A DNA stretch of 47,872 nucleotides, taken from positions 1 to 47,872 of IMG/VR virus record IMGVR_UViG_3300044645_000555. The stretch is one strand, 5' to 3'. The stretch is from a virus. Each line of letters begins with the position of its first letter. Within the stretch, counting starts at the first letter, position 1. Under the pieces are notes generated by a model. The model had not been told where the DNA came from. It did not search any database and worked only from the letters and a program-made list of their open reading frames with translations. Made by a program: the position numbers and the translations under genes. Shown here one piece after another: positions 1 through 47,872 of this stretch.

Positions 1-63
1 ATTCTTTTTCCATACTATCTCCTTATGTTTTGATGCTTTGAAAGTCAAAGCCACCTTCAACAC
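1..63 (-). CDS. 5' part of the gene that continues from 47872 (joined across the contig ends)
   Basis: The minus strand from 63 to 1 is open and in frame with the gene at 47872-47606. The join gives ...VALTFKASKHKEIVWKKN followed by TLGYGFGCDTGKPLCV, which reads as one continuous small protein. No in-frame ATG is present. GTG at 63-61 is the start chosen here, with TTG at 60 and GTG at 54 as alternatives; the frame stays open up to a stop at 117-115. An ATG with a good AAGGAG box at 13-11 is in another frame and gives only a 28-codon ORF across the join. Function unknown: a small basic early phage protein. Confidence 0.6.
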   Translation of the reverse strand, partial: MLKVALTFKASKHKEIVWKKN

Positions 64-76
64 TTCTGTGCTGATT

Positions 77-114
77 ATTGCCCCCTGATTAGTCGAAACT
101 AAACAAGGGGCAAT
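77..114. promoter_or_regulatory. Nested hairpin in the leader of the leftward early operon
   Basis: ATTGCCCC at 77-84 pairs perfectly with GGGGCAAT at 107-114. Inside it TTAGT (89-93) pairs with ACTAA (98-102) around a CGAA tetraloop. On the minus strand it ends 13 bases before the proposed GTG start at 63, so it may be a leader regulatory hairpin for the early genes. No T tract follows on either strand, so it is not a standard terminator. Confidence 0.5.
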
Positions 115-221
115 TTATCAAAACAGCTTTTATGAGTTTTTTCCCTTCTTGCAACGGATTAAATTTATGACCAATGCTCAACCTAGTAGGGGATTTATTG
201 TGCCTTACTTTCTATTGCTAC

Positions 222-433
222 AGGGTGAGATCGTCACCAGCAATTGGCGAAAGGGGCAGGTCAAAATCCAGTTCGGGTTTGAACCAGTCAACCAGCAAGC
301 TAAAATATCAAAGATCATGAGACGGAGATGAACCCCGAATTGTGGAGCGGTTCAAAGGGTGAGAGCTTCACCAAACCGCTACCAACTTCATCCACCCTAT
401 AAAAGAATCTTTCAATGGTCAATAGGTTTTTTT
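222..433. ncRNA. Candidate structured RNA with a repeated hairpin
   Basis: The 18-mer at 222-239 (AGGGTGAGATCGTCACCA) recurs at 356-373 with only the central loop bases changed; both fold as GGTGA/TCACC hairpins with 5-base loops. The second copy is enclosed by AGCGGTT (346-352)/AACCGCT (374-380), then by GATGAA (327-332)/TTCATC (387-392), giving three stacked helices. On the plus strand CCTAT (396-400)/ATAGG (422-426) is followed by T7 at 427-433, which could end a transcript. All pairs are Watson-Crick, so strand is undecided. Family not recognised. Confidence 0.45.
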
Positions 434-633
434 CATGGGTATGCAAAAAAGTCTCTAGACCCGCATTCTAAAGCCTTCTACAGGCAATGAGATTTTTTGC
501 CACAAAATCATCAGGAACAAAAAAACAGCCTCTACAAGCCCATTTTATAAGCCTCTAGCCCTTCAACCGCTTAAACACTACATCCATCAACATTCTTGCA
601 AAAACTTTTATGCCACCAGCGCGACGAATATTC

Positions 634-663
634 TTGACGGATTTCAATGTAAGACACTAAAAT
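634..663 (+). promoter_or_regulatory. Candidate sigma70-type promoter for the small-terminase operon
   Basis: TTGACG at 634-639 and TAAAAT at 658-663 are spaced by 18 bases, 5 of 6 matches to each consensus box. The same TTGACGGATT string recurs at 13966 upstream of the major capsid gene. A further TTGACA at 710-715 lies closer to the start but has a poorer -10 (TAAAGG). Confidence 0.45.
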
Positions 664-746
664 AGAAGCCACAAAGGAAGCCCCTCAAAAGCCCCTTGTA
701 GCTACTGGATTGACACACTCAATTAAACTAGGTAAAGGCTAGACAT

Positions 747-1337
747 ATGACTAACCAGCAACCTTCCAAAATACCTAACCTCACAACCAAACAGATTGCC
801 TATTGTACCCTTCGAGCCAAAGGCGAAAACAAGGCTCGCTCATATCTGTTAGCGGGATACAAAGCCGCTAATTCTGAACAAGCAGGATCAGCCGCTTGTA
901 AGTTAGAAGCTGATGACAGAGTGCATTCCTACATCTCTACTCTTAAAGAGAGTAGCTTTTTGAAAGAGGCATTGACATTAGCAGAGAAAAGAGCCTTTTT
1001 GGCTAGGGCAGTTAGGTGTGATGTAAGTAATCCTGATGCTGACCTGATACAGGAAGTGAGTGAGACATCAGGAGAGCATGGAGTTAGCAGGAGAGTAAAG
1101 GTAGTGGACAGGTTGCGAGCCTTGGAACTGGATAGCAAAATCGCAGGAGACTTCTATTCTGATCGTGAGCCTCAAGCTAACAACCCTTTCACGCTCATCA
1201 TAGCAATGGGTAGAGACTCTGAACAGTTTAGGATGGGAAACGGAAACACAATCCCAGCAGGTTCCCTGATCCGATCGGATATAACAGATTCTCTACCTGA
1301 CAAACCAGTTATTGATGCTGAAATCATCCCTTCCTGA
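747..1337 (+). CDS. Terminase small subunit-like protein
   Basis: 196 aa. The N-terminal half has the layout of phage small terminases: LTTKQIAYCTLRAKGENKA (residues about 12-30), then SYLLAGYKAAN and a second helix pair ending VHSYISTLK, the usual helix-turn-helix plus linker that binds the packaging site. The C-terminal 60 residues are low in motifs and may be an oligomerisation or portal-binding tail. The ATG is preceded at 735-738 by AAGG with 8-base spacing. Oddly, the large terminase is 6 kb away on the opposite strand. Assignment rests on motif pattern only. Confidence 0.6.
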   Translation: MTNQQPSKIPNLTTKQIAYCTLRAKGENKARSYLLAGYKAANSEQAGSAACKLEADDRVHSYISTLKESSFLKEALTLAEKRAFLARAVRCDVSNPDADLIQEVSETSGEHGVSRRVKVVDRLRALELDSKIAGDFYSDREPQANNPFTLIIAMGRDSEQFRMGNGNTIPAGSLIRSDITDSLPDKPVIDAEIIPS

Positions 1338-1544
1338 TGGGGTCAGCTAACAATCCTTTTTTTAAGGGGTCCCTTACCGCATGGTGCCCCTCCCACCCAC
1401 CCCAACTGGCCTCGGTGAGTTAGTATACATGACCCAATGAAAAAAAATCAGTATTTGGGAAGTTCCTCTTATTTTAGATTCTTGTAGAAAGAATATCTAA
1501 TAAAGTGCTTTACAGGTTGATGGTTGTGGAGATAGTTTGCTGGC
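1338..1544 (+). other. Intergenic stretch with a strong hairpin
   Basis: About 200 bases without a gene. TTAG-ATTCTT (1474-1483) pairs with AAGAAT (1489-1494) and, after a 2-base bulge, CTAA (1497-1500), around a GTAGA loop. A weaker AGGGG/CCCCT stem is visible near 1373-1399. No T tract follows the strong hairpin, so it is more likely a leader element of the 1545 gene than a terminator. Confidence 0.35.
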
Positions 1545-1907
1545 ATGAATGAAGGCGAACTATTAATTACTTTGTTGAATGCGGCTACGATTGGTCATGT
1601 GTTGCATTTGAGGAGTAGGAGCTATTCGGAGCATAAGGCATTGGATGGGTTTTATAGTGGGATGCCGGGGCTTGTGGATGGCGTAGTGGAAGCGTGGCAG
1701 GGAAGGAATGGAGAATTGGTGAAGTTCCCTAATCAGATGGTGGAGTTGAGCGAGCATACTGATGCGCTTGTGTATTTGAATTTCTTGAAGGTGATGTTGG
1801 ATGAGGAGAGGTATGTGTTGGGGGATGATAGTGAGATTCAGAATATGGTGGATGAGATTGCCGCCTTGATTGATTCCACGCTTTACAAGTTGACCTTCCT
1901 AAAATAA
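1545..1907 (+). CDS. DUF5856-like protein (ferritin-like helical fold suspected)
   Basis: 120 aa, all-helical by composition. The stretch GHVLHLRSRSYSEHKALDGF (residues 17-36) has the H...H....S...HKAL..FY signature of the DUF5856 family of phage and bacterial proteins related to Dps-type four-helix bundles. Function in phages is not established. Base usage here is markedly G and T rich (TTG for Leu, GGG for Gly), unlike the A/C-leaning structural genes, and the same bias continues into the first 80 or so codons of the next gene, suggesting a shared recent origin. Confidence 0.55.
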   Translation: MNEGELLITLLNAATIGHVLHLRSRSYSEHKALDGFYSGMPGLVDGVVEAWQGRNGELVKFPNQMVELSEHTDALVYLNFLKVMLDEERYVLGDDSEIQNMVDEIAALIDSTLYKLTFLK

Positions 1908-1916
1908 AAATTTGAT

Positions 1917-3227
1917 ATGTCCTGTTGTTCTGCTGTTCCTATTAGCACGATTCCTCCTGTTGGTCAGGGGGTAGGGCCGTTGGTGTATGCGAATGGGAAT
2001 CAGATGGCGAGGTTGAATCCTCCTCTGAATCCTAGCTTTGTTGTTTATGATGGGAGCGTGACTAGGTGGGGGGATGGGAGTGTTAATGCTCCTGTGTTGT
2101 TGCCCAACCTTCAGCAAGTACCCAATTCTAGTGTTGGATATTTTGTTGGCATTAATGCTGGGGGGCAACTGGTTGAGACAACGCTTCCTACTGTTGCAAC
2201 AAGTGGTTCTTATAATGATTTAACCAACAAGCCTAATCTTAACTCTGGAAAGGTAATTTACGTTGATGCTGTGGTTGGAACGGATTCAAGGGGGACAAAT
2301 AGCAATTATAGCTTTTCTGTTCCATTTGCTACTATTGATGCCGCTGTTGCCGCTTCAGCTATTGGTGACTTGGTTTATGTAAAGGCTGGATCTTATACGA
2401 TTGTTTCACAAATTAGCCTTAATGGAAAAGGTGATCTGTTTTTTGAACAAGATGCCAATGTAACTGTGGCGGCAAATGTGATTGCGTTTAGCCTTACTGC
2501 CGATCAACCAAAGATTGTTGGAGGATACGGAACATTTACTTGTTCTGGTACTGGTGGTCTATGGACGCAAAGTGGTGGAACATTTACCGTTCAATTGGTT
2601 TCCATTGAGTTTTTAGCAATTACAAACGCTTCTGGTGCAGGAACAATCTTTGCCTCTTCTACAGGCTCTTTGGTAATTAACAGCACAGGAATTATAAATG
2701 CTCCTTTTTCTACTATAGTGAGCGAAACTGGAACTATTGGTAATGTTTTCTACCAAGTCTTATTTACTGCTTGTGGAAGATTGCTCGACATGACCCAATC
2801 CAATTCGTTCATGCAATTCACCGCATTGTGCTGGAGTGCCCAAGTTTTTGGTACAGAAGGCGTGAGTATTGTTGGTGGGACAACATCATTGCGGTTTGAA
2901 AATCTAGTTGGTGGAACCCCTGCTACAAAACTTGTTGTCTTCAAGTTTGCAAATGGAGATACAACAAACAACGGCCATGTTTTTAGAGGGGGTAGGCTAA
3001 TTGCAAATAGTGCCAATCCATGCATCACGTTTAACTCCACAACAGCAACCAACAAGCTTGTGCGTTTGATGGGAGATGTTCAGCTTACTACTAGCGGAGC
3101 AAACTGCATTGTTTCTGCTGACCCAAGACAAGTTGTTGTATCTAGTGCAAATGCAAATGTTGTTGCAGATGCCAATACTAGCATTGTTGGTGGAACACTA
3201 CTTGTTAGCCCATTCTTTGCTTTTTAA
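1917..3227 (+). CDS. Tailspike or fibre with right-handed beta-helix domain
   Basis: 436 aa. Residues about 1-95 form a virion-anchor module (MSCCSAVP start, FVVYDGS, APVLLPNLQ, GYFVGINAGGQLVE) resembling the N-termini of the fibres at 19934 and 21032. From about residue 112 the text KVIYVDAVVGTDSRGTNSNY, PFATIDAAVAAS and GDLVYVKAGSYTI is the classic entry into a pectate-lyase-like beta-helix, followed by repetitive beta coils to the end. Such proteins bind or cut host polysaccharide. It lies far from the other fibre genes, and codon usage changes between the anchor and the helix, suggesting domain swapping. Confidence 0.75.
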   Translation: MSCCSAVPISTIPPVGQGVGPLVYANGNQMARLNPPLNPSFVVYDGSVTRWGDGSVNAPVLLPNLQQVPNSSVGYFVGINAGGQLVETTLPTVATSGSYNDLTNKPNLNSGKVIYVDAVVGTDSRGTNSNYSFSVPFATIDAAVAASAIGDLVYVKAGSYTIVSQISLNGKGDLFFEQDANVTVAANVIAFSLTADQPKIVGGYGTFTCSGTGGLWTQSGGTFTVQLVSIEFLAITNASGAGTIFASSTGSLVINSTGIINAPFSTIVSETGTIGNVFYQVLFTACGRLLDMTQSNSFMQFTALCWSAQVFGTEGVSIVGGTTSLRFENLVGGTPATKLVVFKFANGDTTNNGHVFRGGRLIANSANPCITFNSTTATNKLVRLMGDVQLTTSGANCIVSADPRQVVVSSANANVVADANTSIVGGTLLVSPFFAF

Positions 3228-3427
3228 TGGTTCACGAATTTAAGAACCCAATGCCTGTGGTAACTCCAATGGGCGACGGGTATGCCATCTACGTTCAGAT
3301 GGGTGGGATGTTTGAGAATGATTTATGGACGGTTTGCTTGAGCAAGGATGGGTCTATAAAGCACTTTGATTCTAGCCAGATTAGAATGTGGCAGAACGCT
3401 ACCTTTGGCATTAAGAAGGGCGATTGA
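3227..3427 (+). CDS. Small conserved phage protein next to tailspike
   Basis: 66 aa, starting on the last base of the tailspike stop (TAATGG), so translationally coupled. The pattern NPMPVVTPMGDGYAIYVQ, GGMFENDLWTVCL, IKHFDSSQ is typical of small conserved phage proteins usually found near tail-fibre genes; the function is not known. No signal peptide or membrane segment. It is the last plus-strand gene before the long non-coding region. Confidence 0.6.
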   Translation: MVHEFKNPMPVVTPMGDGYAIYVQMGGMFENDLWTVCLSKDGSIKHFDSSQIRMWQNATFGIKKGD

Positions 3428-3481
3428 TGTTAAAAAGAGTGATGCGTTTTATTAACACACATTCTGTTTCAGATTTACTGG

Positions 3482-3528
3482 CTTAACTGGAAAGCCGTTG
3501 CAAAAAGTGCAACAGTTCGCCTGTTAAG
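3482..3528. repeat. Two-tier hairpin
   Basis: CTTAAC (3482-3487) pairs with GTTAAG (3523-3528), enclosing GTTGCA (3497-3502) and TGCAAC (3508-3513) around AAAAG. It sits 55 bases after the last plus-strand gene and has no T tract, so it is more likely structure than a terminator. Confidence 0.45.
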
Positions 3529-3549
3529 TCGATAAAACGGCATATTTCG

Positions 3550-3639
3550 TACATATGTCGCCAAATATGTCGATCATACCCTACAATTTAGACATATGGA
3601 TTTGATTATACCCGAAACGCCACATTTTCTGACATATGG
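3550..3639. repeat. Iterated ACATATG-type elements
   Basis: TACATATGTCG (about 3550), AAATATGTCGA (about 3562), GACATATGGA (about 3591) and GACATATGGC (about 3631) share a CATATG palindromic core with flanking GAC/GTC. Spacing is irregular. They look like operator half-sites or iterons next to the inverted TATAAT pair. No cognate protein is identified. Confidence 0.4.
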
Positions 3640-3676
3640 CACATTTATGAGCAATTTGTTCCATATCGGGTATAAT
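3605..3676. promoter_or_regulatory. 11-bp inverted repeat carrying outward-facing TATAAT boxes
   Basis: ATTATACCCGA at 3605-3615 is the exact reverse complement of TCGGGTATAAT at 3666-3676. Each arm ends in a perfect -10 hexamer reading outward: leftward at 3610-3605 and rightward at 3671-3676. The -35 regions are poor. A divergent promoter pair under shared control, or an origin element, would both fit. Confidence 0.45.
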
Positions 3677-3751
3677 GCGGTGAACAATCGGGTTTTTATT
3701 CGATGCGCTCTAGACCATTTGAATTATAGCAATCTTACAAATATTATAAAA

Positions 3752-3783
3752 AACTTATAAACCACCAAAGGTCGCTATAAGTT
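3752..3783. repeat. Perfect 8-bp inverted repeat
   Basis: AACTTATA (3752-3759) pairs with TATAAGTT (3776-3783), with a possible inner ACC/GGT pairing in the loop. Part of the structured region; role unknown. Confidence 0.4.
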
Positions 3784-3854
3784 CCCTTCATGAATAATAT
3801 TGATTGTGTGCTACTTCTTGGCAATAAACGACTTATACTTATCTAGAATAGTTA

Positions 3855-3876
3855 CTCTAGCCGTTCTCTAGCCGTT
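3855..3876. repeat. Perfect tandem duplication of an 11-mer
   Basis: CTCTAGCCGTT occurs twice without a gap (3855-3865 and 3866-3876). It lies just upstream of the large nested fold. Two copies only, so it could be a recent slip or a binding-site pair. Confidence 0.6.
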
Positions 3877-3908
3877 CTTACAACCAATTTCGTGACGCTA
3901 CGAAAAAG

Positions 3909-4049
3909 GTCGGGGGAGGATCAGGTCGCTAGATTTTATCAACAGCCAGATCGGCTACGCATGACGCTATAGTTGATAGAATCCCCCTCATTGCCTCCCC
4001 CGACTATAATGCCCCTTGGAGTCCTTGCGGCGTGTCCGTGAGGCAGGGG
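3909..4049 (+). ncRNA. Candidate structured RNA, two nested domains
   Basis: Domain 1: GTCGGGGGAGG (3909-3919) pairs with CCTCCCCCGAC (3994-4004), 11 bp. Inside, GATTTTATCAAC (3932-3943) pairs with GTTGATAGAATC (3972-3983), 12 bp with one U-G, capped by AGCC/GGCT (3944-3956). Domain 2: CCCC (4012-4015)/GGGG (4046-4049) encloses CCTT/GAGG and CGG/CCG. The U-G pairs in both domains become A-C mismatches on the other strand, favouring a plus-strand RNA. A second TCCCCCGA at 4062-4069 could compete for the outer helix. Against this, the minus strand has a T5 tract after the outer helix. Confidence 0.5.
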
Positions 4050-4073
4050 TTCACCGAAGATTCCCCCGAAAAT

Positions 4074-4149
4074 TGGCACAGCCCCTCCGAATCGAACGGA
4101 GCCAGCAAGATTTGGAGTCTCGCTCGCCTACCTTGGAACATTGGACTGC
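4074..4149 (-). tRNA. tRNA-Trp (CCA), atypical D arm
   Basis: Acceptor GCAGTCC pairs with GGGCTGT (two G-U pairs). The anticodon stem CGAGA/TCTTG closes a CTCCAAA loop, anticodon CCA. The T arm is CTCCG-TTCGATT-CGGAG. Discriminator G and the 3' CCA are encoded. The D stem can only be drawn with weak G-U pairs, and 8-9 are AA rather than the usual T, so the gene may be decayed or recognised unusually. Last of three clustered minus-strand tRNAs. Confidence 0.65.
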
Positions 4150-4192
4150 AATTGAGTTATCAAGGATTCCTTGACAACTGGCAAGGAAAAAG

Positions 4193-4264
4193 CTCCAGCA
4201 GTAGGATTCGAACCTACAACCATTCGATTAACAGTCGAATGCTCTACCATTGAGCTATGCTGGA
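4193..4264 (-). tRNA. tRNA-Asn (GTT)
   Basis: Full cloverleaf on the minus strand: acceptor TCCAGCA/TGCTGGA, D arm GCTC...GAGC, anticodon stem TTCGA/TCGAA with loop CTGTTAA (anticodon GTT), T arm GTAGG-TTCGAAT-CCTAC, discriminator G. CCA is not encoded. Only one base separates it from the upstream tRNA-Gln, so both must come from one processed transcript. Confidence 0.93.
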
Positions 4265-4265
4265 T

Positions 4266-4339
4266 TGGCTACCCCTCATGGATTTGAACCATGACTAGGG
4301 GAGTCAAAGTCCCCTGTGCTACCGTTACACCAAAGGGTA
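4266..4339 (-). tRNA. tRNA-Gln (TTG)
   Basis: Acceptor TACCCTT/AGGGGTA, anticodon stem GGGGA/TCCCC with loop CTTTGAC (anticodon TTG, reads CAA), T arm CATGG-TTCAAAT-CCATG, discriminator G and encoded CCA. CAA is frequent in the Gln-rich virion proteins of this phage, so the tRNA may support late translation. Confidence 0.93.
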
Positions 4340-4344
4340 TTAAA

Positions 4345-4566
4345 TTATTTGCGTGGTCTTCCTCGCCCCTTGGGAACATTTACTCGTTCCTTCCATGTTA
4401 CCGCCCCATAAATTGTTTTTACAGCAATATTTTCATCCATATTTAAAACGTATGCTTTCATTCTAAATCTATTCTCTGGTTCAAGCTGACCAACAATGCT
4501 TCCGTATTCTTGACCAAGACTAGCCAACCGCTTTGCTTCAAAAAGTAAATCTTCTTGTGTTTTCAT
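4345..4566 (-). CDS. Small hypothetical protein with basic tail
   Basis: 73 aa, not recognised. N-terminal half is helical; the C-terminus KGRGRPRK resembles an AT-hook core (GRPRK), suggesting DNA contact. It ends five bases before tRNA-Gln on the same strand and starts opposite the plus-strand gene at 4623, across a 56-base divergent gap. Confidence 0.6.
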   Translation of the reverse strand: MKTQEDLLFEAKRLASLGQEYGSIVGQLEPENRFRMKAYVLNMDENIAVKTIYGAVTWKERVNVPKGRGRPRK

Positions 4567-4622
4567 TTACAAACTAAAAAAACTATTGACAAAAATAAAA
4601 ATTTCCATAGAAGGTGGGTTGT
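4567..4622 (+). promoter_or_regulatory. Divergent promoter gap with TTGACA box
   Basis: The gap contains CTATTGACA at about 4583-4591, reading toward the plus-strand gene, followed by an AT-rich spacer; the -10 is unclear. GAAGGTGG just upstream of the ATG at 4623 is a rare SD-like sequence in this genome. The same CTATTGAC string occurs in the divergent gap at 9330-9380. Confidence 0.4.
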
Positions 4623-4823
4623 ATGAAAGACATACTAAACAAACTAAATCCACTTGAGAAATCTTGCGACGAGTGCGGAGGTACTGGTCGTGATTTTTAT
4701 GATGAGGGTCAAGGGGTTCCTTGTTGGAAGTGTCAAGGTAGTGGTCATATTGCTACTGATGACGGCAAGGCTATACTCCAACTGATCGCACATCACCAGT
4801 CAAGTCTTCTTCAATTTGCTTAA
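4623..4823 (+). CDS. Small protein with DnaJ-type zinc-binding motif
   Basis: 66 aa from ATG 4623 (an in-frame GTG at 4614 is possible). CDECGGTG (residues about 14-21) and CWKCQGSG (about 34-41) form one pair of CxxCxGxG knuckles as in the cysteine-rich domain of DnaJ, enough for a single zinc site. No J domain. Phages often carry such free-standing fingers; role unknown. It is the only plus-strand gene between 4074 and 9329, and its last 53 bases overlap the 3' end of the metallopeptidase gene tail to tail. Confidence 0.55.
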   Translation: MKDILNKLNPLEKSCDECGGTGRDFYDEGQGVPCWKCQGSGHIATDDGKAILQLIAHHQSSLLQFA

Positions 4824-5178
4824 CCGCCGCTAAAAGGTGGCGCATTAAGTAGCCGACGAAATACGCAAGTGCTTCGTCATCCCCCTTCTTTTCCCTTACG
4901 CCTTTGTCCACTAGGATGTGGTTGGCAATGTGGACGCATTCATGGGCAAGGTTGGATATTTTCTCCACGCTCATTTCCCATTCTTTTAGAAAGATTATCC
5001 TAGCATCTCCACAATAGGAAACAGCATCAGCATCTTCCAGTTCATTGAATGTTTCTGGTTCACGATTTGGGAACTTTTCCCTGTACCATTTTTCAGCCTT
5101 TTCTTTATCTACGGGCCAAACAATCAGGCAATGATCATTCCAAAAGTCTATATCCAGATAGAACTCGTTAGGATTCAT
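4771..5178 (-). CDS. Small HExxH metallopeptidase (gluzincin-like)
   Basis: 135 aa from the ATG at 5178, which overlaps the upstream stop; an upstream in-frame ATG at 5214 would add 12 residues and a longer overlap. LAHECVH (HECVH at residues 79-83) supplies two zinc ligands and the catalytic Glu. DDEALAYFVG about 20 residues later offers a third acidic ligand, E102, as in gluzincins. No signal peptide, so it acts in the cytoplasm. Substrate unknown; possible links are virion-protein processing or attack on host proteins. Last protein gene of the terminase-side minus block apart from the 73-aa one. Confidence 0.7.
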   Translation of the reverse strand: MNPNEFYLDIDFWNDHCLIVWPVDKEKAEKWYREKFPNREPETFNELEDADAVSYCGDARIIFLKEWEMSVEKISNLAHECVHIANHILVDKGVREKKGDDEALAYFVGYLMRHLLAAVKQIEEDLTGDVRSVGV

Positions 5179-5443
5179 TGATAAAGTAATAAGGGATGGA
5201 CAACATTTTCCCATCTTTAAAAACTTTAAATTCTTTTACTTGGCATTCTCCAGCCAATACTTTTTGTCTTAATCGCAATCGTTGTTGAGAAGGGCCAAGT
5301 CCTGTAAATTGTTGTATTTGCTCACGGCTTCTCCAGCCTTCGGGAATGGCATCTTCTATCTGAAAGAACTTTTTCCATTTAAGGGCTTCATTGGCTGAAG
5401 ATAGAAGGTCAGCTTCGGATGGGTTTAGTTTCTGACGGCTCAT
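5168..5443 (-). CDS. Putative helix-turn-helix DNA-binding protein
   Basis: 91 aa. IPEGWRSREQIQQFTGLG followed by SQQRLRLRQKVLAGECQ reads as a winged or tri-helical DNA-binding domain, with a small beta wing (KEFKVFKDGKMLSIPYYF) at the end. It overlaps the 3' end of the phosphoesterase gene by 35 bases and the next gene by 11, so it belongs to a coupled operon. Could be a transcription regulator of the late switch; no direct evidence. Confidence 0.5.
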   Translation of the reverse strand: MSRQKLNPSEADLLSSANEALKWKKFFQIEDAIPEGWRSREQIQQFTGLGPSQQRLRLRQKVLAGECQVKEFKVFKDGKMLSIPYYFINES

Positions 5444-6215
5444 AGGTTATTAGTTTGGTTGCTGGAAGTTCACCATTCTGACATCCACGCCAATCTAGGA
5501 TGCCAATACCGGGGCGACAAATAGAATCTCCTACTACTTTGTGACCATATTTTGTGAGCAATTGCCAAGCAGGAGTTGCCATGAAAATACCTGATCCATC
5601 ATTGAAAATACCGCCCGTGTGCCTATGGCCTCGTAAATATACTTTTGGAACCCTATGACCAACACGGGAGTAATTCTGTCGAGCATTGCCCATCGTTATA
5701 GACATTGCCCCTGCTTCAAGGTATGCCCTAGAACTGGTCGGCATATGGTGGGCAATATCAATCAAGGTTCCGTTAATTTCAACGAGTCCTTTGTCTCCTA
5801 GCCAGATTGCCCCAATCTCTTTGGCAATCATCTTTTCCCAATCTCCAACGTGGCATTCTGTTCCTGCCGTCATGTAAACAACTGATGCCATTTTAGCCAA
5901 TGGCTTGAGGCATTCAACAGCCGCAAGTGCATGGTCAAAATTTAATGCCGCCACAACTTCCGTTGTTCCATGATGCCTTCCCTCAATGCAGTCGCCATTA
6001 ATAAAAAGTGCAAATGGATCGTTTTTAAAGTGACCTTTGATCTTTTTGTTTTTGTCCTGCCAGCATTGCCATAGCCATTGCTGGTGAAGATTGTTTCCAA
6101 GGCTAACTTTATTGCCTGTGCTTGTGATATGATCATCAGGCCAAAGACCAACAGATGACCCACAATGGAGATCCGATACTACAACCGCACCAACAGGGGG
6201 TTTTGATTTAATCAT
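5409..6215 (-). CDS. Calcineurin-like metallophosphoesterase
   Basis: 268 aa. The five metal-binding blocks are present: SDLHCGS (D15, H17), INGDCIEG (N73-D75), GTECHVGD (H122 in place of the usual GNH box), IDIAHH (H156-H157) and LRGHRH (G196-H199). These coordinate two metal ions for phosphodiester or phosphomonoester hydrolysis. Phages carry such enzymes for nucleotide or nucleic-acid end processing; substrate cannot be told here. Start overlaps the stop of the upstream gene (ATGATTAA). Confidence 0.85.
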   Translation of the reverse strand: MIKSKPPVGAVVVSDLHCGSSVGLWPDDHITSTGNKVSLGNNLHQQWLWQCWQDKNKKIKGHFKNDPFALFINGDCIEGRHHGTTEVVAALNFDHALAAVECLKPLAKMASVVYMTAGTECHVGDWEKMIAKEIGAIWLGDKGLVEINGTLIDIAHHMPTSSRAYLEAGAMSITMGNARQNYSRVGHRVPKVYLRGHRHTGGIFNDGSGIFMATPAWQLLTKYGHKVVGDSICRPGIGILDWRGCQNGELPATKLITYEPSETKPIRS

Positions 6216-6603
6216 TGGATTGTTTTTTTATATCCTGCGGAGGCTTATCAGAAACTAGATTCTTTAGTAATCGGGATGCATCACGCAAGGATATTTCCTC
6301 ATCCTCCATCATTTGTGCAAGCATCTGCATTAACTTAATCCGTTCGGTGAGATGGTGAAGGTAACTGATGAGATCCAATTGCTCATCCTTTAGATTTCTA
6401 GCATACCATCCTGCCCCTGCTGTCCAGAACTGCGTTTTGTGTTCTGCGCTTCCCTTAAAATACTTATCCAATCCAGCTACTGTTGCTTCTGACCAAATAT
6501 CAAGAGCATCTTGTTCTGGAGTCATGTCACTTTTTTTTAGGTTTTTTACCTTTGGGTTTTTGAATTGACCCATAACCAACTCTAGCAGATCGGAGAATTG
6601 CAT
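6208..6603 (-). CDS. Helical hypothetical protein
   Basis: 131 aa. The middle, WTAGAGWYARNLKDEQLDLI followed by SYLHHLTERI, resembles the helix pair of MazG-like and related nucleotide pyrophosphohydrolase proteins, but the EExxE metal motif is missing, so no enzyme activity is claimed. The start is preceded by the AAGCAACCACCACATC leader that also precedes many early genes. Coupled to the phosphoesterase downstream. Confidence 0.6.
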   Translation of the reverse strand: MQFSDLLELVMGQFKNPKVKNLKKSDMTPEQDALDIWSEATVAGLDKYFKGSAEHKTQFWTAGAGWYARNLKDEQLDLISYLHHLTERIKLMQMLAQMMEDEEISLRDASRLLKNLVSDKPPQDIKKQSND

Positions 6604-6630
6604 TTGGTTTTGCGGATGTGGTGGTTGCTT

Positions 6631-6783
6631 TCATATGCTGTCTACAAATCGTTTCCAAATTTGTTTGGGACGAATACAGCTTGCCACGTTGCATACATGG
6701 CAAGAATTTTCATGGCAAGTGTTTAATTCAGAAAAGCAATATGGGCAGTAGTTGTTTACATAGTAAACCCAACCCAAAAACAT
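6631..6783 (-). CDS. Cysteine-rich 50-aa protein (zinc ribbon-like)
   Basis: A short frame from ATG 6783 to TGA 6631. Two paired knuckles, CPYC (residues 13-16) and CHVC about 14 residues later, plus extra Cys and His residues (NTCHENSC, VASC), suggest zinc binding. It occupies what would otherwise be a 190-base gap. Function unknown. An overlapping ATGA at its stop could open a 35-codon basic ORF, which I read instead as leader of the 6603 gene. Confidence 0.5.
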   Translation of the reverse strand: MFLGWVYYVNNYCPYCFSELNTCHENSCHVCNVASCIRPKQIWKRFVDSI

Positions 6784-6797
6784 TTTTAGAATGTATT

Positions 6798-6995
6798 TCA
6801 ATTTTTTAAAACACTAATCCCGATGTAACCAGCGGCATCAGAAGAAATATTGATATTTACATTCTGAACATTTGACCAAGTTGCTTCATTTGGAAGTTCA
6901 ACAACAGATGAAAGGGCAGTAAACAAAGATTGAATGTCTGAACTATTAAGATCAGATTGAGTATATTCGGATTTGGCGGTTACAATGATGGGCAT
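6798..6995 (-). CDS. Small hypothetical protein
   Basis: 65 aa. MPIIVTAKSEYTQSDLNSSD at the start and VNINISSDAAGYIGISVLK at the end suggest a small beta-rich soluble protein, possibly a minor virion component. No known motif. It is read after the large terminase on the same strand, across a 400-base gap. Confidence 0.5.
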   Translation of the reverse strand: MPIIVTAKSEYTQSDLNSSDIQSLFTALSSVVELPNEATWSNVQNVNINISSDAAGYIGISVLKN

Positions 6996-7144
6996 ATTTT
7001 TATAGGTGTGAGTTGAGAGTATTGAGATAGTTTGTGTTTAAGGTCAATGCTTTTGTAGGGATAAAGAAACAGAAAAGAGTAAAGCAAACTCCCCCCTTAT
7101 CCCCCCACCCTCAAGTGAGAAAGCCTGTCAGAAAAGAAAAGAAA

Positions 7145-7258
7145 CTACTGCTCACCGATAATCTGCAAGCAGGGTGTTTCTCCTCGTTTCTTACGGGTAT
7201 GGAGTTTTGGTTCTCCAAAGCCGAGTTCTTGGATCATGTGGTACGCATTCACACCCAT
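7145..7258 (-). CDS. Possible 37-aa protein
   Basis: ATG 7258 to TAG 7145. The product (MGVNAYHMIQELGFGEPK..., then HTRKKRGE) is basic in the middle and has a helix-turn-helix-like spacing, but it is too short for a firm call. GTGAGG lies just before the ATG. Same strand as the flanking genes. Confidence 0.3.
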   Translation of the reverse strand: MGVNAYHMIQELGFGEPKLHTRKKRGETPCLQIIGEQ

Positions 7259-7279
7259 CCTCACTTGCTATAACGGGCA

Positions 7280-7320
7280 AGCCCCGCCGAGTGGTGAAGC
7301 ACTACAGCGGGGCTTTCGTT
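7280..7320 (+). terminator. Hairpin with T-rich tail on the plus strand
   Basis: AGCCCCGC (7280-7287) pairs with GCGGGGCT (7307-7314), with an inner AGTG/CACT helix; TTCGTTTGTTT follows on the plus strand. On the minus strand, where the genes lie, the stem is followed by TGCCC. It therefore looks built to stop rightward antisense transcripts, or to act as an RNA 3'-end hairpin for the terminase message. Confidence 0.5.
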
Positions 7321-7403
7321 TGTTTGAGGAAAGTCTTTTTTGAATGCTTCACCATTCAGTTTTCCCAACTTATCAAAAATGATAATTCCGTCAACAACTT
7401 TTT

Positions 7404-9329
7404 TTAAAAACCGTCTGGATCAGGAGTGGAGCCACCATATCCCCATTCTTCTTCCATTGCCACTTCTTCCGTATCTCCCTTTGAATGGATCAAACGATTT
7501 TCAAAATCCCGAATCTCCAGAATGTCCAAGGATTCAGCTTCTTCTTCAAAGTTGAATTCAAGTCCTGCCCTTCGGAGCATTTGAACAGCATAGGTAAAAG
7601 AATCAGCCAAATCGGGTGATTTCTTCAACCGCTGTTTCATGTCGAGCTTTTTCTCAACAGAAACCTTTCTGCCTTTGTGGGAGTAAAGCCTAGAGCAAAG
7701 TTCGTTCACTACTTGAGAATGCCTTTCAACGTCTATGCCAACCAAAGAACGAGTTGACATTGCGGTATGGACAGCAAACCAATATTCCGTAACCAAACGA
7801 TCATATGCCTCTTTGCAAGTGCGTTGGTCAAGGTTGCTGATCTTTCGTTCTGTTGGCATTCCCATAGATGAAATCGGGAACACAAACATTGCTTCTGGAT
7901 TATACTTACTCCATTCAATGATGATTGCCCTCATCATTTTGCCGCCGTCACCAGATATATCCAATCCAAAGTCCCTTGGATGGACTCCATATTCAAGACA
8001 ATCTCTAACTACTTGTATTGCAATACTTTCTTCAAACACCTCTCCTACTGAACTATTGTATTCTCTAGTTCCAAGGTAATAGCCAAGGCTTCTGCCAGTA
8101 TCGTTTGGCCCAAAACGGCAAAATGTAGCCGCACATCTGTCTCCTCCTGCGGTAAATGCAGGGTCAAAGCCGCAAACAACCTTTGTTTTGCCACTCCAAA
8201 CTGGCTCCCAATTGATGTCGCATCCTTGGATGAACTGTTTTGAGAAGATTGTGAGTTCTACAGAGGAATCAGGCCACCATCCATAGACATTTCGCCAGTA
8301 TTCTAGGGCATTTTTGTTGCCATAGCATCGCTTTAGGGTAGCGGCTTCGCCTTGAATGGTCAAAAACCGATCAAATGGCGGGATTTCTGCATCAGGAACT
8401 TGGAAATTAGGGCTATCTTCACCAGATAGATGAAGAGCAACGCCTGTTCTGGTTGTCCATTTGTGTGTATAGCGGTTTACGGACTCCCATTCCAAAGGAT
8501 GATCTGGCTGGCAAAGTTCAGTATGGGGGTTATTTGCTGTTGCCGCTGGGTTTGCCATGCCTCCAAAGATAAAGTCTGGATTTGCTCCAAGGTTTACACG
8601 GGTATCTAGGGCATAGAGATCCATTTCTGCCAACTCGTCCAAAAACAAGCGCATACGAGCATTTTTGCGCCCTCTTGTGTTCTCAACAGAGCGTTTTCCC
8701 TCACCTCCTTTGGGAAAAGCCAAGGCTTTGATGGCATTTGTGTAGTCTCTTTCTGAATCTTTTGTGTCAATAGACTCAAAAACAATCATCCTTCGATACT
8801 CTACAAGGTTGCCAATAGAAGCATCTTTTCCGTATTTAGCCTGTAGGTTACGCATGGCAATTCGGTAAAGGGTACAAACCTTACCCCACAATCGGTCTTC
8901 GGAAGCATCCAAAGAGGTAGATGCTACATATGTTGAAGTGAAATCAGGAGCGCAAAGCCAATCAATGATGATACAAGCCGCAACAGAAAAGGTTTTTCCG
9001 CTAGATGCACACCCTGCAATGCCCCAATCGTTCTCGTTGCAGAACAAATCTATAATGTCCAAGGCGTAATTGTTTGGGATTCCTTGAGAATGGAGCAAAA
9101 CATCATTGCCATAAATCAACTGGAAGCAATTAACCATGTGTTGTGCAGGGTTAAGCAATCCGCATTCATCCAACTTAATCCCCATCTTGATTCGCTCACG
9201 CCTTCCAAACTCTCCACGAGTCAATCTATATGCAATTAACTCCCTGACAAATTGGTGCTGGTTTTTGAAGAAGGGGATTCCGTAATCCGTATCTTGTGGA
9301 ACATCCAAACAAAGGTTTTTATAATTCAT
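7404..9329 (-). CDS. terL: Terminase large subunit (packaging ATPase and nuclease)
   Basis: 641 aa from ATG 9329 (a TTG six bases upstream is less likely). ATPase: Walker A GCASSGKT at residues 106-113; Walker B RLFLDELAEM at about 227-236 with the D-E pair. Nuclease (RNase H fold): VCGFDPAF (D389), FGLDISGDGG (D457) and SPDLADSFTYAV near the C-terminus supply the acidic triad. It cuts concatemers and drives DNA through the portal at 9772. Unusually it is transcribed away from the portal and head genes, and its small subunit candidate is 6 kb away on the other strand. Confidence 0.92.
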   Translation of the reverse strand: MNYKNLCLDVPQDTDYGIPFFKNQHQFVRELIAYRLTRGEFGRRERIKMGIKLDECGLLNPAQHMVNCFQLIYGNDVLLHSQGIPNNYALDIIDLFCNENDWGIAGCASSGKTFSVAACIIIDWLCAPDFTSTYVASTSLDASEDRLWGKVCTLYRIAMRNLQAKYGKDASIGNLVEYRRMIVFESIDTKDSERDYTNAIKALAFPKGGEGKRSVENTRGRKNARMRLFLDELAEMDLYALDTRVNLGANPDFIFGGMANPAATANNPHTELCQPDHPLEWESVNRYTHKWTTRTGVALHLSGEDSPNFQVPDAEIPPFDRFLTIQGEAATLKRCYGNKNALEYWRNVYGWWPDSSVELTIFSKQFIQGCDINWEPVWSGKTKVVCGFDPAFTAGGDRCAATFCRFGPNDTGRSLGYYLGTREYNSSVGEVFEESIAIQVVRDCLEYGVHPRDFGLDISGDGGKMMRAIIIEWSKYNPEAMFVFPISSMGMPTERKISNLDQRTCKEAYDRLVTEYWFAVHTAMSTRSLVGIDVERHSQVVNELCSRLYSHKGRKVSVEKKLDMKQRLKKSPDLADSFTYAVQMLRRAGLEFNFEEEAESLDILEIRDFENRLIHSKGDTEEVAMEEEWGYGGSTPDPDGF

Positions 9330-9380
9330 GCACAATTACTATTGACTTATTTTATAAATTAATACAAGCATTTGAACTGC
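9330..9380. promoter_or_regulatory. Divergent promoter between terminase and head operons
   Basis: This 51-base AT-rich gap holds CTATTGACT (about 9337-9345) reading toward the head genes, followed by TTTATAAATTAATA. It must contain the start signals for both the leftward terminase transcript and the rightward structural operon. The CTATTGAC string matches the gap at 4567-4622. Confidence 0.45.
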
Positions 9381-9770
9381 ATGAGACTCAAAGATAAAAA
9401 CGGATCAATCCCCGGAGGACTCTGGTATCAATATAACGACGATCAAGGTAATACTTATCGTGTCAACGGAATGGATCTTCCTTTTGGTAAATCATTTTCA
9501 AGAAAGGTTTTTAGCGACATGATGGTAAACAATGTTTCCGTTCCTGATAATTTAGATTACTTGATTGAACAACAAATCTGTAATAGGATTGGAAGCCAAT
9601 ATTGTTGGCAGGAAGCTGGAGACAAAGTTGCAAATGTAATTCATACCTTTGCAAATTTGGGAGATCGTGTAGCGGCAAGCCTTGGGGTTAAATCAAACCT
9701 TGAGAAAGCGGCAAAAGGATGCACCTCATGTCAAAAGCGCAGACAAGCAATGAACCAAGCACTCGGATAA
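9381..9770 (+). CDS. Conserved small virion-region protein with C-terminal CxxC
   Basis: 129 aa from ATG 9381 (a TTG nine bases upstream extends it by three residues). Ends with CTSCQKRRQAMNQALG, a tail found in many phage proteins encoded just upstream of the portal. The N-terminal half is beta-rich, the rest helical. One base separates its stop from the portal start. Role not established; packaging or connector accessory is possible. Confidence 0.6.
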   Translation: MRLKDKNGSIPGGLWYQYNDDQGNTYRVNGMDLPFGKSFSRKVFSDMMVNNVSVPDNLDYLIEQQICNRIGSQYCWQEAGDKVANVIHTFANLGDRVAASLGVKSNLEKAAKGCTSCQKRRQAMNQALG

Positions 9771-9771
9771 A

Positions 9772-12324
9772 ATGGCAAAAACCAAAAAAATTGTAAATCG
9801 TGAAGGTGTTTCCTCTTGGGGATTTAATACCATTAACTCCAATGGTGTTGCACCAACAAGCCGTGTCCAAACTGCCAATGATGCATTTACAATTTGCTGG
9901 AACTTGCGACTAGATAACGCTGGTCGTGAGCGCAAGTGGGGGCGTATTTACAAGTGCTATAAAGGGTTTCCCCCTACCGATTATAGCCAAGTAGCCTCTC
10001 GTCAGCTTTCGGGAATGAGCAATGTTCCATTCCGTCAAATGAAATTTATTGTTGATAACCAGAAGTCATCGTTTGTTGACATGGTTATGGAGCGTAATAC
10101 TGCCGCAAACATTACTACAAAAATTGGCAATCCTACGGAAAAGAAGCAATGGAGTGACATTATCAGCGTTGGCTTTGATAAAATGCTTCGTTCATGGAAT
10201 AGCTATAACTACAATGTGGAATTGGATGTGGAAGAAATGACCCTGTTTGGAAAGGGCTTTGAAATTGCAGAAGATAGGGACGGTTGGCCCACAAAAAGTT
10301 TTCATAACTCCAATGTGCTAATTCCAGATAAAACGTATGCTGATCTCACGAACTTGGGTGAGATTTGCATTAAACGTAGCTACACCCCCCTTGAGTTCTG
10401 GCTCAAGATTACTGGTGGGGAGGAAGATTCTGAAAAGGCACAAAAATATGCTACGGATATGGGGTGGAACTTTTGGGCTTGTGTTGATGCCCTTCGGATG
10501 TTCACCACAAACTATCGCAACACCTACACCAATACGGAGTGGTTGCGTGACGTATCTAGCGGCAACCTAAACCTATCCCGTCTTTATACTCTCCGTATTG
10601 AACTTTATGAACTGTATATCATGGAGTTCAATGGATCTATTTCCAAAATGCTCCTTCTCCAGAACTACGGAGGATTGATTCTTGGGTACAAAGAAAATGG
10701 TCGTAAGGATTTGACTGAAGAAGAATACAGGGATCAAACAGGATTCCTATACTATCGCAAAGATTGGGTAGAAAAGGATGGCGATGGATGGAATGACATC
10801 ATTGCTCCTATGACCGATTCTGCTGGTAGCGGCATCTGGCATGAGATCCAAGGGCTTGCTGAATCTATCTTTATTCAATGCAGGGCTTATGACATCCACA
10901 TGAACCGCTTTATGGATGCGGTTGATTGGAATACTCGCCTTATGTTTAAAGGTGGTACTGCTGAAGCAACCAAGAAACTTAAACAGATGGAATGGCAACC
11001 TTGGATGATTTTGCCGCAAGACGTTGAACCAATTCAAGTATCAATTAGTATTCCATTCCAAGAAATTCTTGCTGGTATTCAGTTTTATCAAGCTGACCTT
11101 TATCGTGGCATTGGTGCGTACAATATCGGCATGGCAAACAAGGGTGGAAAACAAAGGACAAAGGGCGAGGCAGAACTTGATGCCGCCGAATCTGCAAAGC
11201 TCCAAGGAACCCAAATCCGTAGGTTTAATGATAACCAGACACGCTGGTTGCGAATGCTCTATAAGAGGATGAGCAATACCACAAAGGGTGGTAATGGTTA
11301 TAAGATGAAAGAACAATTTGTAGAGTTCATGGAACAGAATGGAGTTCCAAAAGAAGCATGGAAGTGGGAAAACATTGAAAACCTAGAAAGCAATATGCTT
11401 GCTGGTTCTGGAAGCCCATCTTACAAGCTGATGGCGGCTCAACAAACTGTTTCACTTACTGGCATGACTCCAGCAAATGAAGGTCAAGCAAACGCAATTG
11501 CTGATGCCATTGCCGCACTTAATGGTCGTCAAAACGTGAATCGTTATGTCCAGCAAAGCCAAGTTCAGATTCCCGATGAGCAAGGCATTATTTCAATGGA
11601 GAACATTGGAATGACTGATCCAAAAGGCAACCCTGCAAACTTCCGTGTGTATCCTGATCAGAACCATATTGAACACTTTAATGGTCATATCCAAGATGCA
11701 ATGGTTTCGTTGCAGGAAGCGCAACAGGCAATGCAAGCCTCGCCAGTTGCACAAAACGCCATGAATAGCCAGCAAGCGCAATCGTCTGTTGATGATGAGG
11801 CGTTTAACCTATTGCGTGATATTTATGCTACACTCATGCGATTCAAAGGGCCGCATCTTGTTGCTCACCTTGGATTTATCGAAAGAGATCCAACCAAGAA
11901 AGAAATGGCAAAGCAGTATGCGCAACAGATGCAGATGCTTCAGCGTGGTGTGGACGAACTTGGTAGCCAAGTTGCACAAATGGCTCAAGCCAAACAGCAA
12001 GAGGGCAATCAGGGAATGCAAGATCCAAACACAATCAAGCTACAAGCAATGGTTGCTAAAGAAGCAATCCAAGCAGACAGCTTGAGGAAGAAAGAAGACA
12101 TCAAACTGGCGGCATTGGCTAATAAGGCTCAACTGCGTGAGGCAACATCAATGGAAAGGGCTTCTACTGATCTTGCAACAAAGAGGGCAAAAGCCGCAAA
12201 TGAGATCCAAATTCGTAGGGCAAAAGCCGCACAGGATGCACAGATTTTGCAAAACAAAAATAACCAAGAAATGCAAAGTCCAGTAGAAATGTCAGAACCA
12301 AGCAACCCGCAACCCGAACTATAA
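9772..12324 (+). CDS. Portal protein
   Basis: 850 aa, the size seen for large podovirus portals. The first 550 residues form the wing, stem and clip core: FRQMKFIVDNQKSSFVDMVM, then a long mixed region and YQADLYRGIGAYNIGMANKG. From about residue 640 it is Gln/Ala-rich coiled coil (QEAQQAMQAS, KQYAQQMQMLQRG, ATKRAKAANEIQIRRAKAA), the barrel-like C-terminal extension. Its place before scaffold and major capsid, and after the divergent terminase, supports the call. It forms the dodecameric DNA gate of the head. Confidence 0.82.
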   Translation: MAKTKKIVNREGVSSWGFNTINSNGVAPTSRVQTANDAFTICWNLRLDNAGRERKWGRIYKCYKGFPPTDYSQVASRQLSGMSNVPFRQMKFIVDNQKSSFVDMVMERNTAANITTKIGNPTEKKQWSDIISVGFDKMLRSWNSYNYNVELDVEEMTLFGKGFEIAEDRDGWPTKSFHNSNVLIPDKTYADLTNLGEICIKRSYTPLEFWLKITGGEEDSEKAQKYATDMGWNFWACVDALRMFTTNYRNTYTNTEWLRDVSSGNLNLSRLYTLRIELYELYIMEFNGSISKMLLLQNYGGLILGYKENGRKDLTEEEYRDQTGFLYYRKDWVEKDGDGWNDIIAPMTDSAGSGIWHEIQGLAESIFIQCRAYDIHMNRFMDAVDWNTRLMFKGGTAEATKKLKQMEWQPWMILPQDVEPIQVSISIPFQEILAGIQFYQADLYRGIGAYNIGMANKGGKQRTKGEAELDAAESAKLQGTQIRRFNDNQTRWLRMLYKRMSNTTKGGNGYKMKEQFVEFMEQNGVPKEAWKWENIENLESNMLAGSGSPSYKLMAAQQTVSLTGMTPANEGQANAIADAIAALNGRQNVNRYVQQSQVQIPDEQGIISMENIGMTDPKGNPANFRVYPDQNHIEHFNGHIQDAMVSLQEAQQAMQASPVAQNAMNSQQAQSSVDDEAFNLLRDIYATLMRFKGPHLVAHLGFIERDPTKKEMAKQYAQQMQMLQRGVDELGSQVAQMAQAKQQEGNQGMQDPNTIKLQAMVAKEAIQADSLRKKEDIKLAALANKAQLREATSMERASTDLATKRAKAANEIQIRRAKAAQDAQILQNKNNQEMQSPVEMSEPSNPQPEL

Positions 12325-12325
12325 C

Positions 12326-12610
12326 ATGGCAGACAAAAACACGCTTAACCTAGCCGCCGCTATTATCAATGATCGTAGATATAGCGAACTTAAAACAGCA
12401 ATTTACGAGGATCTTGTAAAAAACGATCACGCTACAGTTGTGGCAGTATTCAAAATGTTGCAAGATTATGCATTGGAAGCAGAAGATAATTCATTCCATG
12501 TTTCTGAAAAACCTAGAAAAATTATTGAGAAGATAACTACACATGATCTTGACCTTGATCCTGATCTTGATGATTCTCTGACCAATGAAGAGATTGCTCT
12601 TCGCAAGTAA
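12326..12610 (+). CDS. Small acidic hypothetical protein
   Basis: 94 aa between portal and scaffold, one base after the portal stop. Helical N-terminus, then a repetitive acidic run (DLDLDPDLDDSL). Ends in AAG TAA CCA, the first instance on the plus strand of the stop-leader motif seen through the early region. Might be a head accessory or scaffold partner. Confidence 0.6.
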   Translation: MADKNTLNLAAAIINDRRYSELKTAIYEDLVKNDHATVVAVFKMLQDYALEAEDNSFHVSEKPRKIIEKITTHDLDLDPDLDDSLTNEEIALRK

Positions 12611-12630
12611 CCACAAACAACCACACAAAT

Positions 12631-13956
12631 ATGTCTGAAACCGCCGTTGCAGAAACCACGCAAATTAACGATCTTACTTCAGCTTCCGTAGCTGACAAAG
12701 CCGCAAGAGATGCCGCAATTAAACAGGCAGATAGCTTTTTTAAAGGTGACATTAAGGATGCACCAAAAGGAAACCCTTCAGACCTTTTTAAGAAGTTTGC
12801 TGAAAAACTAAATCAAGACTCCACACAATATCAGGAAAAGATTGATGAAGAAAAGCAAACCAAGCGTGATGCTGAAGAGAATAGACCAGAACCAGAAATT
12901 AAAGCCTCTTCTGTAGATGACGAGAAAAAGGGTGGATATATCAAATCCCTCAAGCAAACCAATGAGCAACTCTCAAAAGAAGCGGCTGAACTAAAGGCCC
13001 GTGTAGAAAAGATTCCAGATTACGAAAAAGAAATTGAGGATCTTCGTTCCAAGATTGACGATGGAGGAACAAAGAAGGAAATGGAGAAGTTACGCAAGGA
13101 GCTTGAACAGGCAGTACAAGAAAGGCAAGAAAGGGAAACCGCCCTCATGTCGGATCTTGAGAATCTTCGTCAAGCCAATGCTTTGCTGAATCTCCCTGCT
13201 GATCCAAACTTCAAAAGGGATTATGATGCGCCGATTCTTAATGGATACAATCAGGTTAAAATGATTGTTGGTGATGATCAGTTTTCCGTTACTGAATTTG
13301 AGAAAGCTATTGCCGCTTATGAGGTTTCCCTTCGTAGTGAAGACCCAAGCGAAAAATCAAGACAACGTGAAATTTCCAAAACAACCCTAAATGCCATTTA
13401 TGAGAATCTTTCTCCAATGGAGCAAGCCAAGTTCCAAAACACGGCTTATGATGTTATGGCAAAAATTGAAGCAAGAAATTCTGCACTCAATGACTGGCAG
13501 AATACCAAAGCTAGGATTGATGAGGAAAACACTCGCAAAGCCCATGCTACAAGGTCGCAAGTAGGAAAGCGTTGGCAGGATGCATTCTCACAAGCTAAAC
13601 AAATGCTTGATGAGGCAATTAAGTATCCAGAAGAAATTGCCAAGATTATTGCATCACAACAAATTGATGATGACACATCGGAAGATGAGATGATTGCTGA
13701 AGCGGCATTGCGTGAAAATAGCAATTATGCTCCAGAACAAATCACCCGTGTTCTTCAACAGGGAGCAAAGTTTAAGAAACAAAAGGCTTATACCTTTGCT
13801 CTTGAAAAACAAGTTTCTGAATTAAACGAAACCATACGCAAGATGCGTGGGTCTTCTACTGGAGATGGAACTATTGGTTCCTCTTCTGCTGGCAAAGCAA
13901 CGGAAGTTGAAGAAAGAACTCCTGCGGCTTTGTTTGCTAAATTTAGAAATAAATAA
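12631..13956 (+). CDS. Scaffolding-like protein
   Basis: 441 aa, highly charged and helical with a long heptad region (residues about 95-190: IKSLKQTNEQLSKEAAELKA, EKEIEDLRSKI, MEKLRKELEQAVQERQERE). Position directly before the major capsid gene and the coiled-coil, Glu/Lys-rich composition fit a head assembly scaffold. Starts after the A/C-rich leader AACCACAAACAACCACACAA. No protease domain is visible. Confidence 0.65.
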   Translation: MSETAVAETTQINDLTSASVADKAARDAAIKQADSFFKGDIKDAPKGNPSDLFKKFAEKLNQDSTQYQEKIDEEKQTKRDAEENRPEPEIKASSVDDEKKGGYIKSLKQTNEQLSKEAAELKARVEKIPDYEKEIEDLRSKIDDGGTKKEMEKLRKELEQAVQERQERETALMSDLENLRQANALLNLPADPNFKRDYDAPILNGYNQVKMIVGDDQFSVTEFEKAIAAYEVSLRSEDPSEKSRQREISKTTLNAIYENLSPMEQAKFQNTAYDVMAKIEARNSALNDWQNTKARIDEENTRKAHATRSQVGKRWQDAFSQAKQMLDEAIKYPEEIAKIIASQQIDDDTSEDEMIAEAALRENSNYAPEQITRVLQQGAKFKKQKAYTFALEKQVSELNETIRKMRGSSTGDGTIGSSSAGKATEVEERTPAALFAKFRNK

Positions 13957-14232
13957 AATTTTCTGTTGACGGATTATTAAAAACACATTAATAGTCCGTT
14001 GACAGTATAACTCTGGATTAGTTGGTTTTGGTTAGCCGACTGTTCTTGGTGGAAGCGATGCGTCGGATAGCGACCGACATTAAATAATAAGCGGATCGTC
14101 AAACTGGAGAATAGTGGGGTGATCAAAACCATCAGCGATGGTTGCCAGATCGCAAACCCTAAACACATAAACGTGTTCTAAAAGGGAGCGATCCTTTTTG
14201 GGGCACACAAAAAACCCAAAACACACAATTAT
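13957..14232 (+). promoter_or_regulatory. Long structured leader of the major capsid gene
   Basis: 276 non-coding bases in an otherwise tightly packed operon. Helices in order: CGGATTATTAA (13970-13980)/TTAATAGTCCG (13988-13998), 11 bp with one U-G favouring the plus strand; GTCGG/CCGAC near 14072-14088; a perfect AACCATC-AGC-GATGGTT hairpin near 14127-14143; AAAAGG/CCTTTT near 14180-14197. TTGACG at 13966 and TTGACA at 13999 could be -35 boxes. The final 20 bases are A/C-rich and unstructured (ACACAAAAAACCCAAAACAC). Likely a dedicated capsid promoter plus a stabilising or regulatory leader. Confidence 0.55.
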
Positions 14233-15642
14233 ATGGCACAGAATGGCATTACGTTCTCCTCATGCCAAGACGTTGATACGCTCTTTCGTGAGGCTAGGAC
14301 ATACTACAATCCCTTCTTCATCAAGAAGATGGCGATTAACTCCATCTACTATGGTCGTCTTGAAACCGAGACTTGGCCTCTGAACACCCTCCCGACCCAA
14401 AAGGCATTCCGCTTTGGTCGTGGATGGTACAACCCTGATCAACCTTGGCAAGAAGTCCAGAGTGGTCGTTGCGTCCAAAATGCTGATGATATTCAGTTTG
14501 AGACCATCGCCCATCCCGGCACGGAAAGCTACTCGTTCAGCCTTTTCACCAAGGCAATGCGTACCGATTGGTATCAGCTTACCGATTTCATGTATCGTCT
14601 GTTCCCACAGGAAGAGATGGATCACATCATGGCTACCAATGTCAACATCACCAAGAACGTCCATGAGGAGTTTTCCCGCTCGCAATGGATCGGAGGTGCT
14701 GGTCACAAGTGGTGTCCCATCAGCGATGGTCAGAGCCTTCTCTCTTGCCAAGCTCAAGACGATCAGATGTTCATCGTTCAACCCTTTGAGGGAACGAACG
14801 AGGGTAGCTTCAACATGGGCTATGTCTATGTTAAACTCCCTGCTTCCCAGCTTGGAAACATTGGTCTTCTCTCGCTTGATACGCTTGATGACATCCTCAT
14901 CAACCTTCAGCGTGAAGATGATGCCTATCGTCTCGACGTAAGCGAGGCCGCTGGTCGTCCTCTCCTTGAGGTTATCGTTCCCGATAGCCGTGTTCTCCGT
15001 CAGCTTTGGCAGTATGCCAAGCAGTCTGGTGGATGGTGGGAGAGCGTTAGCGATTTCGATGACAAGCAACTTCAATACTCCCTTGGTATTGATCGTGTTA
15101 TCGGAAACTACGCTTTCTGCAACGACATCAACGGCGTTCGTCTGAAAGTTGATTGGGCTTATAATGCGGCTCTTTCGACCTTTAACGCCAACAATCCTGA
15201 CACTTGGCCTCGTCTGGTTCGTGTTCTGCCTTATGTGCCTGTTACCACCGAGCTTGGTTGCAAGTATGTGCAGAACCCCGAATACAACAATGCCGACTTC
15301 GGCATCACCAACCCTTGGGTCAACAAGGCTATGATCAAGTGGATTAGCCCTTCCCAAAGCGGAATCGGTGAGGCTCAAGGCATGACCCAGAACTATGCTG
15401 GTGATTGGCAATGGAAGAACCCCGATTGGGAGTGCAACATCAAGCGTGACCAAGGTTTCTTCTGGAACCAGTTCCGTATGGGTATGCAGTTCCAAGATCC
15501 GACCCTGATGCATTCGATCCTTCACAGGCTCAACACCAGCCGTCTGATCATCCCTGCGCCTTGCACCTTATCCACGAACTACACGCCGCAATACACCCCT
15601 GATTGCTACGTCTGTTCTAGCGTTGTTAGCCAGCCTATCTAA
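14233..15642 (+). CDS. Major capsid protein
   Basis: 469 aa. Position after portal and scaffold, soluble mixed alpha/beta composition with many aromatic residues, and very strong codon bias toward C- and G-ending codons compared with neighbours (a sign of the most highly expressed gene) all support the call. No SD sequence; initiation follows an A/C-rich leader. The bias leaves an open antisense frame of 421 codons, which is an artefact. HK97-type fold is expected but cannot be seen directly. Confidence 0.8.
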   Translation: MAQNGITFSSCQDVDTLFREARTYYNPFFIKKMAINSIYYGRLETETWPLNTLPTQKAFRFGRGWYNPDQPWQEVQSGRCVQNADDIQFETIAHPGTESYSFSLFTKAMRTDWYQLTDFMYRLFPQEEMDHIMATNVNITKNVHEEFSRSQWIGGAGHKWCPISDGQSLLSCQAQDDQMFIVQPFEGTNEGSFNMGYVYVKLPASQLGNIGLLSLDTLDDILINLQREDDAYRLDVSEAAGRPLLEVIVPDSRVLRQLWQYAKQSGGWWESVSDFDDKQLQYSLGIDRVIGNYAFCNDINGVRLKVDWAYNAALSTFNANNPDTWPRLVRVLPYVPVTTELGCKYVQNPEYNNADFGITNPWVNKAMIKWISPSQSGIGEAQGMTQNYAGDWQWKNPDWECNIKRDQGFFWNQFRMGMQFQDPTLMHSILHRLNTSRLIIPAPCTLSTNYTPQYTPDCYVCSSVVSQPI

Positions 15643-15661
15643 CCGATAAAACAATAATCCG

Positions 15662-15985
15662 ATGAACCCATCTAATTATGCTCCGTCGGATGTCTTGAAC
15701 GCTCCTGCCCTACTTTATGTGGGGCAGGGGCAACCCCTGACTCCGTATTTTCAATCGGTTGCTAATGGCACTAGCTTTTCAATCCCCACAAGTGCAATCA
15801 CTTGGTCGATTACTGCTCCTGCTGGAAGCAATGCAACCGTTAATGGTGTGGCTTATACTGGTGTGTTTAGCATCAGCGGAAGTGGCCCGTTGTCCAATGC
15901 AATTACGGTTGCAACTACTGCTGGAACTGTTCTTGTGAGCTACACCCTCAACAATGTGGTTTATAACACCCCCGGCTACTACTAA
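15662..15985 (+). CDS. Small beta-rich head or decoration protein
   Basis: 107 aa of Ser/Thr/Val/Gly-rich beta sandwich type, e.g. ITWSITAPAGSNATVNGVAY and TTAGTVLVSYTLNNVVYN, resembling a single Ig-like domain. Located just after the major capsid gene with the same codon bias, so probably abundant in the virion, as a head decoration or fibre. Confidence 0.55.
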   Translation: MNPSNYAPSDVLNAPALLYVGQGQPLTPYFQSVANGTSFSIPTSAITWSITAPAGSNATVNGVAYTGVFSISGSGPLSNAITVATTAGTVLVSYTLNNVVYNTPGYY

Positions 15986-16003
15986 AAATTAACAAAACCT
16001 ATT

Positions 16004-16687
16004 ATGTCCGTCCCTAATCCTACCCCTAACAACCTAACTCTGGTTCGCTTCGGCCCTCTGTCCGTTGACTTTACCAGAACTGGAACCTACACCCTTGGGC
16101 AAATTGAACGAGATCAGCAGACGTTTATCCCGACTGCTTCCTTTGTCGTTTATCAAAACGCTCTTGGAACCAATGGAACGACTGCAATTGTTGCAATTGA
16201 CAATGGCACGACTGGAGAAAACATCTCCACCGCCACTCTCCCTGCAACTCCTGTTTCGACTAGCCCTAACGCAACTGGAAATCTGTCTTCGACGATTTTC
16301 ACCCCTGCTACCAATGGCTATGTTCTTGGACAAGTTCCAGTTTCCACCTCTATTCCTAGCAATGGAGCCGCCGCAACGCAAAGCGTCCGTGTGAATGTGA
16401 CGCAAGCCGCTGTTCCTGCGCTCGCTACCACCAACCGTGCTACGGCAAACAACATCTCCACCCTGACTGTGGCGAGTGTTCCTGCTTGGCTTGTTGCTGG
16501 TGCTAGCGTCAAGGTTCAGTCTGTCGGTAATGCCGCTTATAATGGTTTTGTGACCGTTATTTCGACGACCGCTACTACCTTCTCGTACTACAATCCCTCG
16601 CTTGTTACCGAGGCTTCCACGGCTGATACCGCTGGTCGCATTGGTGCAATCACGGGTGATGTGTACGTTGTTGGTTTCCTTCAGTAA
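16004..16687 (+). CDS. Beta-rich structural protein
   Basis: 227 aa, no signal peptide, no charged helices. Starts MSVPNPTPNNLTLVRFGPLS; the C-terminal 80 residues (ASVKVQSVGNAAYNGFVTVI, TTATTFSYYNP) look like the beta domain seen in many tail and head fibre proteins and also at the end of the 17133 product. Strong codon bias like the capsid gene. Ends 9 bases before a strong terminator, closing the head gene group. Confidence 0.55.
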   Translation: MSVPNPTPNNLTLVRFGPLSVDFTRTGTYTLGQIERDQQTFIPTASFVVYQNALGTNGTTAIVAIDNGTTGENISTATLPATPVSTSPNATGNLSSTIFTPATNGYVLGQVPVSTSIPSNGAAATQSVRVNVTQAAVPALATTNRATANNISTLTVASVPAWLVAGASVKVQSVGNAAYNGFVTVISTTATTFSYYNPSLVTEASTADTAGRIGAITGDVYVVGFLQ

Positions 16688-16695
16688 TTAAACTC

Positions 16696-16734
16696 AAAGG
16701 TGGCATGGAGGTTCTACCCCTCCATGTCACTTTT
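16696..16734 (+). terminator. Rho-independent terminator after the head genes
   Basis: GTGGCATGGAGG (16700-16711) pairs with CCTCCATGTCAC (16719-16730) around a 7-base loop, 12 bp with one G-U, extended by AAAG/TTTT. The U tract and the G-U pair both fit the plus strand. It separates the capsid group from the following fibre and lysis genes. Confidence 0.8.
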
Positions 16735-16745
16735 ACCCAAATTTT

Positions 16746-17129
16746 ATGCCTGTTACTCCACTCGATTTTCCAGAATTTGTAATTACCACCGATAGCGAAC
16801 AAAGGTGGCAGATTTATAATGCTATTAGTTCTGGAGCTACTACAGGAACGCTTTCTAAAGCAACAACTGCTACTCGCAGTAACTTTTCTGCGGCTACTGA
16901 TACAATCATTGCCGCCGCAAGCACAAGCCGTGTTACGCTTGCGATTTACAACATTGGCCCTGCCGTTCTTTACATTGGGCAGGGAAGCACGGCGGTTACT
17001 ACAACGGACTTCACCTACCTCCTCAACGCTGGTGATACCTATATCGCTAACCCAAATGAGGTTGGACTTGAGCATCGTGGGATCTTTGCCGCCGCAGGAA
17101 GTGTAGCAGAAGTCACTATCGGAGCTTAA
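16746..17129 (+). CDS. Small beta-rich virion protein
   Basis: 127 aa. SRVTLAIYNIGPAVLYIGQG followed by the AVTTTDFTYLLNAGDTYI segment has the layout of a small beta-sandwich seen in phage head or tail accessory proteins. Three bases separate it from the next gene. Function not known. Confidence 0.5.
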   Translation: MPVTPLDFPEFVITTDSEQRWQIYNAISSGATTGTLSKATTATRSNFSAATDTIIAAASTSRVTLAIYNIGPAVLYIGQGSTAVTTTDFTYLLNAGDTYIANPNEVGLEHRGIFAAAGSVAEVTIGA

Positions 17130-17132
17130 CCT

Positions 17133-18260
17133 ATGTCTATCGTTCGCCAGCCAGCCTACATTGCCAAGTCTCCAATTAGCGTTGCTATTGGGGGGACTGT
17201 TCCAGCTCCGTTTCCTCCAACTCCAATTGTCCCTGCACAGGATTTTCAGATTAACGGAGTTTTGACTGGAACTGGTGCTGGCAAGTGGGTGAGTGCTATT
17301 GAGTATTATTTCGGAAGTCTTAATGGCCCAACAACATTTACCTTTTCTGATTTGGAAGGAACTACTGGAGGGTTTTTTAATTCCAATGCACCAACAACCT
17401 CCACCAGCGTATCTGCACCAAATTTAATTTATGTTGGATCAAATTTATTTGCTGGTGGTGGCGTTTTCACTTATAGTAACCTCACTTCTATAAATTTTCC
17501 AAAATTGCAATACATTGGAGGGTCGCTACTTGGAAGTCCAAATACTTATCCAGCACTTACATCAATCAGTTTTCCAGAATTAGTATTTATTGGTTCCCCT
17601 TGGGGTGGAAATTTGGCTGGATCAACTTCAATAGACGTACCAAAATTGCAGATAATGTCTGGAATGAACTTTACTGCGAATAGTTTAACCTCATTAAACC
17701 TTTCTTCCTTGGCTTTCTGTTCTGGCAATTTATCTTTTACAGCACCAGCACTTACCACGTTGACCATGCCATCCGTACTTGGAACGTGGAAGGCAATGCT
17801 TGGAATGGTAAATTTAACAAACATCGCTCTTAACCAAACTTCCGTTAATAATCTTCTGGCCGCCCTTGCGTACATGGATGGCAACAATGGAACGCTTCTT
17901 TTTGGAACTGGAAGGGCAGTAACCATTACTGGCACGTCTTCTGCTCCTAGCAATCTTGGAGTTGTTACTGGCCTTAATGGTTCTCAATTTGTCGGTGCAG
18001 GAACTATTTGCACAGCGACAATTGCTAACCACGGATATGCTATTGGTGATATGATAAGGGTAGCGGGAGTTGGCGCACCTCTGGTTAATGCTAATAGATA
18101 TGCAGCAATCCTTCCTACCGATTTCACGACTGGATCATTTAAGTATAACATCGCCTCCCAAACTGGAACTGGAACTGGGACTGGAACAGTATCAGTTACA
18201 AAGGCTGGGCCTTCTGCCGCCGCACTTGTCACCCGTGGAGTAACTTTAACCACCAACTAA
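17133..18260 (+). CDS. Structural protein with leucine-rich-like repeats
   Basis: 375 aa. Residues about 110-235 contain repeats of the form LTSI(N/S)FPKLQYIGGSLL, LTSISFPELVFIG, LTSLNLSSLAFCSGNL, LTTLTMPSVLG, matching BspA-type leucine-rich repeats that make a solenoid binding surface. The C-terminal 90 residues (ATIANHGYAIGDMIRVAG, TGSFKYNIAS) form a separate beta domain like that in the 16004 product. Probably a virion surface protein binding a host or environmental glycan or protein. Confidence 0.6.
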   Translation: MSIVRQPAYIAKSPISVAIGGTVPAPFPPTPIVPAQDFQINGVLTGTGAGKWVSAIEYYFGSLNGPTTFTFSDLEGTTGGFFNSNAPTTSTSVSAPNLIYVGSNLFAGGGVFTYSNLTSINFPKLQYIGGSLLGSPNTYPALTSISFPELVFIGSPWGGNLAGSTSIDVPKLQIMSGMNFTANSLTSLNLSSLAFCSGNLSFTAPALTTLTMPSVLGTWKAMLGMVNLTNIALNQTSVNNLLAALAYMDGNNGTLLFGTGRAVTITGTSSAPSNLGVVTGLNGSQFVGAGTICTATIANHGYAIGDMIRVAGVGAPLVNANRYAAILPTDFTTGSFKYNIASQTGTGTGTGTVSVTKAGPSAAALVTRGVTLTTN

Positions 18261-18261
18261 A

Positions 18262-18423
18262 ATGGACAGACTTATCTACAACGCCGAAACCAAAGAGATC
18301 ATCACTCGCATTGTGGATTGCGAGGGAACCTCAACTGGCACTCCGTTTGATATGTTTGAGGGGACTCCAGAACAAGTTGACGCAAAGATTAAGGAACTAG
18401 GCTTAACTTCAAATGAACAATAA
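18262..18423 (+). CDS. Small conserved protein before the lysis cassette
   Basis: 53 aa (MDRLIYNAETKEIITRIV..., ending in ...IKELGLTSNEQ). The GTPFDMFEGTPEQVDAKIKE block resembles short proteins often found among phage tail genes. It overlaps the first holin candidate by 11 bases, so it is read in the same coupled unit. Function unknown. Confidence 0.6.
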   Translation: MDRLIYNAETKEIITRIVDCEGTSTGTPFDMFEGTPEQVDAKIKELGLTSNEQ

Positions 18424-18604
18424 TCCTGCTCCAAGTTCAGAGGTTGGATCAACTAGCGCAATTGTGTCTTTGCTCACCTTGATTATTTCATTCTTTAACA
18501 CGACCCATGTGTGGCTTCAAAACCTGACTCTTATTGTTTCCTTTATTGCCGCACTCATTGCAATTGTTTCTGGCATTAGAAAACTGAAGTCATTGGAAAA
18601 ATGA
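18413..18604 (+). CDS. Holin candidate 1 (two membrane segments)
   Basis: 63 aa with hydrophobic segments at residues about 15-30 (AIVSLLTLIISFFNTT) and 37-55 (LTLIVSFIAALIAIVSGI), a short polar turn and a basic tail (RKLKSLEK). Size and layout fit a class II holin. Overlaps the spanin gene by four bases (ATGA). Confidence 0.65.
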   Translation: MNNNPAPSSEVGSTSAIVSLLTLIISFFNTTHVWLQNLTLIVSFIAALIAIVSGIRKLKSLEK

Positions 18605-18966
18605 GCAAACTTCTTATTGTTTGTGCATTGGGACTTCTTATTGGATGTGCAAAAGAAAAGGCACAATATACTGCGCCATCCGTAGTTGGAGTAAAGACGA
18701 GCATTGAAAAGCTCAAGCCGCATATTACAAACTCCGCAGGAAATGCGGCGATTAAAGACGTAATCTCCGCAGTAAATACATACCAAGCGCAAGTTGATCA
18801 GCAATCCAAGGATCTTGCCAAGGCGCAAAACGATGCCGCTTACTGGCATGACAAGCAAATAAAAGCCCTTAAAGAGTTGTGGACTTGGCGTTTGATTGCA
18901 CTTTCTGGCATTTTATGTGTAGTGGTCTATGTGGGGATCAAGACCGCATGGAAGTTTAGACCATGA
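18601..18966 (+). CDS. Unimolecular spanin-like lipoprotein
   Basis: 121 aa. N-terminal lipoprotein signal with lipobox L13-I14-G15-C16, a helical periplasmic region (about 20-93, with KDLAKAQNDAAYWHDKQIKA as coiled coil), then a C-terminal membrane helix (about 97-115). A protein anchored by lipid in the outer membrane and by a helix in the inner membrane is the u-spanin layout, which fuses the membranes in the last lysis step. Known u-spanins such as T1 gp11 have a more beta-rich middle. Implies a Gram-negative, diderm host. Confidence 0.7.
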   Translation: MSKLLIVCALGLLIGCAKEKAQYTAPSVVGVKTSIEKLKPHITNSAGNAAIKDVISAVNTYQAQVDQQSKDLAKAQNDAAYWHDKQIKALKELWTWRLIALSGILCVVVYVGIKTAWKFRP

Positions 18967-19280
18967 TTCCCAAACTGGTATCCCAAAGGCTTATTGTTTC
19001 CCTTATTGGGATTGCGCTTATCCAAGCATCGTGGCGTTGGGCCGTTGCTCATCTTTACACGCTACCAGAGATTGCCCTAGCTGGATTTGTTACGATTACC
19101 ACCAACACCCTGTATGTCACAGGGGCTATTGTAATCTTCCTTGTGACTGGGCGAATGGTCTATGATTGGAAAATGGGAACGTCCCAAGTTCAGCAAATCC
19201 TTGGTAATGTTTCTCACGCTAAAGAAGAAATCTTTGAGAATTTGACCAGCAATGCCAAGGAAGATAGCTACAAATCGTGA
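18963..19280 (+). CDS. Holin candidate 2 (two membrane segments)
   Basis: 105 aa. Hydrophobic spans at residues about 9-28 (RLIVSLIGIALIQASW) and 36-63 (ALAGFVTITTNTLYVTGAIV...), then a charged cytoplasmic tail (HAKEEIFENLTSNAKEDS). ATGA overlap with the spanin gene and GTGA overlap with the endolysin gene. One of the two candidates may be the holin and the other an antiholin or pinholin. Confidence 0.6.
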   Translation: MIPKLVSQRLIVSLIGIALIQASWRWAVAHLYTLPEIALAGFVTITTNTLYVTGAIVIFLVTGRMVYDWKMGTSQVQQILGNVSHAKEEIFENLTSNAKEDSYKS

Positions 19281-19903
19281 AAACGCCTTCTAACAATACT
19301 TTGAAGCTCCTCATGGACTATGAGGTTGGTGGAGGGGAAAGCTATTACAACAAGTATTTGAGCCAATTTACATGGCCCGGAGGTGCTTCTGGCCCGACTA
19401 TCGGAATAGGAATAGATTGCGCTTATTATTCTGCTACCGAACTAGCCAACATATTTTCGTTTCTTTCTAAAAAGCAGATTGTTTTGATACAGGGAGCAAC
19501 TGGTAAAACTGGATTATCTGGCAAGGAATATACTAAAACATTAAGGGAAGCAGGAATTGTTGTATCGTGGGATCAAGCCAAAGGAATCTTTGAAAAAACC
19601 ACTTGGCCCAAATTTGCAAGCCTTGCAGAGAAAGCATTTCCTTCTTTAGATGAACTTTGCGATGATGCATATGGGGCTATTGTTTCCCTTGTGTTTAATA
19701 GGGGATCTTCAATGGCGGGAGATAACAGATTGGAAATGAGGAACATAAGAGTTCTTGTTCCAAAGAAAGATTACAAGGGTATAGCTAATGAGATTAGGAA
19801 AATGAAAAGACTATGGGAAGGCAAGGGCATGGATGGACTTTTAAAACGTAGGGAAGCAGAAGCAAAGTTGGTAGAAAATTGTGAAAGCAAAACGCTTGTG
19901 TAA
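19277..19903 (+). CDS. Endolysin, muramidase of GH24/pesticin type
   Basis: 208 aa from GTG 19277, overlapping the upstream TGA. YEVGGGESYYNKYLSQ (E16 as catalytic acid), FTWPGGASGPTIGIGIDCAY (T41 region) and SLVFNRGSSM, then R/E-rich WEGKGMDGLLKRREAEA match the lysozyme-like pesticin C-terminal family that cuts the glycan backbone. No signal peptide, so export depends on a holin. Last gene of the lysis cassette. Confidence 0.8.
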   Translation: MKTPSNNTLKLLMDYEVGGGESYYNKYLSQFTWPGGASGPTIGIGIDCAYYSATELANIFSFLSKKQIVLIQGATGKTGLSGKEYTKTLREAGIVVSWDQAKGIFEKTTWPKFASLAEKAFPSLDELCDDAYGAIVSLVFNRGSSMAGDNRLEMRNIRVLVPKKDYKGIANEIRKMKRLWEGKGMDGLLKRREAEAKLVENCESKTLV

Positions 19904-19933
19904 AACTATCTACATGATATAAAGTCAATACTT

Positions 19934-21019
19934 ATGCAATACCCTCAAGGACAAAATTGTTGCGATTCCAATTACCAGAATAATTGTTATACTGGTTGTG
20001 GAACACAATACCCAATTGTGCCGGGGTCTAACCCTGCATTGAATTATTGGAATGGTCAGAACTTTGTTGTTGCTGATGGGTCTTCTACTAATCCGATTAT
20101 TCTTCCGTTTTTTGAAATAAATGCTGGAACCCCAAGCTATGTCCTTGGTGCAAACAATGCTGGAAAATTGGGTTATTATTCTGTTTCTACACAAGTAACA
20201 GGGTATTTTAATATTCTTGTTGTAGCAGGAGGAGGTGCTGGAGGTGCAACTGCAACTTTTAGGGGCGGTGGAGGCGGTGGTGGTGGTGTTATTCAAACCA
20301 CTTTACCTCTTATAAAAAATAATACTTATAGTGTTGTAGTTGGTTCTGGGGGACTTGCAACTTCTGCCCTTGGCGATAATGGACAAAATTCTAGTTTTGG
20401 AACATTTATTGCAATTGGGGGAGGGGGAGGAGGTGGAGGTGCAACTTTATTGAATGGAGCAAATGGAAGTTCTGGAGGTGGAGGTTCTGGAATCCAAACT
20501 GGAACTGCTGGCATTGGTGGATTTCCAACTATGAATCAAGGAAATTTTGGCGGTGCTGGAGCGGTTGGGGTTCAAGCTGGATCTGGAGGGGGAGGTGGTG
20601 CTGGAGCCGTTGGCACTAATGCAATAAATTCTACTTCTGGCGGTGGAGGTAATGGTGGAATTGGTATTGCCAGCACAATTTACGATGGGACTATTAGGTA
20701 TTATGGTGGTGGTGGAGGTGGAGCCAACCGAAATACTGGATCACCAACAAACGTACCGCTTGGCGGCAATGGCGGGGGTGGAAACGGTTTTGTAAATACA
20801 GGCATTCTAGCTCAATCTGGAACCGCCAATACTGGTGGAGGAGGCGGTGGAAACGATGGCACGTCTTTTGTTGCTGGCAATGGAGGAAGTGGAATTGTTA
20901 TTGTTTCCTATAATTCACCAACACAAATTGCTACTGGAGGAACCGTTACTTCTTATGCAGTAAATGGCGCAACTTTTTGGGTGCATACTTTTACAACTTC
21001 TGGTAACTTTATTTCTTAA
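19934..21019 (+). CDS. Glycine-rich tail fibre
   Basis: 361 aa. N-terminal 85 residues contain a Cys-rich start (NCC, CYTGCG) and the anchor pattern FVVADGSSTNPIILPFF, YVLGANNAGKL shared with other fibres here. Residues about 95-330 are glycine-rich repeats (runs of 4-8 Gly between short hydrophobic strands), the type that packs as polyglycine-II in phage adhesins. The end (FWVHTFTTSGNFIS) is the usual last strand of such proteins. Likely an adhesin tip. Confidence 0.75.
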   Translation: MQYPQGQNCCDSNYQNNCYTGCGTQYPIVPGSNPALNYWNGQNFVVADGSSTNPIILPFFEINAGTPSYVLGANNAGKLGYYSVSTQVTGYFNILVVAGGGAGGATATFRGGGGGGGGVIQTTLPLIKNNTYSVVVGSGGLATSALGDNGQNSSFGTFIAIGGGGGGGGATLLNGANGSSGGGGSGIQTGTAGIGGFPTMNQGNFGGAGAVGVQAGSGGGGGAGAVGTNAINSTSGGGGNGGIGIASTIYDGTIRYYGGGGGGANRNTGSPTNVPLGGNGGGGNGFVNTGILAQSGTANTGGGGGGNDGTSFVAGNGGSGIVIVSYNSPTQIATGGTVTSYAVNGATFWVHTFTTSGNFIS

Positions 21020-21031
21020 CAACTAAAAATC

Positions 21032-22060
21032 ATGTCTTGCTATAATAACAATGGATGGGGTGGATGCGGTTGCCAAGGAACTGTGCAATACGCTCCTTCT
21101 GCTTGTAATCCCAACTTCCCTACTACTTGCACCGCACTTGGTACAGGCACAATTCAGCGTGTAGTTGGCGAGGATTCTAGCTACTGCAAATATACCGTTC
21201 CTACTCTCGCTTCCAATAGCTTGTTGTTTTATAACGCTTCTACTGGTCTAATTAATTGGGCTAATGGAACAACGGCTAACCCTGTTTATCTTTCTCCTTC
21301 AACAACATCTCAAACATCTGGAAACCTTCTTGGTCTTTCTGCTTTGTCTGGAAATAACGGACAAGTTGTTGAAGTAATGCCAACATCACCCGTAACTCAA
21401 GCAACTTTCCCTATTGTTCCAATTGGAGGTAGCACAGTTAATTGGGGAACTATTGAAAATCTTATTCCTAATACTGGTCTTGTTTATAGGAATAATACAG
21501 GAACCGTTGCCCAACTTTCTGCCGCTTCTGGAAACATTGTTACTTTTGATGCTAACGGAAACCCAATTGCGGAATCTGTATCAATTTTAAGCGGTGCTAC
21601 TGCTGTGCCTTCTGGTGCTGTTTTGCCATTTGCTTATAATGTAACATCGGGAACCCTTCCTGCTGGATGGTTGCTGTGCGATGGTGCTGTTTATACTGTT
21701 GCGGCATATCCAACTCTTGGAGCATTGCTTGCCAATACTTATGGAGGAAGCTCTGGAACTTTTGCAGTTCCTAATCTTTCTGGATTATTTATTCGTGGAT
21801 CTGGAACGCAAACAACTGGAGGAATTACATATGCCGCTGGTGTTATTGGAACAGTTCAAACCGATGCATTCCAAGGTCACTTTCATAGTGGCAATAAAGC
21901 ATTGGGATTGTCTGGTGTTTTGCAGGGAGGAACCACAACAAACCTTATTACTTCTGGAAACACTACTGGAGCAGTTACTGATGGAACTAGCGGAACCCCA
22001 AGAACAAATACTGAAACAAGGCCAGTAAACCTTGCAATGGTTTATTGCATTAAAATATAG
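21032..22060 (+). CDS. Tail fibre with collar domain
   Basis: 342 aa. Cys-rich start (MSCYNNNGWGGCGCQG) and anchor-like WANGTTANPVYL, GNNGQVVEVM. The C-terminal half is a phage tail collar domain: GWLLCDGAVY (residues about 211-220), YPTLGALLANTYGG, FAVPNLSGLFIRGSG, GHFHSG and ETRPVNLAMVYCIKI at the very end. Such domains end short or long tail fibres that touch the host. Six bases separate it from the nozzle gene. Confidence 0.85.
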   Translation: MSCYNNNGWGGCGCQGTVQYAPSACNPNFPTTCTALGTGTIQRVVGEDSSYCKYTVPTLASNSLLFYNASTGLINWANGTTANPVYLSPSTTSQTSGNLLGLSALSGNNGQVVEVMPTSPVTQATFPIVPIGGSTVNWGTIENLIPNTGLVYRNNTGTVAQLSAASGNIVTFDANGNPIAESVSILSGATAVPSGAVLPFAYNVTSGTLPAGWLLCDGAVYTVAAYPTLGALLANTYGGSSGTFAVPNLSGLFIRGSGTQTTGGITYAAGVIGTVQTDAFQGHFHSGNKALGLSGVLQGGTTTNLITSGNTTGAVTDGTSGTPRTNTETRPVNLAMVYCIKI

Positions 22061-22066
22061 CCTAAT

Positions 22067-24271
22067 ATGGCAGAAGATGGGAGAGTATATGATGGCTCAA
22101 CGGTTACAATTGCAATGGATGCAGAAACGCATCCTTCAATTCTTCCCGCTAATTTTGTTTCTTCGTGCGTAAATAGATCCTTTAGGCAGGGAATTAATTC
22201 TACTCGCCCCCCGTTTACTGAAATCCCTATCTCGGTAGCGTTTGGTCAAGACCCTTCTATCTTGATTGATTTCCAAACAGGAAACTTCCAAGGGGCGTGG
22301 CCTTATAAATCAATCAAACAAGATTCTGCTGATGGGTTTGTAGTATCTGTTGCTGGCACAATCTACTTCCTTTCAATTGTAAATAATGTAGGGACGCTTT
22401 ACAAACTAATTGAGGGAAATGATCCAACCATGATGCACACATGGTTTGTGCAAGCTGAAGATTGGATGTATATCCAGAATGGGTATCAAAACGCTATTGC
22501 ATGGGATGGTGACATTTCTGGAAAGCCTACGAATTTGCAAGCACAAGGAGATTCCGTAAATAAAATTAATCTTTCTTGGGCAACTAATGCTCCCGGTGCT
22601 GTGTCTAATGAAATTCAAGTTCAAACACCAAGCGATGTATTTTACACCATTGCTATAGTATCATATCCGCAAGTTTCTTATTCATTTACCGCCGCATCTT
22701 CAATTATTAATTATTCTTTTCGAGTGCGTAGTGTTTATCCAGATGGCACTTCAACGCCTTGGTCAAATATTGCAACAACTACTTCAGCAAACGTAGTAAT
22801 TACTCCAGAACAAACAAATACGATTTACAGGCTTAATCCATTTAAACAACAGATGCCGATTGGTACTATTATGGCATATGCATACGGACGAGTTGCTGTA
22901 AGTGATGCCAATAACAATATTTATGTTTCCGATATTATTTACGGAAATGGATTTACAACCACATCAAATACTCAAAACTTTACTGAACAAACTTATTGGG
23001 CAGAAGGTGGCTCTTTTACTCCCCCTGCAAGTCTTGGGTTAATTACAGGAATGCGAGTCATGCCATCCTTGAATATCAATGTTCGTGGACAGGGTGAACT
23101 TGTTGTGTTCTGTGAAAATGGTTCTTTCACTTTGGATCTTTCACAAGAAAGAACAACGTGGCAAACCAACAACATCCAAAAGGTATCACTTATTGGCAGG
23201 GGATGCCGTTCCCCTTGGAGCCTTTGCGGTGTAAACAACGATGTTTACTTTAGGTCTGATGATGGATGGGCTTTCTATAACAATGCCCAAGTAGATTTTT
23301 ATCAGGCACTTTCCTTCAAAAAAATCTCTAGGGAAGTTCAGCCTTGGGTAAACTATGATACTCCTTGGTTGAGGCAGTTTGAGTCTGCCATGTATTTTGA
23401 CAATCGCATTATTGCTACTGTTTCCCCTTTTACGGTATCAACTGGAAGTCCATCTACTTGCGGTCTCCATCGTCCAAGCAGGGCAATGATTGTTCTGGAT
23501 GTGGAAAGGGAAAGCGCAATCAATCCTAGCTCCCAACTTCCTACTCGGTGGAATGGTCTATGGGAAGGGCCGCAACCGACACAACTTGCATCAGCACAAA
23601 TTAATGGCGTTCAACGTGGGTTTGCTTTCTCGTTTGATGCCGACAACGTAAATCGTCTCTATGAACTGCAAAACAGTAGTGTTCTAGCTACTGGCGTTGA
23701 TGATTACTCTGTTCAATACGGAAGCGTCCCGATCAAATCTTATTTCATTACCAAGCGGTTTGATTTCACGCCAAACCCCGGAGCAAGCAAATTTGTTAGA
23801 AAACAACTTGTTGGTGGCGAGATATGGATTTCCAACCTAAAGGAAGAAGTAACTGTAGCTTGTGAATTTAGACCAGATTCGTATTTTTGTTTCAACGAGT
23901 TTTTAAAACCAATAACTGTTGGTTTGGACAAATGTAATTTTGATGCAAGTAACTGCACTCCAGTAATTTCTCAACCAAGATATGAGCAAATAAGGTTGCC
24001 TTCTCCTAATGCAAACAATTGCGAAAAGTTTAATGATATTCCAATTGAAAGAGGAACAGAGTTTCAAATTAAAGTTGATATAGCTGGATCTTGCATTGTG
24101 GACAGAATAAGGCTTGCCATTGTTTTCAATGATAGGATTGATCTTCCGCAAGGATATTGCCCTGATACTTTCTATAACAATCCAGAACCAGTAACTTGTA
24201 GTTGTGTAGCTGATTTGGATTATTACAGGATTATTCCGCTTCCTAATGAAGTTGCATCCGTCAATGGATAA
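22067..24271 (+). CDS. Tail nozzle (tail tubular protein B-like) with FnIII insert
   Basis: 734 aa, the size of T7 gp12-type nozzle proteins. N-terminal propeller-like blades (YFLSIVNNVGTLYKLIEG, WMYIQNGYQNAIAWDG) are interrupted at residues about 152-247 by a fibronectin type III domain (PTNLQAQGD, INLSWATNAPGA, YSFRVRSVYPDG, PWSNIATTTS). The rest continues the nozzle (VVFCENGSFTLDLS, DDGWAFYNNAQ). FnIII inserts are thought to give weak glycan binding. Extra Cys residues cluster near the C-terminus. Confidence 0.7.
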   Translation: MAEDGRVYDGSTVTIAMDAETHPSILPANFVSSCVNRSFRQGINSTRPPFTEIPISVAFGQDPSILIDFQTGNFQGAWPYKSIKQDSADGFVVSVAGTIYFLSIVNNVGTLYKLIEGNDPTMMHTWFVQAEDWMYIQNGYQNAIAWDGDISGKPTNLQAQGDSVNKINLSWATNAPGAVSNEIQVQTPSDVFYTIAIVSYPQVSYSFTAASSIINYSFRVRSVYPDGTSTPWSNIATTTSANVVITPEQTNTIYRLNPFKQQMPIGTIMAYAYGRVAVSDANNNIYVSDIIYGNGFTTTSNTQNFTEQTYWAEGGSFTPPASLGLITGMRVMPSLNINVRGQGELVVFCENGSFTLDLSQERTTWQTNNIQKVSLIGRGCRSPWSLCGVNNDVYFRSDDGWAFYNNAQVDFYQALSFKKISREVQPWVNYDTPWLRQFESAMYFDNRIIATVSPFTVSTGSPSTCGLHRPSRAMIVLDVERESAINPSSQLPTRWNGLWEGPQPTQLASAQINGVQRGFAFSFDADNVNRLYELQNSSVLATGVDDYSVQYGSVPIKSYFITKRFDFTPNPGASKFVRKQLVGGEIWISNLKEEVTVACEFRPDSYFCFNEFLKPITVGLDKCNFDASNCTPVISQPRYEQIRLPSPNANNCEKFNDIPIERGTEFQIKVDIAGSCIVDRIRLAIVFNDRIDLPQGYCPDTFYNNPEPVTCSCVADLDYYRIIPLPNEVASVNG

Positions 24272-24315
24272 AACTATTGCAAACAAAGAAAAACCAATAT
24301 ATAAATTAGCAACCT

Positions 24316-24804
24316 ATGAACAATCAAAGTTCTCCTGCTCAACTGTTGTTTCCAACAGTCCCAGCAAATTATTGTCCAGAAGGTAGGTGGAGTGATATTT
24401 TTAATAGCTTTATTCAGCTATATTTGAACAACGGGACGGTAAATATTCCCGGCCTTGGTGAAGTTACGCCATCTGAAATTGCTACCATTAATCAAGAATT
24501 GCTGGATTTGCAGAATCAATATGATGCTTTAACAAGCAACGTCAGAAGCGGAACAATTGTTTCTCCAGTAACAGGGACTCGCGTTGTTCCAATTACGTTT
24601 TCAACACCGATGCCTACGGCAAATTACCAAATTTATATTGAGTTTGTATCAACTCAAACCGCAAATACTGGAACAACTCCACAAACGTGGGCAATTGTTA
24701 CTGGAACAAAATTAACAACAGGTTTTTCTTTAAGATACCAAATAGCTGGATCAGACGATATTTCAGAGGTTAACTGGCAAGTTTTTTCTCTTACTACAAC
24801 TTAA
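24316..24804 (+). CDS. Small fibre-like virion protein
   Basis: 162 aa. A helical centre (SEIATINQELLDLQNQYDAL) joins a compact N-terminal domain to a C-terminal beta domain (GTRVVPITFSTPMPTANYQI, NWQVFSLTT) of the jelly-roll type found at the tips of phage fibres. Follows the nozzle gene, so a receptor-binding or nozzle-attached appendage is plausible. Confidence 0.5.
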   Translation: MNNQSSPAQLLFPTVPANYCPEGRWSDIFNSFIQLYLNNGTVNIPGLGEVTPSEIATINQELLDLQNQYDALTSNVRSGTIVSPVTGTRVVPITFSTPMPTANYQIYIEFVSTQTANTGTTPQTWAIVTGTKLTTGFSLRYQIAGSDDISEVNWQVFSLTTT

Positions 24805-24840
24805 TCACAAACCAAACATAACCCCTAACCCCAACACAAA

Positions 24841-25023
24841 ATGGCAAAGGACACTAACAGGGCTACCCAGCCAAAACTACAATCCGAAGGCTCCTCCACC
24901 CGTGGACACGCCAAAGAAAACCTTGGAAACAACCCCCGTGGTAATGAGTTCTCTGGTATTTTCTACAGCGGAAAGCTCCAGCCCGAACCCTCTTCTCCGG
25001 GTCGTGGTCACTCCAAGAAATAA
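24841..25023 (+). CDS. Small basic polar protein 1
   Basis: 60 aa, Ser/Pro/Gly/Lys-rich, no hydrophobic core, likely disordered (GSSTRGHAKENLGNNPRG). First of three tandem small basic genes. Leader is A/C-rich. May be a minor virion or DNA-associated protein. Confidence 0.5.
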   Translation: MAKDTNRATQPKLQSEGSSTRGHAKENLGNNPRGNEFSGIFYSGKLQPEPSSPGRGHSKK

Positions 25024-25024
25024 T

Positions 25025-25276
25025 ATGTCATCTCACGGAGTCCAATACACGGTTGACAAAACCGAGCGTGGGATTGTCTCTGATCATCCCACACCACAGC
25101 CCATGCAAAGGATGCAGATTACAGGGAACATTCCTGCAATTCGTGCATACCAAGATGCGAGGACTGCCCGAATCAAATCCATTGGCGAGAAAACACAGAA
25201 AGCATTTTCTGTAGGTGGCCCTGCCCATGAGACTTCGATGGGGCGTGGTACTCCATTTGCTTGCGATTTCCTTTAA
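25025..25276 (+). CDS. Small basic polar protein 2
   Basis: 83 aa from ATG 25025, one base after the previous stop; the frame is open upstream to 24902, but that part overlaps the 24841 gene and is left out. Contains QITGNIPAIRAYQDARTARI. Not recognised. Confidence 0.5.
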   Translation: MSSHGVQYTVDKTERGIVSDHPTPQPMQRMQITGNIPAIRAYQDARTARIKSIGEKTQKAFSVGGPAHETSMGRGTPFACDFL

Positions 25277-25277
25277 T

Positions 25278-25427
25278 ATGGCTACCCAAAAAGGGATGAG
25301 GAAGAAGATGCTTCACGCAAAGTCTTCTCCTTCCCTCAAGATGGAAGCCAGAAAAGGAAAAATTGGCCCTTCCAAAGCCGTTGCCCGTGGTTATGCCAAG
25401 GGCAAAGGAATGGGTAGAGGAATCTAA
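25278..25427 (+). CDS. Very basic 49-aa protein
   Basis: Starts one base after the previous stop. About one third Lys/Arg (GMRKKMLHAKSS, KMEARKGKIG, RGYAKGKGMGRG), so a nucleic-acid binder or condensing peptide co-packaged with DNA is possible. The third member of the tandem basic set. Confidence 0.55.
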   Translation: MATQKGMRKKMLHAKSSPSLKMEARKGKIGPSKAVARGYAKGKGMGRGI

Positions 25428-25439
25428 CCGTATCAATCC

Positions 25440-26453
25440 ATGCTGTACGATGTTGCATATATTCTGAACGCTATTAAGCCCTATGCAGGGAATAGCGGCA
25501 CTTGCAATCAAGCGGTGCAATTGCAGTATATGAACAAGGCAAGGAGTTTGCTTTGGAACAAAACGGATACAGATGCAACTTGTGAGTATGTCTGCATTGC
25601 TTGCGTTAATGCAATTCTGACACTACCAAGTATTTACAAACAAGTAAGGTTGGCATGGATTGATGGGCAACCAGTATCCCTTGGCAATGAATGGTATCAG
25701 AGCATCCCTCAAAACAATTGGGGTGATGCAAGTTCTGGTGGCTACGGAAATGGCAATGGATGGGGGCAAGCCTATGGGTGGAATGGTGGCAACAAGAAGT
25801 TCATTGAGATTGGAGGCAAGCACGTTACTTACCAGAACTACGAGCAAGCCCCATACAAACTGTGCGTAGAAGCTGAATCTCCTCTTGATGCTGGCAAAGA
25901 AGTTACTTTCTTTGGGGAAGATGCCTATGGAACAAGGATTAAGGAAACGATTGTTTTGGGAATGGCTCCTGACTATGCCTATTCCGTAAACTTCTTTAAG
26001 AGTGTATTCCAATGCACCAAACCCCAAACACAAGGAAGGGTTAGGTTGTATGCCTATGATACAGATGCACCAGCAAGGATGCTTCTTTCTGTATATCAAC
26101 CCTACGATATAAACCCTTCTTTCCGTAGGTATGCTATCCAAGGTCGTGTTAGGGATTCAGTAATCCTGTATTGCAAGAAAAACTACCAAGACCTTTACGA
26201 TCTTACCGATCAAGTAGAGTTTACTCCAGAAGCAATGATTTCTGCTGTGATGGCAGTAGTCTATCGTGAGAACAAAGGTAGCGATCAGCTTTATGCAACT
26301 TCTTTACAGAATGCGATTTTTGAAGTAAACAGGGAAACTGCTGACAAGGAAGAACCTACTGGCAGTACGATTCGACAATTTCCTAACAACATGATGCTAA
26401 ACGCTCTGATTCCCACATATGCTTGGGATGACGGCGCAACTTGGCCTTATTAA
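25440..26453 (+). CDS. Virion structural protein, tail region
   Basis: 337 aa, mixed alpha/beta, with a GYGNGNGWGQAYGWNGG low-complexity loop near residues 101-117. The C-terminal part (RRYAIQGR, VILYCKKNYQDLYDLTDQ, MISAVMAVVYRENKGSDQL) is helical. Position between fibres and ejection proteins suggests a tail adaptor or tubular component. No specific family recognised. Confidence 0.5.
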   Translation: MLYDVAYILNAIKPYAGNSGTCNQAVQLQYMNKARSLLWNKTDTDATCEYVCIACVNAILTLPSIYKQVRLAWIDGQPVSLGNEWYQSIPQNNWGDASSGGYGNGNGWGQAYGWNGGNKKFIEIGGKHVTYQNYEQAPYKLCVEAESPLDAGKEVTFFGEDAYGTRIKETIVLGMAPDYAYSVNFFKSVFQCTKPQTQGRVRLYAYDTDAPARMLLSVYQPYDINPSFRRYAIQGRVRDSVILYCKKNYQDLYDLTDQVEFTPEAMISAVMAVVYRENKGSDQLYATSLQNAIFEVNRETADKEEPTGSTIRQFPNNMMLNALIPTYAWDDGATWPY

Positions 26454-26470
26454 CCTACACAAACAATAAT

Positions 26471-27400
26471 ATGGCATTTTCAACAATGGGAACCGCAGGA
26501 GGTGCGCTAGGTGGCGCAATGACTGGAGCAAAACTTGGATCAATAGTTCCCGGTGTAGGTACTGCTGTTGGTGCTGTTGCTGGCGGTCTTCTTGGTGGAC
26601 TTGGTGGGTCGGGATTGTTTGGAGGAAGTCAATCTACCAGTTCTGGTCTTCCTGCATATCAACCTTTTACTACCGAACAGCAAATGCAAAATGCTGGCTT
26701 GTTATTCCAGCAAGCACAACAATCAGGATTGGATTTTGCAAGGGCAGGGACACAAGCCAATATTCGCAATCAAAACAGGGTTACTCCGGGGTCTAGCCAA
26801 CAACGGCAACTGGCACAAAACCAAATTAACCAATACATCCAAGGGCAAATTCCGCTTGATGTTCAGCAAAATATCAATCGTCAAGTAGCGCAGAATCTTG
26901 GTGGTGGATTCAATCTTTTCTCCGGTGGTGGGCAAGCCCCTCAAAACTTTGCTAGGAACATTGGGCAGACTAGCCTTGGTCTTTCGCAATTTGGATTGAG
27001 TGCCGCACCTACATGGCAACAACTGGCTAACCAAATGGTTGTTTCCCCGTCCGTTGGTATGCAGGGTCAATTGCAAGCGCAACAAATTGCAACAGGATTG
27101 GGTATGCAAAATACCGAAAACGCTTACCAAGCGGCAATGAATCAATATGCGGCTAATCAATTAGCAAATCAACAGCAATCGCAACTTGGAATGCAACTGG
27201 GGCAAATGGGTATGCAAGCATATGGGGCATTGGATAAATCTCAATACTTAAATAGTCTATCTCCATCTGGTCGTGGGTATCAGGCAACAATAGGAGGGCT
27301 TCCTGCGGCGCAATTTGCAGGGTCTATGGTTCCTTTATCTTCTGCTCCGCTAGATGTTCAACAGAAGTACGGATGGGGACAATTTGGAACTGGAGCATAA
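26471..27400 (+). CDS. Ejection (internal virion) protein with glycine-zipper N-terminus
   Basis: 309 aa from ATG 26471 (ten more codons are open upstream but overlap the previous gene). Residues about 5-50 are small-residue zippers (GTAGGALGGAMTGAKLG, GTAVGAVAGGLLGGLGG), typical of membrane-inserting ejection proteins. The rest is Gln/Asn/Ala-rich helix (QLANQQQSQLGMQLGQMGMQ). Probably released with the DNA to line the trans-envelope channel. Confidence 0.6.
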   Translation: MAFSTMGTAGGALGGAMTGAKLGSIVPGVGTAVGAVAGGLLGGLGGSGLFGGSQSTSSGLPAYQPFTTEQQMQNAGLLFQQAQQSGLDFARAGTQANIRNQNRVTPGSSQQRQLAQNQINQYIQGQIPLDVQQNINRQVAQNLGGGFNLFSGGGQAPQNFARNIGQTSLGLSQFGLSAAPTWQQLANQMVVSPSVGMQGQLQAQQIATGLGMQNTENAYQAAMNQYAANQLANQQQSQLGMQLGQMGMQAYGALDKSQYLNSLSPSGRGYQATIGGLPAAQFAGSMVPLSSAPLDVQQKYGWGQFGTGA

Positions 27401-27404
27401 TCTT

Positions 27405-28277
27405 ATGGCTATCGGATACTACAATTTCTCGCCAATCCAGCAAGGCAACCAGCAAGTCATTAATTCAATGGCTGGCCTTGGTCAGCAAATCTCTAGTGCT
27501 ATTGAAACTCATGCGGCAACTGAATCCGCTAAAGCCATGTTGCCCATGTTGCAACAACAGTATCAGGCTGGAATGCAAAGGATTGCTGAAGGGCATCCAG
27601 AGGGAATGACTGACATTTACGATGCCGCAATGACTGCCTCGCAGAATCCTTTTTTGGCTCCTATGGCTAAAAGTGCTTTAACTACGGCGCAGTCTGCAAA
27701 CATTAATGTACAGCATATGTTGCGAACTTTAGCATACCAGCAAGGACGGCAAAGCGGGGATGCTAAACCAATGTCTATTGGTACGCAAATGTCTGCCATG
27801 AAAAACTTTGATGTAATGGATACAAAGTTGCAAGAAAGGCAAAATGAAGCATTGCGTTTGGGAGATCAAACAACTTTTGACCAAATTGCACAAGAGAGGG
27901 AAAGTTTGCGTAACTCTATGACGCAAGCTCAATTAAGTGTTCCTGCACTTGGCGCAGAAGGAAAAGGCTTTAATACAGCAAGTCAATTACTTGCAACACA
28001 AAAAGCATTAAAGGCGGAAAAATTAAAAGGTTCTGAACATTGGTTAAGAAAAAGTCTAAATACAGATCCCGAAAAAGTTAAGGAATTGGAGTCACGAATC
28101 CAGAAATTAAGAACTGGCGGTCTTCCTTCTATGCAGGGTAGCAATCAAGCAGGGTCACAAATTCAGCAAGGAAATGCTACCTTTAATTCTAAAGAAGAAG
28201 TAGGAAATGCTTTTAAATCTGGTCAAATTACCAAAGAACAGGCTATTCAATTGCTTAAATCATTCCCTAACCAATGA
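27405..28277 (+). CDS. Ejection (internal virion) protein, helical
   Basis: 290 aa from ATG 27405. Gln/Ala-rich helices throughout (FSPIQQGNQQVINSMAGLGQ, AMLPMLQQQYQAGMQRIAEG). The C-terminus carries a disordered Gln-rich linker and a short helix (KSGQITKEQAIQLLKSF). Stop overlaps the start of the giant gene (ATGA), tying the two in translation as in podovirus ejection operons. Confidence 0.55.
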   Translation: MAIGYYNFSPIQQGNQQVINSMAGLGQQISSAIETHAATESAKAMLPMLQQQYQAGMQRIAEGHPEGMTDIYDAAMTASQNPFLAPMAKSALTTAQSANINVQHMLRTLAYQQGRQSGDAKPMSIGTQMSAMKNFDVMDTKLQERQNEALRLGDQTTFDQIAQERESLRNSMTQAQLSVPALGAEGKGFNTASQLLATQKALKAEKLKGSEHWLRKSLNTDPEKVKELESRIQKLRTGGLPSMQGSNQAGSQIQQGNATFNSKEEVGNAFKSGQITKEQAIQLLKSFPNQ

Positions 28278-31200
28278 ACGAAGATGAAGCGGTAACATTT
28301 TTAAACGAATCTGAAGACGAGGACGATGGTGGGCAAGTTCAACCAGAGTCAATGACTCCAGATGAAGTAGGGCCGCAATACGTTCCGCAAGTTCGTGCGT
28401 CTGGAATGAGTGATCAGGATGCATTGAAATTCCTAGAAGCATATTCTCCAGACGCAAAAACTTCTTCTGGGGCAAGTGCTTCTATCCCTGCGGCAAAAAA
28501 GGGACAAGCAATGAGTGATGATGAGGCAATGGCGTTTTTAAGCTCCTATTCTCCAGAGTCCTATTCTCCAGAGCAAACAGGCAAAACAATCAACTTGCCA
28601 GCAATGCCTTGGTATGAAAATCTTGCAAAATCAACTGCCGCACAAACTGCCGCATCATTTATACGGCAAGCAGAAGGCTTTGAAAGGGCTGGAGCCGCCC
28701 CTGTAACTGATCTTTCTAGGGTTAATGCACCATTTCAAAGGGCTGGAACATCTGAAGAAGTTACATCAACTTTTGATAAATCCATTGCTGATCAAGAGGC
28801 ATTATTAAGTAATTTGCAATCGGTTGCTGATAAAAAAGGATTTGTGTCTAGTGATTTAAAACGGCAAATGGATGCCGCTAAACAACAAATTGGCAATCTT
28901 CAGATTCAAAAACAACAAACACTAGAACGACCAGAATATAGTGAACAAGCCCAACAGGAATTGCTTCAAGAGAGGCAACAAATGGGACAAGAGGCAACTC
29001 AATTGGAGCAAAAAGCTAAAGGAATGTTTCCTTACTTTGGAGTTAATGCTTCTGATGAATCTGTTTCAGCACAAATAGGAAGAGGAGTTGGAACATTTGC
29101 TGGTCTTGCTCCAGCAATGGTTACTGGGCCTTTGTCATTGCCAATTATGGCTACTCAAGGCGCAAGCCAAGCATATGCCGAAGGATACAATGCAAAGGCA
29201 GAAGAACTTAAAAAGCAGGGTGTAGCTGATCAAGGTGCGATTGACAAAGAAGCCCATCAAGCAGGAAGTCAAGCCGCCGTAGGATCTGTTCCACAACTTG
29301 CGGCATATATGGTTGGTGGCGCATTAACAACCAAAGCTACTAGCGCATTGCTCAAAGGTTCTTCTCCTATTGTAAAGGGTCTTGTCGGTGGAACTGCCGC
29401 CGCTGGTGTTAATCTTGCAACGTCTGGTGGATTAAGGGTGGCGCAAGGTGGGAGTTTTGCTCCAACTACTGAACAATCGGTTCCAGATATTTTGTTTGGC
29501 GCAATTCATGGCGTGGGTTCATTTGCTCAAGCTAGGGCAGAAGCAAAAGCCAAGATTGATGCTTCTATTGGTGGGCCAGAACCAAGGGTAAAGCCTTCTG
29601 CAAACTCTGCGGTAAATGAACGTGAAGCGCAAATCCTTGCTGGTGCTGACGCTCAAGCTGAAGTTCCACTTACCCCAACGCAGGAAAAAATAAACAAGCA
29701 ATGGGCAGTCCTCAAAAAACAAGCGGCTGAAGTTGCCAATCAGCTTGGTGAACTGCCAGAAAATCATCCAGATCGCCCCGCCTTGAGGGAAAGAGCCGCA
29801 AAGATTGCACAGCAGATAGCAGACTTGAGGGATGGAAAACCTATTGACATTGAGGTTCCCCCCGTTGAAGGTGATGAACGATTCAAGCCAAAGCCTGATG
29901 AAACCACAACCAAAGACCAAGAGCAAAAAACAAGTGGGGTATCTTCTGTCGAAGGTGTCACCGCTGAAGGCAAGCCAAAAGCAAAAGCTGAAGAAGGAAC
30001 TGCACAACCACAAGGTGAAGGTGCGGAAGTAAAAGGAGAAGAAGGTGAAAAACAGCAAACGACCGAAGCTGGATTGCGTGAAGCGTATCCAAATACGGCT
30101 TTCTTTGACGAAGCAAACGAGGCAATACAACGACTCAATCAGGAAGATGCACGAAAGAATAAGCGGACGAGGTTTGCCGCCCCCAGTTTACGGGATCTAT
30201 TGCAGTTAAAGGACAACCCTGCATACAAACTTGCAGACAAACTAGCTGGAATATTTGGGAAAAAAATTGTTCTCTATAAAGGGGAAGTTGGCACAAAAAT
30301 TAACGGAGCAACAGGAGTAGATCCTGCGCTAAAGAACTATATCTTTCTCAAGATTGATGGTGCTAGACCGCATTTGTTTACTGCTGGTCACGAATTGTGG
30401 CATCACATTGAACTTTATTCCCCTGTATTGGCTACAGACTTACGCAATAAGATTAAGCCTCTAATCAAGAATTGGAACAAACTTAACAAAAGATATAGCG
30501 AAGCAGGATACGATTCTAGCCGTTACTTTGATGAACACATTGGCGACTTCCTTGGGGATGCCATGCAAGACCCGAAGTTCTGGAATGACCTTGCCAAGAA
30601 GAACCCCAAGTCATTTAAGGAACTTGCTACCCAAACTGTTGATTGGCTGAATAAACTCCTTTACCAACTCAAAGATTGGAAGATGGGTGGTGAGTTTACT
30701 AGGGATATTGAGAAAGCAAGGAATATGCTTGCTGATGGTCTTAACAACTTTGCAGAAGGAAAGGATGAGCCTGTCCCTACCCGCAAAAAAGGCAAAGCTA
30801 AAACTCCTGCACCAAAGGCAGAAACTCCAGAAGGAGAATTAAAAGTCACTATAAAACGAGATAAGGATTTTTCATTCAATGGCGAATACAACGTAACCAT
30901 TGGAGATAGAAAATTTAAAATCTTCAGAGATTCCGAAACTGGATACTGGCGAGATGCGGAAAAGATTGGTTCAAAATATGGTTTTTTTGAAGGAATTCTT
31001 TCTACCGAAAACAGGGCAGAAGCTATTGAAAAGCTAAAAAAAATTGTTGCTTCTGAAGAAGGCGAAGGCCCGATGTTCCAACAGGAAGCTGAAGAACAAA
31101 AAACCAAAGATTTCTATTCTCAACTTCAGCGCACGATTGAGGAAAAGATGCCCAACAAGGCATCTGTTTTGCAGATTAAATCCATCATTGACCCTGCCAA

Positions 31201-34200
31201 GGGAAGTGGTGTAAAGCCAAACGAACTCAAGTGGAGCAACATTGATGGCTTCCTAGAGGGCAAGCAAAGCGTCACCAAGCAGGAGGTTCTGGACTACTTA
31301 CGCAACGAGGGATCGGTAAAATTTGAGGAGGTTCGCCTTGGAGCAAGACCTGATGAGGTTCTTTCTGATGCCGATAAGGAAAGGCTTGCATATCTTGAAA
31401 AGGAAAATGCCAAAGCTCCCCTTGGTGCTATTGATGATCGTCTTGGAAGCGGAACATTCCAAGAGTTGATGAAGCTCCAAAATATCCGTGATAAGAGTAC
31501 GGCTGAAACGCTGTATGCAAAGCAGGAGGAATTTGAAAGGCAAGCAAGACAAGCACAGCGAGTTGGAAATCAGACTAGAGCAAATTCTTTGTGGAAAGAA
31601 GCTAACCACATGACTGCCCGTGTTGAGGCATTAGAGATTAACAATGCTGGTATTGAGAACCGACCAAAGTATGAGCAATATGTTCTGCCCAACGGCGAGA
31701 ACTACAGGGAGGTTGTGCTGACGATGCCGGGATCGGATTCCCTTAATCTCAAGGCTGGGATGGAGGCTCGCCAGATGGATGATGGAACATGGAACATCTG
31801 GGACAAAAACGGGTGGGTATATCGTGAGGGATCAGCAACCAAAGATGCCCTTCTTGGGAAAGCATCACAGGATGAAATGCTGGCAAAACCCAATCAGGAA
31901 ACATATCGCTCCTCCCACTTCCGAGAAATCCCCAACTATGTAGCCCACATGAGGCTAGACGAAAGAAAGGATGCCTCTGGTAAGGATGGTCTCTTTATTG
32001 AGGAGATCCAATCTGACAGGCATCAGCAGGGGCGAGAGAAGGGGTATATTGGTGAAGGCGAAACTTCCGATGCGGTAAAACAAGCCCCGTTTCTTGAAAA
32101 CAAAATCCCAGACGCACCCTTCCGCAAGGATTGGTCAGTCCAGATGTTTAAACGTGCCTTGCGTGATGCCATTGCAAGCGGCAAGGAATGGATCGGCTGG
32201 ACTAAAGGAGATACTCAAGCTGAACGCTATGACTTGAGCAAGCAAGTTGATTCAATTGAAGTAATTAAATCTGGTGATAATAAATATCATGTTACGGCAT
32301 ACAAGAATGACAAGGATGTAGTAAACGATCCCAATGTATCGCAAGACAAATTGCCAGATATGATTGGAAAAGAATTGGCAAATAAAGCTATTGATCAGAT
32401 CAATTCTTCCAAAGATCCAGAAATGGAATTAGCTAATTTTTCAGGCGTTGACCTCAAAGTAGGTGGCGAAGGCATGAAAGGCTTCTACGACCAGATCCTT
32501 CCCAAAGAGATTGGCAAGTATGTCAAGAAGTGGGGGGCAAAAGTTGAGGAGGGTGCTGTTTTAGAAAGAAAAGCAGGATCTACATGGATGGCTGAATATC
32601 CAGATGGAAGAAGGGGTACTGTTTATACAGAAGAAGGTGCTGAAATGGCAAGAGAACGAGGTGCAAAAGTTACACCTACTGAAACCAAAGAAACACCAAT
32701 CTGGAAAGTTGCCATCACTCCAGAGATGCGTGAGAGTGTTGCTAAAGAAGGTCAGCCCATGTTCCAGCAGGACAGGCCAGAGTTAGATGCTGGAGATAAA
32801 GATACTGGTGCATACCACTATGGTGATCTTGGTATTGCTGATGATACTAAATATTCAAGAATGTCTGCCAGTAGAGGTACTGGTCATTTTGGAACAGGTA
32901 CTTATTTCCTTGGAGAAAAAAGTGCTGGAGGAAAATACGGAGGGAGATCAGATAGGCCAATTGTTAATGTCAATCTTGAGGGTTTGAATCTGGCTAAACC
33001 CAAAGACCCAATGCGATTGCATGATGCATTGAAGTTGGTTAACAAAATGGTTTACAGAGAAGAGAAACCTCAATTTTCTGAAGAAAGATTTGATGGGAAT
33101 AGGGCATTGTTCGGTTTGAATTATGAACTTGGGTTTTCTAAACACTCAAAAGAAGAAATTCAAAAGGCAATAGAAGATACATACAATGAGTTTGCATCGG
33201 GTGAAAACGATGGATTCAGATCACCTTCTACTGTGGTGATGCAGAAACTTGGATATGACGGAATTGATGTGAGAGGAACAAAAGCAGACAATACCGATTA
33301 CGGAAGCGTAGTTTATCCGAAACAAGAAACTCCTATGTTCCAGCAGGATCGCCCTACGGAACAAAAGGCATCCAAAGAGCGTGAGAAGGTTATGTTGCAA
33401 GCGACTCCTGTGGTTAAGAAAACCCGCAACACAATTGTAAATACCTTCAAGCGCAAACCAGCAAAAGAATCTATCGCATACATGAGAGACGCTGGTGATA
33501 ATGCCGCCAACATTGTTGCTAAACAACAAAGCAATGAGATTGCAAATGACTTGAAGCGTGAGTTTAACAAGCAAAAAGATCAAGCCGCAGAAGCATTGTC
33601 TTTTGTAATTGAAGCAAAGGGAGATCCTGCTGAATTAGCAAACATGAAGCAGAAGATTGAAAACTCTCCTGATGCTTCTCCTGCATGGCAGAAAAAATCC
33701 CTTGCCGCAATTGACTTTGCACAAAAGAACTTCTCTCGTTTTGATCCTATGGTTCAGAAGTATGAGCAGATTGGTCTTCAGCAAGTAGTTGAAGAAAATG
33801 CCAATGGCATAGATACCCCTGTGCGTGAAGGATATGTTCCTCATTATCAAGACTTGGAGGAGCAAGAACTATTTGGTGGAGCAGGAACAGGGTCAGCAAC
33901 AGGGTTCCGAAAGATGCGTACCTACGATACGTTTGCTGACTCTATTGCCAATGGGGTAGATCCAAAAAGCATTAATGCTGTTGACCTTCTCCAAAAGCGT
34001 CTTTCCTCTGGTCAGAAGTCAATCAACTATCGTTCATGGATTGATTCCCTTAAAGCAACAATTGACCCTGTATCTGGTGATCCAATTGCTACAAAAATTT
34101 CCATTGTAAAGCGTCCAGATGGTTCTAGTTACACGCAAATTCCTAGAGGCTACAAAGTAGAAACGCTTGCTGGACAATCAGTTGCTATTAAAAATGGATA

Positions 34201-35788
34201 TGAAGGTATTCTTTCTGCCCTTAACGATCCTTCTGCTTGGAGGGGAAAAGGGGGTCAAATAATTCAAAAGATTGGCGGCACAGGGAAGGCAATTACTCTT
34301 GGATTGGATACCTATCACTTGGGTCGTATTGCAATATGGCAATCTTTAATTAAGTCGTTAGGAATAAAAACATTTCAACTGCCATTTCCTTCTTACAAAA
34401 AAGGTGTAACGCTTTTGGATCAGTCTATTCCAGAATTGCAAAAGATGATTGCCAATGGAGAGATACCCAAGGCATGGGCAAAAGGTCTCATGGAAAACAA
34501 GAGGCTTCTTAATCTTTCCGTTAAGACAGGATATAATATTGGTGGAATTTCTGATGCACTTCACCAAGATTGGGTGCATAAAATTCCTGCAATTGGTTCT
34601 TTTAATTCTTGGCTTTTTAATCAGTTCCAACGTGGGGCAATGGCAGAAACTTGGTTGCTTGAGTTCCAACGCTATCGGAGTGCATATCCAGAGCTTTCAG
34701 AAACAGATGTTGCTCGTAAAGTTTCCAAGGATCTTAATACCCGATTCGGAAACCTTGGAAGGCAGGGCATATTAAAGAGCAAAACTATGCAGGATACTGC
34801 TAGGTTCCTTTTCCTTGCACCCCAATGGAACGAGGGTCTTATTAGAACTGAACTTGGTGCTATGGGGCAAACAGGAAAAGCATTAGTAGATGCGGCTACT
34901 GGCAAGCGGTTCTTTGCTGGCATTCTTGCACGTTCTGTTGGAGGGATGGTGGTAGCTCAATTCATTGCCAATCAATTAATCAATTACGGGACAAGAGGAA
35001 TTCCTACTTGGGAAAATCCAGAAGAAGGATTTGGTGAAAAAATAAGTGCTTGGATTCCTGATTTTTGGGGAGGGCCGGGATTTTTCTTAAATCCTATGTC
35101 TCTTGCTATGGAGACAACCAATTTATTAATGAAAGGATATGAAAGAACTGGTGATGCGGTGGATACTGCAATGAATTATTTCCGTAGTCGTTCCTCTGTT
35201 CCAATGCGTCCTGTTTGGGATGCCGTCACTAATAAAGATGTATTAGGAACCTATTATGCCCCCGGTGAGAAATGGAAGGGTATGCTCAAAGATTCCATTC
35301 CAATGCCCATTGCTGGAGGAGCAATATATTCAGCGGCAAAAGAAGGAATTACTGGAGAAGCCAATCAACAATTTGCTGGTCAATATCAGAAGCAGTTGTT
35401 CTCTACCTTTGGTGTTAAGCTAGAACAAGCCCCAAGTGATGAATCTCGTTTGTTTACTCTGGCCCATCATTACAAACTTGAAAATGATATTCCAGATCGT
35501 ACTGCTGGATATAGCTATCCCTACAAAGAACTTAATCACGCTTTGATGATTGGCAATGTTACCAATGCAAGAAAGGCTATGACGGAACTTTTGAAAACAA
35601 AGCCTGTTAACGAAATTAAAGAGTATTATAAAAAATACCCAACTATGAAGTTGCTTCAAAGCAATGCTCAAATGAAAGAGTTTATGGATACGCTTACTGA
35701 CGAACAAAGAGAAACATATGATAGGGCTAAAGATAAAAGGAAAGAAACATCTCAAGCCGCATTGGAAATCCTAGCAGACGTTCAATAA
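28274..35788 (+). CDS. Giant polyvalent ejected protein with zincin and ADP-ribosyltransferase-like domains
   Basis: 2504 aa. Residues 1-96: three copies of a D(E/Q)A..FL motif (4-10, about 48-54, about 83-89). Around 260-400: small-residue helices. HELWH at 706-710 is a zincin active site. FIEEIQSD (1241-1248) and WIGWTKGD (1306-1313) are blocks typical of polyvalent-protein domains. About 1500-1686 is ADP-ribosyltransferase-like: GAYHYG (1512-), RGTGHFGTGTYF (1534-1545), YDGIDV (1661-1666). PMFQQ recurs at 933, 1495 and 1687, bracketing domains. The C-terminal 500 residues hold the large helical region usual at the end of such proteins, with a hydrophobic stretch near 2213-2237. Probably packaged, ejected and possibly processed to effectors. 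Confidence 0.8.
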   Translation: MNEDEAVTFLNESEDEDDGGQVQPESMTPDEVGPQYVPQVRASGMSDQDALKFLEAYSPDAKTSSGASASIPAAKKGQAMSDDEAMAFLSSYSPESYSPEQTGKTINLPAMPWYENLAKSTAAQTAASFIRQAEGFERAGAAPVTDLSRVNAPFQRAGTSEEVTSTFDKSIADQEALLSNLQSVADKKGFVSSDLKRQMDAAKQQIGNLQIQKQQTLERPEYSEQAQQELLQERQQMGQEATQLEQKAKGMFPYFGVNASDESVSAQIGRGVGTFAGLAPAMVTGPLSLPIMATQGASQAYAEGYNAKAEELKKQGVADQGAIDKEAHQAGSQAAVGSVPQLAAYMVGGALTTKATSALLKGSSPIVKGLVGGTAAAGVNLATSGGLRVAQGGSFAPTTEQSVPDILFGAIHGVGSFAQARAEAKAKIDASIGGPEPRVKPSANSAVNEREAQILAGADAQAEVPLTPTQEKINKQWAVLKKQAAEVANQLGELPENHPDRPALRERAAKIAQQIADLRDGKPIDIEVPPVEGDERFKPKPDETTTKDQEQKTSGVSSVEGVTAEGKPKAKAEEGTAQPQGEGAEVKGEEGEKQQTTEAGLREAYPNTAFFDEANEAIQRLNQEDARKNKRTRFAAPSLRDLLQLKDNPAYKLADKLAGIFGKKIVLYKGEVGTKINGATGVDPALKNYIFLKIDGARPHLFTAGHELWHHIELYSPVLATDLRNKIKPLIKNWNKLNKRYSEAGYDSSRYFDEHIGDFLGDAMQDPKFWNDLAKKNPKSFKELATQTVDWLNKLLYQLKDWKMGGEFTRDIEKARNMLADGLNNFAEGKDEPVPTRKKGKAKTPAPKAETPEGELKVTIKRDKDFSFNGEYNVTIGDRKFKIFRDSETGYWRDAEKIGSKYGFFEGILSTENRAEAIEKLKKIVASEEGEGPMFQQEAEEQKTKDFYSQLQRTIEEKMPNKASVLQIKSIIDPAKGSGVKPNELKWSNIDGFLEGKQSVTKQEVLDYLRNEGSVKFEEVRLGARPDEVLSDADKERLAYLEKENAKAPLGAIDDRLGSGTFQELMKLQNIRDKSTAETLYAKQEEFERQARQAQRVGNQTRANSLWKEANHMTARVEALEINNAGIENRPKYEQYVLPNGENYREVVLTMPGSDSLNLKAGMEARQMDDGTWNIWDKNGWVYREGSATKDALLGKASQDEMLAKPNQETYRSSHFREIPNYVAHMRLDERKDASGKDGLFIEEIQSDRHQQGREKGYIGEGETSDAVKQAPFLENKIPDAPFRKDWSVQMFKRALRDAIASGKEWIGWTKGDTQAERYDLSKQVDSIEVIKSGDNKYHVTAYKNDKDVVNDPNVSQDKLPDMIGKELANKAIDQINSSKDPEMELANFSGVDLKVGGEGMKGFYDQILPKEIGKYVKKWGAKVEEGAVLERKAGSTWMAEYPDGRRGTVYTEEGAEMARERGAKVTPTETKETPIWKVAITPEMRESVAKEGQPMFQQDRPELDAGDKDTGAYHYGDLGIADDTKYSRMSASRGTGHFGTGTYFLGEKSAGGKYGGRSDRPIVNVNLEGLNLAKPKDPMRLHDALKLVNKMVYREEKPQFSEERFDGNRALFGLNYELGFSKHSKEEIQKAIEDTYNEFASGENDGFRSPSTVVMQKLGYDGIDVRGTKADNTDYGSVVYPKQETPMFQQDRPTEQKASKEREKVMLQATPVVKKTRNTIVNTFKRKPAKESIAYMRDAGDNAANIVAKQQSNEIANDLKREFNKQKDQAAEALSFVIEAKGDPAELANMKQKIENSPDASPAWQKKSLAAIDFAQKNFSRFDPMVQKYEQIGLQQVVEENANGIDTPVREGYVPHYQDLEEQELFGGAGTGSATGFRKMRTYDTFADSIANGVDPKSINAVDLLQKRLSSGQKSINYRSWIDSLKATIDPVSGDPIATKISIVKRPDGSSYTQIPRGYKVETLAGQSVAIKNGYEGILSALNDPSAWRGKGGQIIQKIGGTGKAITLGLDTYHLGRIAIWQSLIKSLGIKTFQLPFPSYKKGVTLLDQSIPELQKMIANGEIPKAWAKGLMENKRLLNLSVKTGYNIGGISDALHQDWVHKIPAIGSFNSWLFNQFQRGAMAETWLLEFQRYRSAYPELSETDVARKVSKDLNTRFGNLGRQGILKSKTMQDTARFLFLAPQWNEGLIRTELGAMGQTGKALVDAATGKRFFAGILARSVGGMVVAQFIANQLINYGTRGIPTWENPEEGFGEKISAWIPDFWGGPGFFLNPMSLAMETTNLLMKGYERTGDAVDTAMNYFRSRSSVPMRPVWDAVTNKDVLGTYYAPGEKWKGMLKDSIPMPIAGGAIYSAAKEGITGEANQQFAGQYQKQLFSTFGVKLEQAPSDESRLFTLAHHYKLENDIPDRTAGYSYPYKELNHALMIGNVTNARKAMTELLKTKPVNEIKEYYKKYPTMKLLQSNAQMKEFMDTLTDEQRETYDRAKDKRKETSQAALEILADVQ

Positions 35789-35810
35789 TTCGCTTGCCTT
35801 CTATCCCAAA

Positions 35811-36197
35811 ATGGGATTGATTAAAGGCTTAATCAACCACGCTATGTCTAAATACAAACTACCTACTGCGTTTGCCGTCCACTTTGAGGATGACCCTGTT
35901 CTCAAGCAACTCAAGGAAGATGGAGAAGAAAACAACCGCCCAATGGTGAGTCTGTTTCAAGCCGCAACCGCTTACTTGCTTGATTCACGCCGCTATCTAT
36001 TCATTGAACTTGGAAGGTACATTCAAAAATATGGTCAACTTCCCCCACTAGAAGAATATGCAAATGAGCCAGCAACCACAGAAGCAGAAGAGGAAGTACC
36101 AAAGAAAGAAGGATTTGAACTTAAAGTCCTCCCCCCTGCCACAGAGCAACCAAGAGTTAAATTCACCAAGACCTATGGAGACGAATCCCAAAGTTGA
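35811..36197 (+). CDS. Small protein after the giant ejection protein
   Basis: 128 aa. N-terminal helices (LIKGLINHAMSKYKLPT), a middle helix pair (FQAATAYLLDSRRYLFIELG), then a Glu-rich disordered tail (EPATTEAEEEVPKKEG). Not recognised. Overlaps the next gene by 23 bases. Confidence 0.5.
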   Translation: MGLIKGLINHAMSKYKLPTAFAVHFEDDPVLKQLKEDGEENNRPMVSLFQAATAYLLDSRRYLFIELGRYIQKYGQLPPLEEYANEPATTEAEEEVPKKEGFELKVLPPATEQPRVKFTKTYGDESQS

Positions 36198-36369
36198 GGC
36201 ATGGTGTGCCATCCTTAATGGGTTTGCGGCAAGCGGTGAACTTTCTCCAGAAACTTTAGGGGAAAAAGGTGGCGACATTCGTGTTCGCACCCTAGCAGTT
36301 CACGCCGCAAATCTTGTTAAACATTTCCATTCCGAATTTGTGAAGGCGAATGGCGAAAACATTCCTTAA
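36175..36369 (+). CDS. Small hypothetical protein
   Basis: 64 aa from ATG 36175; the frame is open further upstream to 36058, but that part only shadows the previous gene. AWCAILNGFAASGELSPETL and RTLAVHAANLVKHFHSEFV suggest a compact helical protein. Overlaps the glycosyltransferase start by 20 bases. Confidence 0.5.
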   Translation: METNPKVEAWCAILNGFAASGELSPETLGEKGGDIRVRTLAVHAANLVKHFHSEFVKANGENIP

Positions 36370-37879
36370 TCTCGGTAGGTATGGTGATGTAATTGCTCTC
36401 CTGCCTGTTCTCAAAAAAGAGAACGATGAGAGTGGCGAGAAGCCAAGGCTAATTATATCCAAGGATTACTGCGACATTCTAGATGGGGTGTCCTATGTTG
36501 ATCCTGTGGTTTATGATGGGCCGTTTGATGATATATCTGGTGCGCTAAAGTTTGCTAAAGGCATTGATGAAAGCGTAATCGCAAGTCAAGTTGTCGGGAT
36601 TCCAGATGTTGTGGTAAGTCAAGTTTACGGAAAGAACCATTCCCCCAAGATTATTTGTGATAGCTTCCAACAGGATTTGTGGAGGCTTGCTGACAGGTTG
36701 GATCTCTGGCCCAAGCAACCCCCATTGGTGTTTGATAAAAGGAGCAAAAAGCGAGAAGCAAAACTTATCAAGTATATCCCTACCTATAAACCTTGGGTGG
36801 TAATAAGTGCAGGAGGGTTTTCCTCTCCGTTCCCATATCGGGAACTTCTATTGGAGATAGTAACTCATTGCTTGAGGGATTTTCACATCGTTGATCTAGC
36901 CAAGGTCAAAGCAGAAAAGTTCTTTGATCTACTCGGAATCATGGATCATCCGAATACTGCGGCAATGATCCTGACTGATAGTGGCCCATTACACCTCTCA
37001 TATGCCACAAAAAAACCCGTTCATGCGGTTGTGACAGATTCCCCCTCCCTCTGGCATGGGGCGGCATGGCGACCATTCTATGCGTCTTATACACGCTATC
37101 AGAACTTCCCAAGGGACATAACTAGGATACTAGATTTAATACGAAACCCCCCTGTAAAGCCTAAATTATCAAACATTATCCATGTTTATCAGCGCACACC
37201 TTGGGCAACAGGAGAAGAAAAGCGCAGGAATCAAGTAGCCGCAAAGTCATGGGAGGGAATTGGGTGCGTGGATCTAGGACTGGATGATAATTGTTTCGTT
37301 AGATCATCGGCTGAAATGGTTCCTGATGAAACCAAGCGCATTCCTCTGATCAAGGATATGCTTCGGTTGGCTTGTGTAGGCAGGGATGATTCGGATGTAT
37401 TGTTGCTGACCAATACGGATACTTGTATTGCATCAAATGTGTTGGAAAAGATTGTAGGGGTTCTTCCTGCTTATGCTTATCGCAAGGATTTTAAGAGGCT
37501 AGATGCTCCGATTAAAGACAAGGATATATCCGAAGGTGACAATTATGCAGGGTGTGATTTCTTTGCAATAAGGGTAGGGTGGTGGAGAAAGAACCATGCA
37601 TTGTTTCCCGATATGATCCTTGGAAGGCATTCATGGGATAGGATCATGCGTGAACTGATTAAATCGGCTGGAGGTAGGGAGATAACTGATGTCATCTATC
37701 ACGAAAGGCATCCCTCTGGATGGGAAAGCCCACAGAATATCAATCGTGACCCCTCCAATTTAAGGAACTGCAAGCTGGCAAGGGAATGGTTACAGGAACG
37801 GAAGATGCCCTTGCTTGAAATAGAAGCCTTGAACTACGAGGGCAAGTTTAAGAAACCCTTGTTTAAGGCTTCCTCGTAA
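36350..37879 (+). CDS. Two-domain glycosyltransferase (GT9-like N-terminal half)
   Basis: 509 aa. NLGRYGDVIALLPVL (residues 6-20) and the later TDSGPLHLSYATKKPVHAV match the heptosyltransferase (GT9, GT-B fold) donor-site motifs; a second half from about residue 275 (IIHVYQRTPWATGEE, VLLLTNTDTCI, GCDFFAIRVGWW) looks like a separate GT-A-type domain with a degenerate DXD. It could decorate phage fibres or alter host surface sugars. Last gene of the late operon, it ends 17 bases inside the convergent FkbM gene. Confidence 0.65.
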   Translation: MAKTFLNLGRYGDVIALLPVLKKENDESGEKPRLIISKDYCDILDGVSYVDPVVYDGPFDDISGALKFAKGIDESVIASQVVGIPDVVVSQVYGKNHSPKIICDSFQQDLWRLADRLDLWPKQPPLVFDKRSKKREAKLIKYIPTYKPWVVISAGGFSSPFPYRELLLEIVTHCLRDFHIVDLAKVKAEKFFDLLGIMDHPNTAAMILTDSGPLHLSYATKKPVHAVVTDSPSLWHGAAWRPFYASYTRYQNFPRDITRILDLIRNPPVKPKLSNIIHVYQRTPWATGEEKRRNQVAAKSWEGIGCVDLGLDDNCFVRSSAEMVPDETKRIPLIKDMLRLACVGRDDSDVLLLTNTDTCIASNVLEKIVGVLPAYAYRKDFKRLDAPIKDKDISEGDNYAGCDFFAIRVGWWRKNHALFPDMILGRHSWDRIMRELIKSAGGREITDVIYHERHPSGWESPQNINRDPSNLRNCKLAREWLQERKMPLLEIEALNYEGKFKKPLFKASS

Positions 37880-38534
37880 ATACGCAATCCCAATTCTGGT
37901 CGTAGTAACGGAAGATTTCCCTGTAATCCCAATCGGCAAGGTATTTCAGAATGTCGTCGCAAGTATATCCAAAGCTGGCTAGGGCATTAGGGTTAAACTC
38001 ACAAACGATATGCTTGAGTGCAGGGTTGGATAGCAGTTCTTTCGCACCTTCTAGTATTGCTGGCTCAAATCCTTCAGCATCTAGCTTTAAGAAAATACAC
38101 TCATTATCTTTAATGAAGTTTTTATAATGCTGATCTAGCTTGGCAGATATTCTATCTCCCCCCTCAAGGACTGGTCTTCCCCCCATGTTGCCCCCTTCTG
38201 AATGATATATTTGAACACTCCTTCCATCTCCTACTGGCGAGTGAATGGTTGTTGCTTCTGGACAATTGTGCCTTAAACATTGAACGGCATCTCCTTGAGG
38301 TTCCCAAGCAAGAACTGAAAACCCTTTGTCTAGGAATATCCTAGATGTATCTCCAATGAATGCCCCGACATCAATGCATAGCGTTTTTTTCGGCATAGCA
38401 TTTAGTTCGGGCAAATCAATAAAGTCTTTATCGTATCCCAGCTTGCCAAACTTTTTAACTTGCATGGATATAGACTGATCGTTTTTAAGCAACCAATAGC
38501 CTTTATATTCTTCTACAAAATCAGGAATACTCAT
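37863..38534 (-). CDS. FkbM-family methyltransferase
   Basis: 223 aa. SAM-binding motif I is CIDVGAFIGDTSRIFLDKG (about 53-71), followed by LAWEPQGDAVQCLRHNCP; FLKLDAEGFEPAILEGAKEL (about 148-167) is the FkbM signature. These enzymes O-methylate sugars or similar hydroxyls. It is the last gene of the early operon and overlaps the 3' end of the glycosyltransferase tail to tail, so the pair may act on the same glycan although expressed at different times. Confidence 0.82.
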   Translation of the reverse strand: MSIPDFVEEYKGYWLLKNDQSISMQVKKFGKLGYDKDFIDLPELNAMPKKTLCIDVGAFIGDTSRIFLDKGFSVLAWEPQGDAVQCLRHNCPEATTIHSPVGDGRSVQIYHSEGGNMGGRPVLEGGDRISAKLDQHYKNFIKDNECIFLKLDAEGFEPAILEGAKELLSNPALKHIVCEFNPNALASFGYTCDDILKYLADWDYREIFRYYDQNWDCVFTRKP

Positions 38535-38537
38535 AAA

Positions 38538-38756
38538 TTAAACATTAGTTGCATGATTAGCGCACCACAATCCATTTGTTCCACATCCGTTTTTGCGTGA
38601 GCATTGCCAGTTAAGATTAGGGGTTCTCTGTTCGTAAACTATCCAACCGCATTGGTTTGGATCATACGCTTGCCCTTTAGGGTTTTTGTAAGTCGTGCCA
38701 TATCTATGCTTTAGCAATGCGGCTTTTGTCTTTGGTTGCTTACTCGTCGCTATCAT
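38538..38756 (-). CDS. Small Cys-containing hypothetical protein
   Basis: 72 aa. N-terminal half basic (KQPKTKAALLKHRYGTTYK); C-terminal half has C-W-rich motifs (CGWIVYEQ, WQCSRKNGCGTNGLWC) with four Cys and one His, a possible zinc site. Start overlaps the upstream gene's end by 17 bases. Confidence 0.5.
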   Translation of the reverse strand: MIATSKQPKTKAALLKHRYGTTYKNPKGQAYDPNQCGWIVYEQRTPNLNWQCSRKNGCGTNGLWCANHATNV

Positions 38757-38940
38757 TCTTTTCGATTATAACGTATGGTGTTACGGGTTGTTCCTGTTGC
38801 GGATAGATTGTGTAATAGCTACCAGCATCTTGACCATCTGTTGCTGATAGGTTGGCAACATAATAGGTTTGCATGGGTATTGGCTGAACTGGGGCAGTAT
38901 GGAGACTTGCCGCAAATAATATGGATTGTAATTGGTTCAT
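38740..38940 (-). CDS. Small hypothetical protein
   Basis: 66 aa from ATG 38940 (MNQLQSILFAASLHTAP); the frame is open further upstream but overlaps the 38954 gene. Pro/Gln/Tyr-rich (QPIPMQTYYVANLS) with acidic end. Not recognised. Confidence 0.45.
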   Translation of the reverse strand: MNQLQSILFAASLHTAPVQPIPMQTYYVANLSATDGQDAGSYYTIYPQQEQPVTPYVIIEKNDSDE

Positions 38941-38953
38941 TTGATTGTTAGTT

Positions 38954-39253
38954 TTAGTTGGTATATTGTGCTTTGAGTTGGATTGCTTCGGCTTCTGCTT
39001 TCTCTGCTCGTTTGCAAGCAATTCTAAATTCGGTGTCTAGGAATGAATTGATGTCCTGCGATTGTAGCAAGTCGGATTCTGTTTTTAGGAGCTGGTGGTT
39101 TAACTTTGCGACCTCTGCCTGTGAGGCGGCGAGTTCTCGCTCTAGTTCTCTGGATAAAGCATAAGCGTCCTGATGCTTTTTCAGCAGTTCCTTTGGTTGT
39201 GGGGGGCAATGCCGAAACTCAATGGCATCCGTTCTCGGTGTGTCGGGGTTCAT
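38954..39253 (-). CDS. Conserved early protein with TPRTDA start and coiled coil
   Basis: 99 aa. The opening NPDTPRTDAIEF and the coiled coil ALSRELERELAASQAEVAKL are the layout of a widespread small phage protein of unknown role. Long heptads continue to the C-terminus. Confidence 0.6.
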   Translation of the reverse strand: MNPDTPRTDAIEFRHCPPQPKELLKKHQDAYALSRELERELAASQAEVAKLNHQLLKTESDLLQSQDINSFLDTEFRIACKRAEKAEAEAIQLKAQYTN

Positions 39254-39257
39254 TTGT

Positions 39258-39557
39258 TTATTTGTTTTTTTTGTTGTTGCTACTGCTCATGTGCCAAGCG
39301 GAACACTCATCGCAGAAATATGATCGCAGGAAGCTAGTCCCTCCGAATCCCTGCTTGAGTCTTTTTTTAATAGCGGCATCGCATCTTGATTCACTTGAGA
39401 AACATGACTTTCCACATATGCCTTTAATGGGTTTCTCATTTCCTTGAATCATGCCTAATTCCAAAGCAGTTCGTTTGTCAATTGGTTCAATGTCGGGAGT
39501 CTCAAGCCCGATCTCATTTAGAATATGATCAATACAGGATTTCATTTCTTTTGCCAT
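39258..39557 (-). CDS. Small protein with Cys pairs
   Basis: 99 aa from ATG 39557; an ATG at 39545 makes an exact ATGA overlap with the upstream stop and may be the true start (95 aa). IKGICGKSCFSSESRCDAA and YFCDECSAWHMSS provide two Cys clusters spaced for zinc binding. Function unknown. Confidence 0.5.
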   Translation of the reverse strand: MAKEMKSCIDHILNEIGLETPDIEPIDKRTALELGMIQGNEKPIKGICGKSCFSSESRCDAAIKKRLKQGFGGTSFLRSYFCDECSAWHMSSSNNKKNK

Positions 39558-39718
39558 TTTTCCCATTGTTCGGTTTCAATGAAGTAATCGCATCTATCCT
39601 CGCCTTCTTCTGGTTCAAATGAGGAATACGATTGATAGAATGAAGCAGGGGCTAGATACCTCCAGCATTGTTTATGCGAGGGGCAATCCGTATTATTGCA
39701 TTTCGATATATCGGTCAT
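39542..39718 (-). CDS. 58-aa Cys-rich small protein
   Basis: ATG 39718 to TGA 39542. The pattern KCNNTDCPSHKQCWRYLAP, then FYQSYSSFEPE and DRCDYFIE is a recurring small phage and prophage protein with four Cys, likely a zinc knuckle. It overlaps the genes on both sides (26 bases upstream), consistent with the compact early operon. Confidence 0.6.
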   Translation of the reverse strand: MTDISKCNNTDCPSHKQCWRYLAPASFYQSYSSFEPEEGEDRCDYFIETEQWEKWQKK

Positions 39719-39926
39719 TGTCTTGGATTTCTTTTTTTAGATCACTCAAGTCCTTGCAGGATTTACGAGCATCAGATGGTTTGTCCCATTGCATGATTCC
39801 ATCGGCAATTGCTACTGCACGATCTCGCTGGTCATTGGAACGATTTAGTTTCTCCTGCATCGTCATCTCTGGTTTGGATTGCTCCACAAGAAATGCTTCT
39901 ACAAGTTGTTGGATGTTTTCGATCAT
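39693..39926 (-). CDS. Small helical protein
   Basis: 77 aa, charged, all helix (MIENIQQLVEAFLVEQSKPE, RAVAIADGIMQWDKPSDARK). ATGA overlap with the gene upstream. Not recognised. Confidence 0.5.
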   Translation of the reverse strand: MIENIQQLVEAFLVEQSKPEMTMQEKLNRSNDQRDRAVAIADGIMQWDKPSDARKSCKDLSDLKKEIQDNDRYIEMQ

Positions 39927-40141
39927 TTTAAAATAAAGTCGTGATCTTGTATTAATTGATAAAGGTGATCACGAGTTGCTTGAAGTGCTTCATCTGCTGT
40001 TTGGAATGTGTTTCCATGCTTTAACCAATTGCGTAGTTGGTGGTCTAGGTTCTGAATACAGTTTTTAAATGCCGATCCATTGATGGCATCGTAATGATCC
40101 TGTTCATCTATTGGTAATTGAAACTCCAGTATCGCTTTCAT
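39923..40141 (-). CDS. Small conserved early protein (MKAILEF type)
   Basis: 72 aa. MKAILEFQLPIDEQDHYDAI opens like a common family of short phage proteins that precede or follow replication genes; the rest (CIQNLDHQLRNWLKHG, TADEALQATRDHLYQL) is helical. ATGA overlaps both ends. Role unknown. Confidence 0.6.
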   Translation of the reverse strand: MKAILEFQLPIDEQDHYDAINGSAFKNCIQNLDHQLRNWLKHGNTFQTADEALQATRDHLYQLIQDHDFILK

Positions 40142-40338
40142 TTTTCAATTGCGGCGTTGATTGCTTCGTTGATCTTTAGGGTTTTTCCTAAAGTGTTAAG
40201 CATTTCGATTTCGCTCAAGATTCCCTCAAGGTAGGAGATTTTTTTGTTGAGGCGTTGATTTTCCTGCATGATTTGATTCAAGAGGTTTTGAATCTCTGGA
40301 TATTCGGGGAATCTGTCGGTGTTTATTTCTATGCTCAT
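40138..40338 (-). CDS. Small coiled-coil protein
   Basis: 66 aa; IQNLLNQIMQENQRLNKKIS is a leucine-zipper-like heptad run. The start follows the leader AAGTAACCACGCAC, which contains the stop codon of the replication gene upstream. Not recognised. Confidence 0.5.
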   Translation of the reverse strand: MSIEINTDRFPEYPEIQNLLNQIMQENQRLNKKISYLEGILSEIEMLNTLGKTLKINEAINAAIEK

Positions 40339-40346
40339 GTGCGTGG

Positions 40347-40841
40347 TTACTTTATGCTGTTAAGGTATTCTTGCTGGATGGATTTGGGCCAAGTGTTGAA
40401 GGGGAATGTATTCCAAGTTGGGTGAACCAACATGGATTCTGGATATACATAGCACCGCCAAACAAACGCTTCCTGCTCATTCACTCCAAGGCGTGAGGTG
40501 ATGGTTGGTTTCTTGGCTTTTAAAGCCTCGTAATCCATGCCTTCATCCTCATATCTACCCTGATTCAACCATGTGCTAGGGTTGGGAATGAACTTGCCTC
40601 CATCCTTCTGCCAATCGGGAGAAGCAATGGATCTCTTTAGTGCAGGAAGAACACGCTCAATGGACAACTTCTTCCTCATCCATATTTCCTTGCAGTAAGG
40701 CTTTGCTGTCTTCTTCGGGTATGCTGACCAGAACGCCTCAAAGTCTTTGCTGGAGGCTTTCTTGGGGCTTATAGGGGCATCCTGTATATCGTAGGGACGA
40801 TTGCAACAGGGGCAAATATCTGCTTCTTGTATTGTATTCAT
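40347..40841 (-). CDS. Replication protein-like (DnaT / initiator C-terminal type)
   Basis: 164 aa from ATG 40841, which has a good GGAG box inside the upstream gene's last codons. ICPCCNRPYD near the start is a CxxC knuckle. DFEAFWSAYPKKTAKPYCKE, then IASPDWQKDGGKFIPNPSTW and LNQGRYEDE match the conserved C-terminal block of phage replication initiators and DnaT-like primosome proteins that load the host helicase. It is the only replication-initiation candidate in the genome. Confidence 0.65.
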   Translation of the reverse strand: MNTIQEADICPCCNRPYDIQDAPISPKKASSKDFEAFWSAYPKKTAKPYCKEIWMRKKLSIERVLPALKRSIASPDWQKDGGKFIPNPSTWLNQGRYEDEGMDYEALKAKKPTITSRLGVNEQEAFVWRCYVYPESMLVHPTWNTFPFNTWPKSIQQEYLNSIK

Positions 40842-40842
40842 T

Positions 40843-41184
40843 TTAAAACTCCTCGTATGACCATTGTTTCTTTTTGTATTGGACGGCAACAAACCTAAAC
40901 CAAGGATGGTTTTCAGCGGCTACCTTGATCTTCACCCTGCCAGTTCCTTGCCAAAAACCTTTGACTTCATGGTATTCAATCGTGCCATCGGCATTGATAA
41001 CAAAGAAGTCGGGTGTATAGGTTGTCAGCTTGGCAAGTTTTAATGCCATAGCCTCAAACTGGTAGTGGTGAATCTCTCCTGCTTGTTTGCGTTGTTCTAG
41101 GAGGGCGGCATAGGCTTGCTCCGTTTTATTCATCTGTCCAGCAACACGCCTTGAGGTGTTGCCTTTGGCTCGGAATGTTCTCAT
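40843..41184 (-). CDS. DUF1064-type nuclease (PD-(D/E)XK-like)
   Basis: 113 aa. KTEQAYAALLEQRKQAGEIH, YQFEAMALKLA, TTYTPDFFVI, IEYHEVKGFW and RVKIKVAAENHPWFRF follow the phage DUF1064 pattern. The D of YTPDF, E of YHEVKG and the following K form the PD-(D/E)XK triad. Proposed Holliday-junction or structure-specific endonuclease in phage recombination. ATGA overlap upstream. Confidence 0.75.
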   Translation of the reverse strand: MRTFRAKGNTSRRVAGQMNKTEQAYAALLEQRKQAGEIHHYQFEAMALKLAKLTTYTPDFFVINADGTIEYHEVKGFWQGTGRVKIKVAAENHPWFRFVAVQYKKKQWSYEEF

Positions 41185-41570
41185 ATAGAAATTATCATTT
41201 CTTCAACTGCCAACTTCCCTTTTTCTGTGATGCGTGAAATCAGATTGCTTTTACCAAAATCGGAAAGCCTTGTTTCTCCTGTTTCCTCAATTAGTCCAAG
41301 AAATCTTAATTCACCGCAACGCTTCCGATAACAAGCCATTTTCTGGTATAGACCAGTTATTTTTCCAGCTTCCTCATCGGTAAGTTCTCCATTCTTTTTA
41401 TATGCCAAGAGAAGTTCAGCCTTCTGGCTTCCCCACCTAATCTTGTCATCTTTAGTTACGGCTAACTTCGATGTAACGGGATCGCTATTTCTGGCATAAC
41501 CCGTCCACTCTGGAGTTGGATTTCCCTCTTGGTTATTATAAGAAAAATCAAAGTCGAATTGGTCACTCAT
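41181..41570 (-). CDS. Putative winged-helix protein
   Basis: 129 aa from ATG 41570, overlapping the upstream stop by 8 bases; a more upstream ATG at 41606 is possible. After a disordered start, DPVTSKLAVTKDDKIRWGSQ, KNGELTDEEAGKITGLYQKM and CGELRFLGLIEETGETRLS read as a winged helix followed by a short beta hairpin. Probably binds DNA in the replication module. Confidence 0.5.
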   Translation of the reverse strand: MSDQFDFDFSYNNQEGNPTPEWTGYARNSDPVTSKLAVTKDDKIRWGSQKAELLLAYKKNGELTDEEAGKITGLYQKMACYRKRCGELRFLGLIEETGETRLSDFGKSNLISRITEKGKLAVEEMIISI

Positions 41571-41769
41571 TCCAGTTGGGGAAGTTGATTTTTCCTTTGT
41601 CATCAATGCCTACGCAATAAAGGTTGGAGAAAGAACGCTTTACTGATCTTGCTCCTGCATCGAATGCTTCCTTTACCCTGTCATCTAGCGATGGAATGCT
41701 ATTATCAGGGTTGAGATAACGGATATGCTCTCCGCTCAAATAATCTTCAGCTTCCTTTGAGTGTTTCAT
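41563..41769 (-). CDS. Small hypothetical protein
   Basis: 68 aa from ATG 41769, forming ATGA with the upstream stop. Contains RVKEAFDAGARSVKRSFSNL. Not recognised. Confidence 0.5.
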   Translation of the reverse strand: MKHSKEAEDYLSGEHIRYLNPDNSIPSLDDRVKEAFDAGARSVKRSFSNLYCVGIDDKGKINFPNWNE

Positions 41770-41990
41770 TTGCAAAGGAAATAAGCCCCGAATCCAATTG
41801 ATACGATCAGAAGGGCAAACAGCACTCGCATGACTGCCTTTAGATCATTGATGTTCTCCTCAAGTTCAAGGAGTTCGGAATGATGCTTCCTGACCATCTC
41901 TAGGATATGCTCTGATTCCCGAAAGTGGAAATCAATCCTTGAGGCGATCTCGTTGATTTTGTCGGATGTGGTTGGTTTTCTCAATTTCAT
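41766..41990 (-). CDS. Small protein with C-terminal membrane anchor
   Basis: 74 aa. A coiled-coil N-terminal part (SEHILEMVRKHHSELLELEE) is followed by a single hydrophobic span (MRVLFALLIVSIGFGAYFL) at residues about 54-72. It is a tail-anchored inner-membrane protein, of unknown use; superinfection exclusion or membrane tethering are possibilities. Leader AGCAACCACGCACC. Confidence 0.5.
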   Translation of the reverse strand: MKLRKPTTSDKINEIASRIDFHFRESEHILEMVRKHHSELLELEENINDLKAVMRVLFALLIVSIGFGAYFLCK

Positions 41991-42023
41991 GGTGCGTGGT
42001 TGCTGGTGTTGGGTTTGGGTTAA

Positions 42024-42341
42024 TTAAAACGGAATGTCATCGTAGTCATCTGCTGGTGCTGGCTTTGGTGCAGGAGACTTAAATGCGGTCTTCAGCTTTG
42101 GGACAAAGCCAGAAGGCTTCTTCACTTTGTAGTTTCCAAGGATGGGTTGCTTCTTCCCTGCATCCCTAGATGCCTTTGAAAGAGATTGCTTGATCACTCC
42201 GTCATTGCCGTACTGGTCGGGAACTTCTGCTCCTGTCTCGTCCGTATTCGCATACATAACGATGTCGAGGTAGGTTCCCTTCTCGCCTTCGTAAAGCTCG
42301 GTCTTGTCGATCTTCTTAACGTCTATCTTTGCGGTTATCAT
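42024..42341 (-). CDS. Single-stranded DNA-binding protein-like
   Basis: 105 aa. The beta-rich N-terminal half (ITAKIDVKKIDKTELYEG, TYLDIVMYANTDETG) could form a small OB fold, followed by a Pro/Lys-rich linker and an acidic tip DDYDDIPF like the C-terminal tail of SSB that recruits partners. Location among recombination genes supports it. ATGA overlap with the next gene. Confidence 0.6.
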   Translation of the reverse strand: MITAKIDVKKIDKTELYEGEKGTYLDIVMYANTDETGAEVPDQYGNDGVIKQSLSKASRDAGKKQPILGNYKVKKPSGFVPKLKTAFKSPAPKPAPADDYDDIPF

Positions 42342-42517
42342 GGTTGTGCTGTTTGGTTGTTGGGTTCTTGGTTTTCTATGAATCCCTCGGATTTGAGGTA
42401 ATAGAAAAGTTTATCTAATTGTTTAGGTGTTACTCTGCGGTTGTCCCCTGCAAATGCGGTGTAATGATTTCCGTTCCACATAATGACCCACTCCCTGCCT
42501 TGGAACATGATCCACAT
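42338..42517 (-). CDS. Small hypothetical protein
   Basis: 59 aa from ATG 42517 (AAGGG just upstream); GTG 42556 would overlap the nuclease stop and give 72 aa. The longer open frame to 42802 merely shadows the nuclease gene. FQGREWVIMWNGNHYTAF and VTPKQLDKLFYYLKSEGFI suggest a small alpha/beta domain. Confidence 0.5.
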   Translation of the reverse strand: MWIMFQGREWVIMWNGNHYTAFAGDNRRVTPKQLDKLFYYLKSEGFIENQEPNNQTAQP

Positions 42518-42545
42518 TGCCCTTGCATCGTCGGGATTTGCATCG

Positions 42546-43616
42546 TTATTTGTCACGGGAGATGGATGGTTCGCCTTCTTTTGTTTCGATGAGCCAACCA
42601 AGTTCGGAGTCAAGAACGGATTTGGCATCCTTCGCCTTAATGCCCTTTGCCTTTGCAACTGCCTTTTCGAGTGCCGTGATGCTAACCCTTGTGCAAGCCA
42701 GAAAGTCATCTGGTTTAAGAATACTAGAAAGCGCAGAACAAGCGGCGGTTGCATCGGGGACACTTCTGGATGTTCTTCCTTTTGTGAGCGAAAGTCCAGC
42801 AATTTGCGCTCCCGAAAGCAACCTTGCCTTCAATTCTTTGCGGATTCCAGCAATGAAATCCTCAACGATTTCAGCCTTGGCATCAAGGGAGGCGAGTTCC
42901 TCATTGGACAGGGTTGAAATGGCTACACTAGATGCAACTTGAAGGTGTGTCTGTGCGGTTTGAGCCTGATTGTAGGCATCGGGGCAAATGTTCTTTGCCC
43001 TGCACCATTTGCAAGTATTCGGGCTAGGATTGCGTGGAGCATTCGGGTCTTCAGATGCGGCTACAATCCCAAGGATCTCCGTTGTTGCGGCCTCCAGTTC
43101 CTCCTCATTGTACTCGGCAATGGTTGTGCCTCCTGCAAGCGGTTGGATGATTGAAACGTAGATGGTCTTGAGCGCAGGGTAGTGGTGTTTGACTAGCACC
43201 GCATAAGCCTTTAGTTGCTGGTTTTCGCTAGCCTTCCCTTGTGCTGTTCTCCCTGTCTTGTAGTCGGTGACAACGGCAATGTCCCCAAAGATGTCGATAC
43301 GATCAATGGCTCCAGAGAATGCATCATTATACCAGAATCTTTGCTCTAGGATTTCTTGTGTGCGTTGTCCAAGATCAAGTTGAGCAATGAGGTGGGTAAA
43401 ACCAGATAGGCACAAAGTTGCGATTTCTTGCCCCTCTTCAGTTAGCTCCTCATACTCCTTTGTTCCAGCTAGGACGGCATGAACATCCGTTCCTAGTTGC
43501 ATATAGGGATTGGGTTCTTGTTCTGGAAGTGTCTTTTCCAGATTCCAAGATCCTGCACAATCAGAAAGTCGGCTCATGCCGCTTGCTGAAGGTTTTCCGT
43601 TTCGCTCGTCAGTCAT
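42546..43616 (-). CDS. RecB/Cas4-like Fe-S exonuclease (DUF2800-like)
   Basis: 356 aa from ATG 43616. Motifs in order: C20 (LSDCAGSW), GTDVH (42-46), DRID (105-108), DYKTG (118-122), Q..KAY (about 134-138), then C202, C205 and C211. This is the PD-(D/E)XK core of the RecB family with four Cys placed for a 4Fe-4S cluster as in Cas4 and AddB. C-terminal 120 residues are an extra helical domain. With the RecT-like protein encoded just upstream it forms a likely end-resecting and annealing pair. Confidence 0.82.
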   Translation of the reverse strand: MTDERNGKPSASGMSRLSDCAGSWNLEKTLPEQEPNPYMQLGTDVHAVLAGTKEYEELTEEGQEIATLCLSGFTHLIAQLDLGQRTQEILEQRFWYNDAFSGAIDRIDIFGDIAVVTDYKTGRTAQGKASENQQLKAYAVLVKHHYPALKTIYVSIIQPLAGGTTIAEYNEEELEAATTEILGIVAASEDPNAPRNPSPNTCKWCRAKNICPDAYNQAQTAQTHLQVASSVAISTLSNEELASLDAKAEIVEDFIAGIRKELKARLLSGAQIAGLSLTKGRTSRSVPDATAACSALSSILKPDDFLACTRVSITALEKAVAKAKGIKAKDAKSVLDSELGWLIETKEGEPSISRDK

Positions 43617-43617
43617 A

Positions 43618-43938
43618 TTATTTAATAATGATATTGCAAGAATCCGTAATGATATTGATTCCATTCTTTTCAACGTCGCTTTGCGTTAGTTGACGAATGT
43701 ATTTTAAGTTTGTTTGGTATAAGAATGAGGATATTTCTTTCTTGCTTAATGCTTTATCCTCTTTCTTTCTGCTTATTCCAAGCTGATAAGCCTCGGCAAC
43801 GGCATTTTCAAAGATCCAATGCCTAGCAAAAAGTGGATGTTCATTTTTGTATTCAGAAAATGCACGACGAACAATGTCGAGGCACTCCTCATTCATGCCA
43901 ACATCTGGTTTTCTTGTCATTTGCTTTGTGGTTGTCAT
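43618..43938 (-). CDS. Hypothetical protein between recombination genes
   Basis: 106 aa, helical and charged (EECLDIVRRAFSEYKNEHPL, ISRKKEDKALSKKEISS). Starts five bases after the gene upstream; the stop sits one base before the nuclease start. Not recognised; may be a partner of the nuclease. Confidence 0.5.
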   Translation of the reverse strand: MTTTKQMTRKPDVGMNEECLDIVRRAFSEYKNEHPLFARHWIFENAVAEAYQLGISRKKEDKALSKKEISSFLYQTNLKYIRQLTQSDVEKNGINIITDSCNIIIK

Positions 43939-43943
43939 ATTAA

Positions 43944-44132
43944 TTACCTGCTAGAATTATCATTTTTAATTATTTGATTCATTCTTTGACCATATATAAG
44001 AATTTGAGAAATAATATGTCCAATTCCCAATGCTAGTTGTTCTTCTTTACAAGATGAATCATTTCCATGCCTTTTTAGGTGAAAATTAACTCCATCTTCC
44101 TCTTCTGTAATTATAATCTCTATAGTTTGCAT
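43944..44132 (-). CDS. Small hypothetical protein
   Basis: 62 aa. MQTIEIIITEEEDGVNFHLK suggests an N-terminal beta hairpin, the rest helix (LALGIGHIISQILIYGQRMN). Starts on the last base of the recT-like stop (TAATG). Not recognised. Confidence 0.5.
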   Translation of the reverse strand: MQTIEIIITEEEDGVNFHLKRHGNDSSCKEEQLALGIGHIISQILIYGQRMNQIIKNDNSSR

Positions 44133-44956
44133 TACAGGATTGGCTTAAAGGATTTTACATCATCCCATTTCTCAATGAGTCGGGCGATGATGGCATCGGG
44201 GATCAGGGGATTGCCATCCTTGTCGGCGAGTTTGCTATCCTTGGTAATGCCCTTAACCTTCTTCGCCACTAGGAAGTGGATAATGTGGGCATCGGCAATC
44301 TCATCACTCCACATCAGGCTCTGAAGGAAGCTGATGGGATTGGTTGGAAGTTCCTTGGGTGCTTCTGGCGTATCTTCAACAATCTCGGCAACGATTGTCT
44401 CTGGCTCTTCTTCCTGCTTGATTACAGGCTTTTCAATGCGAATCTCCTTGGGTGCATTAAACTCGGCAACCTCTTCTGGCACATACATACCGCTGGTTGC
44501 CATCGGACAAGTGGTTCTGATGCCTTCGCTCACTACCCTGCTACGGAGCATTTGTCTTGGGAACTTGCGGAACATATCCCTGCCAGCAAGTCCTGCTGTC
44601 TTTGCTCGTTCCATGTCCCAAGTGATGCGAACCTTGCCTCCTTGTGGGTGCGAGAAGGTGGCATCGGCAATGTCATTGGTCAGGTTGTGCCATTCAACCG
44701 ATCCTCCTGACTGAAGGAAGTCTCGGAGCATTGCCTCGCTCTTCTTTGAAGGTCGGCCTTGGATAATATCATAATCCCTAGCGGCTAGGGCAGGGTGACG
44801 ACCCTCTGCAATGGAGATGAGCATCAGGGACATTGCGGCTTCGGGAGTCTTAATCCCGAATAGCCCCGATTTCGCAACGGCTAATGCCATTTGCTGAATC
44901 TCTGCCATTGGTATCATCGGGAGTTGACTTGTGGTTGCTAACGTGGTTGTATTCAT
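44132..44956 (-). CDS. RecT-like single-strand annealing protein
   Basis: 274 aa. TPEAAMSLMLISIAEGRHPA, then RDYDIIQGRPSKKSEAMLRD, ADATFSHPQGGKVRITWDME, PRQMLRSRVVSEGIRTTCP and MYVPEEVAEF match the phage RecT/Red-beta-type recombinase family over the first 185 residues; the remainder is an acidic linker and a small C-terminal domain. It coats and anneals single strands. Leader contains AAGCAACCACGCAC. Confidence 0.8.
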   Translation of the reverse strand: MNTTTLATTSQLPMIPMAEIQQMALAVAKSGLFGIKTPEAAMSLMLISIAEGRHPALAARDYDIIQGRPSKKSEAMLRDFLQSGGSVEWHNLTNDIADATFSHPQGGKVRITWDMERAKTAGLAGRDMFRKFPRQMLRSRVVSEGIRTTCPMATSGMYVPEEVAEFNAPKEIRIEKPVIKQEEEPETIVAEIVEDTPEAPKELPTNPISFLQSLMWSDEIADAHIIHFLVAKKVKGITKDSKLADKDGNPLIPDAIIARLIEKWDDVKSFKPIL

Positions 44957-44987
44957 TCGTGGTTCGTGCGTGGTTGCTTGATCCCAA

Positions 44988-45028
44988 ACTCCCTAGCCTT
45001 TATTCATGGGGCTAGGGAGTCCTTTTTT
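44988..45028 (+). terminator. Strong hairpin with T tract on the plus strand, in the recT-like leader
   Basis: ACTCCCTAGCC (44988-44998) pairs perfectly with GGCTAGGGAGT (45010-45020), then CCTTTTTT on the plus strand. Genes here run on the minus strand, on which the stem is followed only by TTTGGG. It may stop rightward antisense transcription or shape the 5' end of the recT-like message. Confidence 0.6.
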
Positions 45029-45032
45029 GGGG

Positions 45033-45209
45033 TTACTTGGTTTTGTTTTTGGAACGTGGTTTACGCCCCTTAACTTCTGGAGTGGTTGCTTCGGCTTTGA
45101 TCTTCGCCTTCTTCCCTGCTGACATTTTGCGAGTGTCGATCAGGGTTTTGTTTTTTGCTGGCGTGGTCTGCATCTTGTTGCGGATTGCGTCCATTACGGC
45201 TTTAAGCAT
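45033..45209 (-). CDS. Small very basic protein
   Basis: 58 aa from ATG 45209, overlapping the upstream stop; the ORF can be extended 12 codons upstream inside the previous gene. Lys-rich throughout (KMSAGKKAKIKAEATTPE, KGRKPRSKNKTK). Possibly nucleic-acid binding. Ends AAG TAA CCC. Confidence 0.5.
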   Translation of the reverse strand: MLKAVMDAIRNKMQTTPAKNKTLIDTRKMSAGKKAKIKAEATTPEVKGRKPRSKNKTK

Positions 45210-45330
45210 CGGTCTTGTCGGCTGGGGTTGCGTGAACAAGGGCATGGATTTCGAGGAGAAGCTCCTGCGAAATGTGTCCTAGTTTATTTGCGATCTCTTG
45301 AGCGAGATTATTCAGTTCTGCTAGTGTCAT
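45202..45330 (-). CDS. 42-aa helical protein
   Basis: ATG 45330 to TAA 45202 (MTLAELNNLAQEIANKLGHI...). Amphipathic helix throughout. The start follows a leader of pure A/C character after AAGTAACC. Not recognised. Confidence 0.5.
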   Translation of the reverse strand: MTLAELNNLAQEIANKLGHISQELLLEIHALVHATPADKTDA

Positions 45331-45353
45331 TGTGTTTTGGTGTTTTGGTTTGG

Positions 45354-45614
45354 TTACTTGCATTTCCAAGCTCGGAGAGACTTGTTGATGCGAGAGTCTG
45401 GATCTCGTGCGGTCTTTGCGCTGGTGAGTTTAGCCTTCATCCCTTTCATCCTAGCGCAAAAACTAGCCTTGCGTCCTGCATCGGCTTTAGTCTTTGGGTT
45501 AGGTGCAGGGGGCTTTAGGTTGCCTCCAGTCGCCTTGTTATAGGATGCCCTTCCCTTGGCATTCAAGCCCCCCTTGGGGTTCTTGCCTTCCTTCCTTGTC
45601 CATGCTTCGCTCAT
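45354..45614 (-). CDS. DUF6321-like small basic protein
   Basis: 86 aa from ATG 45614. SEAWTRKEGKNPKGGLNAKG, RASYNKATGGNLKPP, SFCARMKGMKAKLTS and DPDSRINKSLRAWKC are the near-invariant blocks of a family seen widely in phages and marine bacteria (named DUF6321 as I recall it). Role unknown; basic charge suggests DNA contact. The longer upstream frame overlaps the genes at 45611-45682 and 45679 and is dropped. Confidence 0.7.
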   Translation of the reverse strand: MSEAWTRKEGKNPKGGLNAKGRASYNKATGGNLKPPAPNPKTKADAGRKASFCARMKGMKAKLTSAKTARDPDSRINKSLRAWKCK

Positions 45615-45682
45615 CGGAAGATTAAGGCTAGTGCGACAAGCACCGTGGAGAGAATGAATGTAGCAATAAATCGTGCGCTCAT
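45611..45682 (-). CDS. 23-aa single-span membrane peptide
   Basis: ATG 45682 forms ATGA with the upstream stop, and its own stop forms ATGA with the DUF6321-like start, so it is positioned like a real gene. FIATFILSTVLVALALIF is a single hydrophobic helix. Could modulate a host membrane protein; very short, so caution. Confidence 0.4.
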   Translation of the reverse strand: MSARFIATFILSTVLVALALIFR

Positions 45683-45879
45683 GCGGTGGCAAAGTGCTTT
45701 TCAAATACCATAACGGCATACTGACTCATGCTTCTGCGCTCGGCTTTGGATGCCTCGGCAACCTTTGCCTTTAGGGTCTTTGGAAAGTAAAGGCCAAGGA
45801 AGCAATTATCTGCTTTCGAGGTGGGCTTTGAGGTGGTTTCAGTTGGTTCGGTTATTTCGGGTGTATCGGTGGTTGTCAT
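45679..45879 (-). CDS. Ribbon-helix-helix-like protein
   Basis: 66 aa. A Thr/Glu-rich tail precedes CFLGLYFPKTLKAKVAEASK and ERRSMSQYAVMVFEKHF, a strand plus two helices as in Arc/MetJ-type DNA-binding proteins. Candidate early transcription regulator, possibly acting at the repeats at 3550-3676. Preceded by a hairpin at 45908-45934. Confidence 0.55.
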   Translation of the reverse strand: MTTTDTPEITEPTETTSKPTSKADNCFLGLYFPKTLKAKVAEASKAERRSMSQYAVMVFEKHFATA

Positions 45880-45907
45880 GGATCAATGGTTAAAGTGAAG
45901 TGTCATC

Positions 45908-45945
45908 CTTGCATCCCTTAAAAGGTCGTGCAAGTTTATTTTTTT
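45908..45945 (+). terminator. Hairpin with T-rich tail on the plus strand
   Basis: CTTGCA (45908-45913) pairs with TGCAAG (45929-45934) and encloses CCTT/AAGG; TTTATTTTTTT follows on the plus strand. On the minus strand it lies between the stop at 45936 and the RHH start at 45879 and has no T tract. Same orientation paradox as 44988 and 7280. Confidence 0.5.
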
Positions 45946-46052
45946 ATATTTTTTCTGAAGTTCGGGGTTCCGATTAGTCCCTTGTCTGCCAACCTTTGAA
46001 GGAAGATCCAAACGTAGGGGATACAGGGTTTGTGGTGCAGTTTCGTGGTCAT
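45936..46052 (-). CDS. 38-aa basic protein
   Basis: ATG 46052 forms ATGA with the stop upstream. MTTKLHHKPCIPYVWIFLQR, then LADKGLIGTPNFRKNIKK. Not recognised; kept because of overlap and position. Confidence 0.4.
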   Translation of the reverse strand: MTTKLHHKPCIPYVWIFLQRLADKGLIGTPNFRKNIKK

Positions 46053-46222
46053 GCCTGTTCGTCGTATTGGTCGGGGTCTTGTAGGGTCTTTTCTATTGCT
46101 TCGTCAACGTCAATCTGTTGGTTGCATTTCGGGCAATGCTCGGCCCAAACTCCAGCAGAATCTATCCTAATCGGAAACTCATGCTGGCATTCGGAATTCT
46201 GGCAAGTGTGATCGTATATCAT
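46049..46222 (-). CDS. 57-aa zinc-ribbon protein
   Basis: ATG 46222 to TGA 46049. CQNSECQHEFPIRIDSAG and HCPKCNQQIDVD give CX4C and CX2C pairs with a beta hairpin between, a zinc ribbon. Overlaps both neighbours by ATGA. Function unknown. Confidence 0.55.
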   Translation of the reverse strand: MIYDHTCQNSECQHEFPIRIDSAGVWAEHCPKCNQQIDVDEAIEKTLQDPDQYDEQA

Positions 46223-46362
46223 AGTGATTCTATTGCTTTCTTGTATTGTTGTTCTTGTTTCTCGGCGGCATCAAGCCTATCGCAAAGAATTTGAACCTCT
46301 AACGCAAGAATACGGATTTGTTCGGCGATTGCGTCGAGTCGCTTGTTTTGTTCTTCGGTCAT
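46219..46362 (-). CDS. 47-aa coiled-coil protein
   Basis: ATG 46362 to TGA 46219. NKRLDAIAEQIRILALEVQI is a regular heptad run. The start follows GCAACC directly. Similar in build to the next gene upstream, possibly a heterodimer partner. Confidence 0.45.
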   Translation of the reverse strand: MTEEQNKRLDAIAEQIRILALEVQILCDRLDAAEKQEQQYKKAIESL

Positions 46363-46372
46363 GGTTGCGATA

Positions 46373-46534
46373 TCATTTTTTTGTGGTTTCTAGGAATGCA
46401 ATGATTTCCTCTAACTTCTCGGAAATAGCATCTGTTGTGGCGATGAGGGCATTTAGCCTTTCCTCTAGGGTTTCTGTTTTCTGTTCGGTTGCTTTCATAT
46501 AGGCCTTTAGGTGCTGATCGTTTAAGAATACCAT
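46373..46534 (-). CDS. 53-aa coiled-coil protein
   Basis: ATG 46534 is chosen because it follows the AAGTAACCACACAACTAACC leader; an internal ATG at 46498 would give 41 aa. TLEERLNALIATTDAISEKL is a heptad run. Not recognised. Confidence 0.45.
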   Translation of the reverse strand: MVFLNDQHLKAYMKATEQKTETLEERLNALIATTDAISEKLEEIIAFLETTKK

Positions 46535-46558
46535 GTTTTTATGCGGTTAGTTGTGTGG

Positions 46559-46822
46559 TTACTTCAGAAAAAAATCTCCGCTGGGTGACATAGTAACAGT
46601 TTCCCAAGCTACAGGAATCCAGTCATGTTTATCGGAGATAACTGGTTGGAGTCTGTGCGATCCTTCACGAGGGTCGGTTTCCCCATCCTTGAGGCGACCC
46701 ATTAGAAGATCCCACATCCACTTATTGCTGGACATGGACGTTGAAGCATCTTGCCAATCATCTTGTCCATAATAATTGTGCTGTAATTGAAAACATACTG
46801 CTTTATGCGTGGTTTTGTTCAT
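46559..46822 (-). CDS. Small conserved-looking early protein
   Basis: 87 aa from ATG 46822; the upstream extension shadows the previous gene. HKAVCFQLQHNYYGQDDWQD, NKWMWDLLMGRLKDGETDPR and DWIPVAWETVTMSPSG suggest a compact alpha/beta protein. Ends in AAG TAA CCA. Not recognised. Confidence 0.5.
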   Translation of the reverse strand: MNKTTHKAVCFQLQHNYYGQDDWQDASTSMSSNKWMWDLLMGRLKDGETDPREGSHRLQPVISDKHDWIPVAWETVTMSPSGDFFLK

Positions 46823-46968
46823 GTTGTTTTTTTGTGGTTGCGATTTGCTATGGAGCCTGTATTTATGCGGTTCTGTAGCCAATCTTGTTTATACCCTACA
46901 AGGTTTTTGCAGTATGTGCAAGAACTTTTTACAGGGTTCCAGTTGGTACTGGCTTCTGCTCCCCCCAT
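46819..46968 (-). CDS. 49-aa protein with CxxC
   Basis: ATG 46968 to TGA 46819, overlapping the next start by ATGA. VKSSCTYCKNLVGYKQDW holds one CxxC pair; the C-terminus is basic. TATTGACACTC 6 bases past the upstream stop could be a -35 box. Confidence 0.45.
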   Translation of the reverse strand: MGGAEASTNWNPVKSSCTYCKNLVGYKQDWLQNRINTGSIANRNHKKTT

Positions 46969-46992
46969 TACAGGAGAAGCAGAGTGTCAATA

Positions 46993-47511
46993 CTACTGCT
47001 TGAAAAAATACTTCCCATTCTTAAAGCGGATGCTTCGGGTGGAAGTGATTGTTTTAATCGGTTTGCCCCTAAAGTTTGTAACAGAGTTAACTGCATCCAA
47101 AATGCGATCAATTCCGATATAAGCCTCAATAGCAGATGCATACAGAATCGTAAAAACATCCTGCTTGCGATGTTCATTACAGATCATGGCATCATGGAGA
47201 TCGAAATCCCACCAAGCTAGACCAATCTCACGATTAGTAAGCGTAGAGAAATCAATACGATCATCCATATCTGGATCGTTGGCCCAACAATCCTTGCAAA
47301 TGCCACCAAGAAGCATTTTGGAGTGAGGGGAAATGACCTCCTCACAATTAGGGCATTGATGCACATTAAGAGACTGAATTGCAGACTCCAAACGCTTAAT
47401 CGAACCCACCAAAATCCGCATATAATCGGCATCGGCTTGACCAATCTTTCTACTAGGGATAGAAAGATGGAAACGCTCCCCAAAAGGGGATAGGGACTTT
47501 TTATTCTTCAT
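46993..47511 (-). CDS. Hypothetical protein with central zinc ribbon
   Basis: 172 aa. A good AGGAG box precedes ATG 47511. Residues about 53-76 (CPNCEEVISPHSKMLLGGIC and the following KDC) form a four-Cys zinc site; the rest (WWDFDLHDAMICNEHRKQ, YASAIEAYIGIDRILDAV) is helical. Not recognised. Confidence 0.55.
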   Translation of the reverse strand: MKNKKSLSPFGERFHLSIPSRKIGQADADYMRILVGSIKRLESAIQSLNVHQCPNCEEVISPHSKMLLGGICKDCWANDPDMDDRIDFSTLTNREIGLAWWDFDLHDAMICNEHRKQDVFTILYASAIEAYIGIDRILDAVNSVTNFRGKPIKTITSTRSIRFKNGKYFFKQ

Positions 47512-47609
47512 AACTCCTGTGTTGTTATACTGGCTGAATTGCCAGCATCGGTCTTGATGAACCGATTAGGACACTCTGGATTGCTCCAAAATGCCCTGTA
47601 TCGAATCAC
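47508..47609 (-). CDS. 33-aa coupled micro-gene
   Basis: GTG 47609 overlaps the upstream stop as GTGA, and its own TGA overlaps the next ATG as ATGA. Product starts VIRYRAFWSNPECPNRFIK. The two overlaps suggest real translation, at least as a coupling peptide. Confidence 0.4.
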   Translation of the reverse strand: MIRYRAFWSNPECPNRFIKTDAGNSASITTQEL

Positions 47610-47872
47610 TTATTGAACCTTGTACGGAATCTCCGTTTTAGTTCCTTTGCCTCTTCCTTGATGCGTTTCTGTTCCTTCTTTGCCCTAGCCTTTTCCAGAA
47701 CCTTTCTCTGGCATCTGGATCGGATTGCCCAATGGTAAACATCCTCAATCCTGACCACTTCCTCCCGACGAGTACCAAGGGGACGAATCTTGAGGAGATC
47801 ACCCTCTGCTGATGATTCCAGAGTGACGCACAGGGGCTTGCCTGTATCGCACCCGAAACCATAACCAAGGGT
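47606..47872 (-). CDS. 3' part of the end-spanning early protein
   Basis: 88 codons, open from the window edge to TGA 47606. TLGYGFGCDTGKPLCVTLES, then LKIRPLGTRREEVVRIEDVY and a Lys/Arg/Glu-rich C-terminal helix (KARAKKEQKRIKEEAKELKR). Frame and sense continue from the minus strand of 63-1, giving about 109 residues in all. First gene of the leftward early operon. Unknown function; likely nucleic-acid associated. Confidence 0.7.
   Translation of the reverse strand, partial: TLGYGFGCDTGKPLCVTLESSAEGDLLKIRPLGTRREEVVRIEDVYHWAIRSRCQRKVLEKARAKKEQKRIKEEAKELKRRFRTRFNK

Follow-up and report, generated by a model that had tools for sequence, protein, structure and literature searches.

The window, by which we mean the whole 47,872-nt stretch of DNA analysed, is a 47.9-kb virus record of an uncultured tailed phage. 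It encodes a terminase large subunit (phrog_2, 1.8e-12), an exonuclease, a replication-initiation protein, a lysozyme domain, three tRNAs and, at 44132..44956 on the minus strand, a RecT-like ssDNA annealing protein (phrog_561, E 1.3e-13). The presumed capsid gene (14233-15642) is named by position, its 469-aa product being without a family match; proteins ~89–100% identical to this product occur at 60 loci, and a relative of RecT is encoded at 41 loci. The contig of one relative reaches 52.8 kb, indicating that the right end of the window falls slightly short. Directly 5′ of the presumed capsid gene, in the position of a scaffold gene, lies a 441-aa gene without a Pfam match (12631..13956, plus strand). 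Late in the rightward operon, a very large protein of 2504 aa (28274-35788, plus strand) is possibly a virion-associated polyvalent protein, and an FkbM-type methyltransferase gene (37863-38534, minus strand; Pfam PF05050, E 1.8e-11) faces the end of the late operon in convergent orientation.

A short element recurs in the leaders of several of these genes, with a core of AACCA(C) and a full form of approximately AGCAACCAC(G/A)CA, often in tandem and often seen as AGCAACCACGCA. The 441-aa gene is led by a double element, AAGTAACCACAAACAACCACACA (12605..12627, plus strand), in which AAGTAACCACAAA (12605-12617) is followed directly by ACAACCACACA, 3 nt 5′ of the ATG at 12631; the TAA within this element is the stop of gene 12326-12610, and a AACCACGCA copy (12654..12662, plus strand) falls just inside the 12631 gene, in its first codons. 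The remaining copies are all on the minus strand. Two are exact matches to AAGTAACCACRCA: AAGTAACCACGCA (40340..40352) holds the stop TAA of the 40347 gene, the ATG of a 66-aa gene without a Pfam match (40138..40338) being one base on, and AAGTAACCACACA (46552..46564) holds the stop of the 46559 gene and leads a small ORF from 46534. GCAACCACGCA is exact both in CAGCAACCACGCA (41993..42005), 2 nt 5′ of the ATG of a 74-aa gene (41766..41990), and in AAGCAACCACGCA (44967..44979) in the recT leader, 10 nt 5′ of the ATG at 44956. GCAACCAC lies 11 nt 5′ of the ATG at 46822 (46834..46841, the copy there reading GCAACCACAAA), in front of the gene 46559-46822, which has a AACCACGCA copy within its first codons (46806..46814), and again in the leader of 6208-6603 (6621..6628, reading GCAACCACCAC). 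A weaker copy, AAGTAACCAAACC (45347..45359), leads a small ORF from 45330, and a degenerate one, AAGTAACCCCAAA (45026..45038), closes the gene 45033-45245 just 5′ of a hairpin upstream of recT; in both, TAA terminates the preceding gene in frame. The strings given in a preliminary description of this DNA were recovered exactly or nearly so, with loose edges, while that list lacked the copies just inside genes (12654, plus strand; 46814, minus strand) and the second copy in the 12631 leader.

The genome-wide count against shuffled sequence proposed in the preliminary description placed the motif above composition: AACCACRCA occurs seven times in the window against 0.78 expected, a number reached in none of 100 shuffles. 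Strand- and region-specific shuffling matters here because the right-arm coding strand is A/C-rich; the enrichment survives when the right-arm minus (coding) strand is shuffled alone, with five occurrences against 0.17 expected (0 of 500 shuffles). We also compiled 791 non-redundant 40-nt leaders from ~80 near-relative loci, calling genes with a simple ORF script; some starts are therefore wrong, which should have weakened the motif signal rather than created it. De novo k-mer counts on these leaders, made without a preset motif and set against dinucleotide shuffles, returned AGCAACCAC / ACCACGCA as the top words, accompanied by AGCAACC, CAACCAC and GCAACCAC, the last with 23 occurrences where 0.7 are expected. 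When GCAACCAC was varied base by base, counts fell to about zero at nearly every core position and most one-base core variants were absent; G, A or C is tolerated at position 1, C or T at 2 and C or A at 8, and the AACCA core is intolerant of single changes. Judged by these substitutions, the AACCAC element is word-like rather than compositional.

Across the 791 leaders the word is also tied to one strand and to the start codon. Sense matches to AACCAC number 28 between -40 and -21 and 46 between -20 and -1 (74 in total), against 5 and 1 antisense (6 in total), with ~11 expected per 20-nt bin; extended forms between -40 and -1 occur 70 times in sense, compared with ~3.6 expected from same-bin shuffles, and 7 times in antisense. 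In 20-nt bins, AACCAC stays above background up to +39 after the ATG and is flat beyond. Its distance to the ATG ranges from 0 to 32 nt, with no one value strongly preferred; in these phages AAGGAG, by contrast, lies mostly at 5–8. Leaders with the motif are rich in A and C, poor in G (0.10) and weakly folded, less folded than others, and the motif itself is mostly unpaired (0.80 vs 0.71). A Shine-Dalgarno (SD) sequence and the motif share a leader in 3 cases, compared with 6.1 expected. The leaders of near relatives generally show A peaks of 0.42 at -3, 0.41–0.44 at -6/-5 and 0.45–0.46 at -13/-14, a Kozak-like pattern that does not explain AACCAC.

Orthologous leaders provide the strongest sequence evidence for the element. 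For the 12631 gene, all 28 distinct orthologous leaders contain the motif, where 5.6 are expected and shuffles reach at most 11; flanks, copy number and position drift, and about two thirds of these leaders hold two copies. It is found likewise in 8/8 orthologous leaders of the 41766 gene (2.3 expected), 5/5 of the 40138 gene (0.5 expected), 4/5 of the 35811 gene (0.4 expected) and 11/20 of the 6208 gene. Every recT leader examined has it; alignment of eight diverged recT leaders shows the same twelve bases, AGCAACCACGCA, in all eight, at a distance from the ATG that varies from 8 to 15 nt. At 5168, 12326 and 42024 the motif overlaps the end of the preceding coding sequence, and protein conservation may therefore contribute. 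The presumed capsid gene has the motif in just 3 of 27 leaders (4.0 expected) and the 16004 gene in 1 of 29 (1.5 expected), and the leaders of these two genes are almost as A/C-rich as those that bear it. The joining of stop codon and motif, which had been described as a feature of the element, did not hold up as one: the upstream stop is inside the motif (TAACCA) in 16 of the 28 leaders that precede the 12631 gene and separate in 12, and the motif is kept in all. The fusion is thus an economy of space, incidental to function.

The leaders of the window had been called A/C-rich and almost free of SD, and both statements stand for the window itself, where SD occurs in one of 60 leaders. The second fails for the phage as a whole, since SD leaders cluster just past the right end of the window in relatives, including the near-identical L068. 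In that relative (L068:3700-7030) lies a run of short genes, presumably early, several of which share an SD leader, AAGGAGATAGT/AAGGAGTTAGT, another example being AAAAAGGAGATAGTATTATG; most have a G+C hairpin 5′, and one gene of the cluster encodes an ArdC-type anti-restriction protein. With SD leaders in one module and AACCAC elsewhere in the same phage, the motif cannot simply be the initiation style of the host. The suggestion that it might identify that style accordingly falls, as the motif marks a gene subset in a phage with an SD cluster and is enriched in none of the host groups that were accessible.

Searches for a host and for other users of the motif bear on the same point. A TerL search of genome contigs gave no matches, INPHARED held no kin of the presumed capsid or TerL proteins, and the tRNAs of the window match too broadly to point to a host. 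The nearest RecT with a named host, at 33%, is that of Verrucomicrobia phage P8625, in which the motif is not enriched; some Verrucomicrobiota are SD-scarce (PMC10783764). RecT relatives in genomes lie mostly on GC-richer contigs without motif enrichment, distant GC-rich RecT relatives are enriched for SD and not for AACCAC, and a full reading of the L114 leaders showed them to be in part of SD type. The count in candidate host genomes that had been suggested earlier was close to the reversed-pattern control, whether for GCAACCACGCA or for motif plus ATG, in RecT-bearing genomes, in 100 relatives of an Acidobacteria bin and in 274 genomes from the class to which a Burkholderiales bin belongs, these bacterial genomes numbering ~380 and including neither Verrucomicrobiota nor Bacteroidota. 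Among the matches listed by three pattern scans of viral contigs, no phage outside this family had the motif densely in its leaders; L341, L263 and L292 scored highly and were rejected as motif users, their matches being mostly coding-sequence coincidences. No description of the motif was found in the literature searched.

The enrichment, strand, position, base specificity and gene-specific conservation of the element, and the scarcity of SD in leaders that carry it, are directly supported. The near-strict sense orientation, the closeness to the ATG in packed operons and the reach into coding sequence point to a role at the RNA level in translation initiation, and AACCAC, conserved around the starts of one gene set and standing where a ribosome-binding site usually would, probably controls the translation of these genes. 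We infer from this pattern an action on translation, a positive direction and the identity of a binder. The reading that we favour, tentatively and at a little under an even chance, is of a cis-acting, single-stranded RNA element that would raise 30S recruitment at SD-less starts without anti-SD pairing. Sitting in the unstructured, G-poor initiation region of a defined gene subset, the element would be the target of an RNA-binding protein, ribosome-associated or otherwise, and binding would bring more 30S subunits to start codons that have no SD sequence. The element is CA-rich, unstructured and near the start, as are CA-rich translation enhancers; in E. coli, CA-rich repeats after the start codon increase ribosome affinity and expression (PMC4611024). 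The earlier suggestion of a shared initiation element is thus retained, in a form that is sense-stranded, start-centred, sequence-specific and conserved.

A clearly less probable explanation, although a serious one, is that the motif is an operator at which an RNA-binding protein of the phage (or host) would repress the translation of a regulon, or set its timing, in the manner of RegA. A gene subset rather than every gene carries the motif, sites fall on both sides of the ATG within 40 nt, copies occur in tandem, the anti-restriction cluster, presumably early, has SD leaders instead, and among the viral matches listed the motif is seen in this phage family only. Very high output would be expected of the presumed capsid gene, and its lack of the motif is easier to reconcile with regulation than with a general enhancer; the wide variation in spacing to the ATG also counts against an enhancer. 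Moreover, a motif seen in one phage family and in no accessible bacterial group would be odd if the host ribosome read it. A RegA-like operator would do at least as well as an enhancer in accounting for which genes carry the motif and for its confinement to one family. Against it, the motif is much more uniform than RegA sites, and a Pfam scan of 30 phage proteins, which include small orphans, detected no RNA-binding domain. Rather unlikely is a proposal that combines these features: AACCAC may define a regulon at the level of translation, its reader being a factor encoded by the phage or an as yet unknown interaction that recruits the 30S, in which leader class switches translation during infection, early anti-defence genes using SD and replication and assembly genes AACCAC.

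The other explanations seem to us improbable. A promoter, protein operator on DNA or RNA-processing site would suit a short, strongly conserved sequence and the conserved hairpin 5′ of the recT copy. Copies lie, however, mostly 0–20 nt from the ATG in tightly packed operons, intra-operon sites a few nucleotides from the ATG leaving no room for a promoter; they are almost strictly sense and reach into coding sequence, and no single-subunit polymerase gene was present among the proteins scanned. Nothing supports the processing site that had been offered as an alternative to an initiation element. Pairing with 16S rRNA outside the anti-SD, or with a small RNA, is a poor prospect: AACCACR can pair without a mismatch with UGUGGUU at E. 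coli 16S 950-956, but 16% of shuffled 7-mers match 16S equally well, so that this site is no better than chance. The 950-956 segment is, besides, paired in the mature 30S, which counts against such pairing, motif spacing is not fixed as it is for SD sites, and no intergenic antisense copy was seen as a possible phage sRNA seed. We give equally little credence to a by-product of A/C-rich, G-poor, weakly structured leaders without specific recognition. The leaders are indeed A/C-rich and less folded, with A peaks near -3, -6 and -13 like the Kozak-like pattern of SD-poor bacteria (PMC6847099); nevertheless, dinucleotide shuffles of the same leaders fail to yield the motif, most one-base core variants are absent, other genes lack it despite leaders of similar A/C content, and twelve bases are identical across diverged recT leaders.

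Comparison with known systems sharpens these distinctions. CA- or A-rich enhancers and S1-type standby elements (PMC4611024) are likewise unstructured, G-poor and placed around the starts of SD-less genes; they are compositional runs, whereas the phage element is a specific, conserved AACCAC core in certain genes, with candidate activity. T4 RegA operators likewise serve a set of several phage genes, without structure, overlapping the AUG or lying just 5′ of it (PMC3014915), a placement shared by the phage motif. RegA sites differ in being A+U-rich, poorly conserved and inclusive of the AUG; their consensus AAUUGUUAUGUAA does not resemble AGCAACCACGCA, and no RegA-like match was found here. 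The SD-poor leaders of Bacteroidota, reported for Flavobacterium, have similar A peaks near -3, -6 and -13 (A-3/A-6/A-12,13; PMC6847099), but these are single bases at fixed positions, in contrast to a position-flexible word in a phage with a real SD gene cluster. Finally, the motif occupies the same slot before the ATG as an SD sequence without being complementary to the anti-SD or keeping the SD-type spacing of ~5–9 nt; its best matches to 16S lie outside the ...GGATCACCTCCTTA tail (CCUCC), taking the E. coli 16S, which may not be that of the host. Sequence-specific, non-SD initiation elements have rarely been documented in bacteria or phages, most SD-less leaders being described by composition alone. 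Here a single short word, mutable at constant composition and accompanied by dozens of natural leader variants, makes reading by the ribosome or by a phage protein directly testable, and two leader classes in one genome suggest a means for phages to time translation.

The region upstream of recT has further structure. A conserved G+C hairpin (ACTCCCTAGCC / GGCTAGGGAGT; 44988..45020, minus strand) lies 5′ of the recT leader and is also found in L077, L078, L079, L081, L082 and L091. Its stem pairs covary between relatives (CTCCCTAGCC/GGCTAGGGAG, CTCCCTACCC/GGGTAGGGAG and CTCCCGCCC/GGGCGGGAG), the 5′ and 3′ arms are swapped in some of them, and the loop is usually near ATGAACAA. A second short box, ACCGCA(C), stands directly 5′ of the ATG in recT leaders, for example in L078, L079 and L081, and AACCGC is itself enriched in leaders, with 16 occurrences against 5.0 expected.
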